From an uncultured Draconibacterium sp. (GTDB taxonomy: Bacteria > Bacteroidota > Bacteroidia > Bacteroidales > Prolixibacteraceae), in contig NZ_OY781884.1 of NCBI RefSeq assembly GCF_963677155.1, forward strand, positions 2,868,134 to 2,932,133: a stretch of 64,000 bases of DNA, read 5' to 3'. Every line of letters starts with the position of its first letter. Position 1 is the stretch's first letter. A program made the translations under genes and the position numbers. Shown one piece after another: positions 1-64,000 of the stretch. A model generated the notes under the pieces. It was not told the DNA's origin. It did not search any database and worked only from the letters and a program-made list of their open reading frames with translations.

Positions 1-110
1 ATAACCCGTTTACCCGGAGAAATCTCATTCTCGAGCGATGCAGGTACTTTGTAGGTAAAGCTATCGTGCAGCGACAGGGGTAATATTACTTGTGCAAAAA
101 GTTCAGGCAT
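1..110 (-). CDS. priA: Primosomal protein N' (PriA helicase), N-terminal fragment
   Basis: Only the first 36 codons lie in the window; the gene runs off the left edge. The ATG is at 110-108. The fragment reads MPELFAQVILPLSL followed by a DSFTYKVP segment and PGKRV. This matches the start of PriA's N-terminal DNA-binding domain, where a short strand with VxLPLPL leads to FTYxVP and a PGxRVxVPFG turn. PriA reloads the replicative helicase at stalled forks. The identification rests on a short but characteristic stretch. The gene is transcribed away from ispH, which lies 52 bp upstream on the same strand. Confidence 0.72.
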   Translation of the reverse strand, partial: MPELFAQVILPLSLHDSFTYKVPASLENEISPGKRV

Positions 111-162
111 AAAAAAATATTTGCCTAAAAGTACGGGATTTTATGGAATGCGCTTAACAATC

Positions 163-1026
163 TTAACCGAAGTTGGTGTGGATCCATTTTTCCACATCTT
201 CCATTAGCCAGTTGGGGGTTGAGGTAGCACCACAGATTCCCACCGACTTAACGCCATCAAACCATTCCGGTTTTATTTCGTCGAGATTTGAAATGAAATA
301 CGAATCGTCGTTTACTTCTTTACAAATGGTGTAAAGATATTGTCCGTTCGAGCTTTTTCGCCCCGCAACAAACAAAATCATATCAAAACGCTCGGCAAAT
401 TTTTTCAGGTTGGGAACGCGGTTCGACACCTGTCGGCAAATGGTATCTTTTATTTCCACCGGAACGCCTGGTTCCGTAGTTTCTTTTACCTTTTGGGCAA
501 TGGCATGAAAATCCTCAATACGTTTTGTGGTTTGCGAATACAGTGAAACCGGACGGCTTTTGTCGATCTTGTCCACATCGGCAATGCTTTCGATAATAAT
601 GGCATTGTGTTTGGTTTGCCCGTTCAGCCCTTCAATTTCGGCGTGTCCTTTTTTACCATAAATAACTACCTGCCCTTCCATTTGCGAATGTTTGGAATAC
701 GAACTTTTAACTTTCTCCTGTAGAGTTAGTACAACCGGGCAAGTTGCATCAATCAGTTCTACATTATTCGCCCTGGCATACTCGTAGGTTTCCGGCGGTT
801 CGCCATGCGCGCGGATTAATACTTTGCAATTACTGAGCGTGAAAAACTCCTCCTTCGAGATTGATTTTAGTCCCATCTTTTCCAGGCGTTCCACTTCCAT
901 TCCGTTGTGAACGATATCGCCCAAACAATACAGTTGGTTCGCATGTTTCAATTCATCCTCCGCTGCTTTGATCGCGTTGATCACGCCAAAACAAAATCCC
1001 GATCTTCTATCTATCTCAACAATCAT
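163..1026 (-). CDS. ispH: 4-hydroxy-3-methylbut-2-enyl diphosphate reductase (IspH/LytB)
   Basis: This is the last enzyme of the MEP isoprenoid pathway, a cytoplasmic [4Fe-4S] enzyme reducing HMBPP to IPP and DMAPP. The 287-residue length is close to the usual 285-320. The three cluster cysteines are visible at C12 (GFCFGV), C96 (DATCPVV) and C197 (TICRQV), the same numbering as in E. coli. The substrate-pocket motifs DIVHN (H40) and GHAEIEG (H128, E130) are also present. Its start overlaps the end of cmk by 4 bp (ATGA-type), so the two are co-transcribed. A cmk-ispH pair next to porQ is the arrangement I recall from Porphyromonas gingivalis and relatives. Confidence 0.97.
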   Translation of the reverse strand: MIVEIDRRSGFCFGVINAIKAAEDELKHANQLYCLGDIVHNGMEVERLEKMGLKSISKEEFFTLSNCKVLIRAHGEPPETYEYARANNVELIDATCPVVLTLQEKVKSSYSKHSQMEGQVVIYGKKGHAEIEGLNGQTKHNAIIIESIADVDKIDKSRPVSLYSQTTKRIEDFHAIAQKVKETTEPGVPVEIKDTICRQVSNRVPNLKKFAERFDMILFVAGRKSSNGQYLYTICKEVNDDSYFISNLDEIKPEWFDGVKSVGICGATSTPNWLMEDVEKWIHTNFG

Positions 1027-1721
1027 TTTCCTTCAGTAATTTCTTTTACTTTGTTAACGACCCAATCCAATTGTTGTTCGCGCGTTAGCTCACTATTATC
1101 AAGAATAAGTGCGTCGTGGGCTTGTTTTAACGGACTTACGGCGCGCGTAGAATCAATTTTGTCGCGCCCTTCAACATTGGCTAAAATTTCCTCGAAATTT
1201 ACCTTGTCTCCTTTTTCGGTGAGTTCGAGGTAACGTCGCTGTGCACGAATTTCGGGCGAGGCGGTCATAAATATCTTCAGTTCGGCATCGGGGAAAACCA
1301 CGGTGCCAATATCGCGGCCATCCATAACAATGCCTTTGTTTTCTCCGTTTTCGCGCTGTTGGCGTACCATTTCGTGACGCACCTCGGCAATGGTACTTAT
1401 GGGGCTTACATTCTCCGAAACTTCCAACTGTCGGATTTCATCTTCCACATTCTCTCCATTCAGGAAAGTGGTGTTCTTTCCGGCTTTTTCATCCCACTTA
1501 AAAGTGATTTTAATGTTTTTCAATCCATCGATAACTTTTTGTGTGTCGGGAATTTTATTCTCAATCCATCCGTTTCGCAGGGCAACCAGGGTTACCACAC
1601 GGTACATGGCTCCGGTGTCGATATAAACATATCCAAGTCGTTGTGCAAGAGACTTAGCCATAGTGCTTTTGCCGCAAGACGAGTGGCCATCGATGGCGAT
1701 TATAATCTTTTTGTCGTTCAT
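1023..1721 (-). CDS. cmk: Cytidylate kinase
   Basis: The protein phosphorylates CMP and dCMP with ATP in the cytoplasm. I start it at the ATG at 1721-1719, giving 232 residues starting MNDKKIIIAIDG. An upstream in-frame ATG at 1742 would add only MLQIPKN, which is not conserved in the family. The P-loop GHSSCGKST occupies residues 12-20. It is followed by the CMP-binding segment with DTGAMYR, and later by DGRDIGTVVFP and the LID arginines (RAQRRYLEL). It sits between porQ and ispH on the same strand and overlaps ispH by 4 bp. It is a normal full-length bacterial cmk. Confidence 0.96.
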   Translation of the reverse strand: MNDKKIIIAIDGHSSCGKSTMAKSLAQRLGYVYIDTGAMYRVVTLVALRNGWIENKIPDTQKVIDGLKNIKITFKWDEKAGKNTTFLNGENVEDEIRQLEVSENVSPISTIAEVRHEMVRQQRENGENKGIVMDGRDIGTVVFPDAELKIFMTASPEIRAQRRYLELTEKGDKVNFEEILANVEGRDKIDSTRAVSPLKQAHDALILDNSELTREQQLDWVVNKVKEITEGK

Positions 1722-1742
1722 GTTTTTCGGAATTTGAAGCAA

Positions 1743-2316
1743 ATATGGGGAAATTTTAATTAAGATTCAATTGTCTGTTTTAGGGGATTCTAAATAAATT
1801 TTAGAGAATTAAAATTCTTTTCGAAATGTATGTTTTTGTTGTTTGCGAATATGCTACAGGTCGGTTGTTGTGTTTAACTGTAGATCAATATTGTAGATTT
1901 TGTCCTTATGCCGGACGGGCAGTTCCTTTTGCATTCGATCAAAAGGAACCAAAAATCTTGTCAAAAAATAATCTTTGCGTTTTTTGCTTCGTTTTTGTGG
2001 CAAGACAAAAATGAAGGCCGCCGGCCGGCAAAAAGTAGAATCTATCTGGAGGCGTTTTAAAATTAGATCCACGTAATTTTTCTGATGATCCGAAATCAAG
2101 TATGTTCTTGATTTTAGTGAATGGAATTTATTTTTAGCTTTTTATCGTCAGCGGTGGCTTTTTTGAATACTTTTTCATGTGATTAGGATTGTCCAAGTTT
2201 AGCATCACATGTAATTCGCAAGCTCATTTCAGCTATAGGAAAAAGTATTTCCTGTCTGGAAAGACGATTGTTTGATGAAAACCGGAAGGTGGTTTATAAG
2301 TATCAGATTATTTCAA
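1743..2316. other. Intergenic stretch between cmk and porQ
   Basis: About 570 bases with no convincing gene. The centre (about 1908-2040) is a dispersed repeat described separately. Short open frames exist here on both strands, but they run through the repeat and have no recognisable domain. The remaining AT-rich flanks show nothing I can assign with confidence. Confidence 0.6.
1908..2040. repeat. Dispersed intergenic repeat, copy 1 (hairpin plus GC-rich end)
   Basis: The element begins with a perfect 10-bp hairpin, GTTCCTTTTG at 1922-1931 pairing with CAAAAGGAAC at 1940-1949. It continues through a segment reading TTGCTTCGTTTTTGTGG and AAGACAAAAATGAAGG, and ends in GCCGCCGGCCGG. The same core occurs in reverse orientation near 30114-30165, there also followed by a perfect hairpin. 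Both copies lie in long gene-free gaps. This is most simply a non-autonomous or REP-like element; no transposase is nearby. Confidence 0.75.
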
Positions 2317-3345
2317 TTAGAAATTATTGTTCAGGTTGATCGACACCGAAAACAGGTTAGAAGAGCCTGCCAAATGGAATCTGGAAATGGCATAGTCAAA
2401 ATGAAAACGTTTGATTTTTAGCCCGAACCCGGCAGAAAGCCCAACAGTTGATGCTTTGTTGTCGAATTTTAGCTCCTGACGCCTTTGGTAATTGTAACCC
2501 ACGCGCAGGGTGAAATTCTCAGAAGGGAGAATTTCTGCTCCGAGCACCAGGTGGCGCATGGTTTGTTTGGCAAAACTCTCTTCGCGCTGGTGAATGGTTT
2601 CGCCGTTAAACTCCTTTTCTTCATCGCCTGATGCCAGATCCCAGTGGTTAAGGTGCTGCAAAGTAGCCGAAAACACAAGCGGGGCGTGTTGTAAGCGCTT
2701 GCTAACTCCTGCCTGAATGTTCAGCGGAATGCGTTCGCCATCGGCTCCATCGTAGTATTTCGAAATTTGTGTGCCGAAGTTGCGAACCACAAAAGCTACG
2801 TTTGTATAACCGTCTTTGCTGGCTATACTTGCACCCAGATCTACCGCAATTCCAAACGATTGATAAGTTTCGAACGACGATAAAATAGGTTTCAGGTTGA
2901 TTCCGTAATTTAACCGTTTGTAGCTGTTGGAATAAATGAGGTTAAGCGCATATTCAGCAGCTTTAAAGGTTATTCCGGTAAGTTCGCCGGCTACTGTAGC
3001 TTCATCAAATTGCCCGTAGTTTATGTAGTGCATACCCACTGCAAAATTGCCAATTCCGTTGTAGGTTTTGGCGTACGAAGCATAGCCGTAATTTACATCG
3101 GCAAGGTAATTTACATAGTTTATCAAAACACGGTTGTCCATGTCTTCGTGCAGTAGTGCCGGGTTGGCATAGGGCAGGTTCAGATCGTCTGAATCGAAAA
3201 TCGCAATTTGCGTACCTCCCAAAGCAGCAATACGCGCAGAGTTGGTCAGTTCCAGAAACTGGTAGGTATATTCACCTCCAATTTGGGCCTTTCCCGCAAG
3301 CACTGAAAAACAGAAGAATATGAAAAGGTAAATTTTTCGCTTCAT
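2317..3345 (-). CDS. porQ: Type IX secretion system protein PorQ
   Basis: This is a 342-residue exported protein with an N-terminal signal peptide (MKRKIYLFIFFCFSVLAGKAQ). The mature N-terminus has the family hallmark GGEYTYQFLELTNSARIAALGG, quoted here only in part: YTYQFLELTNSARIAALGG. The rest is an outer-membrane beta-barrel-like pattern of alternating strands ending in the short C-terminal SINLNNNF. PorQ works with PorU, PorV and PorZ or the attachment machinery of the Bacteroidota type IX secretion system at the cell surface. Its position directly upstream of cmk-ispH agrees with the known P. gingivalis order. The gap to cmk is about 600 bp and carries a repeat, so co-transcription with cmk is uncertain. 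Confidence 0.85.
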   Translation of the reverse strand: MKRKIYLFIFFCFSVLAGKAQIGGEYTYQFLELTNSARIAALGGTQIAIFDSDDLNLPYANPALLHEDMDNRVLINYVNYLADVNYGYASYAKTYNGIGNFAVGMHYINYGQFDEATVAGELTGITFKAAEYALNLIYSNSYKRLNYGINLKPILSSFETYQSFGIAVDLGASIASKDGYTNVAFVVRNFGTQISKYYDGADGERIPLNIQAGVSKRLQHAPLVFSATLQHLNHWDLASGDEEKEFNGETIHQREESFAKQTMRHLVLGAEILPSENFTLRVGYNYQRRQELKFDNKASTVGLSAGFGLKIKRFHFDYAISRFHLAGSSNLFSVSINLNNNF

Positions 3346-3858
3346 GCGCGATCATCATTTTTTCTAAAACGCCAAAGGTATTTAATTATTATCACAGGGG
3401 AAATACATTGGAGAAATTATCGGTATTGGAACGCTGGTGATGAATCTAGAACGCAGGTGACACTGATTTTGCTGATTCTTGCCATAAAGGAGGTTCTGTT
3501 TCTTGGACACTGTACGAAATGCGAAAAACCAGGCGGAAATACCATTGTATCGCCTGAAAATGCCAATGTACCATCTGAAAATGGATTGTACCGGCCGGAA
3601 ATGCAAAAAACCATCCGGAAATGGCATCGTACCATCCGGGAATGTAAAAAACCGGACGGAAATGCGACATAACGCGGTAATTTCCAAATCCGGGACGTTT
3701 CTTTCGTTTTCGTTCGGTTTTTTTCAGGTCCGGGACAAATTCCGAAAGTAATGCCAGTACATAGCAGAAAAAGAGCTTTGCGAAGGATTTCCATAAGGAA
3801 AAGAAAAGACTTTCATAGGTTTTCCGGGGTTCTGAGGCTGTTTGTGGCTATCAATATA
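3346..3858. other. Intergenic stretch between aldo/keto reductase and porQ
   Basis: About 510 bases without a supported gene. Its middle part (3502-3663) is an array of imperfect 20-21 bp tandem repeats listed separately. The open frames found on both strands are products of the repeat, since a repeat period divisible by or near a multiple of three keeps several frames open. The flanks show nothing identifiable. Confidence 0.6.
3502..3663. repeat. Imperfect tandem repeat, about 7.5 units of 20-21 bp
   Basis: Successive units end in (G)GAAAT or GAAAAT, for example GCAAAAAACCATCCGGAAAT at 3603-3622 and GTAAAAAACCGGACGGAAAT at 3644-3663. Unit boundaries fall at about 3521, 3541, 3562, 3583, 3603, 3623 and 3644, with a partial unit at 3502-3520. 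Units alternate between A-rich left halves (GCAAAAAACC) and TGTACC-type left halves. There are no unique spacers, so this is not a CRISPR array. No promoter or repeat-associated gene is visible. Confidence 0.8.
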
Positions 3859-4710
3859 CTAAGTCAAAGGTAGCCGCTCAGGCCATATGTTTGGTAGTTC
3901 TCCGCTAAAACCCATTTCCGGGAGATTATCGATCAGGCTCATTTCTTCTGGAGTAAGCTCAAACCCGAATACATCCAGATTGTCCAGAATTCGTTCGTGG
4001 GTAGTTGATTTTGGAATAACCACAACATCGTGCTGGATAACCCAACGCAGGCAAACTTTTGCGACAGATTGATTATGGTTTTGTGCAATTTGCTTCAAGG
4101 TTTCGTTGTCGAATACGCGTCCACGCGCCAGTGGCGACCAGGCTTCGGCTACGATATTATGTTTTTTGCAGAACGCAGTAAGTTCCGGTTGCCAGTATCC
4201 CGGGTGAAACTCGATTTGGTTTACCGCCGGTTTTACCTTAGCCGTTTGGAATAAGGCTTCCAAATGTTCCTGCCAAAAGTTGCTCACGCCAATCGATTTT
4301 ATTTTTCCTTCAGCCTTCAATTCTTCCATGGCGCGCCAGGAGTCGGCATTGGCTTTTTGCCAGTTATCGTAGTTGCGGGCATTGGCCGGCCAGTGTATCA
4401 GGTACAAATCGATGTAATCGAGATCGAGCTTTTTCAAGGATTTTTCCAGTTCTTTTTTGGTAGACTCATAACCCAGGCATTCGCGCCATAATTTAGTGGT
4501 AACAATAATTTCTTCGCGCGGAATGCCACTGGCTTTTATTCCTTTACCAACGGCTTCTTCGTTAAAGTAGAAGGCTGCCGTATCGATTAAACGGTAGCCG
4601 TTTTGCAGAGCAAATTGTACTGCATCAATACCTTCCTGTTCGGTTGATTTATAGGTGCCGAAACCAATTATTGGTAGTTTGTTTCCGTCGTTTAAAAGTA
4701 GTTTTTTCAT
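3859..4710 (-). CDS. Aldo/keto reductase
   Basis: This is a 283-residue soluble NADPH-dependent oxidoreductase of the AKR superfamily with a TIM barrel. The catalytic tetrad is visible as D43 (LIDTA), Y48 (AAFYFNEE), K73 (VTTKLW) and H106 (YLIHWP). The family signatures GVSNF, VNQIEFHPG and the C-terminal IPKSTTHERI cofactor loop are all present. It most resembles the short AKR5-type enzymes (methylglyoxal or 2,5-diketo-gluconate reductases), but substrate cannot be read from sequence. It is monocistronic or the first gene of a short minus-strand run, with repeat-rich DNA downstream. Confidence 0.93.
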   Translation of the reverse strand: MKKLLLNDGNKLPIIGFGTYKSTEQEGIDAVQFALQNGYRLIDTAAFYFNEEAVGKGIKASGIPREEIIVTTKLWRECLGYESTKKELEKSLKKLDLDYIDLYLIHWPANARNYDNWQKANADSWRAMEELKAEGKIKSIGVSNFWQEHLEALFQTAKVKPAVNQIEFHPGYWQPELTAFCKKHNIVAEAWSPLARGRVFDNETLKQIAQNHNQSVAKVCLRWVIQHDVVVIPKSTTHERILDNLDVFGFELTPEEMSLIDNLPEMGFSGELPNIWPERLPLT

Positions 4711-4746
4711 GAAATGCCTTTTCTTTTAAGTGGCTGTTGGAGGAAA

Positions 4747-5070
4747 TCAAAATAAATCTAATCGGTCGTTAAAGTATACAAATATTAGAAATACTATTAT
4801 CAGGCCAATAGCAATACTCATCATTATCTTCCGGTTGTTGATTTTTGTTTCTTCTTTCAGTTTTGATCGAAGTTCTTTTTTGTAGCTATCGGAATAAGTC
4901 TTGTTTTTTAGAAAAGTAAAGTCGCGTTTTTTTATGTGGTAGTAGCTGTTTACTTCCGGGCCTACCGAAGGAGCACCGCCGCCTCCATCTGGTTTACTGC
5001 GTCTTCCAAGGTATTTTCTGGGTTTCATAGTTGAAATCCAGCGTTGCATTCCGAGGCCGTTGTATCCCAT
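4747..5070 (-). CDS. Conserved small membrane protein, unknown function
   Basis: A 107-residue protein whose N-terminal half is polar and rich in Lys, Arg and Gly (KPRKYLGRRSKPDGGGG). The C-terminal half carries one predicted membrane helix at about residues 82-99 (MSIAIGLIIVFLIFVYF), followed by a short acidic tail. I recall similar proteins starting MGYNGLGMQRWIS in other Bacteroidota, but no function is known to me. It lies 29 bp upstream of the YkgJ gene's 5-prime side order (YkgJ is transcribed first), so the two may share a transcript. The glycine-rich loop and a single C-terminal helix suggest a tail-anchored cytoplasmic protein. Confidence 0.7.
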   Translation of the reverse strand: MGYNGLGMQRWISTMKPRKYLGRRSKPDGGGGAPSVGPEVNSYYHIKKRDFTFLKNKTYSDSYKKELRSKLKEETKINNRKIMMSIAIGLIIVFLIFVYFNDRLDLF

Positions 5071-5099
5071 AGTGTTGGTTTTTATGATTTGCCTTAAAG

Positions 5100-5600
5100 T
5101 TAGAAATTTTTCTCCTTCAATTCCTCAAAAACTTCTAAAACAATGGGACAGGTTTCGCAGTTTTTGTGCGACAAATCTAGGATTTGGTAAAATCGTTTCC
5201 GGTCGGTGTGCGGGTATTCGCGGCAGGCTTTTGGGCGGCTTTCGTATACCATGCAATAGTTGTCGGGCAGTAGAAAAGGGCAGGGGTGTGCGTTAAAAAC
5301 AAAGTCGCCATCTTCGTCGGTTTTTATGTATTGCTCCATAAAATCTGCCACTTTCATTTTCAGGTGTTTGGCCAGTCGCTCAATGTCTTTGTCAAAAAGG
5401 CGTGGCCCAATTGTTTTGCAGCAGTTGGCACAATCAAGGCAGTCGAAATTATCAAAGGCTTCGTAATGCAGCGCATGCACCACATCATCAAGCCGCTTGG
5501 GTTTTTTCTTTTTCAGCTTTTTCAACAAAGTATTGGTTTCTGGTCTGCTTTTGTCGGTAAGCAGTTTTAATTCTTCAGGTGTTTTATAATTGATGTTCAT
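5100..5600 (-). CDS. YkgJ-family cysteine cluster protein
   Basis: A 166-residue protein with the cysteine-rich YkgJ/UPF0153 pattern. The first group is CLDCANCC (about residues 55-62). The second is CPFLLPDNYC followed by ACREYPH. The family is thought to bind an iron-sulfur cluster or zinc, but its reaction is unknown. The N-terminal third is lysine-rich and helical (LLKKLKKKKPKRLDD). It is transcribed in the same direction as the EamA gene upstream, 11 bp apart, and as the small membrane protein downstream. Function is inferred only at family level. Confidence 0.85.
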   Translation of the reverse strand: MNINYKTPEELKLLTDKSRPETNTLLKKLKKKKPKRLDDVVHALHYEAFDNFDCLDCANCCKTIGPRLFDKDIERLAKHLKMKVADFMEQYIKTDEDGDFVFNAHPCPFLLPDNYCMVYESRPKACREYPHTDRKRFYQILDLSHKNCETCPIVLEVFEELKEKNF

Positions 5601-5611
5601 TTTGTTGCAAT

Positions 5612-6535
5612 TTATTTTCGATGTACCTCAACTGCTTTTATACCGCTGTTGGTATCCTTTTTCTTTATTTGCGAGAGGAACAGCCCGGATACAACGACAA
5701 AAATACCAACGATTTTTTGTAGCCCAAGTTCATCTTTCAGAATAAAAAAGGCCAGTATGGCTACAAATACGGGAATAAGATTTGTAAAAGTGTTTGAGCG
5801 GGTTACACCAAGTTGTCGAACGCTTTGAGTAAAAAAGACAAAAGCCAATGTAGATGAAAATATGGCTAACAGTAGAATTGCTCTGAATGCCTGCGGGTGA
5901 AACGGTGTTTGAAGGAAGTCTTTTAAATCGATGCTAAGCCAGATGGGTAAAAAAAGGAGTACTCCAATAATATTCTGATAGGCAAGAATAGTAAGCGTAT
6001 TGTAACGCGAAGCCAGGCTTTTTAAAACAAGGGAGTAACCAATGGCCGACAAAACAGCCATAAACTCCAGCCCAACACCCAATGGCGATGCATCGAAGCG
6101 GAAGCTGCCATTTAAAACAACCAAAGCTACACCGGCAAACGACATTATGAGGCCGGTTGTATTCATTAAACTTAGTTTCTCCTTATAGAAATACCAGGCG
6201 GCAATTGGCGTGAATAATGGAATTGTGGCAACAATAACTGCTGCTACTGTCGACGAAACGTATTGCAACCCATAACTTTCGCCTAAAAAATACAGAAAGG
6301 GCTCGAAAAATGCGATAAGGAAAAAAAGTTTGTAGTCCTGTTTCTGAGGTTTTTGCAGTCGTTTTAATAAACGAGCAATTATAACGATCAGAAATGCAGA
6401 AATCAGAAGCCGGAACAAAACAACAGTAATTGGTTTGTAAGCTATAAATGCAATTTTAAACCATACAAAAGAAAAGCTCCAGAAGAAAATAGCTCCCAGG
6501 GCCGATAATGATGCCAGCAATTCTTTATTCTTCAT
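5612..6535 (-). CDS. EamA/DMT-family transporter
   Basis: A 307-residue inner-membrane protein with ten predicted helices arranged as two five-helix EamA repeats, the usual drug/metabolite transporter architecture. Each repeat ends with the typical pattern; the second shows PVFVAILAFFILKDELGLQKIVGIFVV-like sequence, quoted only as AFFILKDELG. Members export amino acids, purines or other small metabolites. The substrate is not predictable here. The start MKNKELLAS is preceded by a divergent intergenic region shared with the isomerase-like lipoprotein gene. Confidence 0.92.
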   Translation of the reverse strand: MKNKELLASLSALGAIFFWSFSFVWFKIAFIAYKPITVVLFRLLISAFLIVIIARLLKRLQKPQKQDYKLFFLIAFFEPFLYFLGESYGLQYVSSTVAAVIVATIPLFTPIAAWYFYKEKLSLMNTTGLIMSFAGVALVVLNGSFRFDASPLGVGLEFMAVLSAIGYSLVLKSLASRYNTLTILAYQNIIGVLLFLPIWLSIDLKDFLQTPFHPQAFRAILLLAIFSSTLAFVFFTQSVRQLGVTRSNTFTNLIPVFVAILAFFILKDELGLQKIVGIFVVVSGLFLSQIKKKDTNSGIKAVEVHRK

Positions 6536-6715
6536 ACTATTAAAATTATTTGCTTTTAGCGGTATAGTATGGAACTCGCACGTTTTTCGTTATTCCTCCT
6601 GGATGTACTTTTTACATGCTTGTTTCATGTTTCAACTATTGACGCGACAAAAGTAACGATTTATGCCTCCGCAAATTTGGGAATAGTACCGTAAAAAAGC
6701 CATCTTTGTTACTAA

Positions 6716-6731
6716 ATCACATTTTTGTGAT
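6716..6731. promoter_or_regulatory. Perfect palindrome, candidate operator
   Basis: ATCACA-TTTT-TGTGAT is a perfect 16-base inverted repeat 30 bases upstream of the ATG at 6762. The TGTGA half-sites resemble CRP/FNR-superfamily recognition sites, though with a 4-base rather than 6-base centre. It lies in the divergent region between the EamA gene and the sugar-isomerase-like lipoprotein gene and could control either. No matching regulator is encoded beside it. Confidence 0.45.
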
Positions 6732-6761
6732 AAGATTTAAATACCTAAAACCAATTTAAAA

Positions 6762-7676
6762 ATGATTTCAAAAAGAATTACTTTAAGACTAATGGCAGTA
6801 GTTGCTGTTAGTGTGTTGTTTATGCAGGGATTTGTTTCCTGTAATTCTTCTTCAAAAAAGGCTGAAGAAAAGAGTTCTGAAACGAACAAAGAACTGTTCA
6901 TTGGGCTACAACTATGGTCGGTGAGAGACAACATGGACGAGAATGTTGCTGCAACCTTAAAAGCAGTGGGCGAAAGCGGATATAAGTTTGTTGAAACCGC
7001 GGGTTATGCCGAGGGAACAATGTATGGTATCGATCCGGTAGAGTTTAAAGAAATGTGCGAAAGTAATGGTCTGCAATTTTTGGGAGCACACACCGGTCAG
7101 CCGGTTCCAACTGAAGAAACCTGGGATGAAACCATGGCCTGGTGGGATACCTGTATTGCCGCACACAAAGCTGCCGGAGTAAAATGGATCGTTCAACCAT
7201 CGATGGGTGCATCGGCCTACGAAAGTCTCGACGGAATAAAAGCATACTGTGAGTATTTTAATGCAGTTGGCGAAAAGTGTAATGCCGCTGGTATTCGTTT
7301 TGGCTACCATAACCACGATAAAGAGTTTACCACCGAATACGAAGGCAAACCGCTGTACGACTGGATGCTGGAGTTAACTGATCCTGAGAAAGTGATGTTT
7401 GAATTAGATTTGTATTGGATTGCTGAAGGAGGGAAAAGTGCCGTTGATTATTTCGAGAAATATCCCGGACGTTTTGAGCTTTGGCACATTAAAGATGAAA
7501 AGGAGCTGGGCGAAAGCGGAAAAATGGATTTTGCCTCGATATTTGCTGAGCGCGAAAAAGCAGGAACTAAATACGGCATTGTTGAGGTTGAACGCTACAA
7601 TTTCGACCCGATTGAAAGCTGTAAAAAAAGCCTGGATTATTTGAAAGCACAGGATTACGTTGATTTTTACGAATAG
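6762..7676 (+). CDS. Sugar phosphate isomerase/epimerase-like lipoprotein
   Basis: A 304-residue protein starting with a lipoprotein signal peptide; the lipobox is FVSC with the lipidated Cys at residue 27. The mature part is a xylose-isomerase-like TIM barrel (AP endonuclease 2 family). It begins at LFIGLQLWSVRDNM and includes GYHNHDKEF, FELDLYWIAEGG, LWHIKDE and a final glutamate (VEVERYNF). These are the metal-binding His, Asp and Glu positions of the family. Such exported isomerase-like proteins are abundant in Bacteroidota, where they act on keto-sugars or inositol-type substrates. The exact substrate is unknown. It is a single-gene unit ending in a strong terminator. Confidence 0.9.
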   Translation: MISKRITLRLMAVVAVSVLFMQGFVSCNSSSKKAEEKSSETNKELFIGLQLWSVRDNMDENVAATLKAVGESGYKFVETAGYAEGTMYGIDPVEFKEMCESNGLQFLGAHTGQPVPTEETWDETMAWWDTCIAAHKAAGVKWIVQPSMGASAYESLDGIKAYCEYFNAVGEKCNAAGIRFGYHNHDKEFTTEYEGKPLYDWMLELTDPEKVMFELDLYWIAEGGKSAVDYFEKYPGRFELWHIKDEKELGESGKMDFASIFAEREKAGTKYGIVEVERYNFDPIESCKKSLDYLKAQDYVDFYE

Positions 7677-7797
7677 GTAAGGTTAGTAGCAATGCCTTCA
7701 TATTTCATGGGAATCACAATAGGATGAAAGTAAAATAATATTCGGCTGACTCTTCCTCATTCAGTTTTTGCTATTAATTTTAATAGGACCTTAAGAA

Positions 7798-7843
7798 AAA
7801 AGCGGTTGTCCGGAATTGTATCGGGCAACCGCTTTTGTTTTTT
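7798..7843. terminator. Bidirectional terminator between convergent genes
   Basis: AAAAGCGGTTG (7798-7808) pairs perfectly with CAACCGCTTTT (7826-7836), followed by GTTTTTTT. A-rich sequence on the other side gives a T-run on the minus strand as well. It lies between the stop of the plus-strand lipoprotein gene and the stop of the minus-strand beta-barrel gene, so it can serve both. Confidence 0.88.
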
Positions 7844-7853
7844 TCGGGGAGCT

Positions 7854-8489
7854 TTAAAACTTCCCGAATTTAAATGTCATTCCTACATTAAAACCTCGCA
7901 GCACATCCTGATTGGTATCATACAATTCAATGTCGGAAGTGAGTCGGTAACTTCCGTAAGCAGCCATTCGGAAAAAGCGGACAACATTAAACTCTAGCTC
8001 CACACCCGGTTCAAAAACAAAAAACAGGTCGGTGTCGTATTCGTGATAATCATGAGAGTGATCCCAATCCCAGTCCCAGTCGGAGTGTTCTACCAGCGAT
8101 ATTCCGCCCATTCCTATAACAATTGGAAAAGAAACATGTACCGGTTTTGTACCTCTAACAATGGGTTCGAAAAATACGCCACCGTAACCTCCGGCTAAAA
8201 AGAAGCGATCCTCTGGGGCTGATTGATAGTTGTCGTATTCCAGGTCGTTTACAAAACCGTAACCGGCCAACCCAATGGCAAACGAGTGGTCGAAAATAAA
8301 AGCACCACGTGCTCCGGCGACCATTGCATCGCGCCCATCAATTTGGGAATACCCAATTGAAAAGGCACCGTAACCTCCGTTACTTCGTTGGTTCGAGAAA
8401 ATGGTTTCTACTTCGTTGTTGTAGTCGTCTTGCGCAAAGGCAAAACCGGCGGCCAGTAAAATGACCATTAAAAGTGTTAATTTTTTCAT
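7854..8489 (-). CDS. Exported beta-barrel-like protein, unknown function
   Basis: A 211-residue protein with a clear signal peptide (MKKLTLLMVILLAAGFAFAQ). The mature part shows alternating aromatic and glycine residues in about eight strands and ends in GMTFKFGKF, typical of small outer-membrane barrels whose last residue is Phe. A His- and Asp-rich loop (DWDWDWDHSHDYHEYD) could bind metal ions. It is the last gene of the apparent ECF sigma factor operon, 33 bp after the preceding barrel-like gene and before a strong terminator. Function is not recognisable. Confidence 0.78.
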   Translation of the reverse strand: MKKLTLLMVILLAAGFAFAQDDYNNEVETIFSNQRSNGGYGAFSIGYSQIDGRDAMVAGARGAFIFDHSFAIGLAGYGFVNDLEYDNYQSAPEDRFFLAGGYGGVFFEPIVRGTKPVHVSFPIVIGMGGISLVEHSDWDWDWDHSHDYHEYDTDLFFVFEPGVELEFNVVRFFRMAAYGSYRLTSDIELYDTNQDVLRGFNVGMTFKFGKF

Positions 8490-8522
8490 CTTTTTCTGAA
8501 TTTGTTAAATAGTTGTTTTGGC

Positions 8523-9014
8523 TTAAAAATGATATTTTATGGTAAAGGCAAAGTCGAATAATTCCAGGTCGAAAAAATTGCGGCCCAGTACATCAACATA
8601 AGGTTTTACCTCGAATCCGATGGAGAGTGGCACTTCGTAAAACAGGTATTCTACACCAACAACGGCGTCGAGACCTGCCAGTAGCGCTGTTCGTCCTTCG
8701 TACCAGCTGGTGTTGTTTTGTGCATAATATTTGTCCCACTGTTCGTACCCGAAATGGGCTCCCAGTCCGTAGAAAAGCGATAATTGCTCGGAGAAGGGAA
8801 ACAGGTCGTATTCGTGAAACTCTTTAAAAGCATGTAGTTGAATTCCATCGTTGCGGGTGGCCAAAAGAAATTTATACGAATTGGCATCGTCGGTGTAAAT
8901 GCGGTACTCGAAACCCGACGAATGTCCACCACGAATACCAATGGCTTTATCAAAAGTTTGTGCTGATAAGGCCAGCGGAATTGAAAATATCAAGATAATG
9001 AGGAAACGTTTCAT
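8523..9014 (-). CDS. Exported small beta-barrel-like protein, unknown function
   Basis: A 163-residue protein with signal peptide MKRFLIILIFSIPLALSAQ. The mature sequence opens TFDKAIGIRGGHSSGFEYR and continues with beta-strand periodicity (YGLGAHFGYEQW, VGVEYLFYEVPLSIGFEVKP). It closes with FAFTIKYHF, an outer-membrane-barrel type C-terminus. I see no catalytic motif. It lies 12 bp downstream of the GIN-domain lipoprotein and 33 bp upstream of the next barrel gene, so all are probably on one transcript driven by the ECF sigma factor cluster. Confidence 0.76.
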   Translation of the reverse strand: MKRFLIILIFSIPLALSAQTFDKAIGIRGGHSSGFEYRIYTDDANSYKFLLATRNDGIQLHAFKEFHEYDLFPFSEQLSLFYGLGAHFGYEQWDKYYAQNNTSWYEGRTALLAGLDAVVGVEYLFYEVPLSIGFEVKPYVDVLGRNFFDLELFDFAFTIKYHF

Positions 9015-9026
9015 AGTAGTTGTATT

Positions 9027-9743
9027 TTAGTTTTCGCTGATTACGTTGCCAGAGCCCGAAATATGGGTTTCGATACCGGGGTTTCCGTAATAAAACACAT
9101 TTCCGCTTCCTGAAATATTTGAACGAAGATTTCGCGAAACGGTAACATGCATGTCACCCGATCCTGAAGAGGAAGTAGTACAATTGTAAAGATCCAGCTG
9201 GTGGGCATCAATATTCCCGGACCCGCTGATCGTAAAATCAGCATCGTCGGCAAACCCTGATAATTTAATTACCCCCGATCCCGAAAGCAAGGCATCAACT
9301 TTTTGGGCTTCAAAAGCAGTAATTATTTTTCCCGAACCTGAAAGTACCACATCCATTTTGTCGCTCACAAAATAGTCGGTGGTAATAATTCCCGATCCGC
9401 TTTGTTTTATGCCTTCAAGGGTTGGAGTTGAAATAAATACTTGCATCGGCAAACGGTTTTGCAAATTCCTGATTCCCTTTATGTCAATGTGCAATGTTGC
9501 GCCTGATACATAAGTTTCAATGTACTGCAAAAGGTTTTCCTCGGCAATTATTAATACATCGTGGTCTGGTGCTTCGGTGATGTGAACTTCAAATTCTCCC
9601 GACGATTTTACTTTCTCGAAATCGGTAATAATGCGGCTTTCCGTGGCCTCAATTCCATTTCCTTCAACTGTAAATTCGTCTACACAGCTAGTGACGCTAA
9701 AGAGCATAGCAAGCCCATAAATGAATAGTTTAATCGTTTTCAT
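9027..9743 (-). CDS. GIN-domain (DUF2807) lipoprotein
   Basis: A 238-residue lipoprotein with lipobox SVTSC (Cys 20) followed by an acidic linker. The rest is a DUF2807 'head GIN' domain, a right-handed parallel beta-helix. Seven SGSG turns (IKQSGSGII, VVLSGSGKI, ALLSGSGVI, FTISGSGNI and so on) repeat at about 20-residue spacing, marking the coils. The family is annotated as putative autotransporter adhesin, but its role is not established. It is in the ECF sigma factor operon; the DUF4097-like protein upstream probably has a related beta-helix fold. Confidence 0.88.
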   Translation of the reverse strand: MKTIKLFIYGLAMLFSVTSCVDEFTVEGNGIEATESRIITDFEKVKSSGEFEVHITEAPDHDVLIIAEENLLQYIETYVSGATLHIDIKGIRNLQNRLPMQVFISTPTLEGIKQSGSGIITTDYFVSDKMDVVLSGSGKIITAFEAQKVDALLSGSGVIKLSGFADDADFTISGSGNIDAHQLDLYNCTTSSSGSGDMHVTVSRNLRSNISGSGNVFYYGNPGIETHISGSGNVISEN

Positions 9744-9897
9744 AACAAATTGTTTTCTGGTGGGAATTTTGCTTAATTGTTTTCATGGCTTTGGCAAACA
9801 ATTCCCGTGTGGTTAATAATTGTTTTCTTTCTGCTTTTAAAAGACAGGTGTTTTTTAGTGAGGTTGCAAAATACGTGCTAAATTTTTTAAATGTTGT

Positions 9898-10998
9898 TTA
9901 TTGGTACGAAGTACGGATGTTTATATTGCCTGAGTTGGCGTTGATATAGAGCTTTTCGCTGGCATTTTCGTCGTTTCCAAAATACCCGTTTATTTGTTTC
10001 TCATTTTCCTTTTCGTCGAGCGTTTCTTCTTTAACAACTTTAAAATCCATACCCATGTCAAGTTCTGATTTTATGTTTTTTATATTGAATGCAAATTGTG
10101 TTTTGGTGTTAAAATAAAGATTGATTTCGGTTGACCGCGATTCAATATTAATCCCACTAAAATCTGCACCCGCGTTTTCAATCTCAATGCCGCCATATTC
10201 TGACTGGATCTTAACCCGATCTGTCATCTTGTTAATTCTGAAAGTCGTAAAAGTGCTTCTGGCATCGAGTAATTCTACATCGCCTATTCTGAATTTGTCG
10301 CGACGCGAGGAGATTGAAAGTGTTTCGGCTTGCTGAAATTCAAACTCGGTAGATTTACTATCCAAATGTATCGACCCCACTTCTTTAACGAATAAGTCGC
10401 TGCAATTGCAATCTAAACGGCCTTGGGCAATTTTGTTTATACTAACGTCAGCAAAATTCAGGGTAAGGTTGATATTTGAAAAGTTGTGGGCCTTCATATT
10501 TCCATTCGACAAGGAAATATCGGCTTCGCCTTTAAAATCTCCGATATAAATGTCTCCAAATTTATTATCTATTTTTAAGCGGTTGGAATCGGGCATCCAC
10601 ACCGTATAGTCAACCTGGATGTTGCCGTCGGAGCTTAGCAGTGTTTCTTTAAATCTCTTTATTTCCCGAGATAAAGCTCCTTGATTTTTTTCAACAATTG
10701 TGCGCACAATCAGGTAATGTTCGCTGTTTCGAATATCAAAATCAATTTCATCGATTGATTCTTCCAGTTTCGATAGTTTTTTTTCTTCGACCCTTATGTT
10801 TATTTGGAATTTAACTGAATCCTGATCCCAGGTTTTTACATCGATTTTACCGTATTTGTTGGTAATTTCAATTTGTGTTTCGGGTGTTATGGCGTACGAT
10901 TTCCTTATTTCTTTGGTATCGGTAAACTGAGCTTTTACCAATAGCGGAGAAAATAAAATCAACAGCCCGGCAACTATTTCCCATTTTAGTTTTATCAT
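9898..10998 (-). CDS. Exported DUF4097-like beta-helix protein
   Basis: A 366-residue protein with an N-terminal signal sequence (IVAGLLILFSPLLVKAQ). The mature region begins with TPETQIEITNKYGKIDVKTW, then repeats of short strands with KIDNKFGDIYIGDF, ADISLSNGNMKAHNF and QSEYGGIEIENAG. The pattern 'GxIxIxN/xxxGxI' is typical of DUF4097 putative adhesins, which form a beta-helix. It is immediately downstream of the anti-sigma gene (13 bp) and is probably a periplasmic or surface partner of that regulatory system. The 154-bp gap downstream may hold an internal promoter (TATTTTGC on the minus strand at 9872-9865). Confidence 0.75.
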   Translation of the reverse strand: MIKLKWEIVAGLLILFSPLLVKAQFTDTKEIRKSYAITPETQIEITNKYGKIDVKTWDQDSVKFQINIRVEEKKLSKLEESIDEIDFDIRNSEHYLIVRTIVEKNQGALSREIKRFKETLLSSDGNIQVDYTVWMPDSNRLKIDNKFGDIYIGDFKGEADISLSNGNMKAHNFSNINLTLNFADVSINKIAQGRLDCNCSDLFVKEVGSIHLDSKSTEFEFQQAETLSISSRRDKFRIGDVELLDARSTFTTFRINKMTDRVKIQSEYGGIEIENAGADFSGINIESRSTEINLYFNTKTQFAFNIKNIKSELDMGMDFKVVKEETLDEKENEKQINGYFGNDENASEKLYINANSGNINIRTSYQ

Positions 10999-11011
10999 TT
11001 TTCCTCCTTTT

Positions 11012-11518
11012 CTAGCATTTTATTTGGTTCAGCACATCGTCGCAAAGCTGGAGCCTGTAACGGTTGTTTTCAATCATCGCTTCAATTACGCTTCTATTCG
11101 ATATGTTTTCCTCTAAATCGTTTTTTAGCAGTTGGTACATACCTTCCAGTTCGTTCAAATCGGTTTCAACTTCGTGTTTCAGTTCCGGGAAAGTATAGTA
11201 ACATTTTTGTATTTCTTTTAGTTTTTTGTTCACCTGGTGCGAGTAAAAAGCTTCAGCTTCAATAAGCTCCACAAGCTCGGGGTCGGCATTCCGGGCCAGC
11301 CTTTGTGAACTGTTTACAGAGCTTTGCCATACTATAGCAGCGGTGGTAATTAAAATAACAGCCATTGCGGCGGCGCGCATAAAATAGTGGCGCAGCGTAA
11401 GAACCTTTGTTGTTTTTGAGGCAGCGTCAATTTTGGCCCATACTTCGGGCGATGGTGTTCTGAAATCGAACTCCTCGCGATTTGCTTTTATAAATTTATC
11501 CAATTTATTCTTCTCCAT
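11012..11518 (-). CDS. Membrane protein, probable anti-sigma factor
   Basis: A 168-residue protein with a cytoplasmic N-terminal part of about 45 residues (RTPSPEVWAKIDAASK). It has one membrane helix at about 48-66 (AAAMAVILITTAAIVW) and a helical, charged periplasmic domain. It lies 5 bp after the ECF sigma factor gene, the classic position of a cognate anti-sigma factor. It lacks the HxxxCxxC zinc anti-sigma motif, so any sigma binding would be of a different type. The role is inferred from topology and position. Confidence 0.72.
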   Translation of the reverse strand: MEKNKLDKFIKANREEFDFRTPSPEVWAKIDAASKTTKVLTLRHYFMRAAAMAVILITTAAIVWQSSVNSSQRLARNADPELVELIEAEAFYSHQVNKKLKEIQKCYYTFPELKHEVETDLNELEGMYQLLKNDLEENISNRSVIEAMIENNRYRLQLCDDVLNQIKC

Positions 11519-11523
11519 ATGGC

Positions 11524-12186
11524 TTATATTTTATCCATAGCTTCTCCATGGGTTTGTCTTAATAGTTCAACAACACGGCGTTTGGCGCGCATAAACTGAG
11601 TTTTCGATGTCGATTCTTTAATATTCAGTATTTGTGCAATTTCGCCATGGTCGTAGCCCTCGAGCAAGTAAAGCGAAAAAATCATTCTTCCGCCTTCGGG
11701 TAATTGTTCCATTGCCTGTGTAATATTTGCAACTGTATATTCTGGCTCATAATCGTTATTTTCCTCTTCGCTGTCGTAATCATAAATTTCTTCGCAATAG
11801 GTGAGATCTACTTTCCGTTTGTTAATAGCATTAATACAGGTGTTTACAACAATTCGTTTTAGCCACGACCCGAAGTTCGATTCGTAACGAAACGACTCCA
11901 GTTTGGTAAATGCCTGTGTAAATGCTTCCTGCAACATGTCTTCAGCCTCCTCCCGGCTATTTAGCATTCGGTAACAAATATTAAACATGGCCTTAGAGTA
12001 CAATCCATATAGCTCATACCGCGCCCTGTTATCTCCTTTTTTACTGGCTTCGATAATTTTTTTATGTATGTGCCCTTTTTGTCTCAACTGTTCATCTTTC
12101 AATTTTAATGACAAGTATATTTTGCTGTGGTTGCAAAATGCAGCATCTCTTTTTTTCAGGGAAACAATTTTAAACAAAAATACCAT
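11524..12186 (-). CDS. ECF-type RNA polymerase sigma factor
   Basis: Region 2 is seen in YSKAMFNICYRML and the -10 binding segment EAEDMLQEAFTQAFTKLESFRYESNFGSWL-type stretch (DMLQEAFTQAF). Region 4 is seen in QLPEGGRMIFSLYLLEGYDHGEIAQILNI-type HTH (EGYDHGEIAQIL). The ATG start at 12186 gives 220 residues with an unusual 24-residue leader. An in-frame TTG at 12114 would give 196 residues, the normal ECF length, so the start is uncertain. It is the first gene of a six-gene minus-strand run of anti-sigma and envelope proteins and probably activates that run. The upstream side is divergent from tRNA-His. Confidence 0.9.
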   Translation of the reverse strand: MVFLFKIVSLKKRDAAFCNHSKIYLSLKLKDEQLRQKGHIHKKIIEASKKGDNRARYELYGLYSKAMFNICYRMLNSREEAEDMLQEAFTQAFTKLESFRYESNFGSWLKRIVVNTCINAINKRKVDLTYCEEIYDYDSEEENNDYEPEYTVANITQAMEQLPEGGRMIFSLYLLEGYDHGEIAQILNIKESTSKTQFMRAKRRVVELLRQTHGEAMDKI

Positions 12187-12202
12187 TCAAAATTTAATTC
12201 AT

Positions 12203-12237
12203 TTTGAGTTGTGAAAAGAATAAAATATTTATATTTG
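12203..12237 (+). promoter_or_regulatory. Candidate Bacteroidota promoter for tRNA-His
   Basis: A TATATTTG element at 12230-12237 matches the -7 consensus TAnnTTTG. A TTTG at 12203-12206 could be the -33 element, but the 23-base spacing is slightly long. It lies 17 bases before the tRNA. Confidence 0.5.
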
Positions 12238-12253
12238 CACCCGCAAACAAAAT

Positions 12254-12328
12254 GGTGGTTGTAGTTCAGTTGGTTAGAACGCCGGATTGTGGTTCCGGAG
12301 GTCGTGGGTTCAAATCCCATCATCCACC
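12254..12328 (+). tRNA. tRNA-His (anticodon GTG)
   Basis: The cloverleaf can be folded by eye. The anticodon arm is CCGGA-TTGTGGT-TCCGG, giving anticodon GTG. The T arm is GTGGG-TTCAAAT-CCCAT. The extra 5-prime G (12254) typical of tRNA-His is encoded and faces C73 (12328). CCA is not encoded. The acceptor stem has a T-T opposition at its fifth pair (12259 against 12323), the only irregularity. Confidence 0.96.
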
Positions 12329-12332
12329 CGAT

Positions 12333-12363
12333 AAAAGCTTCAGATTTTTCTGGAGCTTTTTTT
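12333..12363 (+). terminator. Terminator after tRNA-His
   Basis: AAAAGCTTCAG (12333-12343) pairs with CTGGAGCTTTT (12350-12360) with one T-G wobble, followed by a continuing T-run. It starts 4 bases after the tRNA end and ends just before mobA. Confidence 0.85.
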
Positions 12364-12382
12364 ATTTCTGTACATTTAGCAC

Positions 12383-12949
12383 ATGCAAATTACTTCAATA
12401 ATTCTTGCCGGCGGAAAGAGCAAACGGATGGGTACCGACAAAGCACTGTTGGAGCTCGACGGGAGAACCTTGCTCGAACGTGCAATTAATCTTTGCAGAC
12501 CGCTTTCGGCAGACCTGTTGATTAGCTCGAACAGTGATTTCCATGCCGGTTTTAATTATCCTGTTATTAAAGATGAGGTGAAGAATTGCGGCCCGATAGG
12601 TGGTATTTATTCCTGTTTAAAACAATCGAATACCAACTGGAACTTTGTTTTAAGTGTTGATGCTGCATTTGTTGATACGCCTTTTTTACAATTTCTATTA
12701 AAAGAATCAGGCGATTTTGATGCGGTAGTTCCGTTTACCGAGAAAGGAGCTGAACCGCTAATTGCACTTTATAACAGAAGTTGTATCGATAAAATGGAAC
12801 AGCTGCTTGATAATCGTGATTACAAAATGCACAATTTGCTGAAGAGTGTAAATACAAATTGGGTTGATGCGCAGGAATACCTTGTTGCCAATAAGCGCTT
12901 GTTTACCAATTTAAACCGACCAGAAGATTTGGAATCATCCAAACTCTGA
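12383..12949 (+). CDS. mobA: Molybdenum cofactor guanylyltransferase
   Basis: A 188-residue cytoplasmic enzyme that adds GMP to molybdopterin, producing the MGD form needed by DMSO-reductase-family enzymes. The nucleotidyltransferase signature LAGGKSKRMGTDKALL is at residues 8-23. The GPIGGIYS motif follows at about residues 73-80. The usual metal-binding 'D-x-PF' site reads SVDAAFVDTPF. At 188 residues it is a normal MobA. Its position 4.5 kb from the molybdoenzyme gene at 17441 fits a supply role for that enzyme. Its end overlaps the end of the convergent regulator gene by 15 bp. Confidence 0.93.
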   Translation: MQITSIILAGGKSKRMGTDKALLELDGRTLLERAINLCRPLSADLLISSNSDFHAGFNYPVIKDEVKNCGPIGGIYSCLKQSNTNWNFVLSVDAAFVDTPFLQFLLKESGDFDAVVPFTEKGAEPLIALYNRSCIDKMEQLLDNRDYKMHNLLKSVNTNWVDAQEYLVANKRLFTNLNRPEDLESSKL

Positions 12950-13624
12950 AATATTCTTTAGCCGTTTTTTGTCGATGATGTAAATTGATTTTCCAACGGT
13001 ACGAATGATCTTATCTTTTTTGAATTCCGAAAGTGTGCGAATTACATTTTCCGTAGTCATGCCAATATATTCGGCTATTTCGCGACGTGCTATCGGGAGC
13101 TCAAAACTATCTCTGTTGTAAATGTACTCGGCAAAATATAAGAGCACATGAGCAATTCTTCCTTTAAGGTGTTTGCGTTTTATCGCCAGGTTATCGTGAA
13201 TTATTTTGTCCGTCATTTGGCTAATGTGCGACATTAAATCCATAGAGAACAGGGCATTTTCATGAGCTTGTTTTTTTACAATCTCAAGTTGCATGCTGCA
13301 CACGGTGGTTTCTTCAATTGCTGTAACCGAGTATTTATACTGGTTGGATGAAAATACAGATAAAAGACTCACAAAATCGAATGGTTTAGAAAAGCTGATA
13401 ATTTGGTCTTTTCCGTTTAACGATTTTTTCGAAAGTTTTACCAGACCTTTCTTCATGTACAGAAATTCTGTAATTGTCTCGCCTTCTTTAATAATGGATT
13501 CTCCTTTCGAAAAACGTCGCTCTTTTTTCAGGTCACAGATGTTCAGCAGTGCATCATCTTTAACATGTGAGAAAAATATACCTCTTAGCTGACAGTCTTC
13601 GCAGTTACAATTTGTGTTCCCCAT
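12935..13624 (-). CDS. CRP/FNR-family regulator with N-terminal cysteine cluster
   Basis: A 229-residue transcription factor with an N-terminal cyclic-nucleotide-binding-like beta roll (about 20-130), a dimer helix, and a C-terminal winged helix. The recognition helix is in IAEYIGMTTENVIRTLSEF. Unusually, the N-terminus has a CxCxxC group (C6, C8, C11: NCNCEDCQLR), with further cysteines at ICDLKK and TVCSMQL. In E. coli FNR, N-terminal cysteines plus one internal Cys hold an oxygen-sensitive [4Fe-4S] cluster, so oxygen sensing is a reasonable inference. It sits just upstream of the respiratory sulfur island and may control it. Confidence 0.9.
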   Translation of the reverse strand: MGNTNCNCEDCQLRGIFFSHVKDDALLNICDLKKERRFSKGESIIKEGETITEFLYMKKGLVKLSKKSLNGKDQIISFSKPFDFVSLLSVFSSNQYKYSVTAIEETTVCSMQLEIVKKQAHENALFSMDLMSHISQMTDKIIHDNLAIKRKHLKGRIAHVLLYFAEYIYNRDSFELPIARREIAEYIGMTTENVIRTLSEFKKDKIIRTVGKSIYIIDKKRLKNISEFG

Positions 13625-13759
13625 ATTTGCTGGTTTGACCTGTTTTATTCAGATGCAATGTACCAATTTATTATGATCTTTATTATAGGTGGAATTGTGT
13701 TGTTCAATGGTTCATTTGGTAGCTCATATTATTTTCTTAATACTTATATTCGATGTTTT

Positions 13760-16465
13760 TTATTCCCATTCGGGAAGAATGCAGGTAGAACTTCGATTTT
13801 GTAACTGACCTTCATAGTCATTAAGTGTGGCTTGCATTACCTTCGAGTTATCATCGTGGCAGGTTAGGCAGGCCCCAACAGTTAAAATAGCTCGTTGTTG
13901 ATCAACGTTTAGCGGGGATACATTGGAGCGCGTAGCTATTTTTCCTGTTCTTGTTTGCAGAAAATCAATCCATGCGTCGGCAGGCAATCCATCGTTTACG
14001 TCGCGTTGGTAAAGTGGCGAAAAAGTCCATTTCCCTTTTCTGTCTTTGATTTTATATTCTAGTTTCCCTTCGCCATAACCCAGCGCGAGCGAGCTGTTGT
14101 GGCAGCTTTTGCAATCTCGTCCTTCTTTGGTGGTGGTGTGCGGTGCAACCGGCGCATACAAACGATGAAAGATAGTTGAATTATCTTCGTCGTCGGTGTA
14201 CGTGCTTTTGTCAATGGTCAAGATCATGCCAGGTGCAACAGGAATTACCTCTGATTTTTCGCCCTCATTTTTTACACCCAGCGAAGGAAGTTTTGCTTCG
14301 TATTCTCCAAAAAATTCTACCCAACCGCCGGTTTGTTCTTTGTTGGCTACCATGTTGTACGATGGTTCATTGGGATCATACTCGTTATGGCAACCAATAC
14401 AAGTTGGCACCCACGACGAATGACAACTTGAGCAAGCCAGATCAGAGTGTGCATTACTTCTTGTACATACTTCTGCCGGACGGGTTAAAGCCATTTTTAT
14501 GTTGCTGTTTTTGGTTTGTAAAAATGCCGTGTCGTTTTCAACAAAAGTATTTACCAATGCGTGGTTGCGCTTGCCGGTTACCAAAAATTCTTTCCCAGAA
14601 ATATTGCCAAGTCGTAACGCTGCGATAATTGCTGATTCATTGTCAAGGTTTTCAGCTTTTATTGTTTTTGCATCGCCATTAAAATGACAATCAATACACT
14701 GCACATCAGCCTGATCTTCCTGATGGGCATAAAGTGTTCCGTCTCCCATCACTTCGTAGGAATGATGACAATCGATACACTCCATTCCCAGCTCATGGTG
14801 TACATCTTGCTGCTTTTTTACAAATACACGTTCACCCTCTACTAATCGGTAATTATCGTCGTTAGCAGGCAGTTGTCGCGCTTCAAGTGTGGTTTCGTGC
14901 CAGCCTTCATAATTGGTTGAAATCCTTCCGGAGCGGCTGTGGCAACCGAAGCAGTGGTTGTTGCTAATAGCCAGACTCACCGACGGGTGTGCATTAACAA
15001 TGCTGTCTTTAACCATAGCAAGCGCAGCTTTTGCTTCAGTGCTGTAATTCAGGTGGCAAGCTAAACAGCCTCCGCCACGGCTGCTTTCATCAACAGGGCC
15101 AAATTCTGTTTTCGGATTTCCAAGATGGCAGCGAACACATAAATTACGCAGGTGCTCGTCGGCAGCCGAATTTCCAAGATGGTGTACATTGCCCAATTCA
15201 TCCGGATTATCCTGTTCGTTAAAAACAAAACGATCAACGCTTATCATTCCACTTAGTGTGGCCATTAAACCAGTTGGTACACGCTCAACAATTTGCGGGT
15301 GACACTGTGTTGTTCCGCACGATTGTGGTGCAGTTGCCAGGTTTCCCGGAATAAGGATCATATTAGCGTGCGACTGATTTTTACGGGTTGCAAACGGATT
15401 TCCTCCATGGCACGAAACACAACCAATGGCTTCTGGTGAATGTGAATTAGTAAAACCATGCATTTCGGAGTGGCAGGCCATACAACTTTCTTTTCGTCCC
15501 TGAATAACAGGGGAGGAGATTGCTGTTTTCAACGCAAATTCAGGAGTTAGTTTTATAATTGGCGATTTAAAATTATTCAGTACTTCGTAACGGTAATTCT
15601 CTTGCCAGGGGAATTTCCATTGCCAGCGTTCACCTCTGAAAAATAAACCGATTATCGTTAAAACAAGGTAGAGGGCTGTAAAAATCAATAAGCTTCTTTT
15701 ACTGAGAAACATGGCTTTCCCTTTCGCCGAATTAACGAGGTAAAGCAAAACAAGTAAAAGCAGAAAAATTAGTAATGACCACGCGGGGTGACTCAGCCAG
15801 TGCAATATTTCCTGGAAGCCTACGAAGTACCATGGGCCTTTTACTGCAGGATTCAAATTGTCGTGTAACGGGGCACTAAAAAGGTAGCTAAATGCTAAAA
15901 TGCCAATGCCCGAAACAACAAAATCAAGAACAGGTGGCCAATGTTTTCTTCGGCTGTGCTCAATCATTATTACGGCAATAAAAACCGTAAAAGTGGCAAT
16001 ATGGTGCACATAAATTAACTGGTAACTTTCAGGATGGCCGAGCAATGAAAATGCCAGCGACTCGCCAATTAACGGAACACGCTCTGCCAATGTTTGTAAT
16101 ATCTGACGGGCCTGCTCGCTGTCGGAATCGCCTTTTAGCAAAAAACCGGTGATCATTGCCAGGAATATGATTAAAACACCAATGCTCAGCCGAAATGCCA
16201 TTCCTTTTTTAAGGCCGATTATTTCTTTGTTATGAAAATGATCGTAAAGGTGAATAAGGCTGAAGATAAGGAAGAACTGTGAGCTCCAATAGTGGTAATT
16301 GCGAATGAGTGCTGCCCACGGATTGGTAACTATCATCGTGCTTACACTCAGGTAAGGCGACTCAATAGTAAAAGGAACAGCAAGCAAGATACCGGATAAA
16401 ATAACCAGCCAGAACATTGCCACAGCCACTGTTCCAAACGTTGTTTTATCATCCTTCTTCACCAT
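13760..16465 (-). CDS. Cytochrome b fused to a 12-haem cytochrome c domain
   Basis: This is a 901-residue fusion. Residues about 1-230 form a cytochrome b6-like membrane domain. Two helices carry the haem-b histidine pairs (H-x13-H in NYHYWSSQFF...LIH and H-x14-H in VHHIATFTV...IEH). A subunit-IV-like GPWYFVGFQE motif follows, then more helices. From about residue 325 there are eleven CxxCH motifs (CMACH, CVSCH, CVRCH, CLACH, CFGCH, two CIDCH, CSSCH, CIGCH, CKSCH, CLTCH) and one CxxxxCH (CGTTQCH). It begins 1 bp after the Rieske gene, so the two proteins probably form a bc-type complex passing electrons from menaquinol to a periplasmic haem wire. Partner and acceptor are not known. Confidence 0.92.
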   Translation of the reverse strand: MVKKDDKTTFGTVAVAMFWLVILSGILLAVPFTIESPYLSVSTMIVTNPWAALIRNYHYWSSQFFLIFSLIHLYDHFHNKEIIGLKKGMAFRLSIGVLIIFLAMITGFLLKGDSDSEQARQILQTLAERVPLIGESLAFSLLGHPESYQLIYVHHIATFTVFIAVIMIEHSRRKHWPPVLDFVVSGIGILAFSYLFSAPLHDNLNPAVKGPWYFVGFQEILHWLSHPAWSLLIFLLLLVLLYLVNSAKGKAMFLSKRSLLIFTALYLVLTIIGLFFRGERWQWKFPWQENYRYEVLNNFKSPIIKLTPEFALKTAISSPVIQGRKESCMACHSEMHGFTNSHSPEAIGCVSCHGGNPFATRKNQSHANMILIPGNLATAPQSCGTTQCHPQIVERVPTGLMATLSGMISVDRFVFNEQDNPDELGNVHHLGNSAADEHLRNLCVRCHLGNPKTEFGPVDESSRGGGCLACHLNYSTEAKAALAMVKDSIVNAHPSVSLAISNNHCFGCHSRSGRISTNYEGWHETTLEARQLPANDDNYRLVEGERVFVKKQQDVHHELGMECIDCHHSYEVMGDGTLYAHQEDQADVQCIDCHFNGDAKTIKAENLDNESAIIAALRLGNISGKEFLVTGKRNHALVNTFVENDTAFLQTKNSNIKMALTRPAEVCTRSNAHSDLACSSCHSSWVPTCIGCHNEYDPNEPSYNMVANKEQTGGWVEFFGEYEAKLPSLGVKNEGEKSEVIPVAPGMILTIDKSTYTDDEDNSTIFHRLYAPVAPHTTTKEGRDCKSCHNSSLALGYGEGKLEYKIKDRKGKWTFSPLYQRDVNDGLPADAWIDFLQTRTGKIATRSNVSPLNVDQQRAILTVGACLTCHDDNSKVMQATLNDYEGQLQNRSSTCILPEWE

Positions 16466-16466
16466 T

Positions 16467-16859
16467 TTATCCTTTAATTGTTATTGATTTTTCGTCGTCG
16501 GAAACCGATGAGTCGAGTATTGTAAGGTTCTTGTATGCAGGTCCTTTTATAACCTGTCCTTGCAGATCGTATTCCGATCCATGACAAGGACAAACCAGCT
16601 TGCCGCTTTCCATTTTGTCAATTTTGCATCCCAGGTGGCTGCAATGCGATGAAAAAACCGTTGTTTGATTGTTTGAGTTTACAATAATGTATTTGTCGAA
16701 GAACTGCACTCCTTTGTTCCTGTTTAGCGGAACCGACACTTCTTCTGCACCGGAAGCTGCAATATGTTGGAGCGTTAATTTATTCCAAATGAATGCAAAA
16801 AACGAAACAAATCCCACCACAGCTACTTTCAAAAATACTCTTCGGTTTTTGGTGCTCAT
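16467..16859 (-). CDS. Rieske [2Fe-2S] protein
   Basis: A 130-residue protein starting at the ATG at 16859-16857 (MSTKNRRVFLK). A longer frame from 16970 exists, but its extra 37 residues are not Rieske-like. The N-terminus has a twin-arginine-type NRRVFLK followed by a membrane helix, so the domain is anchored on the periplasmic side. The cluster ligands are CSHLGC and CPCHGSEYD, with the closing KGPAYKNL. It is transcribed immediately before the cytochrome b/multihaem fusion and is the expected high-potential partner of that cytochrome b. Confidence 0.93.
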   Translation of the reverse strand: MSTKNRRVFLKVAVVGFVSFFAFIWNKLTLQHIAASGAEEVSVPLNRNKGVQFFDKYIIVNSNNQTTVFSSHCSHLGCKIDKMESGKLVCPCHGSEYDLQGQVIKGPAYKNLTILDSSVSDDEKSITIKG

Positions 16860-16886
16860 TAATTTTCTCTTTGTCACAAATGTAGT

Positions 16887-16907
16887 AAATTGGTTAAAAT
16901 CCAATTT
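16887..16907. promoter_or_regulatory. Inverted repeat upstream of the Rieske gene
   Basis: AAATTGG (16887-16893) and CCAATTT (16901-16907) form a perfect 7-bp inverted repeat with a 7-base spacer. It is centred about 38 bases upstream of the Rieske ATG, where a repressor or activator could act. There is no T-run, so a terminator is unlikely. Confidence 0.4.
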
Positions 16908-17154
16908 TGTTCCATTTTTCGGTGTAAATGTATTGGAAAAATTGATCAGAATTATAATTCCGATAGGCAAATGTTTCTAGTTTTCAGTAGCGGAGGGGAT
17001 GACAAAGGTGCATACAGATATGTTTTACAACTTAATTTTTCGAACAGCGTTTTATGATATTCGAATATTTAATTTTTGTCGACTGTTTTATCGTTAGACA
17101 TTTAAGCAATGTTTAAATTAGCTATGGTTCAGAAAGGGGGTGGATCGCTGTAAG

Positions 17155-17185
17155 TTGCTTATCTTTAATGGTTTCAAATAAGCAA
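17155..17185. promoter_or_regulatory. Inverted repeat upstream of the molybdoenzyme promoter
   Basis: TTGCTTAT (17155-17162) and ATAAGCAA (17178-17185) form a perfect 8-bp inverted repeat with 15 bases between. It lies about 30 bases upstream of the -7-like element at 17215, the position expected for an activator. The second half overlaps one copy of the AAGCAATGT direct repeat. Confidence 0.42.
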
Positions 17186-17214
17186 TGTGAGCTAATGTTT
17201 AGTCGAATCCTTTA

Positions 17215-17222
17215 TATATTTG
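17215..17222 (+). promoter_or_regulatory. Candidate -7 element for the molybdoenzyme operon
   Basis: TATATTTG matches the Bacteroidota -7 consensus TAnnTTTG. No good TTTG -33 element is present at the expected distance, which would suit an activator-dependent promoter. It would leave a leader of about 210 bases. Confidence 0.4.
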
Positions 17223-17440
17223 TACATCTAAAAATCTATATAAATAGATGTGGAGAGTTTTAAAAAGATGCTAAACTCATATTTTTCAGCTCTTTTTTTT
17301 GACAGTTTTAAGGGGGCGCGAGAAGCGCAATCAGTGGCAAGATTAGATCGATGAACAACCATGTAAGCAGGCATTTCTTTTGCTGGAGCTTTAAGAAGGC
17401 GTGTTGCATGTGTTACCAATAAAATAAACTATTTAGACGA

Positions 17441-19696
17441 ATGAAGACAAGACGGGATTTTATCAAAATTTCAACTGCCGGTGCCGGAGCTGCAGCCATA
17501 AGTTTTAAAGCTTTTGGTTCAAAAGGTTTCGGTCTCTTTGAATCGGAGACCGAAGGGCCGGTAAGTGATGAGGATCTTACTCCGTATCCAACTTATTGCG
17601 AAGTATGTTTTTGGAAATGTGCTGCGTGGGCTTATGTCGACAAAAACGGAACCATACGAAAGATTGTTGGCAATAAGAATGATCCGCATTGTAACGGTCG
17701 TTTGTGTCCGCGAGGTACGGGCGGCGTTGGTATGGTTTACGATGAAGATCGCTTAAAAACACCACTGATAAGAGATACGCGTAAAGATGGATCGCAGTAT
17801 TTCAGAGAAGCTACCTGGGATGAGGCACTGAATAAAGTTGCCGATAAAATGAAGGAAGTGAAAGAAAAGTACGGTCCTGAGTCATTCGGATTGTTTAATC
17901 ACGGAACTCCCGGAAGTCATTTTCACCACTTGTTGCGTGCTTATGGTTCGGAGAGTAATGCCGAGCCTGCGTTTGCCAATTGTCGTGGTCCTCGTATGTC
18001 GGCTTATTTTTCAACTTTTGGTGCTTATGTAGGTTCGCCTGAATGTACCGATATCAGAGATACAAAATGTTTGGTTTTAATTGGTTCGCACCTGGGCGAA
18101 AATATGCACAATTCGCAGGTGCAGGAAATGTCGGATGCCATTGATAACGGTGCAACTATTATTACGGTTGATCCACGTTTCTCAACAGCTGCAGCGCATT
18201 CAAATCACTGGTTGTCAATCAAACCGTCAACCGATATTGCATTGTTAATGGCATGGATTCACGTGCTGATTTACGAAGGTTTATACGATAAAGATTACGT
18301 TGAGCAATACACATTTGGTCTTGATTATTTAAAAGATCATGTAAAAAATATGACTCCGGAATGGGCTTATGGAATTACTACCATCGAGCCGGAAGAAATT
18401 AGAAGAACTGCCCGTGCTATGGCTGGAGCAGCACCTTCTGTAATTATCCATCCGGGGCGCCACGTAGTTTGGTACGGAGACGATACACAGCGTGAACGAG
18501 CCATGGCAATTCTTACTGCTTTGTTGGGATCATGGGGTAAACGCGGGGGGTTATATTTCCCGGAAGGCGTTTCTGTTCCTGCCTTCCCTCACCCTCATTT
18601 CCCTGAGCCAGAATGGACATGGAAAGACTGGAATGAAGATCGATTTCCGCTGGCGACAATGGGAATTACTACCGAGGCTTTAAAAGCTTCTGTTCCAAGA
18701 TATAATTATAAACACCAGCTAAAAGCATGGTTAGTGGCCGGTACAAACCTGCCATTATCAATGCCGGATAAGGCTTTGTTTAAAGAAGCCGCTGATTCGG
18801 TTGAGTTTATTGCCGTTATGGATACCATGCCAATGGATATTACGGGTTATGCTGATGTGGTTTTCCCTGAGGCAACTTATCTGGAGCGTTACGATGTAAT
18901 TCGTTCGGCAGCTAATCGCGAGCCAAATATTGCATTGCGTATGCCGGCTATTGAACCAAAATACGATTCGAAACCAGGTTGGTGGATTGCCAAACAAATT
19001 GGCGAACGTTTGGGCTTGCACGATTACTTTAACTACGATGACTATTCCGAAGTAATCGACTGGCAGTTAAAACAGCTGGGCACCTCGTTGGAAGAAATGA
19101 AAAAAATTGGGGTTAAGAAATACCCGCGTAAAAGTGGTCCGCTGTATTTGGGTGATGGAGAAGACTATAATTTCAATACCACTACCGGAAAAATTGAATT
19201 GTATTCAGTTGATTTTTCCGACCACGGTTTTGATCCTATTCCAAAGTATACGAAGCATCCAGAACCGCCTCAGAATTTCTATCGCTTAATTTATGGTCGT
19301 GCGCCAATGCACACTTTCAGCCGTACTTCAAATAATCCTAACCTTTTTGATTTGATGAGAGAAAATAGCGTTTGGGTAAATCCGAAAGTTGCTGACTTGT
19401 GGGGACTGAAGAACGGACAGAAAGTATGGTTGCAAAACCAGGACGATGCTATCACTTCGTTTCCTGTTAAAGTTCGGGTAACCGAACGCATTCGCTGGGA
19501 TTCGGTGTATATGGTTCACGGATTTGGTCACAAAAATAAAAAACTCTCCAGAGCATTTGGAAAAGGAGCCAGCGATACTGAAATGATAACAAACGTTGCC
19601 GTTGACCCGATTATGGGGGGAACCGGAATGAGAGGAAACTTTATAACATTTTTAACAGAAGATCCTGCGGGGGAGAGAAAGGAGGTTAAAGCATGA
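17441..19696 (+). CDS. PsrA/PhsA-family molybdopterin oxidoreductase, catalytic subunit
   Basis: A 751-residue periplasmic enzyme with a twin-arginine signal (TRRDFIK). The [4Fe-4S] ligands are C53, C56, C60 and C89 (CEVCFWKC...RLCPRG). C181 (FANCRGPRM) is at the usual position of the molybdenum ligand. The MGD-binding segments (GSHLGEN, NGATIITVDPRFS, LLGSWGKRGG, and the C-terminal dinucleotide domain starting at about YGRAPMHTF) are all present. Length, cluster spacing and the following B and C genes fit polysulfide or thiosulfate reductases. These take electrons from menaquinol and release sulfide. Arsenate reductase or another sulfur substrate cannot be excluded by eye. It overlaps the next gene by 4 bp. 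Confidence 0.88.
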   Translation: MKTRRDFIKISTAGAGAAAISFKAFGSKGFGLFESETEGPVSDEDLTPYPTYCEVCFWKCAAWAYVDKNGTIRKIVGNKNDPHCNGRLCPRGTGGVGMVYDEDRLKTPLIRDTRKDGSQYFREATWDEALNKVADKMKEVKEKYGPESFGLFNHGTPGSHFHHLLRAYGSESNAEPAFANCRGPRMSAYFSTFGAYVGSPECTDIRDTKCLVLIGSHLGENMHNSQVQEMSDAIDNGATIITVDPRFSTAAAHSNHWLSIKPSTDIALLMAWIHVLIYEGLYDKDYVEQYTFGLDYLKDHVKNMTPEWAYGITTIEPEEIRRTARAMAGAAPSVIIHPGRHVVWYGDDTQRERAMAILTALLGSWGKRGGLYFPEGVSVPAFPHPHFPEPEWTWKDWNEDRFPLATMGITTEALKASVPRYNYKHQLKAWLVAGTNLPLSMPDKALFKEAADSVEFIAVMDTMPMDITGYADVVFPEATYLERYDVIRSAANREPNIALRMPAIEPKYDSKPGWWIAKQIGERLGLHDYFNYDDYSEVIDWQLKQLGTSLEEMKKIGVKKYPRKSGPLYLGDGEDYNFNTTTGKIELYSVDFSDHGFDPIPKYTKHPEPPQNFYRLIYGRAPMHTFSRTSNNPNLFDLMRENSVWVNPKVADLWGLKNGQKVWLQNQDDAITSFPVKVRVTERIRWDSVYMVHGFGHKNKKLSRAFGKGASDTEMITNVAVDPIMGGTGMRGNFITFLTEDPAGERKEVKA

Positions 19697-20226
19697 GATA
19701 TGCAATGGCAATCGACACTAAAAAATGTGTTGGGTGTGGCGACTGTGTAGTGGCCTGTCAAACAGAAAATAATGTGCCACATGGTTACTGCCGCGACTGG
19801 ATTGTTGAACGCGTTGACGGAACGTATCCGAGTTTAAGTCTTGAATTTCGTTCAGAGCGTTGTAATCATTGCGATAATTCTCCGTGTGTGAGGTGTTGTC
19901 CAACAGGGGCAAGCCATATCGAAGAAGGAGGAATTGTTACGGTTACTCACCATAAATGTATTGGCTGTGGGGCCTGTATTCAATCGTGCCCTTACGATGC
20001 GCGTTATTCCCACCCCGATGGATATGTTGATAAATGTACGTTCTGTTTACACCGTGTTCAGAAAGGACAAAATCCGGCTTGTGTTGATGTGTGTCCTACC
20101 AGGTGTTTGTATTTTGGCGACTTGGACGATCCGAACAGCGATGTTTCGCTGGCCATCAAAGACCGTTCATGGAAAGTACTGGCACCCGAGGCCGGAACAA
20201 AACCGCAGTTGTATTTTCTAACCTAA
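19693..20226 (+). CDS. PsrB/PhsB-type four-cluster ferredoxin subunit
   Basis: A 177-residue electron-transfer subunit with four [4Fe-4S] binding groups. Visible groups are CVGCGDCVVAC (residues 13-23), CNHCDNSPCVRCCP, CIGCGACIQSCP and CTFC...CVDVCPTRC. This is the standard DMSO-reductase-type B subunit that links the molybdoenzyme to the membrane NrfD protein. No signal peptide is seen, as expected if it is carried across by the Tat signal of the A subunit. The start codon overlaps the stop of the A subunit (ATGA). Confidence 0.94.
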   Translation: MRYAMAIDTKKCVGCGDCVVACQTENNVPHGYCRDWIVERVDGTYPSLSLEFRSERCNHCDNSPCVRCCPTGASHIEEGGIVTVTHHKCIGCGACIQSCPYDARYSHPDGYVDKCTFCLHRVQKGQNPACVDVCPTRCLYFGDLDDPNSDVSLAIKDRSWKVLAPEAGTKPQLYFLT

Positions 20227-20246
20227 TTCGTAAAACCTGATAGAAA

Positions 20247-21188
20247 ATGAAAGAAGAATTATTTGTAAGTGGACGAAATATACCAAACATTGATCCGTAC
20301 CTCAATATATGGCATTGGCAAATTCCGCTCTACCTCTTTCTGGGAGGTTTAGCTGCAGGAATTTTATTTTTTGCAGGTTTTTATGTTGTGCGTGGAAAAG
20401 CCGATAAAATGGTGGCAACCGTAAAAATTGCACCAGTTATTGCGCCGTTGGCACTGGTAATTGGTTTGGGGGCTTTGTTCTGGGATTTAAAGCATAAGCT
20501 GTTTTTCTGGCAATTGTATACCACTGTACGTCTTGATTCGCCAATGAGTTGGGGAGCCTGGACATTGATGGCAATTACCCCGTTATCAATTATCTGGGTA
20601 GCCAGTTATATGAAAGAACTGGTTCCTGGATGGGACTGGAAACTAGAGCTTATTAATAAAGCAGAAGCATGGGTGATAAAACAACGCATTGCTTTTGCCT
20701 GGGTGATGATGATATTGGCAATTATATTAGGTGTTTACACCGGAATATTGTTGTCGGCATTTAATGCACGACCTTTATGGAATACTTCGATTTTAGGACC
20801 ACTATTTCTTGTTTCGGGATTTTCTACCGGACTGGCAGCCATTATCTGGATGAGTAAAGATGTGAACGAGCGGAAAATATTAAGCCGAATCGACCTTGTT
20901 TTTATTTTCATCGAAATCTTTCTGATTGTTCACCTTTTTATGGGATTTCTGGCCGGTTCGGAAACAGCTATCGAAGCTGCAAATTTATTCCTTGGCGGAG
21001 AATTTACCGTAAGTTTCTGGGTGTTTGTTGTAGCCATCGGGTTGATTTTCCCTGCATTATTCGAAACTCTGGAAATTTGGGGAATGCACGTACCCAAATG
21101 GTTACCTCCGGTAATGATTTTATTTGGTGGTTTTATGTTCCGTTTCATTATGGTTGAAGCCGGACAAATTACACGTTATCTCTATTAA
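20247..21188 (+). CDS. NrfD/PsrC-type quinol-oxidising membrane subunit
   Basis: A 313-residue protein with eight or nine predicted membrane helices. The first helix pair includes IWHWQIPLYLFLGGLAAGILFF, quoted here only as LYLFLGGLAAG, a signature of NrfD/PsrC proteins. Further conserved features are PLALVIGLGALFWDLKH and SPMSWGAWTL. It binds menaquinol and passes electrons to the B subunit, anchoring the complex on the periplasmic face. It follows the B subunit by 20 bp and precedes the YeeE/YedE genes by 17 bp, so the molybdoenzyme and the transporter are on one transcript. Confidence 0.93.
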   Translation: MKEELFVSGRNIPNIDPYLNIWHWQIPLYLFLGGLAAGILFFAGFYVVRGKADKMVATVKIAPVIAPLALVIGLGALFWDLKHKLFFWQLYTTVRLDSPMSWGAWTLMAITPLSIIWVASYMKELVPGWDWKLELINKAEAWVIKQRIAFAWVMMILAIILGVYTGILLSAFNARPLWNTSILGPLFLVSGFSTGLAAIIWMSKDVNERKILSRIDLVFIFIEIFLIVHLFMGFLAGSETAIEAANLFLGGEFTVSFWVFVVAIGLIFPALFETLEIWGMHVPKWLPPVMILFGGFMFRFIMVEAGQITRYLY

Positions 21189-21205
21189 AAATAAACTATA
21201 ATAAT

Positions 21206-21742
21206 ATGAGTTCAGAACAAATAAATATAAAAGAACCGAAATACATCAACCCTTACCTGGGAGGTGTTTTACTCGGATTACTGGTTCTTGTAACTGTATT
21301 TATTACGGGCCGTGGTTTGGGAGCCAGCGGAGCAGTTAAAAGTGCAGTTGTAACAACTTCAAATTCAATTGCGCCAAAAGCTACTGAGGCAAACCATTAC
21401 ATGGGGCAGTTTCTTAGCGACGATCATTCGCCAATGTATACCTGGTTGGTTTTCGAATCGCTGGGAGTGTTGCTTGGCGGTATAATTTCCGGTATAATTT
21501 TCGGAAGAATGAAGAAATTCAGAATTGACAAAGGTCCTCAGATCTCCAATAAAAAAAGGCTCGTTTTAGCCCTTATTGGCGGAGCGCTTTTTGGTTTGGG
21601 TAGTCAGTTTGGCCGCGGATGTACTAGCGGAGCCGCATTAAGTGGAACCGCAACTTTTGCTCTTGGGGGCGTAATTGTAATGTTTGCCATTTTTGGTACG
21701 GGGTACGCAGTGGCTTACTTTTTTAGAAAATTTTGGATTTAA
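21206..21742 (+). CDS. YeeE/YedE-family sulfur transporter, subunit A (set 1)
   Basis: A 178-residue membrane protein with four or five helices, equal to the first half of a fused YeeE/TsuA protein. The family motif GRGCTSGAALSG includes C139, which corresponds to a pore cysteine in TsuA-type thiosulfate channels. GRGLGASGA near residues 33-41 is also shared with its paralogue at 26771. The second half is supplied by the gene 23 bp downstream. The family imports thiosulfate or other sulfur species. Here, next to a sulfur reductase, it may move substrate or product across the inner membrane. Confidence 0.9.
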   Translation: MSSEQINIKEPKYINPYLGGVLLGLLVLVTVFITGRGLGASGAVKSAVVTTSNSIAPKATEANHYMGQFLSDDHSPMYTWLVFESLGVLLGGIISGIIFGRMKKFRIDKGPQISNKKRLVLALIGGALFGLGSQFGRGCTSGAALSGTATFALGGVIVMFAIFGTGYAVAYFFRKFWI

Positions 21743-21765
21743 AAATCAGACAAAACTAAGATATT

Positions 21766-22368
21766 ATGGGACCTTTAATTCCTAATGGTGTAATTGGCGG
21801 CGGATGGGATTTTGTTATCGCAATTTTACTTGGAGTCGCATTTGGATTTATTCTCGAAGCATCCGGTTTTTCTTCTTCAAGAAACCTGGCCGGCGTATTT
21901 TACGGCTATAACTTTGTTGTGCTTCGCGTATTTTTTACTGCGTTAATCGTAGCAATGGTTGGTCTGTTATATTTCGATTATGTTGGCTGGCTTAATCTCT
22001 CACAAATATTTATTCTTCCAACGTTTTTAACCCCAATGATTGTTGGAGGCATAATAATGGGAGTAGGATTTGTATTGGGTGGTTTTTGCCCGGGAACCAG
22101 CTTTACCGGAATTGCCATTGGTAAAATCGATGCTGTGTTCTTTGCAATTGGACTTTATTTGGGGATATTCGGATTTTCTCTGGCATATCCTCTTTTCGAA
22201 GACTTTTTTACCAGTGGAGACCTTGGAAATGTAACGCTTATGGAAATTACCGGAATTCCGGCACCATACTTTGCAGTTGCATTTACAGTGGTAGCACTAA
22301 CTGCATTCTGGGTAACAATGTTTATCGAGAAGCGTGTGCGTAAAAACATGAAGCAATATAAATTCTAA
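21766..22368 (+). CDS. YeeE/YedE-family sulfur transporter, subunit B (set 1)
   Basis: A 200-residue membrane protein with about five helices, corresponding to the second half of YeeE. Its pore-cysteine motif is GGFCPGTSFTG with C108. It has the same ILEASGFSS and FYGYNFVVLRVFF segments as the B subunit of the second set. It follows subunit A by 23 bp, and the two halves probably assemble into one channel. It ends with a basic tail (EKRVRKNMK), which suggests a cytoplasmic C-terminus. The rhodanese-like gene follows 110 bp later. Confidence 0.9.
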   Translation: MGPLIPNGVIGGGWDFVIAILLGVAFGFILEASGFSSSRNLAGVFYGYNFVVLRVFFTALIVAMVGLLYFDYVGWLNLSQIFILPTFLTPMIVGGIIMGVGFVLGGFCPGTSFTGIAIGKIDAVFFAIGLYLGIFGFSLAYPLFEDFFTSGDLGNVTLMEITGIPAPYFAVAFTVVALTAFWVTMFIEKRVRKNMKQYKF

Positions 22369-22478
22369 ACGACTGAAAAGTGATGAAACGACCATGAAAA
22401 AATCTTTCGCACAAACGTGAATGACTATAATCATGAGAGTTCCATCTGTTACCATAAAGAATAAATAATTATAAACAG

Positions 22479-23090
22479 ATGAATAGAAACTATATCTTAC
22501 TAACCATATTAATGCTTGTGTTGGCGGTAGGGACCTTATTTTTGAGACGTGATGATGAGCCAAAACAAATTGCTCCTGAGGAGTTGCTACAGGAAATTAT
22601 TCAGCCCACACGATATGTAACAACCGACCAGGTAGCTAAGATGATCATTCAGGGCGATCCGTCGTTGTTGATGGTTGATGTTCGTCCGGTAGCTGAGTAT
22701 GCCGAATATGCATTGCCGGGTTCCTTAAATATTCCGCTCGAAGATCTGCTAAACGATGGAAACCTGTCGTATTTTGGAGTTCCCGGAGTAAAAGTGGTGT
22801 TTATCTCTAACGATGATATCAGAGCCGATCAAACATGGGTGCTTACCAAACGTTTGGGAATTGATGGTACTTATGTAATGAAAGGTGGTCTGAATTGCTG
22901 GATGGAAACCATAATTGATCCTTCGCAACCTAATGCTGATGCGCCTTCTGTTGATCACGAACTTTATGCATTTCGCAAAGGGGCACAAATTTATTTCACT
23001 GGTGCCGGATCGGTAGCTTCCGACGAAGGCAATGTTGAAGTGCAGGTACGCCGAAGAGAAAAAACAAGTGTTGCAGCCGGTGGTTGCTAA
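22479..23090 (+). CDS. Membrane-anchored rhodanese-like protein with C-terminal GGC tail (1)
   Basis: A 203-residue protein with one N-terminal membrane helix (about 5-22, ILLTILMLVLAVGTLFL) and a rhodanese domain at about 45-150. The fold is clear from LLMVDVRPVAEY and PGSLNIPL. The active-site loop, normally CxxGxRS, reads SNDDIRA, so the catalytic Cys position is Ser110. The protein ends in a basic, flexible tail VQVRRREKTSVAAGGC with the last residue Cys203. The next gene has exactly the same 16 residues. I infer that the terminal Cys carries sulfur in place of the lost active-site Cys. Localisation of the domain (probably periplasmic, N-in) is inferred from the anchor. Confidence 0.88.
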   Translation: MNRNYILLTILMLVLAVGTLFLRRDDEPKQIAPEELLQEIIQPTRYVTTDQVAKMIIQGDPSLLMVDVRPVAEYAEYALPGSLNIPLEDLLNDGNLSYFGVPGVKVVFISNDDIRADQTWVLTKRLGIDGTYVMKGGLNCWMETIIDPSQPNADAPSVDHELYAFRKGAQIYFTGAGSVASDEGNVEVQVRRREKTSVAAGGC

Positions 23091-23117
23091 TTTCTAACGA
23101 TTGAAAAAATTAACAGC

Positions 23118-23756
23118 ATGCATATACATGAACTAAATCCGTGGAGAACATTAATCGCAGTTTCAGCATTTGTGGTTATTCTCGTTATTGGCTTTGTAAC
23201 CATGCCAAAACCGTTGTTTGAATACCAAAAAAGCATGGATGAAAGTATTGAGGCTTTACTCGATGGTGAGGATTATTTCTACCCGTGGGAGCTGGAAGAG
23301 GTGATTGCCAATAAACCCGACAGTATCGTTTTGTTTGATATCCGCGATAACTTTGTTTTCGGACAGGGGCACATTCCCGGAGCAGAGAATTTGTCGGCAA
23401 ATACCCTGGCCGATCCCGATAATCTGGAGCGTTTAACAGCACTTCGCGATAGGGGGGTAACTGTAGTTTTATATGGCGAAAACGAACTGCAGGGCAATGG
23501 TCCGTGGATGTTTTTCCGCCAGGTAGGTTTCAACAATATCAAACTTCTGCTGGGCGGATATGAGTATTACAAAGCCAATGAAGATGACTTGTACAATACG
23601 ATTAATGATGATGCATATTTTAGCGGATTTCCGTGTTTTAACTATGCTGAAATGGCTGCACCTCAAAACGGTTCTGATTTAAATTCGGATCAGAATAATA
23701 AGCCTGTACAGGTGCGCCGACGCGAAAAAACAAGCGTTGCTGCCGGCGGTTGCTAA
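23118..23756 (+). CDS. Membrane-anchored rhodanese-like protein with C-terminal GGC tail (2)
   Basis: A 212-residue protein with an N-terminal membrane helix (about 11-29, LIAVSAFVVILVIGFVTM) and a rhodanese domain marked by IVLFDIRDNFVFGQGHIPGA, quoted in part: VLFDIRDNFVFGQGHIPG. The active-site loop reads YGENELQ around Gly120, with no Cys. The tail VQVRRREKTSVAAGGC ends at Cys212 and is identical to that of the preceding protein, although six of the 16 codons differ silently. It lies 27 bp after the first rhodanese gene. The sequence between domain and tail is acidic and probably flexible (NGSDLNSDQNNK). Confidence 0.88.
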   Translation: MHIHELNPWRTLIAVSAFVVILVIGFVTMPKPLFEYQKSMDESIEALLDGEDYFYPWELEEVIANKPDSIVLFDIRDNFVFGQGHIPGAENLSANTLADPDNLERLTALRDRGVTVVLYGENELQGNGPWMFFRQVGFNNIKLLLGGYEYYKANEDDLYNTINDDAYFSGFPCFNYAEMAAPQNGSDLNSDQNNKPVQVRRREKTSVAAGGC

Positions 23757-23783
23757 CCTGAAAAATTGAATAAATTTTTTACA

Positions 23784-23997
23784 CAAAGTGTTGACGATTG
23801 AAAATCGACAGAATATGTGCTTTGGACATATAGTTTGAGGATTTTCAATGTCAAGGTTAGCCCTGACAAATAATTGGGAAACAATTATTTCGTCAGCCCA
23901 AAGGGATTAATTCATTTTTATGAATTATTAAGGCTAAAAAACCACATTAGTATATATTTCTGAAAGTCCTGGTGAGTTTTTCATCGGGACTTTTTTT
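23784..23997 (+). ncRNA. Candidate structured RNA with three stems and a terminator
   Basis: Stem 1 pairs TTGACGATTGAAAATC (23791-23806) with GATTTTCAATGTCAA (23840-23854), with one bulged G. It encloses ATATGT/ACATAT (23813-23818 with 23826-23831). Stem 2 pairs CTGACAAATAATTG (23863-23876) with CAATTATTTCGTCAG (23882-23896) across a GGAAA loop. Stem 3 is TAATTCAT/ATGAATTA (23908-23927). A terminator follows. It could be a 3-prime-end-derived small RNA of the sulfur operon, a riboregulator of the octahaem gene, or an mRNA-stabilising 3-prime structure. It matches no RNA family I recognise. Confidence 0.5.
23964..23997 (+). terminator. Terminator after the first sulfur operon
   Basis: AAGTCCTGGTGA (23964-23975) pairs over 12 positions, with wobbles, to TCATCGGGACTT (23981-23992), followed by TTTTT. 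It closes the transcript that begins with the molybdoenzyme gene. Confidence 0.85.
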
Positions 23998-24441
23998 ATT
24001 TACGCCCTTTTAATAAATAAGCAGTTAATAGCTTATTCGATCTGTCTTTATTGTTCTCACTACGTTTTATTTTATATATCCCAATTACTTCTGCCGAAAA
24101 TGATGAGGCGTCTTTTAAGTATTGTTTTTACTGTTTAATTGATTTTGATTTAAGGTTTATATTTTCTGCATTTTTCAATCAATAAGGCAGGCCATTTTGC
24201 ATTATATATCAAAAATGAAAATATGTTATTTAAGATGAGTAGGGAATCTTGTTAATTAATATATAGGCATATATGATATATATGTTTTTTGACATAGTTG
24301 TTATAGACAATTGAATTATTGAAATAAATATGGTGTTGATTATGAGGATTGTAGATGTTTTTTGAAATGCATATCAAACAAATGATTAATTAATACTAAA
24401 TATAAATAACATAAGTGCAATTATTAATATCGAAATATGTA

Positions 24442-24449
24442 TATATTTG
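24442..24449 (+). promoter_or_regulatory. Candidate -7 element for the octahaem operon
   Basis: TATATTTG matches TAnnTTTG and lies 30 bases before the ATG at 24480, giving a short leader. No clear -33 TTTG element is seen. Confidence 0.42.
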
Positions 24450-24479
24450 AGGAAGTCTGTATGTGCAAAACCTAACTCA

Positions 24480-26090
24480 ATGATTAGAAGAATAGTAATA
24501 CCTTTAATTGTAGTGGTTGCTGTAATCGCGGCCATCCAGCTTTTTCATAAAGAAAAGCCGTTTTACGATTTAAAGCTTGAGAAGCTACGCCAGGAATATG
24601 CAATAAAGCCTGTCCCCTCGGTCGATCACAGTAAATTTACGATACTGCAGTCTGATTTTGAAACACCGCAGGAAGTAACGGAGGCATGTTTAACCTGTCA
24701 TACCGAGGTACACAAAGAGGTGATGAGTTCAAGTCACTGGAACTGGGAGCGTGTTGCTTATGTTGAAGGGCGGGGAATTCGTACAATTGGCAAAAAGAAC
24801 TTGTTAAATAACTTTTGTATCGGATCGCAAACCAACGAGCAGGCTTGTGCAAAATGCCACATCGGTTTTGGAATGAGTAATGATCATTTCGATTTTAAAA
24901 ATGCCCGAAATGTGGATTGTATGGTATGCCATGATAATTCGGAAGAATACAAAAAAGGTGCTTCAATGGCCGGTTACCCCGATCGTAGTGTAAACCTAAG
25001 CAAAGTAGCACAAAGTGTGGGACAACCTACCAAAAACAATTGTGGTGCGTGTCATTTTTATAGCGGTGGCGGAAATAATGTAAAGCATGGCGATTTAGAA
25101 GCAGCACAAACAGCCTGCACGCGCGATGTGGATGTACATATGGCGGCCAACGGATTGAACATGAGTTGTGTTGATTGCCATACGGCAGAAAATCATGTAA
25201 TAAAAGGTAAACTCTATTCGGTATCAGCAGAAAATATAAATCGGCTAAATTGCGAAGACTGCCATACAAACATGCCGCACTTTAACCAGATGTTAAACCG
25301 ACATACTGCAAAAGTTGCGTGTCAAACATGTCATATTCCAACGTATGCAAAAGAGAATGCAACAAAAATGCAATGGAATTGGTCAGATGCCGGGAAGTTG
25401 AAAAATGGAAACCCGTATATGGAAGAAGATTCGTTGGGTAATCACACTTATATGTCGATTAAAGGTTCGTTTATATGGGCCAGAAATGTACAGCCCGATT
25501 ATGTTTGGTTTAATGGAACTGCCGATCATTATATGATGGGCGATTCGATTACTGAAATTCCGGTACAAATGAATAAACTTTTTGGTTCGCACGACGATCC
25601 GAATTCGAAGATTATTCCTGTTAAAATTCATGTTGGAGATCAAATCTACGACAAGAAATACAATATTTTAATTCAGCCCAAATTATATGCTCCGGAAAAA
25701 GGTGACAGTGCCTACTGGAAAGATTTTAACTGGGATAAGGCTTCGGCTGCAGGAATGAGTAGGATCGGATTTCCTTATAGTGGCGAGTATGGTTTTGTAG
25801 AGACCGAAATGTATTGGCCGTTAAACCACATGGTTGCTCCAAAAGAGCAGTCGGTTTCGTGTGCCGAGTGTCATACACGAAACAACGGGCGACTTGCAAA
25901 ATTAACTGGCTTTTATGTGCCCGGCCGAGATAATAATCCAATTCTTGATGGATTTGGACGTTGGCTTATTATTCTTTCGCTGGGAGGCGTGTTGCTTCAT
26001 GCAGCCATACGTATATTCTATTCAATGAGAAATAAGGAGTACGAGACAGAGATAATTGACTACAATAATCAACACAATCAAAATAAATAG
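24480..26090 (+). CDS. Octahaem cytochrome c, tetrathionate-reductase (OTR) family
   Basis: A 536-residue protein. I start it at the ATG at 24480; a longer frame begins only with TTG. An N-terminal membrane helix (IVIPLIVVVAVIAAIQLF) anchors a periplasmic domain with eight CxxCH motifs: CLTCH, CAKCH, CMVCH, CGACH, CVDCH, CEDCH, CQTCH and CAECH. Haem number, spacing and the long haem-free stretch between the seventh and eighth motifs fit the octahaem tetrathionate reductases described from Shewanella. That family also reduces nitrite and hydroxylamine in vitro, so substrate is not certain. A second membrane helix lies near the C-terminus. A cytochrome b gene follows 2 bp later and is the probable electron donor. 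Confidence 0.9.
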   Translation: MIRRIVIPLIVVVAVIAAIQLFHKEKPFYDLKLEKLRQEYAIKPVPSVDHSKFTILQSDFETPQEVTEACLTCHTEVHKEVMSSSHWNWERVAYVEGRGIRTIGKKNLLNNFCIGSQTNEQACAKCHIGFGMSNDHFDFKNARNVDCMVCHDNSEEYKKGASMAGYPDRSVNLSKVAQSVGQPTKNNCGACHFYSGGGNNVKHGDLEAAQTACTRDVDVHMAANGLNMSCVDCHTAENHVIKGKLYSVSAENINRLNCEDCHTNMPHFNQMLNRHTAKVACQTCHIPTYAKENATKMQWNWSDAGKLKNGNPYMEEDSLGNHTYMSIKGSFIWARNVQPDYVWFNGTADHYMMGDSITEIPVQMNKLFGSHDDPNSKIIPVKIHVGDQIYDKKYNILIQPKLYAPEKGDSAYWKDFNWDKASAAGMSRIGFPYSGEYGFVETEMYWPLNHMVAPKEQSVSCAECHTRNNGRLAKLTGFYVPGRDNNPILDGFGRWLIILSLGGVLLHAAIRIFYSMRNKEYETEIIDYNNQHNQNK

Positions 26091-26092
26091 AA

Positions 26093-26728
26093 ATGGCCAA
26101 AGTATATATCTATAAAGGATTCAATCGTTTCTGGCACTGGTCGCAGGCAGCACTGATTTTGTTTTTAGCAGTAACCGGTTTCGAAGTGCATGATTCAATT
26201 CATTTGTTTGGTTACGAAAAGGCAGTTTATTTTCATCGTGTAGCTTCTTATGCTTTTCTGGTACTTATTGCTTTTGCCATATTTTGGCATGCAACAACGG
26301 GCGAATGGAAACAATATATCCCGAATGTAAAAATGTTAACGGCACAAATCAACTATTACATAAGCGGGATTTTTAAGAAAGAACCACACCCCACTAAAAA
26401 AACACCACTTCGGAAACTGAATCCGCTTCAGGCTTTTACCTATTTAGGTTTTAAGCTTGTTTTGGTGCCAATGATGGTGATTTCGGGTTTGTTGTATATG
26501 TATCATAAAACAGTTAATGCCAACAACGAGATTGTTATTCGGGATATTAATCTTAATAGCATTGCAAACTGGCATTCTTTTGGAGCTTTTTTATTAGTGG
26601 CTTTTGTAATAATTCATGTTTACATGACTACGACCGGACATACTTATACCTCGAATATTAAAGCTATGATTACCGGTTACGAAGAGTTGGACGATGAAGA
26701 ACAACATGCCGACAAACACAATAAATAG
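26093..26728 (+). CDS. Cytochrome b561-type membrane subunit
   Basis: A 211-residue protein with four membrane helices of the prokaryotic cytochrome b561 / Ni,Fe-hydrogenase b-type family. Haem-b ligand candidates are His in FNRFWHWSQAAL, FHRVASYAF, FWHATTG, NWHSFGAF and IIHVYMTTT. It starts 2 bp after the octahaem cytochrome stop. It probably oxidises menaquinol and hands electrons to that cytochrome, forming a simple quinol-to-tetrathionate respiratory module. The C-terminus is short and charged, in the cytoplasm. Confidence 0.88.
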   Translation: MAKVYIYKGFNRFWHWSQAALILFLAVTGFEVHDSIHLFGYEKAVYFHRVASYAFLVLIAFAIFWHATTGEWKQYIPNVKMLTAQINYYISGIFKKEPHPTKKTPLRKLNPLQAFTYLGFKLVLVPMMVISGLLYMYHKTVNANNEIVIRDINLNSIANWHSFGAFLLVAFVIIHVYMTTTGHTYTSNIKAMITGYEELDDEEQHADKHNK

Positions 26729-26744
26729 GAAAAGTTAGGGTAGA

Positions 26745-26764
26745 AATTTTAATCAATTAAAATT
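26745..26764. promoter_or_regulatory. Short inverted repeat before the second transporter pair
   Basis: AATTTTAAT (26745-26753) and ATTAAAATT (26756-26764) form a perfect 9-bp inverted repeat with a 2-base centre. It ends 6 bases before the ATG at 26771, so it may act as an operator or influence translation of the second YeeE/YedE pair. All-AT composition makes a chance origin possible. Confidence 0.3.
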
Positions 26765-26770
26765 GAAAAG

Positions 26771-27289
26771 ATGAGATCAAGAAAATATATGAATCCTTAT
26801 CTGGCAGGTTTCCTTTTAGGATTAACCTTATTGGCTACCATTTACATTACCGGGCGTGGATTGGGAGCAAGCGGTGCAATGAAAAGTGTTGTAATTGAGG
26901 GGGTAAATACTATTGCGCCTCAACATGCCGAAAATACGCACTACTATGCCAAGTATGCAGAAGAGCATCCGAATGGTCCGATGCGTTCGTGGCTTGTGTT
27001 TGAAGTGCTGGGAGTTATGATTGGTGCTTTCTTTTCCGGGGTAGTTTCTGATAGAGTTGGATGGAAACTGGAAAAAGGACCAAGAGCAACAAATACAATG
27101 CGTGTTGTTGGTGCTATCGTTGGCGGTGCTTTATTTGGCCTGGGGTCTCAGCTTGGCCGGGGATGTACCAGTGGGGCGGCACTTAGCGGTATGGGAGTGA
27201 TGTCGTTTGGAGGTATTATTACAATGATGGCCATTTTTGGAATGGCTTATATGCTGGCTTTTTTCTTCAGACGATTGTGGCTGAAATAA
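26771..27289 (+). CDS. YeeE/YedE-family sulfur transporter, subunit A (set 2)
   Basis: A 172-residue membrane protein clearly paralogous to the one at 21206. The two share NPYLAGFLLGL-type starts, ITGRGLGASGAMKS and the pore motif GRGCTSGAALSG with C132. It is the first half of a split YeeE/YedE channel; the second half follows 35 bp downstream. The gene sits directly after the octahaem/cytochrome b pair, so each reductase module in this island is followed by its own transporter pair. The transported sulfur species is not known. Confidence 0.9.
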   Translation: MRSRKYMNPYLAGFLLGLTLLATIYITGRGLGASGAMKSVVIEGVNTIAPQHAENTHYYAKYAEEHPNGPMRSWLVFEVLGVMIGAFFSGVVSDRVGWKLEKGPRATNTMRVVGAIVGGALFGLGSQLGRGCTSGAALSGMGVMSFGGIITMMAIFGMAYMLAFFFRRLWLK

Positions 27290-27324
27290 TTATAAACCTT
27301 TACAACTGATAAAAGAATAGTATT

Positions 27325-28524
27325 ATGGCACCATTAGTTCCTGATATCATTGGCAATGAATTCAATTTGGTAGTGGCTTTATTTGTTGGTATAGCCTTCG
27401 GATATATACTCGAACAAGCTGGATTCTCGAGCACAAAAAAACTGGTAGGTTTATTTTATGGCTACGATTTTACCGTATTACGCGTATTTTTTACAGCGGG
27501 TATAACTGCTATGATTGGAGTTGTTTTATTCGCTCATTTTGGTTTACTCGATATTAACTTAATTTATATAAACCCCACATTTCTGTGGTCGGCAATTGTT
27601 GGTGGCGCAATAATGGGGGCCGGTTTTATTATTGGTGGTTTTTGCCCGGGAACAAGCGTTTGTGCAGCATCAATTGGCAAAATCGATGGTTGGGCATTTA
27701 TTTTTGGGTCATTAATCGGAATTCTGGCTTTTTCGGAGCTATATCCTGTATTCGAGCCATTGTATATGGCAAAAGCCATGGGGCCGGTTCGTATCGATGT
27801 TTTTCTGGGATTGTCGCCAGTGACCTGGGCCGTTATATTAACGGCTATTGCAATTCTGGCTTTTTACGGAACTACCTGGGTAGAGTACCGTGTACGCAAT
27901 AAACAATTAAAGTTTACTAGTTTTACACTCTATCGTACTTATTTGGTATCAGCCATTCCTTTTGTGTTCATTTTGCTTGTTGCCATTATTCCGTCGCGAA
28001 ACGAAAGAATACAAAAACAAGTTGCCGATAAAAAAGAACAGGGGAAATGTGTTTTTAAAGAAATTTCTGCAGATAAACTCGCTGATGAATTGGTAAATAA
28101 TTACTACAAGGTAAACCTAATTGATGTACGTTCAAAAGAGGAATTCGAGAAATGGCATTTACCATTGGCAATTAATATTCCTTTGGATGAATTCCTCGAC
28201 CGGAAGTATGAGGATTATTTCAAACAAAAACACAAAACAAATATTTTTTATTCGAATGATGCTGTAACGCACAAAGAGGCCTGTTTAACGGCTCGTTTTG
28301 TTGGTAAATCGAATAACCTGATTTTGCGCGAAACAGCCGACGATTTTCAGCAGATCATTCTACAGGCAGAAAAACCGGTACCAAATGCGCCGAAAGAAGT
28401 TTACGAAGAATACTTGTTTCGTTCCGAGGCTGCACGAAAACTTACCGAATTACAAGCAGCTTTCGAAAATCTGAATAAACCGGTAACCAAAGAGGTGAAA
28501 AAAGCAACGGGTGGTTGTAGTTAA
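27325..28524 (+). CDS. YeeE/YedE subunit B fused to a rhodanese domain with GGC(S) end
   Basis: A 399-residue fusion. Residues 1-190 are the second YeeE half, with pore motif GGFCPGTSVC (C107, plus an extra C113 not present in set 1). An additional helix (about 212-230, AIPFVFILLVAIIP) then replaces the anchor of the stand-alone rhodaneses. Residues about 250-350 are a rhodanese domain (LIDVRSKEEFEKWHLP). Its loop reads YSNDAVT, so the catalytic Cys position is Ser310. The protein ends KKATGGCS, with Cys398 second from last. The fusion ties rhodanese and transporter together physically and supports the same pairing for the separate genes of set 1. Confidence 0.9.
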   Translation: MAPLVPDIIGNEFNLVVALFVGIAFGYILEQAGFSSTKKLVGLFYGYDFTVLRVFFTAGITAMIGVVLFAHFGLLDINLIYINPTFLWSAIVGGAIMGAGFIIGGFCPGTSVCAASIGKIDGWAFIFGSLIGILAFSELYPVFEPLYMAKAMGPVRIDVFLGLSPVTWAVILTAIAILAFYGTTWVEYRVRNKQLKFTSFTLYRTYLVSAIPFVFILLVAIIPSRNERIQKQVADKKEQGKCVFKEISADKLADELVNNYYKVNLIDVRSKEEFEKWHLPLAINIPLDEFLDRKYEDYFKQKHKTNIFYSNDAVTHKEACLTARFVGKSNNLILRETADDFQQIILQAEKPVPNAPKEVYEEYLFRSEAARKLTELQAAFENLNKPVTKEVKKATGGCS

Positions 28525-28551
28525 AAAATGATAAAAGTATAAAATGATAAT

Positions 28552-28586
28552 AAAATCCCGGAGAATTATTCTTCAGGATTTTTTAT
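28552..28586 (+). terminator. Terminator after the second sulfur operon
   Basis: AAAATCC (28552-28558) pairs with GGATTTT (28576-28582), with an inner GAGAA/TTCTTC pairing and a following T-run. It separates the transporter-rhodanese fusion from the response-regulator gene. Confidence 0.75.
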
Positions 28587-28651
28587 TGGAATCATTTTTG
28601 TAAAGCGTTCTGCTGTATTTATTGTTATATTCGAAATTAAAATAGAAACAC

Positions 28652-29815
28652 ATGTCAAAGATCCTGGTAATAGATGATGAGAGAAGTATTCGGAACACCT
28701 TAAAAGATATTCTTGAATATGAAAAATATGAAGTAGATCTGGCAGAAGATGGAACAAAAGGAATTGAGAAAATTCGTTCGGCCGAATACGATATTGTACT
28801 TTGTGATATAAAAATGCCGGGACTGGATGGCATTGAAGTATTGGAGCGCTTGGTGGTTTTAGCTCCCGATACTCCGGTGGTAATGATTTCGGGACACGGA
28901 AATATTGATACCGCTGTTGATTCGATAAAAAAAGGTGCCTTCGATTATATCGAAAAGCCACTTGATTTGAATCGTTTGCTGATTACCATTCGCAATGCCA
29001 TGGATAAATCGACCCTGGTTACCGAAACAAAAATTCTGAAGAAAAAGGTTAATAAGAAATTTGAGATCATTGGCGAATCAAAAGCTATTACCGAAATTAT
29101 TGAAATGGCCGACCGTGTGGCGCCAACCGATGCAAGGGTTTTAATTACTGGTGGCAACGGATCGGGAAAAGAGCTGGTAGCCCGCCGAATTCACGATCAA
29201 AGTAATCGTGCATCAGAACCGTTTGTTGAGGTGAATTGTGCAGCTATTCCGTCGGAGCTGATTGAAAGTGAGCTGTTTGGTCACGAAAAAGGAGCTTTTA
29301 CTTCGGCAGTAAAACAACGCAAGGGAAAATTTGAACAAGCCAATGGCGGAACACTTTTTTTGGATGAGATAGGCGACATGAGTCTGCCGGCACAAGCCAA
29401 AGTTTTACGTGCATTGCAGGAGAGTGTTATCAACCGTGTTGGCGGCGATAAACATATAAAAGTTGATGTTCGCGTTGTGGCTGCTACCAATAAAAACCTG
29501 GCCAACGAGATCGATCAAAATAAATTTCGCGAAGACCTTTATCACCGTTTAAGTGTGATTCTTATTCATGTACCAACGCTTAACGAACGGCTTGATGATA
29601 TTCCTTTACTGGCCAATCATTTTATAAAACAAATTTGCGGCGAGTACGGAATGCAGGAAAAAACAATTACGGAAAAGGGAATAGAAGAGCTGCAAAAAAT
29701 AAACTGGACCGGTAATATTCGCGAATTCCGAAATGTGATTGAACGCCTGATAATTTTGTGCGATAACGAAATTACCGACGCTGATGTTTTGAAGTTTGCT
29801 GCGCCTTTGAAGTAG
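28652..29815 (+). CDS. Sigma-54-type response regulator without DNA-binding domain
   Basis: A 387-residue protein. Residues 1-120 are a receiver domain with DDE at about 7-9, the phospho-acceptor Asp in LCDIKMPG, Thr/Ser in VMISGHG and the Lys in YIEKPLDL. Residues 140-385 are an AAA+ domain of the NtrC type, with Walker A GGNGSGKE, the sigma-54-contacting GAFTSA loop, FLDEIGDM and the arginine-finger region. It ends at ADVLKFAAPLK, so the usual C-terminal Fis-type helix-turn-helix is missing. It may act from solution like H. pylori FlgR. No histidine kinase is adjacent, and a terminator separates it from the sulfur genes. Confidence 0.92.
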   Translation: MSKILVIDDERSIRNTLKDILEYEKYEVDLAEDGTKGIEKIRSAEYDIVLCDIKMPGLDGIEVLERLVVLAPDTPVVMISGHGNIDTAVDSIKKGAFDYIEKPLDLNRLLITIRNAMDKSTLVTETKILKKKVNKKFEIIGESKAITEIIEMADRVAPTDARVLITGGNGSGKELVARRIHDQSNRASEPFVEVNCAAIPSELIESELFGHEKGAFTSAVKQRKGKFEQANGGTLFLDEIGDMSLPAQAKVLRALQESVINRVGGDKHIKVDVRVVAATNKNLANEIDQNKFREDLYHRLSVILIHVPTLNERLDDIPLLANHFIKQICGEYGMQEKTITEKGIEELQKINWTGNIREFRNVIERLIILCDNEITDADVLKFAAPLK

Positions 29816-29921
29816 TTTCCAATCAATTATTTAGATAATTTAAAAACAACTTTCCCCCTTTGTTGTTAACTATGTAACAAGTGCAGTAATTCGCTGCATT
29901 TATGTTATGAATTGAAGATAT

Positions 29922-30017
29922 AAGCCTCTGGTTTCGGAAGTCAATTTGTCATGGCGTATTATTAATCTTTCCCTCGGGAAAATATTTTCTTCCGTTTTCA
30001 GAGGCTTTTCTTTTTCG
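29922..30017 (+). terminator. Long compound stem-loop ending in a T-run; terminator or small RNA
   Basis: AAGCCTCTG (29922-29930) pairs with CAGAGGCTT (29999-30007). Inside, CGGAAG (29935-29940) pairs with CTTCCG (29989-29994). Near the apex TTTCC-CTCG-GGAAA forms a small hairpin with a stable-looking loop. A T-run follows directly. It can terminate the response-regulator transcript, but the length and ordered internal pairs also fit a short non-coding RNA. Confidence 0.6.
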
Positions 30018-30113
30018 AAAATCTCCCACAGATATTAAATAGAGATTTCACGCAGAGAACGCGGATCACCCGTAAAAACCGATGGATTAATATAGAAATT
30101 AACGATTATTCCA

Positions 30114-30230
30114 TGCCTGCCGGCGGCCTTCATTTTTGTCTTACCACAAAAACGAAGCAAAAAAGGCAAGGCTGCTTTTGATCCTTACCCTGGGTTTTCT
30201 GTCTACTCTTTGGGCTAAACCAAAGAGTAG
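30114..30230. repeat. Dispersed intergenic repeat, copy 2 (inverted relative to copy 1)
   Basis: It begins GCCGGCGGCCTTCATTTTTG and continues CTTACCACAAAAACGAAGC. This is the reverse complement of the core at 1985-2030, with one or two changes. It ends with a perfect 11-bp hairpin, CTACTCTTTGG (30203-30213) with CCAAAGAGTAG (30220-30230). The hairpin differs in sequence from that of copy 1 but sits at the same end. Confidence 0.75.
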
Positions 30231-30358
30231 AATCCGGCTGATAAGCCATATCATTGTTGCTTATGCTTGGTTGTTTTTATTCAATATCGAAACTTATCGG
30301 TGAGATATTTTTACTTCTCCACCTACTTTTCAATGTGATCCGAGAATGCTTAGTTTTT

Positions 30359-30402
30359 CGCAAAGAACGCAAACATACTTTAAATCCTTGGCGAACTTTG
30401 CG
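30359..30402. repeat. Imperfect inverted repeat of the CGCAAAG type
   Basis: CGCAAAGAACGC and GCGAACTTTGCG face each other with two mismatches. The surrounding bases, with further CTTTG and CGCAGAGAACGC-like words near 30050, resemble the CGCAAAG intergenic repeats common in many bacterial genomes. No coding role is seen. Confidence 0.5.
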
Positions 30403-30527
30403 CTCCTTTCCTCCTTTGTGTGAAACGAGATCAACTTATGAATAGCTCCATAGGAGTTCGATTTTGGTAAGAATCCGAAGAGCAAAAGTACACAACCTGG
30501 TATGGGTTGGATTGCCATTATCTCGGT

Positions 30528-31274
30528 CTAAAACTCCACTTTGAATAAGTAGAAAATCACATTCAGTACAATGTAAAGTAGAATAACCAAAGCCAATCCG
30601 TAAACGTTAAAAACGATTAATAAAATAGCTGACAAGGCCAGGAATAGGTAACGGTACCAGTTGTCTTTTAATCGTAGGTTTTTTACTTTCAGCGAAAACA
30701 TCGGTAGGTTAATTACCATCATCCCCGACATAAATAACCCCAGAATTACCAGATTCTTGGTTGAATACAGCATTTGAAAATTGTCGTGGTACTTTGGGAA
30801 TTCAAGCATCAGTCCGAGCGAAGCCCAAAATATTCCGTTTGAAGGAATAGGCAATCCTCTGAAAAATGGTTCGTCGCTGGTAAACACATTAAATTTTGCC
30901 AGGCGGATAGCACCAAAAACCGGCACTATAAATGCGGAGAAGAGAATAATCCACTGCCACCAATCTGCGGTAATTTCGTATATGGGCTGGTTTTTGCCGA
31001 ACATCGCAAACTCCAACAGGGTAAATAGAATAGCACCCGGAGCTACTCCAAACGAAACCAGATCGGATAAGGAATCTAGCTGTTTCCCGATTTCGGAATA
31101 AGCTTTTAAGGCGCGCGCTGCCAGTCCGTCGGCAAAGTCGAAAACCGAGGCGGCGCAAATAAAAATGCCTGCCCAGATCAGGTGACCGTCGATGGCAAAA
31201 ATTGTAGCAATTACTCCTGATAAAAGGTTGAGGGTGGTAATAAAGTTGGGTATCTGTTTAATAATGTTCTTCAT
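30528..31274 (-). CDS. pssA: CDP-diacylglycerol-serine O-phosphatidyltransferase
   Basis: A 248-residue inner-membrane enzyme that makes phosphatidylserine, precursor of phosphatidylethanolamine. The CDP-alcohol phosphotransferase signature DGx2ARx8Gx3Dx3D is complete, from DGLAARAL to GKQLDSLSD, at about residues 49-71. About eight membrane helices follow the type II (Bacillus-like) PssA pattern. It is encoded 13 bp downstream of cdsA on the same strand, so the enzyme making CDP-diacylglycerol and the one using it are co-expressed. Confidence 0.95.
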   Translation of the reverse strand: MKNIIKQIPNFITTLNLLSGVIATIFAIDGHLIWAGIFICAASVFDFADGLAARALKAYSEIGKQLDSLSDLVSFGVAPGAILFTLLEFAMFGKNQPIYEITADWWQWIILFSAFIVPVFGAIRLAKFNVFTSDEPFFRGLPIPSNGIFWASLGLMLEFPKYHDNFQMLYSTKNLVILGLFMSGMMVINLPMFSLKVKNLRLKDNWYRYLFLALSAILLIVFNVYGLALVILLYIVLNVIFYLFKVEF

Positions 31275-31287
31275 TCTTCTTTACGCT

Positions 31288-32115
31288 TTACACGTTTCCG
31301 GTAAAAATAAGCCAGATAAATATTGCAGGGATAACAAAAAGCAAACTATCCAGGCGGTCTAAAAAGCCTCCGTGACCAGGTAATATTGTTCCTGAATCTT
31401 TTACTTCGATTTCGCGTTTTATTTTCGATTCGAATAAATCGCCCAATGTTCCGAAAACTACCGTAAGTACTGCAATTGCAATCCAGCTAATCATGCTTAC
31501 GGCCTGAAACATTACCGCGTTTACTATTCCCATAATTATTGCAAAAATAGCTCCTCCTACTAATCCTTCCCACGATTTTGCAGGCGAAATATTCTTACAC
31601 ATTTTGTGTTTGCCAAACTGTGTGCCCACAAGGTAGGCTGCCGAATCATTTATCCACAAAATGAAAAATACACCAACCATTATCCATGGGTAAAAAGTGT
31701 TCTGCCCGTTTATTGTGGTGTGTACCACAAAATTCATCAGGCTGAAAGGTAATGCAATGTAGGCAAACCCAAGGGTGCTGAAACCTCCGTTTTCTAAGGT
31801 GTGTTTATTGCTTCTGAAGATTTCAATGATAAGCAACACAACAACAATCGGGATAAAAGTGAATCCAAACTGGCGCGGCAGGTAGTTGTTTGATAAGCCA
31901 AAACAAATCAGGAAAAAGATAACGCCAAAAATACTCCCGATGATACGCGAAGGATGATGACCGGCTTTTTCCACCATGGCATAAAATTCGTATTGGGTAA
32001 TAAATAACAGCGTTGCAAATACCACTGCAAAAACGATCGGATGCAACAGCGTTCCGCCCAGCATAACGGCTATATAGATAATTCCTGTTAGAGAGCGTTT
32101 TAATAAATTACTCAC
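31288..32115 (-). CDS. cdsA: Phosphatidate cytidylyltransferase
   Basis: A 275-residue polytopic inner-membrane enzyme forming CDP-diacylglycerol from phosphatidic acid and CTP. The family signature near the C-terminus is clear: SKIKREIEVKDSG followed by LPGHGGFLDRLDS. About eight helices precede it. The gene overlaps the end of the DUF2007 gene by 8 bp and is followed by pssA, forming a phospholipid operon with ftsH, the LUD gene and rsfS upstream in the same direction. Confidence 0.96.
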   Translation of the reverse strand: MSNLLKRSLTGIIYIAVMLGGTLLHPIVFAVVFATLLFITQYEFYAMVEKAGHHPSRIIGSIFGVIFFLICFGLSNNYLPRQFGFTFIPIVVVLLIIEIFRSNKHTLENGGFSTLGFAYIALPFSLMNFVVHTTINGQNTFYPWIMVGVFFILWINDSAAYLVGTQFGKHKMCKNISPAKSWEGLVGGAIFAIIMGIVNAVMFQAVSMISWIAIAVLTVVFGTLGDLFESKIKREIEVKDSGTILPGHGGFLDRLDSLLFVIPAIFIWLIFTGNV

Positions 32116-32317
32116 CTTTTAATTCTTTGATTAGGTTAATGGCCTTTTCACGGTTTTCTTCGGCAACATAAATTTTGTACTCACCAAAATTTTGGTAGGC
32201 AGAATCATGTTGGTTTAAAACAACAATTTTTATTCCTGCACTTTCAAGTAAATCTTTAGCTATCTCAGCTTTGTATTCGTGTGCTGTTGTAAAAATTATT
32301 TCCCAACCTTTTTCCAT
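32108..32317 (-). CDS. DUF2007 small protein
   Basis: A 69-residue soluble protein matching the DUF2007 'putative signal-transducing' family: WEIIFTTAHEYKAEIAKDLL, then GIKIVVLNQHDS, then YKIYVAEENREKAINLI. The ferredoxin-like fold and resemblance to the C-terminal part of PII-like or CBS-adjacent domains are known for the family, but the function is not. Its stop overlaps the start of cdsA by 8 bp. Translational coupling with phospholipid synthesis is therefore likely. Confidence 0.85.
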   Translation of the reverse strand: MEKGWEIIFTTAHEYKAEIAKDLLESAGIKIVVLNQHDSAYQNFGEYKIYVAEENREKAINLIKELKGE

Positions 32318-32366
32318 AATGCAAAGTTAACAAAATATGGTTTACAAGAAGTTAAATAGTGTGAAG

Positions 32367-32981
32367 CTAATATAGAAACACATGTAGTTCGCGCGGTCCG
32401 TGGGCACCCATAACCAGTGTTTTCTCAATATCTGCTGTTCGGCTTGGGCCTGTAATTAAAGTAATCTGCGATGGCAGTTGATTAGGATATTTTTCCTGAA
32501 TCTTATCATAAGCAGTATGCAGGTAATCAACCAGCTGATTCTTTTTGGCAATGACAATATGTTGCGGCGGATATACCGACATTTGCCGGCCTCCCTGCAA
32601 AGCTGCACTTACCATTACTGATCCGGTGTGTGCAATTAAAAACTCGCAGGATGTTATTCCGGCTTCAATTACTTGTTGTCTTTTCCGGTAATCTTGATGT
32701 TTAATCCCGTTTTTTGTGAGCAGTTCCCGAAGTTCATCTTCAGCGCAAACTACTTCCGTTTCAGAAATATCGTGCAACACTGTTTTTAGCTTCTCAACAA
32801 GCTCTTCTTCTGATTTACACAAATAAACACCCCCGTTTACCGCTTCCAGATTTTCTTTAAATGCCTGACCTAAAGATTTTTCAATAGCGTGATAAACGGG
32901 AGCGTCAAAGTCTGGCATTTCCGGCTCGGGGTGAATAGCTTTTTTAAGCTTGTTCAGTATTTCTTCTCGAGCCGATGCCAT
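32367..32981 (-). CDS. LUD-domain protein (LutC/YkgG family)
   Basis: A 204-residue soluble protein of the LUD family. Typical segments are the GVYLCKSEEELVEKL region, AEAGITSCEFLIAHTGSVMV-type core (CEFLIAHTGSVMV) and the ending TLITGPSRTADIEKTLVMGAHGP, cited in part: ITGPSRTADIEKTLV. LutC works with LutA and LutB in lactate oxidation, but those genes are not in this window, so its partner is unknown. It begins directly after the ftsH stop (0 bp gap) and is part of the same transcript. Confidence 0.88.
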   Translation of the reverse strand: MASAREEILNKLKKAIHPEPEMPDFDAPVYHAIEKSLGQAFKENLEAVNGGVYLCKSEEELVEKLKTVLHDISETEVVCAEDELRELLTKNGIKHQDYRKRQQVIEAGITSCEFLIAHTGSVMVSAALQGGRQMSVYPPQHIVIAKKNQLVDYLHTAYDKIQEKYPNQLPSQITLITGPSRTADIEKTLVMGAHGPRELHVFLY

Positions 32982-35054
32982 TTATTCTGTTGTTGTTTCC
33001 TTTTCGTTATTTTCTTCAGTCTTTGTTTCTTTATTTTCTTTCAGTTCGGCTACTGGTTTCTGCTCTTCATTGCCGTTTTCTGAGATTACGTGTTTTTTAT
33101 CCCATGGGCGTTTGCCAAATATCTCTTCCAGGTCTTCGCTGAAAATTACTTCCCGCTCAAGCAGTAGTTTCGCTAACTTAGCGTGCCCTTCTTTGTTTTC
33201 TTGTAGTACCTGTTTCGCACGTTTGTATTGGCCGTCAATCAGAATTTTTACTTCTTCGTCAATCAGTTCTGCCGTTTTTTCGCTGTATGGTTTGGTGAAC
33301 GAATAGTCCGACTGACCAGTTGAGTCGTAAAAGCTGATGTTTCCAACTTTTTCACTCATCCCAAAAATGCTCACCATTGCATAAGCCTGTTTGGTAACTT
33401 TCTCCAGATCGTTTTGTGCTCCCGACGAAATTTTACCAAATATAATTTCTTCTGCTGCACGTCCGCCCAATGCCGACGCCATTTCATCCAGCAACTGTTC
33501 TTTTGTGGTAATCGATCGTTCTTCGGGCAAATACCAGGCGGCTCCCAGCGCTTTCCCTCGCGGAACAATAGTTACCTTAACCAGCGGATGTGCATATTCC
33601 AGCAACCAACTAATGGTTGCGTGACCTGCTTCGTGGAAAGCAATTGTATTCTTTTCTTCCTGCGAAATAATCTTATTTTTCTTTTCCAAACCACCGATAA
33701 TACGGTCAACAGCATCAAGAAAATCTTGCTTAACAATTGCGTTTCTGTTTCTGCGGGCGGCAATTAATGCTGCTTCGTTACAAACATTGGCAATATCGGC
33801 ACCCGAGAATCCCGGTGTTTGTTTGGCCAGAAAATCAACCTTTACTTCTTCGCTTAATTTTAACGGACGTAAATGAACATTGAAAATCTCACCACGTTCA
33901 TTCAGGTCGGGTAATTCAACATGAATCTGACGGTCGAAACGTCCGGCACGCATTAATGCACGGTCCAGAATATCGGCGCGGTTGGTAGCTGCCAGAATAA
34001 TTACCCCGCTGTTGGTATCAAAACCATCCATTTCGGTAAGCAGCTGGTTCAGCGTATTTTCGCGTTCATCGTTCGATCCCATATTTGGGTTTTTACCACG
34101 AGCACGTCCGATGGCGTCAATCTCGTCGATAAAAACAATACACGGTGCTTTTTCTTTGGCTTGCTTAAACAGGTCGCGAACACGCGATGCACCAACTCCT
34201 ACAAACATTTCTACAAAGTCGGATCCCGACATGCTGAAAAACGGAACGTTTGCTTCGCCGGCAACAGCTTTTGCCAGCAGTGTTTTACCCGTTCCCGGAG
34301 GGCCAACCAAAAGTGCACCTTTCGGAATCTTACCCCCGAGCTTGGTATATTTTGCCGGACTTTTCAGAAATTCTACAATTTCTTCTACCTCCTGTTTGGC
34401 TTCTGCCAGTCCGGCAACATCTTTAAAGTTTGTCGATACTTTTTGGTCTTTATCAAAAACTTTGGCCTGAGATTTTCCGACATTGAAAATACCTCCGGCA
34501 CCACCTCCTCCGGCACCACCTCGGCTCATTCTACGGAAAATCCACCACCACAGTAATATTATCAGAACAAAAGGCCCGATAGACCAAATAATATCGCGTG
34601 CCCAGTTCTGCTCATCTTCGTAAACCGGGAAAACTTTGTCTTGTTGGTTTTCCTGTGCCACGGTAAGATCTTCGGCAAATTTTTCAATTGGCCCAGTGTT
34701 CAATTTAAAGTGTGGCCCCGCATCCGATGGCTTTGAGAATTTGCCTTCAAACTGCGATTCATAATTTTTTATCCGGTCTTTTTTCAAATAAATCCGGGCA
34801 ATTTTTTCATTAACTACTACAATACGTTTAACATCGCCGTTTTGCAACATTTGTTTTACTTCGGGCCACGATGTGTCAACAGGACCTTTGCTGGTGCTGA
34901 TGTAGTATTGTACAATAAGAAAAACAACAGCTATAATCCCGTAAATCCAATAGGCATTGAATTTGGGCGGTTTTCCGTTATTTTTGGGATTAAGCTTCCC
35001 AAAAGGGTTGTTCAGATTGTTCTGATCTTTTTTGGTATTCTGTTTATCTGTCAT
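32982..35054 (-). CDS. ftsH: ATP-dependent zinc metalloprotease FtsH
   Basis: A 690-residue membrane-bound AAA+ protease that degrades misfolded membrane proteins and regulatory targets. It has two N-terminal helices (about 31-50 and 150-170), Walker A GPPGTGKT, Walker [10 protein letters not shown], the second-region-of-homology arginines (RAGRFDRQI) and the zinc site HEAGH with the downstream third-ligand Asp. The pore motif [17 protein letters not shown] is recognisable. A Gly-rich linker (GGAGGGGAGG) follows the second helix. The C-terminal tail is long and charged. The gene follows rsfS by 6 bp. Confidence 0.98.
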
Positions 35055-35060
35055 GGTCTT

Positions 35061-35429
35061 TTAATCTTCTTCTTTGATTTTAGTAATTTTTGCATCAGCC
35101 CAAAGTCCTTCGAGGTTATAAAACCGGCGTGCTTCTTCCTGGAACACATGTACCATTACATCTCCGTAATCCAGTAATATCCAAAGTGCATTTCGGTAGC
35201 CGTCGCGATGCCAAACATCTTCGCCGGTAATTTCTTTAACCGTTTGCTCTACCGTGTGTGCAATTGAATCAACATGAGTTGAGGAGGTTCCGTGGCATAT
35301 GATAAAATGTCCGCATTCAGTATGGTCGATACTTTCCAAATCAACGTGTATAATATCTTTCCCTTTTATCCGATGTATACCTTCAAGAATTGCTTTTATT
35401 AAAGCCTTTGATCCTTCTGCTTTATTCAT
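35061..35429 (-). CDS. rsfS: Ribosomal silencing factor RsfS
   Basis: A 122-residue cytoplasmic protein that binds ribosomal protein uL14 and blocks subunit joining in starvation. The nucleotidyltransferase-like fold is shown by DIIHVDLESIDHTECGHFI, cited in part: ECGHFIICHGTSSTHVDSI. It continues with GEDVWHRDGYRNALWILLDYGDVMVHVF, cited in part as WILLDYGDVMVHVFQ. These are the family's most conserved segments. It is the first gene of the rsfS-ftsH-LUD-DUF2007-cdsA-pssA series, divergent from birA. Confidence 0.94.
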   Translation of the reverse strand: MNKAEGSKALIKAILEGIHRIKGKDIIHVDLESIDHTECGHFIICHGTSSTHVDSIAHTVEQTVKEITGEDVWHRDGYRNALWILLDYGDVMVHVFQEEARRFYNLEGLWADAKITKIKEED

Positions 35430-35509
35430 AAAAATTTATTGTACCCTACAAAGATAATCTTTTTGTTCATTAACCATTTTTTACGAGAATGGTTTACTTT
35501 TGAATTTAT

Positions 35510-36250
35510 ATGTTTTTAACTGACAAAAATATCATTGTATTTAATGAGCTCGATAGTACCAACAACTATGCCAACCAACTGGTAAAAGAAAAGGCGGCTC
35601 AGGGTACTGTCGTTTTGGCACATTATCAGGAAAGTGGACGTGGACAGGTTGGTAACTTTTGGGAAAGCGAACGCGACAAGAATTTGCTTTTTAGTGTGAT
35701 TTTGTACCCCGGTTTTTTGGAAGCTGGGAAGCAGTTTTACATCTCGAAAGCTGTTAGTCTGGCTTTGGCCGAACTACTAAAAGAACAATTAAATGATGTA
35801 AAAATTAAGTGGCCCAACGATATTTATGTGGGCGAAAAGAAGATTGCCGGTATTTTAATTGAAAACACAGTGAAGGGGATTACGCTTGATTCATCGATAG
35901 TTGGCGTGGGGTTGAATGTAAATCAGGAGCGATTTTTTTCGGATGCACCCAATCCTGTGTCGATGAAACAACTCTTGAAAAAGGATTTTGATATTCAGGA
36001 TATTTTAAAAGCTTTTTTGCAGAAGCTGGAGTATTATATTGAGGTTTTACGAGAGGGGAGACTCGAAAAAGTTGATGCGGAATATTTTCGATCTTTGTTC
36101 AGAAATGAGGGTTTTCACACCTATCGAAAGGACGGCAAAGAGTTTAGCGCCAGAATTGCAGGTATTGGCAGTTTTGGCCAGCTTCAGTTGGAAGAACCTG
36201 ACGGAAATGTAACCGAATATATGTTTAAAGAGGTGGAGTTTGTTGTTTGA
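35510..36250 (+). CDS. birA: Biotin-acetyl-CoA-carboxylase ligase
   Basis: A 246-residue cytoplasmic enzyme that activates biotin to biotinyl-AMP and transfers it to carrier proteins. The biotin-binding loop is GRGQVGNFW (family GRGRxGRxW). KWPNDIYVGEKKIAGIL and GVGLNVNQ complete the catalytic domain. There is no N-terminal helix-turn-helix, so this is a group I ligase without repressor function. The C-terminal domain of about 50 residues is present. It is transcribed alone. Confidence 0.96.
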   Translation: MFLTDKNIIVFNELDSTNNYANQLVKEKAAQGTVVLAHYQESGRGQVGNFWESERDKNLLFSVILYPGFLEAGKQFYISKAVSLALAELLKEQLNDVKIKWPNDIYVGEKKIAGILIENTVKGITLDSSIVGVGLNVNQERFFSDAPNPVSMKQLLKKDFDIQDILKAFLQKLEYYIEVLREGRLEKVDAEYFRSLFRNEGFHTYRKDGKEFSARIAGIGSFGQLQLEEPDGNVTEYMFKEVEFVV

Positions 36251-36452
36251 TAAAATCGTTAGAGATTGAAAAATAGATTGAAGGAAGATTGTCATCTTTC
36301 AATTTTGCCTCTTTTCTGAACCCCTATAGATACTATGAACACATTCGGTTTTGCCGATTGCCTACTTCTTCCAAAATCAGCAATCGTTAATCATTTCCAA
36401 TGCTCGGATTGGGACTAGTTCCACTCACCATTCTAACTGCAACTGCAAACGA

Positions 36453-36848
36453 CTACTTATAAGGCAGCTTCGATAGTGTGTCGGCCAGTTGATTAATTCC
36501 TTCTTCCAGTTTACTTCCTGCCATCATTTTAATCATCATGCTCATTTCGGCATGCAGTGTTAAGCGTAGTTTTGTTTTGTATTCGCTGACCGGCATTAAC
36601 TGAATCCAGAAAGTAAAACTCAGCGGCAAACCACCCGAACTTTCAATTTTTATCGTTTTAAATGGCTCGCGGTTAACAATCTTAATTTCGGCAAGTCCTA
36701 GTCCGGTAATGTTGAATTTACAAGAATCCTGATCCGACTCAAAATCAGTAATTTTAATTTGAGGAACCTTTTCAGTTATCTTCTCTATCAACCCTGAATT
36801 AAGGTAAGTAGACAGGTTTTCGAAATTCGACAGGTAATTAAAAACCAC
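36453..36848 (-). CDS. SRPBCC-fold protein, start unresolved
   Basis: A 131-residue protein from a GTG at 36848, of the START/polyketide-cyclase-like fold (helix-grip; GLAEIKIVNREPFKTIKIES, cited in part: AEIKIVNREPFKTI). Reading the same frame upstream gives KYVSEVKVIEHNQQ before the GTG, the typical start of this family, but with no in-frame ATG, GTG or TTG. An ATG at 36901-36899 is one base out of frame. Either a non-standard start codon is used or there is a one-base indel near 36887-36899. The start is also right behind the pyrE terminator. Ligand and function are unknown. Confidence 0.72.
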   Translation of the reverse strand: MVFNYLSNFENLSTYLNSGLIEKITEKVPQIKITDFESDQDSCKFNITGLGLAEIKIVNREPFKTIKIESSGGLPLSFTFWIQLMPVSEYKTKLRLTLHAEMSMMIKMMAGSKLEEGINQLADTLSKLPYK

Positions 36849-36910
36849 CTGTTGGTTGTGCTCGATAACTTTTACTTCGCTAACGTATTTGTTGAGTGCA
36901 TAGTAGTTAT

Positions 36911-36945
36911 AAAAAATCCCGCCCCAATAGCTATCAGGAGCGGGA
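36911..36945 (-). terminator. Terminator after pyrE (minus strand)
   Basis: On the minus strand TCCCGCTCC (36945-36937) pairs with GGGGCGGGA (36925-36917) with one G-T wobble, then TTTTTT (36916-36911). The wobble would be an A-C mismatch on the plus strand, so the stem favours minus-strand transcripts. It lies 29 bases after the pyrE stop and just before the SRPBCC gene. Confidence 0.85.
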
Positions 36946-36973
36946 AATATGTATTGTCTTTTTACTTTTTAGA

Positions 36974-37606
36974 TTATTTTCCCCAGTTTGCAGGGTCTTC
37001 GCGCCATTCCATCAACGACTCTACCTGATCTTTTGTAATATCGCCTCTTTCCAGCGAAAAGTCGATCAGAATCTGGTAACGACTCAACGAAGTAAGCTCG
37101 ATACCTGCTTTCTCGAAGTTTTCTTTTGCAAGCGGGAAATTGTAGGTGAAAATTGATACCATTCCTACAACATCGCCACCAAAGTTGTTAACGGCTTCGG
37201 CTGCTTTCAAACTACTGATTCCTGTTGAAACCAGGTCTTCAACAACAACAACCTTTTTGAATGGTTTCAGGTCGCCTTCAATCAGGTTTTCCAGTCCGTG
37301 ACCTTTTGGTTTCGAACGAACATAAATAAACGGAAGTCCCAATTTATCGGCTACCAGTGCGCCAATTGCAATGGCTCCGGTAGCTACCCCGGCAATTACT
37401 TCTGCTTCCGGGTACTTTTCCTGAATCAGCTGTACAAATGCATCGCGAATGAACGCGCGGGTATCAGGATAAGAAAGCGTTTTTCTGTTGTCGCAATAAA
37501 TTGGAGATTTCCAACCCGATGCCCATGTAAATGGATTATCTGGTTGTATCTTTATAGTGTTAATTTCAAGTAATCGTTTGGTTACTTCAGTTTGTATATT
37601 TTCCAT
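36974..37606 (-). CDS. pyrE: Orotate phosphoribosyltransferase
   Basis: A 210-residue cytoplasmic enzyme of pyrimidine synthesis, forming OMP from orotate and PRPP. I start it at the ATG at 37606-37604 (MENIQTEVTKRLL), since a longer frame from 37735 adds a non-conserved 43-residue leader that reaches into the divergent NUDIX gene. The PRPP-binding signature VVVVEDLVSTGISS is at about 117-130. KSPIYCDNRK, ATGAIAIGALVAD and the catalytic loop with RSKPKGHG are present. It is divergent from the NUDIX gene with about 22 bp between starts. Confidence 0.96.
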   Translation of the reverse strand: MENIQTEVTKRLLEINTIKIQPDNPFTWASGWKSPIYCDNRKTLSYPDTRAFIRDAFVQLIQEKYPEAEVIAGVATGAIAIGALVADKLGLPFIYVRSKPKGHGLENLIEGDLKPFKKVVVVEDLVSTGISSLKAAEAVNNFGGDVVGMVSIFTYNFPLAKENFEKAGIELTSLSRYQILIDFSLERGDITKDQVESLMEWREDPANWGK

Positions 37607-37628
37607 AATTATGTGCAATTTTAATTCA

Positions 37629-38255
37629 ATGCAAAAGTATAAAGTTTTTTTGAATGAAAAGAGGATCGGTTTTGTGCCGGGCGCGAATATAACATTGAGT
37701 AAACTATGCCGGATTTTGACCGAAAACAGCGGCATTGAAGCGATAATGGACTGGTTGCCGGATTTTGAAAACAGCGATATACGGGAATCTGTTGTAGAAC
37801 ATCCCGAAGTTGAGAAATTGTTTCAGAATTTCAGATCGGCATTTTTGCAGATTGATGCTGCCGGCGGAGTTGTTAAACGCGACGGAAAATTACTGTTTAT
37901 TTTCAGAAATGGGAAATGGGATTTGCCGAAAGGAAAAATCGATGAAGGTGAGAGTATCGAAACAGCAGCTTTGCGCGAAGTGGAAGAAGAATGTGGCATT
38001 ACAAATCATTCCATAGTAAAAGCGCTGCCATCAACCTATCATATTTACAAGTCGCCGTACAAAAAAACACTGGGGCAGTGGGTTTTTAAAGAAACTTATT
38101 GGTTTGAAATGGAATACAATGGTTCGGAAACGCCGGTTCCTCAACAGGAAGAGGGAATTACCGAAGTTCGCTGGGTTCATCCAAACGAATTGGGCGAGGT
38201 GTTCGGAAATACCTATGAAAATCTAAAAGCACTGATTGAACTTTACCGGCTCTGA
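37629..38255 (+). CDS. NUDIX hydrolase
   Basis: A 208-residue protein from the ATG at 37629 (MQKYKVFLNE); other in-frame starts lie further upstream, including an ATG at 37611, but would run into pyrE regulation DNA. The Nudix box GX5EX7REUXEEXGU is complete as GKIDEGESIETAALREVEEECGI, cited in part: GESIETAALREVEEECG. An N-terminal domain of about 75 residues precedes it, unlike minimal NUDIX enzymes. The substrate is a nucleoside diphosphate derivative, unspecified. Its end overlaps the end of the convergent thioredoxin-like gene by 13 bp. Confidence 0.93.
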   Translation: MQKYKVFLNEKRIGFVPGANITLSKLCRILTENSGIEAIMDWLPDFENSDIRESVVEHPEVEKLFQNFRSAFLQIDAAGGVVKRDGKLLFIFRNGKWDLPKGKIDEGESIETAALREVEEECGITNHSIVKALPSTYHIYKSPYKKTLGQWVFKETYWFEMEYNGSETPVPQQEEGITEVRWVHPNELGEVFGNTYENLKALIELYRL

Positions 38256-39664
38256 TTACGCTGACGCATAAAGAGTTCGTTGCGCAGCCATGTGCCAAAT
38301 TGTTGCTCGAAACCGTTTAGCGGTGCTTTGGCATCGTCAAAAACTACCCGGTGTTTTTCGTTTAGCAAAAAACATTGAGGGAACGACCGGACTTTATATT
38401 CCGCAATAGCTTTATTTTCACTGTCGATTAACACGGTTGCCGGCACCTTATTTTCGCTAAAAAAACTCTCGATTCCTGCTCTGTCGGTGTTTCGTAACAC
38501 CACAAAAATATCAAGGTTTTTATTAAACAGTTGGTTCAGGCGGCTCAGGTATTTTAAGTGTTCCTGGCAAACAACAGTTTCAACATCAGCAAAAACAATG
38601 TATTTAAATTTTTCCTGGCTGTCGTTCGTACAAATCTTTTTGCCGTTAAGGTCGCTTAAACAAATGGCCGGTGCTTCGCTTCCTTTTTCCATAAAAGAGA
38701 TTTTGGTAGCGATATTATTTGCTGCCTCACGTATTTTTCTTTCCGGATTGCTTGTGAAATGTTTGCTGGCAATCATGTTTTTAATGGCTTTCACCGGAAA
38801 TTCTTTGGAATAAAAACCATCGTGCAGCATTTTTAATAACACCAAATCGGCCATGGTTCCCGAAAGCTTATATTTCTTCGCAATAAAATCAAGCAAAGCG
38901 TTTATGTTTTCGCTGGCAACTGCAGCCGATACTTTTGCTCCGCCAATGGCTTTTGCCGAAAAGCTCAGTTGTTTGTCGAAGGTTTTATCGAATAAGGTTT
39001 TAAACGATTGATGTTCCCAGAATTCAGGCGAAATTGACTGGAAAACAGCGGAATAATCTTCAGGGCTCATTCTAAAAATATCAGCTTCCATGAGCTGTAA
39101 ACGTAATTTTTTGTGCAACTCGAAACTCTCCGAGCCTTTTTCAGGAAAAGCCTTGTCGATACCGCTTTTTAGTCGGTTAAATGCAGCTTCGGATTGTTGA
39201 AAATATAAGGCATTAAAATCTTTATCGGTCAATTCGTTTAGTTTCTGCTCAAAGCGGCTGATCTTGTCGTTAAGCATTTCGCCGTTGTTGGTATAAATCC
39301 AAAACGCAATTGGCTGAAAGTAGGGGTTTTTTTGGTCGGCAAACGATTTCCTTTTTAGGGGAGGAAGTTTTAAATCGATATTCTTTCCCGGCTCCAGCAA
39401 CAGCAATCCGCGGTAAATGCCAAATTCGGAAAAGGTAAAAAGCGGCTCACTAATTTGTATGGAAGTCTCGCCAGTTCCTTCGCTGTTAAAATCTATAGTG
39501 AAAGCTACTTTGTTGTTGTTCGAAATAGGGTCGGCATAGGTATAAAAAGTAAGCTGTTCGTTGGCATACTCAGGATTAGTACAACGAATACTGGTTGCCC
39601 TTCCATTTAACGAAAAGCTCAATGCAGTGATGAGGATTATTAAGAAACGTATGCTATTGTTCAT
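38243..39664 (-). CDS. Exported thioredoxin-fold protein lacking CxxC
   Basis: A 473-residue protein with an N-terminal signal peptide (FLIILITALSFSLNGRA). The first 320 residues are of unknown type, resembling the DUF-type N-terminal domains found before TlpA-like thioredoxins in Bacteroidota. The last 140 residues have a thioredoxin-like layout (GSEAPAICLSDLNGK, then YIVFADVETVVCQEHLKYL, then VRSFPQCFLLNEKHRVV; cited in parts). The usual WCxxC is replaced by a single Cys (VVCQEH), so normal disulfide exchange is unlikely. It lies 5 bp after coaD. The role is unknown, perhaps structural or single-cysteine chemistry. Confidence 0.78.
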   Translation of the reverse strand: MNNSIRFLIILITALSFSLNGRATSIRCTNPEYANEQLTFYTYADPISNNNKVAFTIDFNSEGTGETSIQISEPLFTFSEFGIYRGLLLLEPGKNIDLKLPPLKRKSFADQKNPYFQPIAFWIYTNNGEMLNDKISRFEQKLNELTDKDFNALYFQQSEAAFNRLKSGIDKAFPEKGSESFELHKKLRLQLMEADIFRMSPEDYSAVFQSISPEFWEHQSFKTLFDKTFDKQLSFSAKAIGGAKVSAAVASENINALLDFIAKKYKLSGTMADLVLLKMLHDGFYSKEFPVKAIKNMIASKHFTSNPERKIREAANNIATKISFMEKGSEAPAICLSDLNGKKICTNDSQEKFKYIVFADVETVVCQEHLKYLSRLNQLFNKNLDIFVVLRNTDRAGIESFFSENKVPATVLIDSENKAIAEYKVRSFPQCFLLNEKHRVVFDDAKAPLNGFEQQFGTWLRNELFMRQRNQSR

Positions 39665-39669
39665 AGGTG

Positions 39670-40146
39670 TTATTCAACTTTGAATTCGCTCATATCCAAT
39701 CCCTGTGGCAGGAACATGCTTGCATCGCCACCATGCGAAACAATATCGCGAATTATGCTTGCATTAACCGGTGTATGTTCCGGCAATGTGAGCAGGAATA
39801 CTGATTCAATCTCGGGGTGCATCTTTTTATTTATCTGGGCAATGGCGCGTTCGTATTCAAAATCGGAGGAGGTACGTATACCTCGTAGAATGTATTTTGC
39901 ATCCACTTCTTTACAGAAATCTACAGTTAATCCTTCGTGTAAACAAACCTCAACAGTTGGTTCGTCTTTAAAAACCTGATTGATCCATTTCATTCTTTTT
40001 TCAATGGGAAAGAACGATTTCTTATTGGCATTGAAACCGATCATGACATAAATTTTGTCGAACATTGAAATGGCACGTCGAACAATCGACTCGTGTCCTA
40101 CTGTAAATGGATCAAAAGATCCGGGGAATATGGCTATTCTTTCCAT
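39670..40146 (-). CDS. coaD: Pantetheine-phosphate adenylyltransferase
   Basis: A 158-residue cytoplasmic enzyme, the fourth step of coenzyme A synthesis. The ATG at 40146-40144 gives MERIAIFPGSFDPFTVGH, the exact family N-terminus. A frame from 40170 adds only eight residues. The nucleotide-binding TxGH motif (TVGHES), RGIRTSSDFEYE and the C-terminal ISTSIIRDI-type segment (NASIIRDIVSHGGDAS) are present. Transcribed just before the thioredoxin-like gene. Confidence 0.97.
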   Translation of the reverse strand: MERIAIFPGSFDPFTVGHESIVRRAISMFDKIYVMIGFNANKKSFFPIEKRMKWINQVFKDEPTVEVCLHEGLTVDFCKEVDAKYILRGIRTSSDFEYERAIAQINKKMHPEIESVFLLTLPEHTPVNASIIRDIVSHGGDASMFLPQGLDMSEFKVE

Positions 40147-40210
40147 TTTGAATCGTTTAAAGTGCTTCAAAACTAGCTAAAAAAGCTAATTGTAAAAACG
40201 AAAGCGGTGG

Positions 40211-42427
40211 CTAGTTTATTGCTTTTGCCCGGTTTGAGCTTACAAACAGGATGTTGCCCAGATCGTTATAGCCTTCGCTGAATTCTTCAATATTTTTCAA
40301 TGCATCGGTGGTAAAACCAATGATGGTAAGGTCGGCGTCGGCTGAGTATTTCATTATTTTACTTTTGCGGTCGCCCGATTCGTAGGGCACCATTGAGATA
40401 TTCGACGGACTGATTGGCAACCGGCCAGCTTTTATTAACTCCATCAATTGTTTGCGTTTTTCTTCCATGTTTTGTTCGGGGTAAAGCGCAAATATTTTAA
40501 TCTTGCCCTTTTTCCATTCCGGGTGCCCTAAAATGATGTACCCTAGTAATATCATTAGATTCGCGTTCACATAATCTTCGGGGCGAATCCAAATATGGAT
40601 CTCTTTTTTATACCCAAAACTTTTGTACGAGGTATTCAAGATACAAATGTCGAAACCGGCCGATTCTACAATTTGATAGTTACCGGTAATTTCTTTCAGA
40701 TTGCCTGGATCGGTGCGCGAGAACTCAAACAGAATAAGGTTATTTCCCTTGCCCGATATTCCTGAAAGTTGTACTACCTGTGCAATAGCAGAGGTGTACG
40801 ACGGCGAGATTATAGTATCCAGATAAACACGGTTGTTGCTTCCTGCTGAAAGCTGTATCAAACGGTCGAGCACTTGTTTCGATTCATTCGTATTTTTCTC
40901 GTTTAATAGTCCTTTTATAAAGTGGATGTATGTTCCAAAGCCATATTTGTATGAAATCCAGCGCATGATATCGAATGCCGAGCGGCGTTTAAAAGTATCG
41001 TGCGAAATACAAACACCAAATGGTCGCCATCCTTTATCTTTTTCGCTGTCGGCACGCTGCAGCATAATTTGCAACTGTCGGCTAAGCTGGAAAATCACAC
41101 CCCGGAAAAGTTTGTTCAACCCCTGGTTCTCTTCATTGTTTAGCATGATAACGTAATAGATCATGGCCATGATTACTACTGAAACAGCTGCATAAGTAGC
41201 GTTCATTTTAAACATTAACCACAACGATGAAAGTGTTCCGATAAGCGATAAATGCCAGCTTGAACGGAAGGTTGGGCGGTAGGCCGGGTCGGCTGCAAAG
41301 TGCTCCAGTAACGAAATGAGGCAGATGGCGCTGTAAGTTACCATAAAAAACATGGAGATGATTTGTGCCACAAAGTTAACATCGCCAATTATCACAAAAA
41401 CAAATGCAATAATTATGGTTATCAGCGATCCGTTAATGGGCTCGTTATCGGTTTTTCTTCCTTTGGCAAACCAGCGGTTTATGTACCCCTGTGGAAAAAT
41501 ATCGTCGTAACCAATAGCTTGTAAGGTTCGTGGTGCAACCATTATCGATCCTAATGCTGAACTTAATGATGCAGCTGCCAACCCAATTGGAATTATTGGC
41601 CCCCAAATGGCAATCTTGCTCATAATCAATTGGTCGGCTACCAAATCTTCGGGTGATGCTGAAACTGCAAATTTATAAGCAACGGCAACATACACCAACA
41701 TGCCAACTACTGTAGCCCATAAGGTTCCCCGGGGAATTGATTTTTTAGGATCTTTTAAATCTCCAGATAGTCCTAATCCCGCGGCAAGTCCTGTAAATGC
41801 CGGGAAAATAATAGTGAAAACAAAGAAGAAATTCAGGTTATTGGGAATTCTGCTGTGAAAATTAACCACTTCTGGTTTTATGGAAGAATCGCCTAAAAAA
41901 AACATGGCGATAGAGGTTAATAATATGGCAACTACCACATACAACGCTTTCATGCCCACATTTGCTCCTTTTGTGAGGATTAGTGCCGACAGCAAAAACA
42001 TTGTAGGAATGGAAATCCAACGTCGGTCGGGAATGAAAAAATTATAAGTTTCACCAATCCATTTTATTACCGGCTCAAATGCTTCGCCAAAAGCAATTAC
42101 ATAAAAAGCTACACTAATAGCTTGCGAGAGGTATAATGCAATACCAATGGCTCCTCCAATATTTAACCCGAATGAGCGGCTTATAATGTAGTAAGCACCA
42201 CCCCCTTGCACACGCTGATTGGTGGCAATTTCGGCTACGGCAAAAGCTGTGGGAATTGTAACAATGTGCCCCAAAGCTACAATGCCAATTACACCAATAA
42301 ACCCAACTTGCCCGACGGCCCAACCAAAACGCAGAAATAAAATTGCCCCAAGAATGGTAGAAAGTGCTGTTAGAAAAACCGGCAAGGTGCCAAATTTTGC
42401 ATTAGTATTTACCAGCGATTTTGCCAT
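40211..42427 (-). CDS. Cation-chloride cotransporter-like (SLC12/APC) permease
   Basis: A 738-residue protein with twelve membrane helices in the first 470 residues and a long cytoplasmic C-terminal domain. Helix 1 carries LGAILFLRFGWAVGQVG, and the next part has GGAYYIISRSFG and FAVFFP-type signatures (FTIIFPAFTGLAAG). These are close to the SLC12 cation-chloride cotransporter patterns. The C-terminal domain (from about 480) includes ICILNTSYKSFGYKKEIHIW and resembles the regulatory tail of that family, not a USP domain. It probably moves K+, Na+ or amino acids with Cl-; the substrate is not determined. Confidence 0.86.
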   Translation of the reverse strand: MAKSLVNTNAKFGTLPVFLTALSTILGAILFLRFGWAVGQVGFIGVIGIVALGHIVTIPTAFAVAEIATNQRVQGGGAYYIISRSFGLNIGGAIGIALYLSQAISVAFYVIAFGEAFEPVIKWIGETYNFFIPDRRWISIPTMFLLSALILTKGANVGMKALYVVVAILLTSIAMFFLGDSSIKPEVVNFHSRIPNNLNFFFVFTIIFPAFTGLAAGLGLSGDLKDPKKSIPRGTLWATVVGMLVYVAVAYKFAVSASPEDLVADQLIMSKIAIWGPIIPIGLAAASLSSALGSIMVAPRTLQAIGYDDIFPQGYINRWFAKGRKTDNEPINGSLITIIIAFVFVIIGDVNFVAQIISMFFMVTYSAICLISLLEHFAADPAYRPTFRSSWHLSLIGTLSSLWLMFKMNATYAAVSVVIMAMIYYVIMLNNEENQGLNKLFRGVIFQLSRQLQIMLQRADSEKDKGWRPFGVCISHDTFKRRSAFDIMRWISYKYGFGTYIHFIKGLLNEKNTNESKQVLDRLIQLSAGSNNRVYLDTIISPSYTSAIAQVVQLSGISGKGNNLILFEFSRTDPGNLKEITGNYQIVESAGFDICILNTSYKSFGYKKEIHIWIRPEDYVNANLMILLGYIILGHPEWKKGKIKIFALYPEQNMEEKRKQLMELIKAGRLPISPSNISMVPYESGDRKSKIMKYSADADLTIIGFTTDALKNIEEFSEGYNDLGNILFVSSNRAKAIN

Positions 42428-42502
42428 AGTAACTCTGTTTGTGATTTTAAAGGTGAAATATAATTCGGAAAAATCAAATCTTTTTTCTCAAACTAAGAAT
42501 AA

Positions 42503-43966
42503 TTATTTGTCAGCATCATTCTCAAGGTCGTCCATGCTGATTATCAGATATGGTTTGTTGGCGGGCAGATTAAAATATTTTGGATTAAGACTTTCTATGT
42601 TCCATTCCAACCAGAAATCGGCTCCCAGAAAAAACTGCATACCTGGTTGCTCGGTATATTTTTTATACTTTCCGGTTTGATTTGCAAGAAAAATGGTTTG
42701 GGGTGGTACATTCACATCGATTGTGCTCAGAATCAGGGTTTCAAATGAGTTTGACCAAAATGCGAGGAAATGATTGTCCATCTCTGCCTTATTCATGATA
42801 AATTTTCGATTGGGGTACTGAGCCGTTTTCTTTAAAAGTTCTTGATTAAATGTTGTCCTTAATTTGAATGACTTCCCTTGATTGTATATCCTGTTCAATC
42901 CAAAAAGGACAATTAGAATCAGAAAAACCGGTTTTAGAAATCTCAAACTTTCCTTTCTATGTTTTATTTCGGCCATAAAAGGGATGGCGGCAAATAATGA
43001 AAGTGGCATAAAGGCGCGTTCCATCATTAATGTGGCATCTCCATTGTTGTAGGTAATTACAGTTATAAATAAGAAACCGATTTGTACTCCCAGTGTCCAA
43101 AACAGTTTTAAATATTTTTGCTTACGAACAAAATGAACTGCAACAATAACTTCCATAATAATTACTGCGAGGTAAAGAGTTGTGGTTCTGGAAACGAAAA
43201 ACTTTAAGCTTTGAGTTTCGGAAAGACTAAAAATGGTTTCTGAAGACTGAAACAGTTCCGCGAAAAACCTGCCTTCGTATGAATTGCCTGCGGTAAGCAT
43301 TACTTTTGCAACCGCTAATATTACGGTTATTAGAAGTAAGAAGTAGGGGAAAACAGATTTAAGTTGTTTGTTAGTAATAGCAACATAGCCAATAACAAAA
43401 ACATTTGTATACAACGCTACCGGATGTGCTAAAAAAGAAATGGTGATAAGAGAAACGGCCAGAACAGGCTGGATGAAAGCATAGCGAAAGTTTTTAAATT
43501 GTAAGACCGCGTAGAGAAGCGTAGTAAAAACTAGGCTTTGGTGTGTTTCGGTTACAGGATGGAAAAAAGACTGGCTTATACATGCTGTTAGCACCAGAAG
43601 TATGATAAACCCGGCTTCAGCATTTTTTAATAAGTGTACTGTTATAACATAAATAACATAATACAGAAGCACAAAAGAACAACTAAAAATAATTGTTAGA
43701 AGCTTAATATTTAAACCCAATTTACTAAACAGTATTGTTGGTAATTGCGGTAATATTGCACCATACCTTGAAGCTTCAATGTTTATCTTTTCAAAGTTTA
43801 TTATTTTAAAATATTGAAATGCAGAATCAGTAAACAGGATTCTTTCTTTATAAAAATAGATGGAGAAAAGTAATAATACAAAGAAGAACAAGTGACCAGA
43901 ATAAATTAATAAAGTATCAGTTTTTAAATTACGGAAGGAAATTTTTGTTGGCAGATGTTTTATCAT
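42503..43966 (-). CDS. Multi-spanning membrane protein, probable GT-C-type glycosyltransferase
   Basis: A 487-residue membrane protein with about ten helices and a soluble C-terminal part (about 365-487). The first loop contains DSAFQYF, an acidic position similar to the catalytic loop of GT-C enzymes, and HPVTETHQ appears in a later loop. I do not recognise a specific family. It is the last gene in a run of five glycan-related genes, all on the minus strand. It may transfer a sugar from a polyprenyl-phosphate donor, or be a flippase partner. The DNA here is visibly richer in A and T than the flanking genes. Confidence 0.6.
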   Translation of the reverse strand: MIKHLPTKISFRNLKTDTLLIYSGHLFFFVLLLFSIYFYKERILFTDSAFQYFKIINFEKINIEASRYGAILPQLPTILFSKLGLNIKLLTIIFSCSFVLLYYVIYVITVHLLKNAEAGFIILLVLTACISQSFFHPVTETHQSLVFTTLLYAVLQFKNFRYAFIQPVLAVSLITISFLAHPVALYTNVFVIGYVAITNKQLKSVFPYFLLLITVILAVAKVMLTAGNSYEGRFFAELFQSSETIFSLSETQSLKFFVSRTTTLYLAVIIMEVIVAVHFVRKQKYLKLFWTLGVQIGFLFITVITYNNGDATLMMERAFMPLSLFAAIPFMAEIKHRKESLRFLKPVFLILIVLFGLNRIYNQGKSFKLRTTFNQELLKKTAQYPNRKFIMNKAEMDNHFLAFWSNSFETLILSTIDVNVPPQTIFLANQTGKYKKYTEQPGMQFFLGADFWLEWNIESLNPKYFNLPANKPYLIISMDDLENDADK

Positions 43967-44035
43967 TTCAGCAATTATTTGTCAGAAGAAGAATTAATCA
44001 AGACCAGCAAATTATTATTTATTTTTTGGGAGGAA

Positions 44036-44962
44036 TTATTTTATCAGATCGGATTCAGCGATAATGTAGTTTGGTCGTTTTTTATTTTCGATGAACATTT
44101 TACCCAAATACTCACCAATAATACCAAGCATTAACAGGTTTAAACCACCAATAAAAAGTACACTCATTACAATAGAGGTCCAGCCAGGAATGGCTCTGTC
44201 GGTAAAAATATTCACCCCTAATGCATATATGCCATATAAAAATGCTAAAACTGCTATAGTTAATCCGAGGTAAATTGAAAAGCGCAGAGGTTTAATGCTA
44301 AATGCAGAAATTCCTGAGAGAGCAAAAGAGAGCATTTTTCGAAGGGTGTATTTTGATGTACCTGCAACTCGCTCCGCAGCCTGGTATTCAATAGTAATCT
44401 GTTTAAATCCAAGCCATTGTATAACTGCCCTTAAAAATATCTGGTTTTCAGAAAAGTTTTTTAATGCGTTAAGTACTATCCTGTCGAGCAGACGGAAATC
44501 AGCTACACCATCTTCGAGTTTTACCTCCGAGAAGCGATTGGTGAGTCTGTAGAATAACTTTGAAGTTGTTTTTTTGAAAAATGATATCGATTCATGATCA
44601 ATTCTTTTTGTAATAACCGATTCGTATCCTTGTTCCCATTTTTCAAGTAAATCAGGGATTAAACCTGGAGGGTGTTGCAGATCAGAATCCAAACAAATAG
44701 CACAATCTCCGGTTGCGAGATCAAAACCTGCTTTTAAAGCATTCTGGTGACCAAAATTCCTTGAAAGTGAAACAAAATGTACAGATGAATTAGCTGTTGC
44801 AATGTTCTTTATAATTTGTAATGTATCATCATTGCTTCCGTCGTTAACCAAAATAATTTCGTATTCGTAACTTTTGGGCAGGTGCTTTTTCAGTTCCTCA
44901 TAAAAAAGGGGTAGCGCCTGTGATTCGTTGTAACACGGAACAATTATCGATACTTTTTTCAT
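44036..44962 (-). CDS. Family 2 glycosyltransferase (GtrB/DPM1-like, with C-terminal helices)
   Basis: A 308-residue enzyme with an N-terminal GT-A domain (1-215). Motifs are VPCYNESQALP, ILVNDGSNDDT, LSRNFGHQNALKAGFD, the metal-binding CLDSDLQHPP and LLDRIVLNALK. Two C-terminal membrane helices follow (about 230-255 and 265-292). This is the layout of GtrB and ArnC enzymes, which charge undecaprenyl phosphate with a sugar for use by membrane GT-C transferases. The neighbouring GT-C-like genes fit that pathway. Confidence 0.92.
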   Translation of the reverse strand: MKKVSIIVPCYNESQALPLFYEELKKHLPKSYEYEIILVNDGSNDDTLQIIKNIATANSSVHFVSLSRNFGHQNALKAGFDLATGDCAICLDSDLQHPPGLIPDLLEKWEQGYESVITKRIDHESISFFKKTTSKLFYRLTNRFSEVKLEDGVADFRLLDRIVLNALKNFSENQIFLRAVIQWLGFKQITIEYQAAERVAGTSKYTLRKMLSFALSGISAFSIKPLRFSIYLGLTIAVLAFLYGIYALGVNIFTDRAIPGWTSIVMSVLFIGGLNLLMLGIIGEYLGKMFIENKKRPNYIIAESDLIK

Positions 44963-45006
44963 CTAACACATAGGTTTACTTTTCAAAAATAGAATTTATT
45001 AAGTGT

Positions 45007-46593
45007 TTATTCCTCTTTTAGCTTATAAATACTGATGTGGTTGTATTGTCCTACCTTTTTTCCAAGGAATGCTTTAGTAAATTCGTCTAATTCATTTCGG
45101 GTATTAATCGCAATATAAGTTGCTCCTAGTTCGATCATTCGTTTTATTTTTGCGGTACCTGAATAGTTCTTTTGATAGTGGTATTCAGTAAAACCCCTAA
45201 CTTTCATTAAGCTTAAGGTTAGATTGGGAGTCGGATCTCCAACGCTTATTACTTTGTCGTTATATTTAATGCCTATTTCTTTCAGGTATTTATCTATTCC
45301 CTGATATTCATGATCAGAAATCTGTTGTCTCCAATAGGTGTAATCCCAAAAGCCTTTTTCTCTTGATTTTAAGGGGATATTGTTTGTAACAAGTTTGTTG
45401 TTAGGGTTATAGTGAGACCGTGTTATAATCATTTCATTATTAATGAGTAGAATTAAAACGATTGTCGCTGTAATCTTTGTTATCAAGGATTTTATAAAAG
45501 AAGGAAAATGTTTTTGTAGAGCAAGAATGGCAGCAATTAATGTTGCCGGGATAAAAATAAGGGTATTTATCAGGAAATAATCGTGGTCGCCAAGTCCTTG
45601 AAAAAACAAAATTATAAAACAAATGAACCCTATAAAATATATCCATGCTGCTCTTTTAGCAAACGGGCCGGACTTTTTTGGAATAATAAAAAGTAAGATT
45701 AGTATTAATAGCAGGGTGTATATTGCAAATTGATTAAAATAGATGGGTAAAATTCTAAAATAAAACTGGTTAATGACGTGTTTAATGGTCGGCCAGTCTA
45801 ATTCCCAAACAGGAATAATCGATTGATTAAAGATATAATGTATATCTTGTTTGTTGTACTTTCCTGCATACGTATACCATTGCCAATAACAAAATAGTAC
45901 TATAATTCCGCCAAGAGCAAACTTTAAGAATTGCCATTTTTTAGTTTTTAAAGCAGGTATATAATAGGTTAAAGCGACAAAGGATGCACCAAGAAAAGAA
46001 ATAAGTGCAGTAACCTTAATTAATGATGCCAGGCTAAAGAGTAAAGTGAACAAGATTAAATCTCGTGTCATTTCTTTCGTTACATACATAAACATGTAAT
46101 ACAAACCTGTTAAGGCCAGTCCAAAAGCCGGGATGTTAGGTATAAAATTAAATCCATAATAGCCTAGTACCGGTGATGAAAAAAGAAACAATACCACAAA
46201 TATCGACCAAAAGTTATCTTTCAATATTTTACTGGAAAGTAATAGCAAATGAAACAACCCCGTTAGCAGCAGAAAAAAATTAATAAATTTAAGAATAGCA
46301 GGCGTTACACCGGTAATCTTCCATATTTTGGCTGTAACAAAATAAATTATAGGGAATTCACTTACCGCTTTCCCGTGCCCATTTTCGCCTACAAACAATA
46401 CTGATGGTTCCAGTAGTTTATTGTTTTCATTGAAATAGGTTAAGGCAAATGAGTAGCTGTCGCTTTGCCTCCAGGCGTGTATCGACATTGGGCCCGTTGA
46501 GATGAGTTTGTTATACCCAAAGAAGAAGAAGATAAAGACAAAAACGAAACAAAATAATACTGATAGTTTCTGATTATTTGATAGTTGTTTCAT
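45007..46593 (-). CDS. GT-C/GT39-like membrane glycosyltransferase (1)
   Basis: A 528-residue membrane protein with about twelve helices. The first periplasmic loop has HAWRQSDSYSFA, containing the acidic residue expected in ArnT/PMT-type catalytic loops, followed by FPIIYFVTAKIW. A soluble C-terminal segment of about 130 residues ends the protein (KVISVGDPTPNLT and AKIKRMIELGATYIAIN). Such enzymes transfer sugars from a polyprenyl carrier to lipid or protein acceptors outside the inner membrane. The acceptor is unknown. It is in the AT-rich glycan cluster, transcribed with the GT2 genes. Confidence 0.72.
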   Translation of the reverse strand: MKQLSNNQKLSVLFCFVFVFIFFFFGYNKLISTGPMSIHAWRQSDSYSFALTYFNENNKLLEPSVLFVGENGHGKAVSEFPIIYFVTAKIWKITGVTPAILKFINFFLLLTGLFHLLLLSSKILKDNFWSIFVVLFLFSSPVLGYYGFNFIPNIPAFGLALTGLYYMFMYVTKEMTRDLILFTLLFSLASLIKVTALISFLGASFVALTYYIPALKTKKWQFLKFALGGIIVLFCYWQWYTYAGKYNKQDIHYIFNQSIIPVWELDWPTIKHVINQFYFRILPIYFNQFAIYTLLLILILLFIIPKKSGPFAKRAAWIYFIGFICFIILFFQGLGDHDYFLINTLIFIPATLIAAILALQKHFPSFIKSLITKITATIVLILLINNEMIITRSHYNPNNKLVTNNIPLKSREKGFWDYTYWRQQISDHEYQGIDKYLKEIGIKYNDKVISVGDPTPNLTLSLMKVRGFTEYHYQKNYSGTAKIKRMIELGATYIAINTRNELDEFTKAFLGKKVGQYNHISIYKLKEE

Positions 46594-46681
46594 AATACGA
46601 ATAGGCTCTTGTTTTAGGATTCAATGCTCAATTTTTTTACAAGCAGTAAATCACATTTCTAAAAAGATGTTGTTTAGTTAT

Positions 46682-48205
46682 TTACTCGTTTGGCTTTTTT
46701 GCTTCAATATTGTAAATATATGTTCCAAAATCTTTTTTATTTTTTGTGAAAATATAATTTTCTTCAATGAATTCCTGTATTTCTTTTTGAGAGGCTATTA
46801 CAACCGATGGAGCATCTATTTTTTTATAATTTACAAAATTGGTTTTAGTTCCATTATCAGATGCAATATTCGCGTAAAATCTTATATGCGAGTGGTAGCC
46901 ATTATAAGCAATACCTAATTCTCTCAATGCTGAAAGTTCCTCCGAGTTGTCTCTCAAATAATAGTTAATACCCTGCGTTTCATGATTCCACGATTTTTCT
47001 TCGATTTCAAACGTTAGTCTTTTTGTTTTTTGACCGGAAATGAACAATAGTGGAGCGAATATCAATAACGTAGTAATAATTGCGATGTTTTTTTTATGAG
47101 TTATGTTTTTGGTGGAGCTATATAGCTGAAAGAAACTTAAAGCGAGTAATATTGCAAGTACAGGGAATAGCGGTGCATCGTACCAGGTTCCTTTACTTCC
47201 TCCCGAAATGATAACCAGAAATGAAATCCCTACAACTAATATATACAAAAACAGCGATTTAACTTTTGCATTTTTTGATGATAAAAGAAGTACTACTCCC
47301 AGTGGGAGTATGTATATCCAGGGAGCAAAACGTTTGTTCCACAGATTTCGAAGATAGAACAGATAGTCAGAGGTATGTTCATACGTGTAATTACTGGCAG
47401 TATTGGTATATCGCGGAACAAGTTCGTTTTCCCACACAGCTTTTAAATACCCGGGATCAGCTATTTCCCGTAAAGAGTAATAGCCTCCAACGGATATCAG
47501 AAATGCAAGAATGCATAAATAAACGTTTCTGTTAGATAGTACATTTTTTAACTTGGAGCTAAATACGAGGTAAACTGTTATTCCGGGAAGAAAGAACAAT
47601 CCGGCAACTCCTTTTGTAAATGAGGCAAGAATGAGGGCTAATGTAAACAGAATCAGATATATATTTTTGTTGCTATCTGCATATTTATAAAAGAATATTA
47701 ATTGCGCAGTTAGAAAGAATACCAGAATTGAATCATGGTCGCCGGTTCTGGCAACATGATGACCGAGGTATCCGAAGGAAGTTAAAAGTATCAGTGCAGC
47801 GAGTAGGCCAATAAAAGGGTTTTTAAACTCATGGTACAAAAAATAAAAGATCAGTATTACAGTAAACAGAGCATACAATGCAGATGGAAAACGTATGGCA
47901 AATTCGTTGATCCCAAAAACTTTCATCGAAATTACCTGATTCCAGGTAAGAAACGGAGGTTTAAACCCCCAATCATCCGGCTGTTCTTCGTAATAGCGAA
48001 CCAAATAATTACCATTCGTATTCATTTCATAAGCGCTAACAGCATTCTTCCCTTCGTCCCAAATTCGTAGAGGTAATTTGTCGAGCTTATAGAATAGCTG
48101 GAAATAAGCGACAAATAGAAGAATAAAAAGAGCAACTGTTGCATATCTAGTTTTATGTTTGCCTGCAATAGGTGTTTGATTGTTTTTGTTTCTGATCGCT
48201 ATCAT
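46682..48205 (-). CDS. ArnT-like GT39 membrane glycosyltransferase (2)
   Basis: A 507-residue polytopic membrane protein with about eleven helices. The catalytic-loop motif LPLRIWDEGKNAVSAYEM follows the first helix, close to the ArnT/PMT pattern with the key D-E pair. FKPPFLTWNQ and the second-loop HHVARTGDHDSI (H and D) agree. The C-terminal segment (from about 400) is soluble. It transfers a sugar from a polyprenyl phosphate carrier, probably to a lipid or glycan. The paralogue at 45007 may use a different acceptor. It follows the small GT2 gene by 18 bp. Confidence 0.82.
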   Translation of the reverse strand: MIAIRNKNNQTPIAGKHKTRYATVALFILLFVAYFQLFYKLDKLPLRIWDEGKNAVSAYEMNTNGNYLVRYYEEQPDDWGFKPPFLTWNQVISMKVFGINEFAIRFPSALYALFTVILIFYFLYHEFKNPFIGLLAALILLTSFGYLGHHVARTGDHDSILVFFLTAQLIFFYKYADSNKNIYLILFTLALILASFTKGVAGLFFLPGITVYLVFSSKLKNVLSNRNVYLCILAFLISVGGYYSLREIADPGYLKAVWENELVPRYTNTASNYTYEHTSDYLFYLRNLWNKRFAPWIYILPLGVVLLLSSKNAKVKSLFLYILVVGISFLVIISGGSKGTWYDAPLFPVLAILLALSFFQLYSSTKNITHKKNIAIITTLLIFAPLLFISGQKTKRLTFEIEEKSWNHETQGINYYLRDNSEELSALRELGIAYNGYHSHIRFYANIASDNGTKTNFVNYKKIDAPSVVIASQKEIQEFIEENYIFTKNKKDFGTYIYNIEAKKPNE

Positions 48206-48223
48206 TTCCTTAATTATAATAGA

Positions 48224-49012
48224 CTATAGCAGGTTGCTTTCTTTGTTAATGTGTTTTCTCAAATGAGAAGTATCATTGAATATTTTACTATTTATAAGTC
48301 TCCATCTCTGTAATCGAAACAGAAAGGAGGTTTTTAAAACACCAATGCCATAAATTGTACTGTTTTTAATGCTGATTGATGAAGCATCAGCGAAATATTT
48401 CGTAGGGCAGGTGATTTCAGCAATTTCGTAACCGGCATACCAGGCCTGGGCCAGCATTTGGTTATCGAATACAAAATTATCGGAATTGGCATTGTAGTTT
48501 ATTGTTTCCAGTATTTCGCGCGAAAATGCCCGGTAACCGGTGTGATACTCTGAAAGTTTTGCGTTGAGAAGAATATTCTCAATAAAAGTAAGTAAGCGGT
48601 TAGCAATGTATTTTATCAAAGGCATGCCGCCTTTTAGGGCTCCTGTTCCTAAAATCCTTGACCCCAAAACTACATGGTATAATTCATTCCCAATCAAATT
48701 GGCCATAGCCGGAATAAGCTTTGGGGTGTACTGATAATCCGGGTGAAGCATTATAACAATATCGGCTCCAATTTGCAGAGCTTTGTTGTAGCACGATTTC
48801 TGGTTTCCGCCGTAACCTTTGTTTTGCTCATGAACCACAATGTGTTGAATCCCGAGTTTTTTACCAACTTCAACGGTGTTGTCGTTACTTACGTCATCTA
48901 CCAGAATTACGTCATCTACAATATTGAAATCGATTTCGTTATAAGTAATTTCAAGCGTTTTGGCAGCATTGTATGCCGGAAGCACTACCACCACTTTTTT
49001 GTTGTTGATCAT
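48224..49012 (-). CDS. Family 2 glycosyltransferase (dolichyl-phosphate-mannose-synthase-like)
   Basis: A 262-residue soluble GT-A enzyme without C-terminal helices. Motifs are VLPAYNAAKTLE, DDVILVDDVSNDNT, NKGYGGNQKSCYN, the metal-binding IVMLHPDYQYTP and LGSRIL. The pattern matches GT2 enzymes that attach a sugar to a polyprenyl phosphate. It is the first gene of the five-gene glycan run, upstream of two membrane transferases, and would supply their sugar donors. Confidence 0.9.
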   Translation of the reverse strand: MINNKKVVVVLPAYNAAKTLEITYNEIDFNIVDDVILVDDVSNDNTVEVGKKLGIQHIVVHEQNKGYGGNQKSCYNKALQIGADIVIMLHPDYQYTPKLIPAMANLIGNELYHVVLGSRILGTGALKGGMPLIKYIANRLLTFIENILLNAKLSEYHTGYRAFSREILETINYNANSDNFVFDNQMLAQAWYAGYEIAEITCPTKYFADASSISIKNSTIYGIGVLKTSFLFRLQRWRLINSKIFNDTSHLRKHINKESNLL

Positions 49013-49069
49013 TAGTGGTAAATTTTGTGCTGTAAAAATAACAAGAATAAGGAGAAATTATTCTTTATA

Positions 49070-49112
49070 AAAAAGAATGCCTTCTATTATATCACATATA
49101 ATAGAAGGCATT
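49070..49112 (-). terminator. Terminator after the cyd operon (minus strand)
   Basis: AATGCCTTCTATTATAT (49076-49092) is perfectly complementary to ATATAATAGAAGGCATT (49096-49112), a 17-bp stem with a 3-base loop. On the minus strand it is followed by CTTTTTT, so it ends the cydA-cydB-small-gene transcript and separates it from the glycosyltransferase cluster. Confidence 0.92.
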
Positions 49113-49162
49113 TGTTCCCTAATTCTTAATATAATGGAAGAATAGTATTAATCTAGTCAATC

Positions 49163-49273
49163 CTATTTTTCAATATTTTGCTCATATTTTTTCAATACAA
49201 ACCGAATAACCGCGTACGAGAGTATAATAAGTACGGGCCAGGTTAGCATTTCTATTATTGCATTTGTATACAT
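49163..49273 (-). CDS. Small one-helix protein after cydB, candidate third bd-oxidase subunit
   Basis: An open frame of 36 codons from the ATG at 49273-49271 to TAG at 49165-49163. It reads MYTNAIIEMLTWPVLIILSY and then AVIRFVLKKYEQNIEK. There is one membrane helix (about 10-27, containing a TWP start and a basic end), so an N-out or N-in single-pass protein. It starts 20 bp after the cydB stop and is followed by the operon terminator at 49112. Size, topology and position fit CydX/CydS-like subunits of bd oxidases, which stabilise haem and the quinol site. Sequence similarity to CydX is not obvious, so this is an inference from context. Confidence 0.62.
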   Translation of the reverse strand: MYTNAIIEMLTWPVLIILSYAVIRFVLKKYEQNIEK

Positions 49274-49293
49274 ATTCTCAAATTTTTAATTCG

Positions 49294-50424
49294 TTAATAA
49301 ACATGCGATTCCGATTTCATTTCATCGTCTGTAATTTTCTTCCGGTTCATAGCCCGCCAGAAATAAGTGATGTAGGCCAACACGAACGGAATAAGCAGAG
49401 AAACATAGCTCATTGCCACCAGCGTAAATTTACTCGACGATGCATTTTGTATAGTTAGCGACGATTGTAAATCGAAGTTCGAAGGGTAAAAAGCTGTGTT
49501 GTTAAATCCGGCCAAAAGAAATAGCGCGAATACAACCAGCACGGTTCCTGTTCCGGCAAACCAAAAACCTTTGTTACTTTTCATAAACACGGTAGAAATA
49601 ATGCCCCACAAAACACCAACAACGCCAAGCAAAAGAATTAAGGTATTCACCGGCATTTCAATAACATTGTGCAGGTATTTATATTTTTCCATAAAAACCT
49701 CGCCGGTTTCGGGATTTACAGCATAACCTTGTTTCAGTAGTAGCGCAATAACAAAATACAGGAAGAACACCAAAAAAGGAATGCTACAAAGCATTAACGT
49801 TTTTCGTGCGCGTTCAACAATCGTTTTGTTATCGATGGTGAAAATAAAATACAGGTTTCCTAAAACGCGCGATAAAAACAGAACCGTTAATCCTAGTGCC
49901 ACATTGTGAAAAGTTAGTACGGCTTCCAGGCCACGGAAAGGAGTTTGCCAGTCAACCTGATTCATATTATTTAACGAAAATTCAGCTCCGTTAAAAAATG
50001 TTCCAACAGCAGTGCCAACTAGCAAAGTGCCAAGTACGCCGTTTATTACCAGAAATATCTCGAAGGTTTTTTGACCCAAAAAGTTGGATGGCTTTTTTCG
50101 GTATTCGTATGAAACGGCTTGTATTACAAAAGCAATTAAAATGGCCAGCCATACCCAGTAGGCCCCTCCAAAACTTGTTGAGTAAAATAAGGGGAATGAG
50201 GCAAAAAAGGCCCCCCCGAAAGTTACTAATGTTGTAAAAGTAAACTCCCATTTGCGGCCAAGCGTATTTAGTAGCATTGTTTTTTCATCCTCGGTTTTCC
50301 CGATTTGATAGATCAATGTTTGTCCGCCCTGCACAAAAGTGAGGAATACAAACATTGCTGCAAGAATGGATACCAGTACCCACCAATATTCTTGTAAAGC
50401 TAATAGCGATAAATTTTCAAACAT
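49294..50424 (-). CDS. cydB: Cytochrome bd ubiquinol/menaquinol oxidase subunit II
   Basis: A 376-residue membrane protein with about nine helices, partner of CydA in the high-affinity bd oxidase. Family segments include YWVLVSILAAMFVFLTFVQGGQ (cited: AMFVFLTFVQGG), FTTLVTFGGAFFASFPLFY, RKKPSNFLGQKTFE and VLRGLEAVLTFHN-type LEAVLTFHNVALG. The C-terminal helix ends in a YITYFWRAMNRKK basic tail. It follows cydA by 18 bp and precedes the small one-helix gene by 20 bp. The oxidase reduces oxygen without proton pumping and is induced under low oxygen or stress. Confidence 0.95.
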   Translation of the reverse strand: MFENLSLLALQEYWWVLVSILAAMFVFLTFVQGGQTLIYQIGKTEDEKTMLLNTLGRKWEFTFTTLVTFGGAFFASFPLFYSTSFGGAYWVWLAILIAFVIQAVSYEYRKKPSNFLGQKTFEIFLVINGVLGTLLVGTAVGTFFNGAEFSLNNMNQVDWQTPFRGLEAVLTFHNVALGLTVLFLSRVLGNLYFIFTIDNKTIVERARKTLMLCSIPFLVFFLYFVIALLLKQGYAVNPETGEVFMEKYKYLHNVIEMPVNTLILLLGVVGVLWGIISTVFMKSNKGFWFAGTGTVLVVFALFLLAGFNNTAFYPSNFDLQSSLTIQNASSSKFTLVAMSYVSLLIPFVLAYITYFWRAMNRKKITDDEMKSESHVY

Positions 50425-50442
50425 TTTTGTTTCCTCCTGATT

Positions 50443-52005
50443 TTAGTGATTCGGACCAATTTTAATTTGTCGCAACATAATTTTTACTTCGGCAATCATA
50501 AGTATGGTGAACAGCACTGCGAACAACCAAAATGTGACTTGTACCGATCCTGAACTTATGCGTGTTACGGCAGCCATTGTGGGCATCATATCTTGCACTA
50601 CCCAGGGCTGACGACCAACTTCAGCAACTATCCAGCCCGCCTGACTTGCGATGTATGCCAGCGGAATAGCGATTAACGAAAGCCTCAGTAGCCATTTCTT
50701 TTCGGCAATTTTGTTTCTTAATGTAAACCACAAAATCAGTATAAAGCCTAAAACAAATGCAAAGCCCAAACCAACCATAGTGTGGAAACTGTAAAAAGTT
50801 AGAGGAACATTAGGCACCAGTTCGTTCACATCTTTAAAATAGCCGTATCCAAAATACTTAAAGTAATTTTTTTGAAAGTTGTCACTTGTCAATTCTGTTT
50901 TCAGCGTTTCTGCAACAGCGGTGTTGCCTTCTTTTTTCGCCGTTTTAAACTCGTTGAGTTTGGCGATGGCTACTTTCCCCCGTTCAATCTTTTCGGTGGC
51001 CGACATAACACCGTATTTTTCATTCCCATCAATAAGGTCGTTAATGCCGGGAACAAAAGCATCCCAATCTAAAAATGCCATGTACGACAGTATGTTCGGT
51101 ATCTCCAGCTTTATGGTCATGTCTTTCAGATTCTGATTCTCCGGATCATTTTCCGAGGTTGAAAACATCCCGAGTGCAATCAATCCTGCACCTTCGCTTC
51201 CGTTGTATAAACCTTCAAGTGCTGCAAATTTCATGGGTTGTTCGTTTGCAATGGTTCGTGCCGAATTGTCTCCGGTCCAAACCACATACATCGACGATAG
51301 TAAGCCAAAAATAGCGGCAACCAACATACTTTTTTTTGCTAATTTAACTTCTCGTTTTTTTAGCAAATACCATGCTGAAACTCCGATTACAAAAATGGCA
51401 GCCAGCACAAATCCCGATGAGGTTGCGTGTAGCCACTTGTCGATTGCCATGGGAGAAAAGAGTACATCCCAAAAATTGTTCATTTCGTTACGTGCTGTTT
51501 CCGGGTTAAATGTCATACCTACCGGTTTTTGCATCCAGCCGTTGGCCACCAAAATCCAGAGAGCCGAAAGGTTGGCTCCGATGGCTGTTAACCAGGTTGC
51601 CAGCAGGTGTGTTTTTTTGCCCACTTTATTCCACCCAAAAAACATGATGGCAATAAAGGTCGACTCCATAAAAAAGGCAAAAATTCCTTCAATGGCTAGT
51701 GGCGCACCAAAAATATCGCCAACAAACCACGAGTAGTTCGACCAGTTGGTTCCAAACTCAAACTCAAGAATAATACCTGTTGCGACACCAATGGCAAAAT
51801 TTATCCCAAAAAGTGTCATCCAAAACTTGGTTATTTTTTTCCACTCTTCATTTCCGGTTTTTACGTAAATGGTTTCCATGAAAGCCAAAATAAACGTAAT
51901 GCCCAGTGTGAGCGGAACAAACAACCAGTGATACATGGCTGTTAAGGCAAATTGTGCCCTCGACCAATTAACTAATGCTTCACCAGCAACTCCAATTTCA
52001 TTCAT
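50443..52005 (-). CDS. cydA: Cytochrome bd ubiquinol/menaquinol oxidase subunit I
   Basis: A 520-residue membrane protein with nine helices carrying haems b558, b595 and d. The haem and quinol motifs visible are RAQFALTAMYHWLFVPLT (His ligand of the high-spin pair), the GRQPW motif (VGRQPWVV) and LEIPNILSYMAF, the KIPxxLS-like start of the Q-loop. The periplasmic Q-loop includes an insert of about 90 residues (DLIDGNEKYGVMSATEK and further). It is preceded by the DUF4492 gene at 52012, which is common in Bacteroidota, and followed by cydB. Confidence 0.96.
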   Translation of the reverse strand: MNEIGVAGEALVNWSRAQFALTAMYHWLFVPLTLGITFILAFMETIYVKTGNEEWKKITKFWMTLFGINFAIGVATGIILEFEFGTNWSNYSWFVGDIFGAPLAIEGIFAFFMESTFIAIMFFGWNKVGKKTHLLATWLTAIGANLSALWILVANGWMQKPVGMTFNPETARNEMNNFWDVLFSPMAIDKWLHATSSGFVLAAIFVIGVSAWYLLKKREVKLAKKSMLVAAIFGLLSSMYVVWTGDNSARTIANEQPMKFAALEGLYNGSEGAGLIALGMFSTSENDPENQNLKDMTIKLEIPNILSYMAFLDWDAFVPGINDLIDGNEKYGVMSATEKIERGKVAIAKLNEFKTAKKEGNTAVAETLKTELTSDNFQKNYFKYFGYGYFKDVNELVPNVPLTFYSFHTMVGLGFAFVLGFILILWFTLRNKIAEKKWLLRLSLIAIPLAYIASQAGWIVAEVGRQPWVVQDMMPTMAAVTRISSGSVQVTFWLFAVLFTILMIAEVKIMLRQIKIGPNH

Positions 52006-52011
52006 AGGTTT

Positions 52012-52239
52012 TTATTTTGTATCCGTTAAAATTTCTAATACATGTTCAGTTCGTGCTTCATCGGTTTTAAAATTTGTTTTCAGAAAATCGGGAAAAAAGA
52101 ATATTCTCAGAATCGCAAACATGATAAAAAGTTTTATCAGAATGATAATCCAAACCTGTTTGCCCCAGTTGTTTAGGTTTTTAAATCCGCTGATATAGAA
52201 TTGTAAGATCCTGATGAATATGTTTTTTTTGTTCTTCAC
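52012..52239 (-). CDS. DUF4492 protein, cyd-operon associated
   Basis: A 75-residue protein with one membrane helix (about 28-50, VWIIILIKLFIMFAILRIFFF, cited: IIILIKLFIMFAILRI) and polar ends. It matches the DUF4492 family found just upstream of cydA in many Bacteroidota. A role in bd-oxidase assembly or stability is likely from that association but not shown. It is 6 bp before the cydA start and is probably the first gene of the transcript. Its promoter would be in the AT-rich 158 bp upstream. Confidence 0.85.
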   Translation of the reverse strand: MKNKKNIFIRILQFYISGFKNLNNWGKQVWIIILIKLFIMFAILRIFFFPDFLKTNFKTDEARTEHVLEILTDTK

Positions 52240-52397
52240 AAATTGGTTTTTCTTTTTTTAGTTGGATTAATATTCAACAAATTTCGCATTTTAAAACAAA
52301 TTGTATGAAACAAATGTTCATAAAATCATTCTAAATTAGGTAACTATATAATTATATAATTGTATGCATTCCAGAGGGAGCTGTAACTGTTTTATTT

Positions 52398-54806
52398 TCA
52401 TTGTTTTACTGTCTTTTGTAATTTAATTCTGCCAGCCAGGCGCGTTGCAAAAGTTGCAAAAGCAACTACCGACACCGATGAAATTGGCATTAGAATAGCA
52501 GCTATTACAGGCGAAAGATTTCCGCTAAGGGCAAAAGTAATTCCAACGATATTGTAACAGAAGGAAATGAGGAAGCTAAGTTTTACAATGTTCAGCGAGG
52601 TTTTTGTGAAGCGGATAAAATTAGCTAGCTGACTAAATTGTTCGGCTTCTAAAACGGCATCGCTGGCTGGAGAGAAGTGGTAAACTTTATCCGCAATCGT
52701 CAGGGCCACATCGCTTTGCATCAATGCGCCGGCATCGTTTAATCCATCGCCGGTCATAAGCACGGTATTTCCTTTGTTTTGTCGCGATTTTATAAAGGCT
52801 GCTTTATCTCCGGGTTTCTGATTGAAAAGCATGTGCTCTCTATCAAAAAATGACGAGAGGTTTTCGGCTTCGGCATCGTTATCGCCAGAAATAAGAAATA
52901 GGCTAAAACGTTGTTTCAATGAGCTTAATACGTTTTTGAAACCCGCGCGGTATTGGTTGCTAATGGTAAAATATCCTTTCAGTTCTCCTTCGATAGCTAC
53001 ATAAACCACCGATGTTTTTTTCTTTTTCGGGGAAGGTGTATTTGTTACGTATTCTTCCGATCCAATTCGCAGATTCAGGTTGTTTGCTTTCCCAAAAATT
53101 CCACGTCCGGCCACTTCAACAAAGTGTTCCGGGTTGTGGTATGATGATCCGTTGAACGATTGCGAAAGTGCTGTACTCAGCGGATGAGTCGATTGACGCG
53201 TAAGCGAAAAAACAGCTTCTTTTTCCGATTCTGAAAGTTCGGTACCCGAATAAATCACCTTGTTTTGGTTGGGCTGCGTTAAAGTGCCGGTTTTATCAAA
53301 AACAATGTTGTTAATGTGCGAAAGTTTTTCAATTACATCGGTGTTTTTGATGTAAAGCCCCCGCTTGCCAAAAATACGCATGGTGTTGCCAAAAGTAAAC
53401 GGAATGGAAAGTGCTAATGCACACGGACAAGCCACAATTAATACCGCTGTAAAAACAAAAATGGCCGTATGATATTCACCTTTGATGGCCCAAAAAGTAA
53501 AGCCCAGGATGGCAACGGCAATAACAATTAAAGTAAAGTATTGGCTAATTCGGTCGGACAAAGTTTTTAGTGAGTCGCTGGGCTTTTCGTACGATTTATC
53601 CTGGTTCCAGAGTTTGGTGAGGTGACTTTGGTTCACCTCCTTTTTCACTTTAATGCGAATAATCCCGCCCATTTGGCGTCCACCCGCATAAATGAAATCG
53701 CCGGGCTTTTTAACAATCGGTGTCGACTCGCCGGTAACAAAACTGTAATCAATTCGGCCTTCACCGTCAACGAGTTCTGAATCTGCCGGAACAAGCTCTT
53801 TGTTGCGGATAATCAACTCATCATCTACTTCGATCTTCTCAATCAGAATGCTTTCTTCAATTTGTTTATTGATCTTGGTAACCGCAATCGGAAAATATGA
53901 TTTGTAATTCCGGTCGAACGAAAGCGCTTCGTAGGTTTTGCTTTGGTACCATTTGCCTACCAGCAGAAAAAAGATGAGACCCGATAAACTGTCGCTATAA
54001 CCAGGATTGCCGGTAAAAATTACCTCGTAGCTGGTTACCAGGAAGAGCACAATTATTCCCAGCGCAATAGGCAAATCGATGCTTATGTTCTTTTTCAGCA
54101 GGTTTTTAATAGCCGAAATATAATAGTCGCTGCCACTGTAAAATACTACCGGAATGACCAGAATATAACTAAGAATACTAAATAGCGATTGTAATTTGTC
54201 GCTCAGCGGTTCGCCGTTAAAATAAGCAGGCAAACTGTAGGTCATTACATTAATAAACACGAAGCCTGCAACGCCAATTTTATACAGAAGTTTTTTGTAG
54301 GATTTATCTTCCTTTTTGTCGCTTAAACTTTGCGACAGGTCGGGGATGTAATGAATGGATGCCAGCAGTTCTACAAGCTGTCGAAGCGAGATTTTCTTTT
54401 CATCGAAAGTAATGTCAACCTCTTTTCGGGTAAAATTAACAAAGGAATGGCGGATGCCGTTGTGCAGTTTCTGAAGGTGCTCGAGCAACCAAATGCACGA
54501 AGCGCAGTGGATAACCGGCACATAAAATTTCACTTTCGAGATGCTACCTTCGGAAAACGAGATCAGTTTTTCCTTTACCTCATCGTTATCTAGAAAAGCA
54601 TATTTATTGCCGAATTCGGTGGTGGCTTCCACCTTTATTCCCGGTGTTTCTTCCAGGTTGTAGTAATTGTAAAGTTTGTTTTCGTTCAGGAGCTGATAAA
54701 CCGTTTTACAACCGTTGCAACAAAAATTTAGCTCGTTCCAAACCACTGGATTATTCCCACAATCGGCGCCACAATGTACACAGTTATTTTCCTCCTTTTT
54801 CCCCAT
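52398..54806 (-). CDS. ccoI: Copper-transporting P1B-type ATPase, CcoI/FixI
   Basis: An 802-residue membrane ATPase. An N-terminal zinc-ribbon-like segment (CVHCGADC, then CCNGC) precedes a heavy-metal-binding domain with CASC (VIHCASCIW). The TM6 metal site is CPC (VACPCALALS). DKTGTLT is the phosphorylation site, with TGES and GDGLNDAGAL present. The extra N-terminal Cys-rich segment is typical of CcoI, which supplies copper to the cbb3 oxidase CuB site. It lies 20 bp after the SafE-type gene, at the end of the cbb3 assembly run. Confidence 0.95.
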   Translation of the reverse strand: MGKKEENNCVHCGADCGNNPVVWNELNFCCNGCKTVYQLLNENKLYNYYNLEETPGIKVEATTEFGNKYAFLDNDEVKEKLISFSEGSISKVKFYVPVIHCASCIWLLEHLQKLHNGIRHSFVNFTRKEVDITFDEKKISLRQLVELLASIHYIPDLSQSLSDKKEDKSYKKLLYKIGVAGFVFINVMTYSLPAYFNGEPLSDKLQSLFSILSYILVIPVVFYSGSDYYISAIKNLLKKNISIDLPIALGIIVLFLVTSYEVIFTGNPGYSDSLSGLIFFLLVGKWYQSKTYEALSFDRNYKSYFPIAVTKINKQIEESILIEKIEVDDELIIRNKELVPADSELVDGEGRIDYSFVTGESTPIVKKPGDFIYAGGRQMGGIIRIKVKKEVNQSHLTKLWNQDKSYEKPSDSLKTLSDRISQYFTLIVIAVAILGFTFWAIKGEYHTAIFVFTAVLIVACPCALALSIPFTFGNTMRIFGKRGLYIKNTDVIEKLSHINNIVFDKTGTLTQPNQNKVIYSGTELSESEKEAVFSLTRQSTHPLSTALSQSFNGSSYHNPEHFVEVAGRGIFGKANNLNLRIGSEEYVTNTPSPKKKKTSVVYVAIEGELKGYFTISNQYRAGFKNVLSSLKQRFSLFLISGDNDAEAENLSSFFDREHMLFNQKPGDKAAFIKSRQNKGNTVLMTGDGLNDAGALMQSDVALTIADKVYHFSPASDAVLEAEQFSQLANFIRFTKTSLNIVKLSFLISFCYNIVGITFALSGNLSPVIAAILMPISSVSVVAFATFATRLAGRIKLQKTVKQ

Positions 54807-54826
54807 TTCACAAGGTCTGTTTTCTG

Positions 54827-55588
54827 CTAATCCACTTTACAACAATCTCCTTTAGTCTCGGTATGCATTTGCGCACTTTCTTTTTCCAGACTTTTTTCAA
54901 ATTTCTGCTCAATTTTTTGTTTTGGCGGACTTAAATAGGGGATGCCCAAACTTAATCCCCGCAACACAAACAAAATTCCAACAACCACAACCAGTACAGG
55001 AATTAGCTTGTTGATCTTCTTGCGTACCGCTAAGCTCATTGCGTTTCCTGCCAGTGAAATAGCCAGTAACATCGGAATTGTTCCCAAGCCAAAAAGGATC
55101 ATATACAGTGAACCTTCGGCAACACCACCTGTGCCAATGGCTCCGGCAATAGCCATATAAACCAATCCACAAGGAAGCAGACCATTTAGCATGCCAATAA
55201 AAAACAGACTTTGAAAGGAACGGATGGAGAACATTTCACCAATTTTCTTTTTCAGTTTTCCCACTGCCGAAAACCAGCTTTTATCCATTTTGTACTGGTT
55301 TTTAAAGAGTTTTGGGAATAGCACAGAGATGATCATCAGCGCTCCCATAATCACCGAAACTTTTTGCTGAAAACCGATGAGTTGAAGTCCTTGTCCGAGA
55401 AGCCCAAAAATAGCTCCCATAATCCCGTAGGTTATTGTGCGCCCCAGATTGTATAACGTTCCTCCAAATATTTTTTGAGGTATAGTATTTCCGTGAAGTG
55501 GCAATGCAATTGCAATAGGTCCACACATTCCGGCACAGTGAAAACTGCCCATTAGTCCTAAAATAAGTGCTGAAATAAAAATTGTCAT
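54827..55588 (-). CDS. SafE-type (TauE/UreH-like) sulfite exporter family protein
   Basis: A 253-residue membrane protein with six to seven helices of the DsbD_2/UreH family. GSFHCAGMCGPIA near the N-terminus and NGLLPCGLVYMAIAGA (both with Cys or Pro pairs) are the two repeat motifs. It ends in a charged tail with CCKVD, which could bind metal. In Bacteroidota and relatives this gene sits beside ccoI and ccoH and is thought to help copper or cofactor delivery for cbb3 oxidase. The sulfite-export name is only by family. Confidence 0.87.
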   Translation of the reverse strand: MTIFISALILGLMGSFHCAGMCGPIAIALPLHGNTIPQKIFGGTLYNLGRTITYGIMGAIFGLLGQGLQLIGFQQKVSVIMGALMIISVLFPKLFKNQYKMDKSWFSAVGKLKKKIGEMFSIRSFQSLFFIGMLNGLLPCGLVYMAIAGAIGTGGVAEGSLYMILFGLGTIPMLLAISLAGNAMSLAVRKKINKLIPVLVVVVGILFVLRGLSLGIPYLSPPKQKIEQKFEKSLEKESAQMHTETKGDCCKVD

Positions 55589-55637
55589 GATATTATAAAT
55601 CGAACAAAAGGTTGATATTTTTTTAAAGATAGTGAAT

Positions 55638-56078
55638 TTACTGAATACTTACAGGGCGGTCAACTTCATAGCGTAAACCGTTGGTGTACCACGTAAATTT
55701 CAAAATATATCTGCCGGTTATCAATTCGGTTTTTGGGAATTTGATCGATCTGTTTCCCGTCAAAATTTCGTGCCTGATGTCTTTTGTATAATCCGAGGGG
55801 CGATATAATTGCATATTGCCTGAATCGATTTTTGTTGCCAGATCATTCTCGATAGTTACTACCATTGCCTCGTTGTTTAGGTTCACATCAAATGACCGGG
55901 CAAATGGTTTCGATCGGGCATTTACATTCATCTGTTCGGAATAGTCAACACCTTTTTCGTAATAATCTTTATGCACCAGGTTTACCGGTTGGCGCACTGC
56001 AAATACAATAAAAACAGCTGATCCGGCTAAAAACAACGCCAGAAAAAGAAATATCCCTGTACCCCAATTAAACTTCAT
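55638..56078 (-). CDS. ccoH: FixH/CcoH cbb3 assembly protein
   Basis: A 146-residue protein with one N-terminal helix (GIFLFLALFLAGSAVFIVFAV, cited: LFLALFLAGSAVFIVFA). The periplasmic part follows the family pattern NLVHKDYYEKGVDYSEQMN, then a beta-rich domain ending FTWYTNGLRYEVDRPVSI. These match FixH. It assists copper insertion into the cbb3 oxidase, together with CcoI. It is in the run between ccoG and the SafE-type gene. Confidence 0.92.
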   Translation of the reverse strand: MKFNWGTGIFLFLALFLAGSAVFIVFAVRQPVNLVHKDYYEKGVDYSEQMNVNARSKPFARSFDVNLNNEAMVVTIENDLATKIDSGNMQLYRPSDYTKDIRHEILTGNRSIKFPKTELITGRYILKFTWYTNGLRYEVDRPVSIQ

Positions 56079-56114
56079 TTGTTTTTCCTATTTATTATTT
56101 CTGTTTCTTTTTTC

Positions 56115-56188
56115 CTGTCATTTCGACGAAGAATGAGGAGCAATCTATTGCCTTAGAGCCAACATTCTCACTTTGTTCGAAATGACAG
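56115..56188. repeat. Palindromic intergenic repeat (GTCATTTCGA type)
   Basis: CTGTCATTTCGA (56115-56126) is perfectly complementary to TCGAAATGACAG (56177-56188), framing AGAATGAGG and similar words. Sequences of this kind (TGTCATTTCGA...) are widespread intergenic palindromes in Bacteroidota. It occupies the 153-bp gap between ccoG and ccoH and could influence transcript stability or termination. Confidence 0.75.
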
Positions 56189-56231
56189 TGCTTTTTTACT
56201 TTTCTATTGAAAACTGCGACTGTCCACTTTC

Positions 56232-57593
56232 TCAAGGCCCAACAAAACTGGCTTTATAAGTCTCAATTAATTCATTATTGCTGAAGACGCCAAATTCAAC
56301 TTCTGTTTTGTCGCTCGTAACTTCGCTTTTTGGCAAGAAAAGAATAAATGTTGATTCGTACATATCCTGATCCTTCAGAATTATCTTATTTCCGGCCATT
56401 TGAATTTTGCCATTATGAGAGATAACACGCAATTCAAGCGGAAGTTCGTCGTGTGTTTTATTTACTATTTTAATGTTGTAAACGTTCGATAAAGTAGAAT
56501 CCTGTTCCTGGTAAAGCAAACCCGGTGAGCGTAAAATAGTTGTTTCCAGTACCGGCCTCGTAAACAGTGTGTATACAAAAAACGAGAAGATAAGCAGCAG
56601 CACAACCGAATAAGCGCGATTACGCGTATTCCATATTGAATTTTGCTGACCTTTTATTTGGGCCTCCGAGGCGTAGCGAATTAAACCCGGAGGTTTGCCG
56701 GTAACATGCATAATTTTGTTACACTGGTCGATACAGGCGGTGCAGTTGATACATTCAAGCTGCGAGCCGTTGCGGATATCAATTCCGGTTGGGCACACAG
56801 AAATACACTGTTTACAATCGGTACAATCTCCATCGCTGTGTCCGCCGCGCGGTTCACCACGTACATAATCGTAAGTAACGGCAATCGATTTCGAGTCGAG
56901 CAAAACGCCCTGCATACGTCCGTAAGGGCAGACCATTGTACAAATTTGTTCGCGGAAAAACGAATACACCCAATAAAAAAAAGCCGATACAAGTAACATC
57001 ACCAAAAAACCGGAAAGGTTTTGGCGGATCGGCTCTTGTATCATTTCAAGCCAACGATCGCTGCCAATAAACCACATCAGAAAAACATTGGTCATGGCAA
57101 TTGAAATGAGAATGAAAATTCCGTGTTTCAGTGTTTTTTTAACGATTTTTTTTGTGTTCCACGGACTGTTATCTAGTTTGTGGCGCTCGCGGTAATCACC
57201 TTCAATTAAGTATTCAATTTTGCGAAATACCATTTCCAGAAATATGGTTTGCGGACAAGTCCATCCGCACCATAATCGACCAAAGGTTACTGTAAACAAT
57301 ACCACAAAAAGAACAAACGACAGCATTAATAGTGCCAGGATAAAAGTATCCTGCGCCCAAAATATGGCTCCGAAAATGATAAATTTCCGGTGGGCAATAT
57401 CGAGTAAAATCAGTGGATGGCCATTTATCCGAATAAATGGTACACCAATCCAAAACAACAATAGAAAATAGCTAACGATGGTTCGTCGGTTAAACCATTT
57501 TCCCGAAGGCTTTTTGGCATATATCCATTTGCGTCCTCCCCGCTCGTCCCAGTTAATGGGGTAGTCTCTGAAGTCGAGTTCTTGATTTGCCAT
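56232..57593 (-). CDS. ccoG: Cytochrome c oxidase accessory protein CcoG
   Basis: A 453-residue protein from the ATG at 57593-57591 (MANQELDFRDYPINWDERGG); a longer frame from 57638 adds 15 weak residues. It has four to five helices, two cytoplasmic [4Fe-4S] groups (CTDCKQCISVCPTG; CINCTACIDQCNKI) and WCGWTCPQTIFLEMVF, CTMVCPYGRMQG, typical of CcoG/RdxA. A C-terminal immunoglobulin-like periplasmic domain closes the protein. CcoG reduces copper for delivery to cbb3 oxidase. It follows ccoP by 67 bp. Confidence 0.95.
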   Translation of the reverse strand: MANQELDFRDYPINWDERGGRKWIYAKKPSGKWFNRRTIVSYFLLLFWIGVPFIRINGHPLILLDIAHRKFIIFGAIFWAQDTFILALLMLSFVLFVVLFTVTFGRLWCGWTCPQTIFLEMVFRKIEYLIEGDYRERHKLDNSPWNTKKIVKKTLKHGIFILISIAMTNVFLMWFIGSDRWLEMIQEPIRQNLSGFLVMLLVSAFFYWVYSFFREQICTMVCPYGRMQGVLLDSKSIAVTYDYVRGEPRGGHSDGDCTDCKQCISVCPTGIDIRNGSQLECINCTACIDQCNKIMHVTGKPPGLIRYASEAQIKGQQNSIWNTRNRAYSVVLLLIFSFFVYTLFTRPVLETTILRSPGLLYQEQDSTLSNVYNIKIVNKTHDELPLELRVISHNGKIQMAGNKIILKDQDMYESTFILFLPKSEVTSDKTEVEFGVFSNNELIETYKASFVGP

Positions 57594-57660
57594 ATGTTCA
57601 ATTTGTAGGTAAAAAAGATGGGAAACAATGTTCCCCAACTCTTTTTATAGAATTTTTCTT

Positions 57661-58233
57661 TTACTCACATTTTTCTCCTTGCGGATCTTTGGCATTGGCC
57701 GGATTTGTTCCTCTGAGCGACATGATATAGCTGGCCACTTTTTGGATTTTTTCATCGCTCATCTGTGTTTTATAAGCGGTCATTCCTTTTGCCGGGACAC
57801 CATTTTTAATGGTGTTGAAAGCACTCTCAAAATCACATCCGTGTAGCGTGTAATCATCCGTCAGGTTCGGGCCAATTGCATTTCCTTCTCCGTTCATACC
57901 GTGGCAGGCCATACAAGCTAAATCAGTGTAAATTTGCTTTCCTTCAGCAAGTGATTTTTCATCGGTAAAAGCAACAAGGTCGTCAGCCGAGAGCGACGCG
58001 ATCTGGTATTTTGCATCGTGTTTCATTGATTTTTGTGCATATTCTTCATCCTGCGTGTTGCCTTCTTTTAACCAGAAATAATAGGCTCCGTAGATAATCG
58101 ACCAGCCAATGGTGATATAGAATAACATCATAATCCATCGTGGTGGCGGATTATCCAACTCCTTAATACCATCGTAGTCGTGGTCCATCAGGTGTTCATC
58201 CTGCTCCAGTATCTGTTTGTTTTTATCTGACAT
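57661..58233 (-). CDS. ccoP: cbb3 oxidase diheme-type subunit CcoP, single-haem form
   Basis: A 190-residue protein with one N-terminal helix (about 35-55, WIMMLFYITIGWSIIYGAYY, cited: FYITIGWSIIYGAYYF), preceded by the NPPPRW motif of CcoP. One cytochrome c domain follows, with haem motif CMACH (ACMACHGMNGEGN) and distal Met in GMTAYKTQMSD. Proteobacterial CcoP has two c-type haem domains; here there is only one. The missing haem may be provided by the extra C-terminal cytochrome domain of the CcoNO fusion. Confidence 0.92.
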   Translation of the reverse strand: MSDKNKQILEQDEHLMDHDYDGIKELDNPPPRWIMMLFYITIGWSIIYGAYYFWLKEGNTQDEEYAQKSMKHDAKYQIASLSADDLVAFTDEKSLAEGKQIYTDLACMACHGMNGEGNAIGPNLTDDYTLHGCDFESAFNTIKNGVPAKGMTAYKTQMSDEKIQKVASYIMSLRGTNPANAKDPQGEKCE

Positions 58234-58244
58234 AGTTGTATTTT

Positions 58245-58433
58245 TTAAGTATTGATATCGTTAGAATCACCATCCATTAGAATTGAATTCTTTATATCTT
58301 CCATTTCCTGGTTTGGAATTCGCATGGTGCGAATAAAGATTACGATAAAGAGTAGTACAAAAATGAGTAATCCGATAATGTAGAAAATCTGGATTCCTTC
58401 GATACTTGTTAATAGATTACTTACGATCTTCAT
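58245..58433 (-). CDS. ccoQ: cbb3 oxidase subunit CcoQ
   Basis: A 62-residue protein with one membrane helix (about 16-34, IFYIIGLLIFVLLFIVIF, cited: LLIFVLLFIVIF) and a short charged cytoplasmic tail (RIPNQEMEDIK). Size, topology and position between ccoNO and ccoP identify it as CcoQ, which stabilises the oxidase. It begins 1 bp after the ccoNO stop. Confidence 0.85.
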   Translation of the reverse strand: MKIVSNLLTSIEGIQIFYIIGLLIFVLLFIVIFIRTMRIPNQEMEDIKNSILMDGDSNDINT

Positions 58434-58434
58434 A

Positions 58435-60894
58435 TTACTTATTTTGTAGAGTTGTTAAAACGTAACTAGTTAGCTGCGTTATCTGCTTTTCGGAATATTG
58501 CGTTTTATACGGCACCATTCCTTTTGCTACATTTCCTTCTGAAATAGAATGGAAAACCTCTGCTGGAGAATTTCCGTGTAGCCATTCATCGTCAACCAGG
58601 CTTGGGAAAGTTGCAATTCCCTTGCCATCCGGGCCATGACAAACGACACAGGTTGTTTGGAATATTTTCTCGGCTGCTGCCAGATCTTCAGGACTATCTA
58701 AAAGTGTAACTTCTTTTAATGCAGTGGTATCGCTTGCCGAGTTTTGTTGTGTATTCGGAGTATCCGATTCTCCTGCAATATCTTTACCTAGTTTGTGCAT
58801 GTAGGCAATTAATGCAACGATCTGCTTTTTTGCGTCCGTTTCAATTCCCGATGCTTTTAAATCGGCAACAATTCCTTCTGCTTGTTCCAGATAATCGTCA
58901 ACGGCTTTTTCGTCGTATCCTTCAGGGTAAGGAACGCCCAGTGTTTGCATAGCCCTGATCTTTTTCGGTGTTTGCGATAGATCGGTGTTTTTAACCGCCA
59001 GCCATGCATAATTCGGCATTATCGATTGTTCGTTCATTTTTTGCGGATCCATAAAATGGTTGTAGTGCCATGCTGCATTTTTATACATAGGCCCGCCAAC
59101 TACTCCGGCGCGTGCCAAATCGGGGCCGGTACGTTTCGATCCCCATTGGAACGGATGGTCATAAACGAACTCACCAATTTTTGAATACTCGCCATAGCGA
59201 TCGGTTTCCCAGCGGAATGGACGAACCATTTGCGAGTGACATACATAACAACCTTCTTTTACATACAGGTCGCGCCCCTCCAGCTCAAGTGGCGTATAGG
59301 GTTTCACCGAGTCTATGGTTGGTACGTTCGATTTTATAAATATCATCGGAATAATCTCTACTGCTCCACCAATAGCCAGTGCAATAAATACCAGGATAGA
59401 GAAACGAACACCTCTTCTTTCCATCCATCGGTGAACGGTTTCTTTCATCGGGTTGCGAGCTCCGGCCAATACAAGGGCAGGTGCTTCGGCAGCTTCGTCG
59501 TTAACAAAACTTCCGGCAGCCATTGTTTTTGCCAGGTTGAATACCATAATAAGGAATCCAACAAGGAATAAAATTCCTGAAAAAATACGAGCGATGTACA
59601 TTGGTATCAACTGCGTTACTGTTTCAAGGAAGTTTGGATACTGAAGGAAACCTTCGTCGGTGAAGTTTCTCCACATCAACCATTGAGTAACAGCTGCCCA
59701 GTAAAGCGGGATGGCATAAATTAAAATTGCCAGTGTTGACAACCAGAAGTGTGTATTGGCTAATTTCTCGGAGAATAGTTTTGTTTTAAACAGTTTTGGT
59801 ACCAACCAGTAAAGCATCCCAAATACAAGACCGCCGTTCCAGCCCATACCGCCAATGTGTACGTGAGCAATAGTCCAGTCGGTAAAGTGGGTAATTTGGT
59901 TTACTGATTTCAGCGACATCATTGGCCCCTCGAAAGTAGACATACCGTAAGCCGTAACAGCCACCACCATAAATTTCAGTGCAGCACTGTCGCGAACGCG
60001 ATCCCAGGCACCACGTAGAGTAAGCAAACCGTTTATCATACCACCCCAACTTGGGGCAATCAGCATTATCGAAAATGTTACACCTAAAGCTTGTGCCCAA
60101 TCGGGTAAAGCCTGATACAGCAAATGGTGTGGTCCGGCCCACATGTACAAAAATATAAGCGACCAAAAGTGAATGATCGACAGTTTATACGAGTAAATAG
60201 GGCGGTTAGCCGCTTTGGGGAGGTAATAATACATTAAGCCCAAAAACGGAGTTGTAAGGAAAAATGCGACGGCATTGTGCCCGTACCACCATTGTACTAC
60301 TGCATCTTGTGCACCGGCATAAATGGAATAACTTTTAAACAGCGATATGGGCAGTTCGAAAGAGTTTACCACGTGCAACATGGCTACGCCAAGAAAGGTA
60401 GCCAGGTACCACCAAATAGCTGCATAAATGTGCTGAACACGGCGAACAACAATTGTTCCGATCATGTTCCATCCAAAAACCACCCAAATTATGGCAATCA
60501 AAATATCAATTGGCCACTCCAGTTCGGCGTATTCTTTCGAGGTGGTAATTCCTGCCAGCAAGGTAACGGCTGCCAGAACAATTATGGTTTGCCAGCCCCA
60601 AAAGTGAATCTTACTTAAGGTGTCGCTAAACATTCTGGTTTTAAGCAATTTCTGCATAGAGTAATACACCCCCGCAAAAATGGCGTTTCCTACAAATGCA
60701 AAAATAATAGCATTGGTATGCAGTGGTCTCACCCTTCCGAAAGTGGTAAATTCGAGACCAAAGTTGAATACAGGGAAGGCTAGCTGCGCCGCAGCAAGAA
60801 TGCCTACCAGTACGCCAACAACACCCCAAACCAGTGTAGCCAGAATAAACAACTTAACTATTTTGTTGTCGTAATTAAATTTTTGATTTTCCAT
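58435..60894 (-). CDS. ccoN: cbb3 oxidase CcoN-CcoO fusion with extra cytochrome c domain
   Basis: An 819-residue fusion. Residues 1-470 are CcoN with twelve helices (GRVRPLHTNAIIFAF haem ligand region, HNAVAFFLTTPFLG for CuB, and WTIAHVHIGGMGWNG). Residues about 495-690 are CcoO with an anchor helix and haem motif CYVCHSQMVRPF. Residues about 735-819 are a further mono-haem cytochrome c (CVVCHGPDG, Met in GMVPYKTQYS). The CcoN-CcoO fusion is known in Bacteroidota; the added C-terminal cytochrome probably compensates for the single-haem CcoP. This is the catalytic core of the high-affinity oxidase. Confidence 0.95.
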   Translation of the reverse strand: MENQKFNYDNKIVKLFILATLVWGVVGVLVGILAAAQLAFPVFNFGLEFTTFGRVRPLHTNAIIFAFVGNAIFAGVYYSMQKLLKTRMFSDTLSKIHFWGWQTIIVLAAVTLLAGITTSKEYAELEWPIDILIAIIWVVFGWNMIGTIVVRRVQHIYAAIWWYLATFLGVAMLHVVNSFELPISLFKSYSIYAGAQDAVVQWWYGHNAVAFFLTTPFLGLMYYYLPKAANRPIYSYKLSIIHFWSLIFLYMWAGPHHLLYQALPDWAQALGVTFSIMLIAPSWGGMINGLLTLRGAWDRVRDSAALKFMVVAVTAYGMSTFEGPMMSLKSVNQITHFTDWTIAHVHIGGMGWNGGLVFGMLYWLVPKLFKTKLFSEKLANTHFWLSTLAILIYAIPLYWAAVTQWLMWRNFTDEGFLQYPNFLETVTQLIPMYIARIFSGILFLVGFLIMVFNLAKTMAAGSFVNDEAAEAPALVLAGARNPMKETVHRWMERRGVRFSILVFIALAIGGAVEIIPMIFIKSNVPTIDSVKPYTPLELEGRDLYVKEGCYVCHSQMVRPFRWETDRYGEYSKIGEFVYDHPFQWGSKRTGPDLARAGVVGGPMYKNAAWHYNHFMDPQKMNEQSIMPNYAWLAVKNTDLSQTPKKIRAMQTLGVPYPEGYDEKAVDDYLEQAEGIVADLKASGIETDAKKQIVALIAYMHKLGKDIAGESDTPNTQQNSASDTTALKEVTLLDSPEDLAAAEKIFQTTCVVCHGPDGKGIATFPSLVDDEWLHGNSPAEVFHSISEGNVAKGMVPYKTQYSEKQITQLTSYVLTTLQNK

Positions 60895-60905
60895 GAGTTG
60901 GATAA

Positions 60906-61097
60906 TTATTTTTTATTATTCTTTTTTTCTTCATTGGTTTCAGATTCCGATTCCACATCGTCGTCGTCAAAAAGTATCCGCATCGATGGAGTTTCGCTAT
61001 CATCGTACTGCCCCGATCGAACCGACCAGATAAATGCGCCCAGAAAAATGAGTGCTACCAGTAAACTTACTCCTATAAGCAGATAAAAAATGTTCAT
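60906..61097 (-). CDS. ccoS: cbb3 oxidase maturation protein CcoS
   Basis: A 63-residue protein with one N-terminal helix (LIGVSLLVALIFLGAFIWSV, cited: SLLVALIFLGAFIW). It is followed by RSGQYDDSETPSMRILFDDD, the diagnostic CcoS segment (SGQFDDLEGPAxRILFDD). CcoS is needed for cofactor insertion into CcoN. It lies between the cytochrome c gene and ccoNO with gaps of 0 and 11 bp, so it is part of the oxidase transcript. Confidence 0.95.
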   Translation of the reverse strand: MNIFYLLIGVSLLVALIFLGAFIWSVRSGQYDDSETPSMRILFDDDDVESESETNEEKKNNKK

Positions 61098-61973
61098 TTA
61101 TTGTTTTTTGCCGGCTCTGCTAATTTTAAAAATCTGAAATACAACATAGCCAATTGTTCCCCATGCACCTAAAACAGCTGCCAGATATGACAACAACAGC
61201 CAAACTTGTATATTTTCGTTTGTCGACCAAAGCACTTCTTTATGTATCAGTTTAGGTGTTGGTTTTGGCTGGCCTACTTTTGCAGCGTCGAGCACAACAT
61301 TTTCGTTAATAAAACCTTCGCCAAGGTCGATAACCAGCGTTACCATTCCCTTTTCGTCACCAATCAGGCTCTCAGGAATATGGTATTCTGCACGTCCTTC
61401 TTTATTAGTTAGAACCTGTCCGATGGGAAGTGTACCAAAAGCTTTTTTAGCTCCAATTGAAATTGGTGCTTCAGCCAGTACCACATAATTACTGTCTTTA
61501 TCCTGGTACTCGGCGAATACTTCTACCTGGTGTTGTTCTTCATTTACCGAAGCCAAAATCTTAGCTTTTTTAGGTGGTTCTTCTACCAATACCGGTTCGT
61601 TTCCCGGATTGAAGTTGCGGATGTAGTTTACCAAACGCCAGCGGTCGTCTTCCGAAATGGTGGTTTCGAACTGTGGCATACCACCGCGGCCGTGCGTAAT
61701 TTTATAGAATAACTCGCCGTCGGTGTTGGCTTGCATTACTTCGCTGGCAAAATCGGGTGGGGGAGGCACTAATGGCAATCCGTTATTTTTGCCCGGATCT
61801 CCGTGACACGATTTACAGTCGCGCAAGTATATTTCTTTTCCTTTTTTTACGTTGTCGAGATTATATTCCGATGGATTCTGAACGCTTTTCTGGTCTTCAG
61901 GAACCAACCACTCCTGAGCCATTCCCTGCTGTGCAAGAAAAAATAATGCTACAAATAATAATTTGATCTTCAT
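61098..61973 (-). CDS. Membrane-anchored mono-haem cytochrome c
   Basis: A 291-residue protein with a signal peptide (LLFVALFFLAQQGMAQ), one cytochrome c domain (haem motif CKSCHGDPG at about residues 53-61; distal Met in GGMPQFE) and a beta-rich middle domain. A C-terminal membrane helix is at about 255-285 (LLSYLAAVLGAWGTIGYVV). It is placed between an NrfD-type quinol-oxidising protein and the cbb3 genes, 6 bp after the NrfD stop and directly before ccoS. It probably takes electrons from the NrfD module and passes them to the oxidase. Confidence 0.86.
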   Translation of the reverse strand: MKIKLLFVALFFLAQQGMAQEWLVPEDQKSVQNPSEYNLDNVKKGKEIYLRDCKSCHGDPGKNNGLPLVPPPPDFASEVMQANTDGELFYKITHGRGGMPQFETTISEDDRWRLVNYIRNFNPGNEPVLVEEPPKKAKILASVNEEQHQVEVFAEYQDKDSNYVVLAEAPISIGAKKAFGTLPIGQVLTNKEGRAEYHIPESLIGDEKGMVTLVIDLGEGFINENVVLDAAKVGQPKPTPKLIHKEVLWSTNENIQVWLLLSYLAAVLGAWGTIGYVVFQIFKISRAGKKQ

Positions 61974-61979
61974 GTTCGT

Positions 61980-63338
61980 CTATTTTTTTGGTTCAGAGAG
62001 GATTTCTTTTTCTACACCTTTTTCTTCAGCATATTCCCAAATGGTGATTACCGGGAACATTTTTGCCAAAACAGTAATAATAAGCAGCGCAGCAGCAAAG
62101 GAGAAAATGGTAATCATTATCTCGATACTTGTTGGTGAGTAATGTTTAAAATAATCAGGAACATTTTGTACTGGCAAAAACGGGTGCTCCATTGTAGGAA
62201 TTACAATAATGTAACGTTTTAACCACGATGCAATCAATACGAAAACCGAGATAATAGTTAACGGTAACGGTTTTCTGAAAAATTTGAAAAGCATTAGGAA
62301 TATCGGTAAAATCAAACCTGTCATTTGTGTCCACCAAAACATGGGAGCAAAACTTCCCACAAAAAGGTTGCGCAGGTGAATTCCTTCAGCGGTTTTCATT
62401 TTATAGGCAGGTACCCAAAATTCGTTGATGTTAAAATACAGGTAAACCAGGCAAACAAAAACCAGTAGTTTTCCCATGTAATCGAAATGCAGATCTTCAA
62501 AATATTCGCCTAAACGGTAACGAATCCGGTAGGCATACATTAATATTACCACTGCTGCGGCACCGGCAACAAATGCACCGGCAACAAAGTATGGCCCAAA
62601 AATGGTGGTATCCCAACCCGAACGCAAAGTGGCTGCAAACAGCCACGATGTTACAGTGTGGATGGATAAACCTACCGGAATGATCAGAATCATAAGAATA
62701 CGCATGGCATGGTAAACCAGTTTGTATTGTTCTGCATTTCCGTTCCAGCCAAGGGCCATTATCTTGTATACCTTCATTTTCCAGGCGGGAATATCATCTC
62801 CGCCCCTGTCGCGAATTAATGCTAAATCGGGGATAAGTGGAATATAATAAAGCAATACCGAAATGGTAAGGTAGGTAGTAACTACTGTTACGTCCCATAT
62901 AATTGGCGAGGCAAAACGTCCGTGTAAAAACACATTGAGAAAGCGATCAGGACGTCCCATGTCGTTTATAATAATGATACCCGCTAAAGCTACTCCGGCA
63001 ATTGCTACTTGCTCGGCAACACGTGAAATGGGGTGCGACCATTTTATTTTTAACAAGTGTAAAGAAGAGCTTATTAAAAAGCCGATTAGGCTAATTGCCA
63101 CAAAAAACACAAAGTTGGCAATGTACATGCCCCACGAAACGTAGTCGCGCATACCGGTAACACCCAGTCCGTCGCGAATTTGTATTCCCCAGCCCCATAG
63201 TCCAACACCGGCAAACATAATGAGTATGAAATACCAAAAATTCGTGAGCTCGTCGCGTTTTACAATCGAGCGGGTGAGGTCGAAAGTTATTTTATCCAAT
63301 AATTTCCGGGCTTCTTCCGGCGATTTTGTTTTTTCCAT
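61980..63338 (-). CDS. NrfD/PsrC-type quinol oxidoreductase membrane subunit
   Basis: A 452-residue protein with ten predicted helices, longer than the 313-residue PsrC-type protein at 20247. Family segments are VSWGMYIANFVFFVAISLIG (cited: SWGMYIANFVFFVAIS), FLISSSLHLLKIKWSHPIS, and MGRPDRFLNVFLHGRF. It is close to the ActC/QrcD style of NrfD proteins. It lies 19 bp after the iron-sulfur gene at 63358. With it and the anchored cytochrome c it forms a module that could oxidise menaquinol in place of a bc1 complex. The true complex composition depends on genes beyond the window. Confidence 0.88.
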   Translation of the reverse strand: MEKTKSPEEARKLLDKITFDLTRSIVKRDELTNFWYFILIMFAGVGLWGWGIQIRDGLGVTGMRDYVSWGMYIANFVFFVAISLIGFLISSSLHLLKIKWSHPISRVAEQVAIAGVALAGIIIINDMGRPDRFLNVFLHGRFASPIIWDVTVVTTYLTISVLLYYIPLIPDLALIRDRGGDDIPAWKMKVYKIMALGWNGNAEQYKLVYHAMRILMILIIPVGLSIHTVTSWLFAATLRSGWDTTIFGPYFVAGAFVAGAAAVVILMYAYRIRYRLGEYFEDLHFDYMGKLLVFVCLVYLYFNINEFWVPAYKMKTAEGIHLRNLFVGSFAPMFWWTQMTGLILPIFLMLFKFFRKPLPLTIISVFVLIASWLKRYIIVIPTMEHPFLPVQNVPDYFKHYSPTSIEIMITIFSFAAALLIITVLAKMFPVITIWEYAEEKGVEKEILSEPKK

Positions 63339-63357
63339 CGTTTAAAGTTTAGTCGAT

Positions 63358-64000
63358 TTATGAGTGGTGTTCTTCAATTTCGCCCTGAAACGGGAATGCC
63401 CTATCTTTTGGTGGCAGGTAATAAACTCGTGGTTTTGTACCCAATTCCGGCATTAATGTATAAGCTGCATTGTCTCTTACTAACTTGCTAAAGCTCACCG
63501 TTTCGTGTGTAGTTCCGTTGGTAACCGCATCTTCGTTTTGGTCGCCAAACCAGTAAACTCCGTTGGGGCACGACGAAACACATGTTGGTAGTTTTCCATC
63601 GCGCAAACGGTCGGCACTGAATAAACATTTTGAAATAGTACCTTTTTTCTGCGGAACGTTGGCTTCTATATTATAAGTAACACCTTCGTATTTTTCTGCA
63701 TCGCGTGGCTCGAACCAGTTGAAAACCCTTGCCGAATACGGACAGGCTGCAATACAAAAACGGCACCCTATACAGCGCTCATTATCAATAAGAACAATAC
63801 CGTCTTCGCGTTTAAATGTGGCGTTAACCGGACAAACTTTTGTACATGGCGGGTTATCGCAATGCTGACATGGTTTTGGCATGTAGTACGGAGCTGTGTC
63901 TTCAGCATCCTGCATTTGCAATACATTAATATGATGTTGCTCCGGACGTAATTGGTGATGTTTTTGGCAGCCTTTCATACATTCGCGTGCATTCCTGCAT
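63358..64000 (-). CDS. Four-cluster iron-sulfur protein, truncated by the window edge
   Basis: The frame is open to the last base; the N-terminus lies outside the window. The visible 214 residues start CRNARECMKGCQKHH and contain CQHCDNPPCTKVCP, CIGCRFCIAACP and CLFSADRL...CVSSCP groups, the DMSO-reductase B-subunit pattern with four [4Fe-4S] clusters. It is upstream of the NrfD gene in the same direction, so it is the redox partner of that membrane subunit. A catalytic subunit, if any, would be further upstream beyond the window. Confidence 0.88.
   Translation of the reverse strand, partial: CRNARECMKGCQKHHQLRPEQHHINVLQMQDAEDTAPYYMPKPCQHCDNPPCTKVCPVNATFKREDGIVLIDNERCIGCRFCIAACPYSARVFNWFEPRDAEKYEGVTYNIEANVPQKKGTISKCLFSADRLRDGKLPTCVSSCPNGVYWFGDQNEDAVTNGTTHETVSFSKLVRDNAAYTLMPELGTKPRVYYLPPKDRAFPFQGEIEEHHS

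Follow-up and report, generated by a model that had tools for sequence, protein, structure and literature searches.

Sulfur carriers and YeeE-family channels

Periplasmic rhodaneses such as PspE and Sud handle sulfane sulfur via their active-site cysteine, and Sud of Wolinella feeds polysulfide reductase. In the cytoplasm, DsrC/TusE proteins carry sulfur on a near-terminal cysteine of a flexible C-terminal arm. SoxY of the SoxYZ complex is a periplasmic carrier with a glycine-flanked cysteine in a C-terminal GGCGG motif (PMC6067878; here and below, statements about published systems refer to the sections of the cited papers dealing with the proteins concerned), and it has been proposed to hand sulfur to the YeeE-family transporter SoxT1A (PMC11582611). 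How sulfur moves between YeeE-family channels and carriers of the periplasm is a standing question; transfer from SoxYZ to SoxT has only been proposed. The YeeE–YeeD (TsuA–TsuB) system consists of a channel with relay cysteines and a partner protein that adds one more cysteine (PMC11073785). In PmpA/PmpB, YeeE takes the form of two short proteins with one conserved cysteine each (PMC11582611). Finally, a psrABC–DUF395–rhodanese cluster of Bacteroidetes/Chlorobi, with the same gene content as the locus described below, was published in 2019 (PMC6338057).

Gene content of the Draconibacterium locus

The window, i.e. the whole stretch of 64,000 nucleotides analysed, derives from an uncultured Draconibacterium sp.; all genes considered here lie on its forward strand. 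A Tat-type molybdopterin oxidoreductase similar to Phs/Psr catalytic subunits (17441..19696; Pfam PF00384, TAT signal below the cut-off) is followed by a PhsB/PsrB-like 4Fe-4S subunit (19693..20226; Pfam Fer4_11 and others) and an NrfD/PsrC-like membrane subunit (20247..21188; NCBIfam cyt_nit_nrfD, 123.5 bits, below the cut-off of 347.6). The best NCBIfam match of the catalytic subunit, PhsA PRK15488, scored 445.6 bits, under the cut-off of 694, which places the protein outside PhsA as defined by that model. Next come YeeE/YedE half A (21206..21742), with a C293-like cysteine in the motif RGCTSG, and half B (21766..22368), with a C91-like cysteine in GGFCPG and, in an alignment to 6leo, no C22-like cysteine. 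Two membrane-anchored rhodaneses lacking the catalytic cysteine follow: rhodanese 1 (22479..23090; 203 aa) and rhodanese 2 (23118..23756; 212 aa), both ending in the tail RRREKTSVAAGGC. Further downstream are an octaheme c-type cytochrome of the tetrathionate reductase family (24447..26090; NCBIfam TIGR04315, 583.5 bits, cut-off 375), a membrane cytochrome b561-type subunit (26093..26728; PF01292 above the cut-off), a second YeeE half A (26771..27289) and a 399-aa fusion (27325..28524), in which YeeE half B is continued by an extra transmembrane helix, a rhodanese domain without catalytic cysteine and the tail KKATGGCS.

The three rhodanese domains belong to the rhodanese superfamily (PF00581, 45.7, 53.8 and 35.1 bits; cut-off 22.2) and the four YeeE parts, including the N-terminal part of the fusion, to the YeeE/YedE superfamily (PF04143, Sulf_transp, 69.8, 53.8, 68.3 and 55.3 bits; cut-off 27). 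Scores against the NCBIfam equivalog model of TsuA/YeeE were far below the cut-off of 400 for three of the four parts (39.4, 20.2 and 44.2 bits; the fusion is not listed for this model). Sox genes were not recognised among the window proteins scanned with Pfam and NCBIfam. In the tailed proteins of the window Pfam finds only Rhodanese (plus Sulf_transp in the fusion), not a SoxY profile or fold, and their ends are GGC or GGCS rather than the SoxY-type GGCGG. As claimed in an earlier note on this DNA, the domains encoded from 22479, 23118 and 27325 do end in GGC, GGC and GGCS. The note also had all three directly following a YeeE half; this holds for rhodanese 1 (half B ends at 22368) but not for rhodanese 2, which follows rhodanese 1. 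The third is indeed fused to YeeE (half B), but it is not a separate gene after one; the fused chain follows half A at 26771–27289. A further operon of the same genome encodes a rhodanese ending in GGCE.

The AlphaFold model of rhodanese 1 (mean pLDDT 88) comprises a helix (residues 3–20), the rhodanese domain, a second helix (157–174) and a tail of low pLDDT (residues 177–203; 23007..23087). In the model of the fusion (mean pLDDT 87) a helix (199–221) precedes the rhodanese domain, and residues 394–399 fall below 50. Foldseek searches with models of tailed proteins returned matches to solved rhodanese structures. The tails are predicted to be disordered and, by positive-inside charge rules, the rhodanese domain is predicted to be extracytoplasmic, i.e. 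periplasmic.

Conservation of the terminal cysteine and linkage to YeeE

One YeeE search yielded 74 matches, of which 70 loci were read; two other operons of the same genome and two weak matches were left out. In two sets of loci chosen by the YeeE channel, and therefore free of selection for the tail, a cysteine lies within the last four residues of 66/67 and 78/79 YeeE-adjacent rhodaneses, and the single exception in each set looks broken or gapped. Loss of the cysteine among relatives, which the earlier note had singled out as a critical point, was thus looked for and not seen. Loci without an adjacent closed rhodanese were L144–L146 (weak YeeE matches), L150, L153, L184 and L215 (contig ends), and L200, where the rhodanese is located 663 bases from YeeE and ends in GGC. 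The local rhodanese model, derived from proteins with a GGC end after trimming of their last 20 residues, could miss a much more divergent untailed neighbour. Tail conservation was not taken from alignments A4 and A5, made from proteins preselected for a GC end, nor tail frequency from matches to A2, which includes the tail. Two GGCGG proteins of genome G038 escape both the tail pattern and the split-YeeE models. In the loci screened for such fusions, no natural protein joins the two YeeE halves and a rhodanese in one chain.

Counted over closed ORFs of 80 aa or more in the loci used for this comparison, GGC or GGCx ends occur in 275/368 ORFs matching the rhodanese model and in 2/3,398 others, a count that is illustrative, as the loci overlap and some were picked by a tail-containing model. 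This enrichment, together with the YeeE-side test, argues that the GGC ends are not due to chance. The tail is not a general feature of the operon proteins either, one of the two non-rhodanese ORFs probably being a cut rhodanese. A weak TsoB match had raised selenocysteine at the tail as a candidate; since the tails have an ordinary cysteine codon and relatives stop variously at TAA, TAG or TGA, no such readthrough needs to be invoked.

The glycines are less constant: in the YeeE-selected set of 66, ends without Gly-Gly include EGC (19), MGC (4), GLCS (2), DGC (1) and FQC (1). Judged by these ends, the cysteine of the tail is essential and the Gly-Gly is not. QbsE-type thiocarboxylate carriers are made from precursors that resemble GGC and GGCx ends, a protease removing Cys(x) before the GG end is activated. 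Despite this similarity in form, we see hardly any chance that the tailed rhodaneses are such precursors and reject this reading because Gly-Gly is not conserved; their fold is that of a rhodanese, not a beta-grasp, and their predicted location is periplasmic. It is rather improbable, although less so, that the cysteine plays a structural or regulatory role without carrying sulfur, as a metal or disulfide tether or as a redox sensor of the channel. A lone invariant cysteine at the end of an arm that is flexible and often basic would be equally apt for tethering or gating, and a disulfide to a channel cysteine is conceivable; yet 171 of 270 tailed proteins have no second cysteine in their last 170 residues for pairing, GGC and GGCGG ends resemble SoxY, and the gene context is one of sulfur transport and respiration.

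Of 30 genomes of the order, 12 carry PF04143, and each of these encodes a rhodanese whose end is of the GGC type. Among the 18 without it, only G014 contains Cys-ended rhodaneses, one TrhO-like and ending in GGCE, the other of 131 aa and ending in ECGC. The tie between GGC ends and YeeE proposed earlier therefore stands for YeeE-adjacent rhodaneses and at the level of these 12 genomes, but not for every gene, as lipoprotein rhodaneses with GGC ends exist without an adjoining YeeE. The genomes encoding GGC-ended rhodaneses without a neighbouring YeeE still have a YeeE system, barring one apparent chance case. Untailed second rhodaneses are found in loci L171, L202, L213, L265 and in L004 of the genome studied here.

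Cysteines lost and retained

The active-site position of the three window domains is occupied by Ser, Gly and Ser, which sets them apart from catalytic rhodaneses and thiosulfate sulfurtransferases. In the YeeE-selected loci the catalytic cysteine is kept in only 2/67 and 1/79 YeeE-adjacent rhodaneses. Of the 270 tailed proteins from all loci, 10 retain it, whereas the D-x-R motif has its Asp in 267 and its Arg in 266. The idea that sulfur is first loaded onto a rhodanese active-site cysteine is thus not borne out: that residue is absent from nearly all YeeE-adjacent proteins, and therefore the tail cysteine is probably the carrier thiol. Not all tailed rhodaneses have lost the catalytic cysteine: there are lipoprotein rhodaneses that end in GGC or GGCGG and retain it.

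The channel has changed as well. With the order of relay cysteines taken from PMC11073785, the first two are kept (YeeE-A cysteine in 199/199 and YeeE-B cysteine in 200/200 relatives), and the third, cytoplasmic one (C22-equivalent in the alignment to 6leo) is found in 0/199, so that the three-cysteine relay defining TsuA/YeeE is incomplete. Not every tailed system shows this loss, because the third cysteine is, by eye, still there in the full-length YeeE inspected. In a sister system, where YeeE is full-length, the neighbouring lipoprotein rhodanese has a GCGG or GCGE end in 10/11 loci. A query that itself contained the GGCGG tail retrieved 24 loci, 12 with GCGG, GCG or GCGE ends, eight with GGC and four with neither. 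Across 131 of 186 loci, the charge of the tail and that of the first loop of YeeE-A were uncorrelated (rho 0.06), and hence no co-varying contact between tail and YeeE was found.

Tails are matched within operons

The last 16 residues of rhodaneses 1 and 2 are identical, even though 6/16 codons differ. For 38 rhodanese pairs, each pair from the same operon, tail identity was 0.78, compared to 0.33 upon shuffling (maximum of 2,000 shuffles 0.43), with a null that swaps partners across operons and leaves phylogeny outside the model; the domains of the same pairs were no more alike than random pairs (0.209 vs 0.212). Sequence exchange between adjacent tandem genes is possible, and an old event followed by saturation of silent sites is conceivable, but we regard it as very improbable that the match reflects only gene conversion between neighbouring paralogues and is uninformative about a partner, because silent sites are as divergent as between unrelated operons: codon identity at shared tail residues is 0.40 within and 0.42 between operons, and in none of 34 within-operon pairs are the last eight codons identical. 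Furthermore, lipoprotein or secreted rhodaneses of the same locus also match in their tails (0.25 vs 0.15; 46/5,000 shuffles, p 0.009, n=12).

From these comparisons the tail seems to be fitted to an operon-encoded partner. The proposed link to sulfur reductases is supported, respiratory sulfur-type enzymes usually being encoded beside tailed rhodaneses: in 59/80 named loci the closest homologue upstream is that of phsC, and 54 of those loci have homologues of phsA, phsB and phsC together; it is cytb in seven further loci and otr in two. Sud provides a precedent for a periplasmic rhodanese serving a reductase, and the partner to which the tail is fitted may instead be the reductase or the other rhodanese. 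Nevertheless, we consider it unlikely that the cysteine serves the Phs/Psr-like enzyme or the octaheme cytochrome while YeeE merely supplies or removes thiosulfate. In one architecture the rhodanese domain is fused to YeeE-B, and the tail persists in operon III of the genome studied here, where inspection by eye revealed no Phs- or Otr-like gene alongside. As tails differ from operon to operon within one genome and operon III lacks such neighbours, YeeE is left as the shared partner and is the most likely one.

Proposed function and comparison with known systems

Conservation of the tail, loss of the active-site cysteine and of the third channel cysteine, operon-matched tails and co-occurrence with YeeE are all observed at the sequence level. 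On this basis we consider it moderately probable that the tailed rhodaneses are periplasmic swinging-arm sulfur carriers for two-part YeeE, a rhodanese-fold analogue of SoxY. The rhodanese fold, devoid of the catalytic cysteine, would be anchored at the membrane, either through a helix of its own or because it is fused to the channel. On the periplasmic side, the single reactive cysteine that ends the flexible tail would pick up sulfur to form a persulfide or S-thiosulfonate. It would then dock at the mouth of two-part YeeE beside the first relay cysteine, as a 'zeroth' cysteine, with import slightly favoured as the direction of transfer. Where a respiratory enzyme, Phs/Psr-like or an octaheme cytochrome, is encoded alongside, it would be the source or sink of the sulfur.

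These proteins could quite plausibly form a class of periplasmic sulfur carriers that has so far gone unrecognised although it is widespread in Bacteroidota: rhodanese tethers stripped of catalysis, with an arm that is tuned to the two-part YeeE of their own operon and adds the missing periplasmic step to its cysteine relay. Such arms would have arisen on more than one type of rhodanese, arriving at the same end as SoxY. Besides Bacteroidota, the class would extend to genomes with the labels Neomarinimicrobiota, Ignavibacteria and Acidobacteriota. Many annotated rhodaneses are probably carriers rather than enzymes, and the cysteine tail provides a simple sequence mark of sulfur-handling operons. 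The system is compact, often confined to one operon and sometimes to one chain, its single invariant tail cysteine is open to mutation, and it occurs in genera with named strains (Draconibacterium and Maribellus).

Our literature searches found no earlier report of a cysteine tail on rhodaneses. With PspE and Sud the tailed proteins share the rhodanese fold, the predicted periplasmic location and the proposed handling of sulfane sulfur, but the active-site cysteine has been lost and the thiol resides on the tail. A cysteine-bearing C-terminal arm is held in common with DsrC/TusE, which are cytoplasmic and of unrelated fold. The gene cluster as such has been known since 2019, but the account of psrABC–DUF395–rhodanese in the relevant section of PMC6338057 is one of annotation only and includes neither the cysteine tail nor the loss of the catalytic cysteine. 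PmpA and PmpB are about 130 aa, compared with about 170 and 200 aa for the YeeE halves here, and the section describing them mentions no tailed rhodanese (PMC11582611). YeeD is cytoplasmic and TusA-like, whereas here the added cysteine is predicted to be periplasmic, the channel is two-part and its third cysteine is missing; the 'zeroth' cysteine of the tail would thus parallel the 'fourth' cysteine given by YeeD on the cytoplasmic side of TsuA (PMC11073785). The likeness to SoxY with SoxT lies in a carrier (predicted here to be periplasmic), a glycine-flanked terminal cysteine and a YeeE-family transporter; the differences are the rhodanese fold, the cysteine usually placed in GGC at the extreme end, and the split YeeE. 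The lipoprotein rhodaneses beside full-length YeeE come closer still, sharing with SoxY the GGCGG-type end (PMC6067878).

Gene organisation

Operons I and II, which are adjacent in the window, were defined by gene order. The first genes of operon I (17441–23756) encode a Phs/Psr-like enzyme made up of a molybdopterin oxidoreductase of the Tat type, a 4Fe-4S subunit and an NrfD-like membrane subunit. Both YeeE halves come next (A, then B), and after them two proteins of the rhodanese fold (22479–23090 and 23118–23756), both ending in RRREKTSVAAGGC. In operon II (24447–28524), a tetrathionate-reductase-family octaheme cytochrome and a cytochrome b561 are followed by YeeE half A and by a fusion of YeeE half B to a rhodanese domain (27325–28524), the latter ending in KKATGGCS. 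Operon III, located outside the window in the same genome, encodes both YeeE halves, a rhodanese with the end EESQLDGGCE and, downstream of it, a cysteine-free rhodanese-like protein (locus L366, 8954–9388, plus strand). Convergent with operon III is a two-domain lipoprotein rhodanese (L366, 9411–10454, minus strand) with an active-site Cys and without a GGC tail; GGC ends are present on similar two-domain lipoproteins elsewhere.

Inspection by eye revealed two further genes flanking the window operons. One (13760–16970, minus strand), adjoining the gene of a Rieske-like protein and divergent from operon I, encodes a protein of 901 aa that is cytochrome b-like in its N-terminal part, has numerous CxxCH motifs and is possibly an electron partner. 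The sigma-54-type response regulator encoded immediately 3' of the fusion gene (28652–29815, plus strand) possibly regulates operons I and II.

Conservation of the tail and loss of the catalytic cysteine

In order to avoid selection on the tail, YeeE half B was used as the query against 395 genomes of the phylum, which resulted in 74 matches in 66 genomes. Of the 74 loci, 70 were examined; adjacent closed-frame rhodaneses were present at 67 of these, and 66 of these 67 carry a Cys within four residues of the end (GGC in 32, EGC in 19, GGCA/G/S/T in 7, MGC in 4, GLCS in 2, FQC and DGC in 1 each). In a separate set comprising the best 80 of 589 confirmed loci from species genomes, a closed-frame rhodanese was adjacent at 75 loci and the tail Cys was found in 78 of 79 adjacent proteins (77 GGC, 1 EGC). 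Among the exceptions, the frame is broken in L139, with the tail still legible in another frame, and L219 contains ambiguous bases within the gene. According to record titles, hosts among the matches listed for these best 80 of 589 loci include Draconibacterium, Maribellus, Bacteroidales and Flavobacteriaceae, as well as metagenome-assembled Neomarinimicrobiota, Ignavibacteria, Chlorobiota and Acidobacteriota. Loci L137, L142 and L143 are family-edge members with the variant ends FQC and GGLCS.

When aligned with canonical rhodaneses from their own genome, the proteins have Ser, Gly or Ala at the active-site Cys position (Ser, Gly and Ser in the three window domains). An active-site Cys is retained by 2 of the 67 adjacent proteins of the phylum set, by 1 of 79 from the best 80 of 589 loci, and by 10 of the 270 tailed proteins from all loci. 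The D-x-R motif is largely intact in these 270 proteins (Asp in 267, Arg in 266), and 171 of them have no other Cys across the last 170 residues. The invariant thiol is that of the tail. The earlier note had described three YeeE-associated rhodanese domains that end in Gly-Gly-Cys, one with an extra Ser, an observation confirmed and extended here; its interpretation of the tail as a swinging arm holds, as far as tested, for the conserved arm, whereas the role given to the active-site Cys in carrying sulfur is not borne out. Rare YeeE-adjacent rhodaneses that have the tail and still retain an active-site Cys (L127, L129, L169) are useful as intermediates.

Linkage of the tail to the channel

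PF00581 was surveyed in 31 genomes of the order, with the genome of the window set aside, and 99 rhodanese ORFs were found in 25 genomes. A Cys at the last or last-but-one position was found in 19 of 20 closed rhodaneses that lie immediately after split YeeE or are fused to it (one further linked rhodanese runs off its contig), in 2 of 3 placed otherwise on the same stretch, and in 9 of 75 on stretches without split YeeE. Of these nine, one resembles the tRNA hydroxylase TrhO; four have other ends (GGCC, SCC, ECGC, SGCC); and four have GGC ends, with YeeE elsewhere in the genome or off the contig (genomes G022, twice, G025 and G028). Two more of the 75 have GGCGG ends adjoining a full-length YeeE missed by the models used (genome G038). 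PF04143 was found in 12 of 30 genomes, all 12 of which encode a GGC-type-ended rhodanese; among the 18 PF04143-less genomes, Cys-ended rhodaneses occur in G014 only (a TrhO-like protein ending in GGCE and a 131-aa protein ending in ECGC).

Eight more GGC-ended lipoprotein rhodaneses have no YeeE within 1.5 kb (L353–L359, L363). Their genomes contain strong tailed-family matches or a full-length YeeE locus, and therefore tail and channel co-occur per genome, not always per operon. GGC ends detached from YeeE, which the earlier note had counted against its proposal, are seen at the operon level and, one apparent chance case aside, not at that of the genome.

Tails are matched within operons

In each of 38 named operons, the comparison was between the first two proteins that have a tail and are not lipoproteins. 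The six residues preceding the last three are 78% identical within operons versus 33% when shuffled (sd 0.03; maximum 0.43 in 2,000 shuffles), whereas domain identity is 20.9% versus 21.2%. Gene conversion would produce matching codons, and codons were therefore compared. They agree at 40% of shared residues within operons (34 pairs) versus 42% between operons; agreement over 317 positions was 38%, against 41% expected from the codon use of the same genes, and the last eight codons are common to none of the 34 pairs. Tails of same-locus lipoprotein or secreted rhodaneses also match those of their neighbours (0.25 versus 0.15, p 0.009, 12 loci). Locus L178 (1907–3257) encodes two acidic rather than basic tails (EEVEEEEGC), alike within the operon.

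Within one genome, operons I, II and III each have a different tail, and in related genomes the tails of I and III differ as well; the tail partner is therefore probably operon-encoded. By eye, operon III has no adjoining Phs- or Otr-like gene, a CxxCH protein lying 3.4 kb downstream, which leaves YeeE as the putative partner common to the operons. No charge covariation was found between the tail and one YeeE-A loop (rho 0.06, n=131).

Topology

The AlphaFold model of the first rhodanese (61-row alignment, mean pLDDT 88) contains an N-terminal helix (residues 3–20), a rhodanese domain, a helix at 157–174 and a low-confidence tail from residue 177 onward. The fusion model (85 rows, pLDDT 87) has an additional helix (199–221) separating the channel half from the rhodanese and likewise a low-confidence C-terminal end. 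The rhodanese fold was confirmed by Foldseek. Net charge is +2.4 before the anchor (alpha-amino group counted) and −0.25 after it in 187 stand-alone proteins; in 51 fusions it is +2.6 before and −0.35 after the extra helix, being higher before it in 44. Following the positive-inside rule, domain and tail are predicted to be periplasmic, and lipoprotein or secreted GGC-tailed rhodaneses (signals by eye) are consistent with this placement.

A sister system with full-length YeeE

Genome G038 lacks split YeeE and encodes a full-length YeeE (404 aa, RFC motif kept, by eye) followed by an SSGGCGG-ended lipoprotein rhodanese, more rhodaneses, Porin_O_P, two DsrE-like proteins (one slightly below the Pfam cut-off) and FlpD. 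In the 11 loci found with this YeeE, the adjacent lipoprotein rhodanese keeps the active-site Cys (11/11) and ends in GCGG or GCGE in 10. Six of the loci (L345–L349, L351) encode, side by side with the catalytic lipoprotein, a second one with Ser at the active site and a GGCGG or GGCG end; one tail is missing in L351. In G038 at least, this combination of a porin, a carrier lipoprotein, a channel in the inner membrane, DsrE and FlpD suggests sulfur import. In loci L258 and L316, full-length YeeE clusters with lipoprotein rhodaneses of the GGCGG type, DsrE-like proteins, Porin_O_P and FlpD, a candidate route for sulfur import from outer membrane to cytoplasm.

For the tailed rhodaneses, sulfur may flow in reverse, leaving through YeeE to be reduced. 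Most likely, however, the tail Cys would carry sulfane sulfur made in the periplasm, either by the respiratory enzyme or by a rhodanese that is catalytic, and the arm would dock on YeeE and pass this sulfur to the first relay Cys.

Comparison with known systems

A gene cluster combining psrABC with two PF04143 domains and a rhodanese was noted in 2019 (PMC6338057). In the open-licence PMC literature searched, no account was seen of the tail, the catalytic Cys loss or the GGCGG rhodanese.

The relay cysteines of S. thermophila YeeE are, first to third, C293, C91 and C22, with C17 of YeeD as the fourth, cytoplasmic-side Cys (PMC11073785). In split YeeE the first is conserved in half A (199/199) and the second in half B (200/200), while the C22-aligned position is Ser, Gly or Thr (199/199); no TusA/YeeD homologue was present among ten window proteins scanned with Pfam. 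Lacking the third Cys, split YeeE differs from TsuA on its cytoplasmic side. The sulfur-binding role of the GGCGG end is established for SoxY (PMC6067878), and transfer of sulfur from SoxYZ to SoxT, a YeeE-family protein, has been proposed (PMC11582611); the GGCGG end of the lipoprotein rhodaneses beside full-length YeeE is a SoxY-like feature. The tailed rhodanese is not a SoxY, but it probably works like one.
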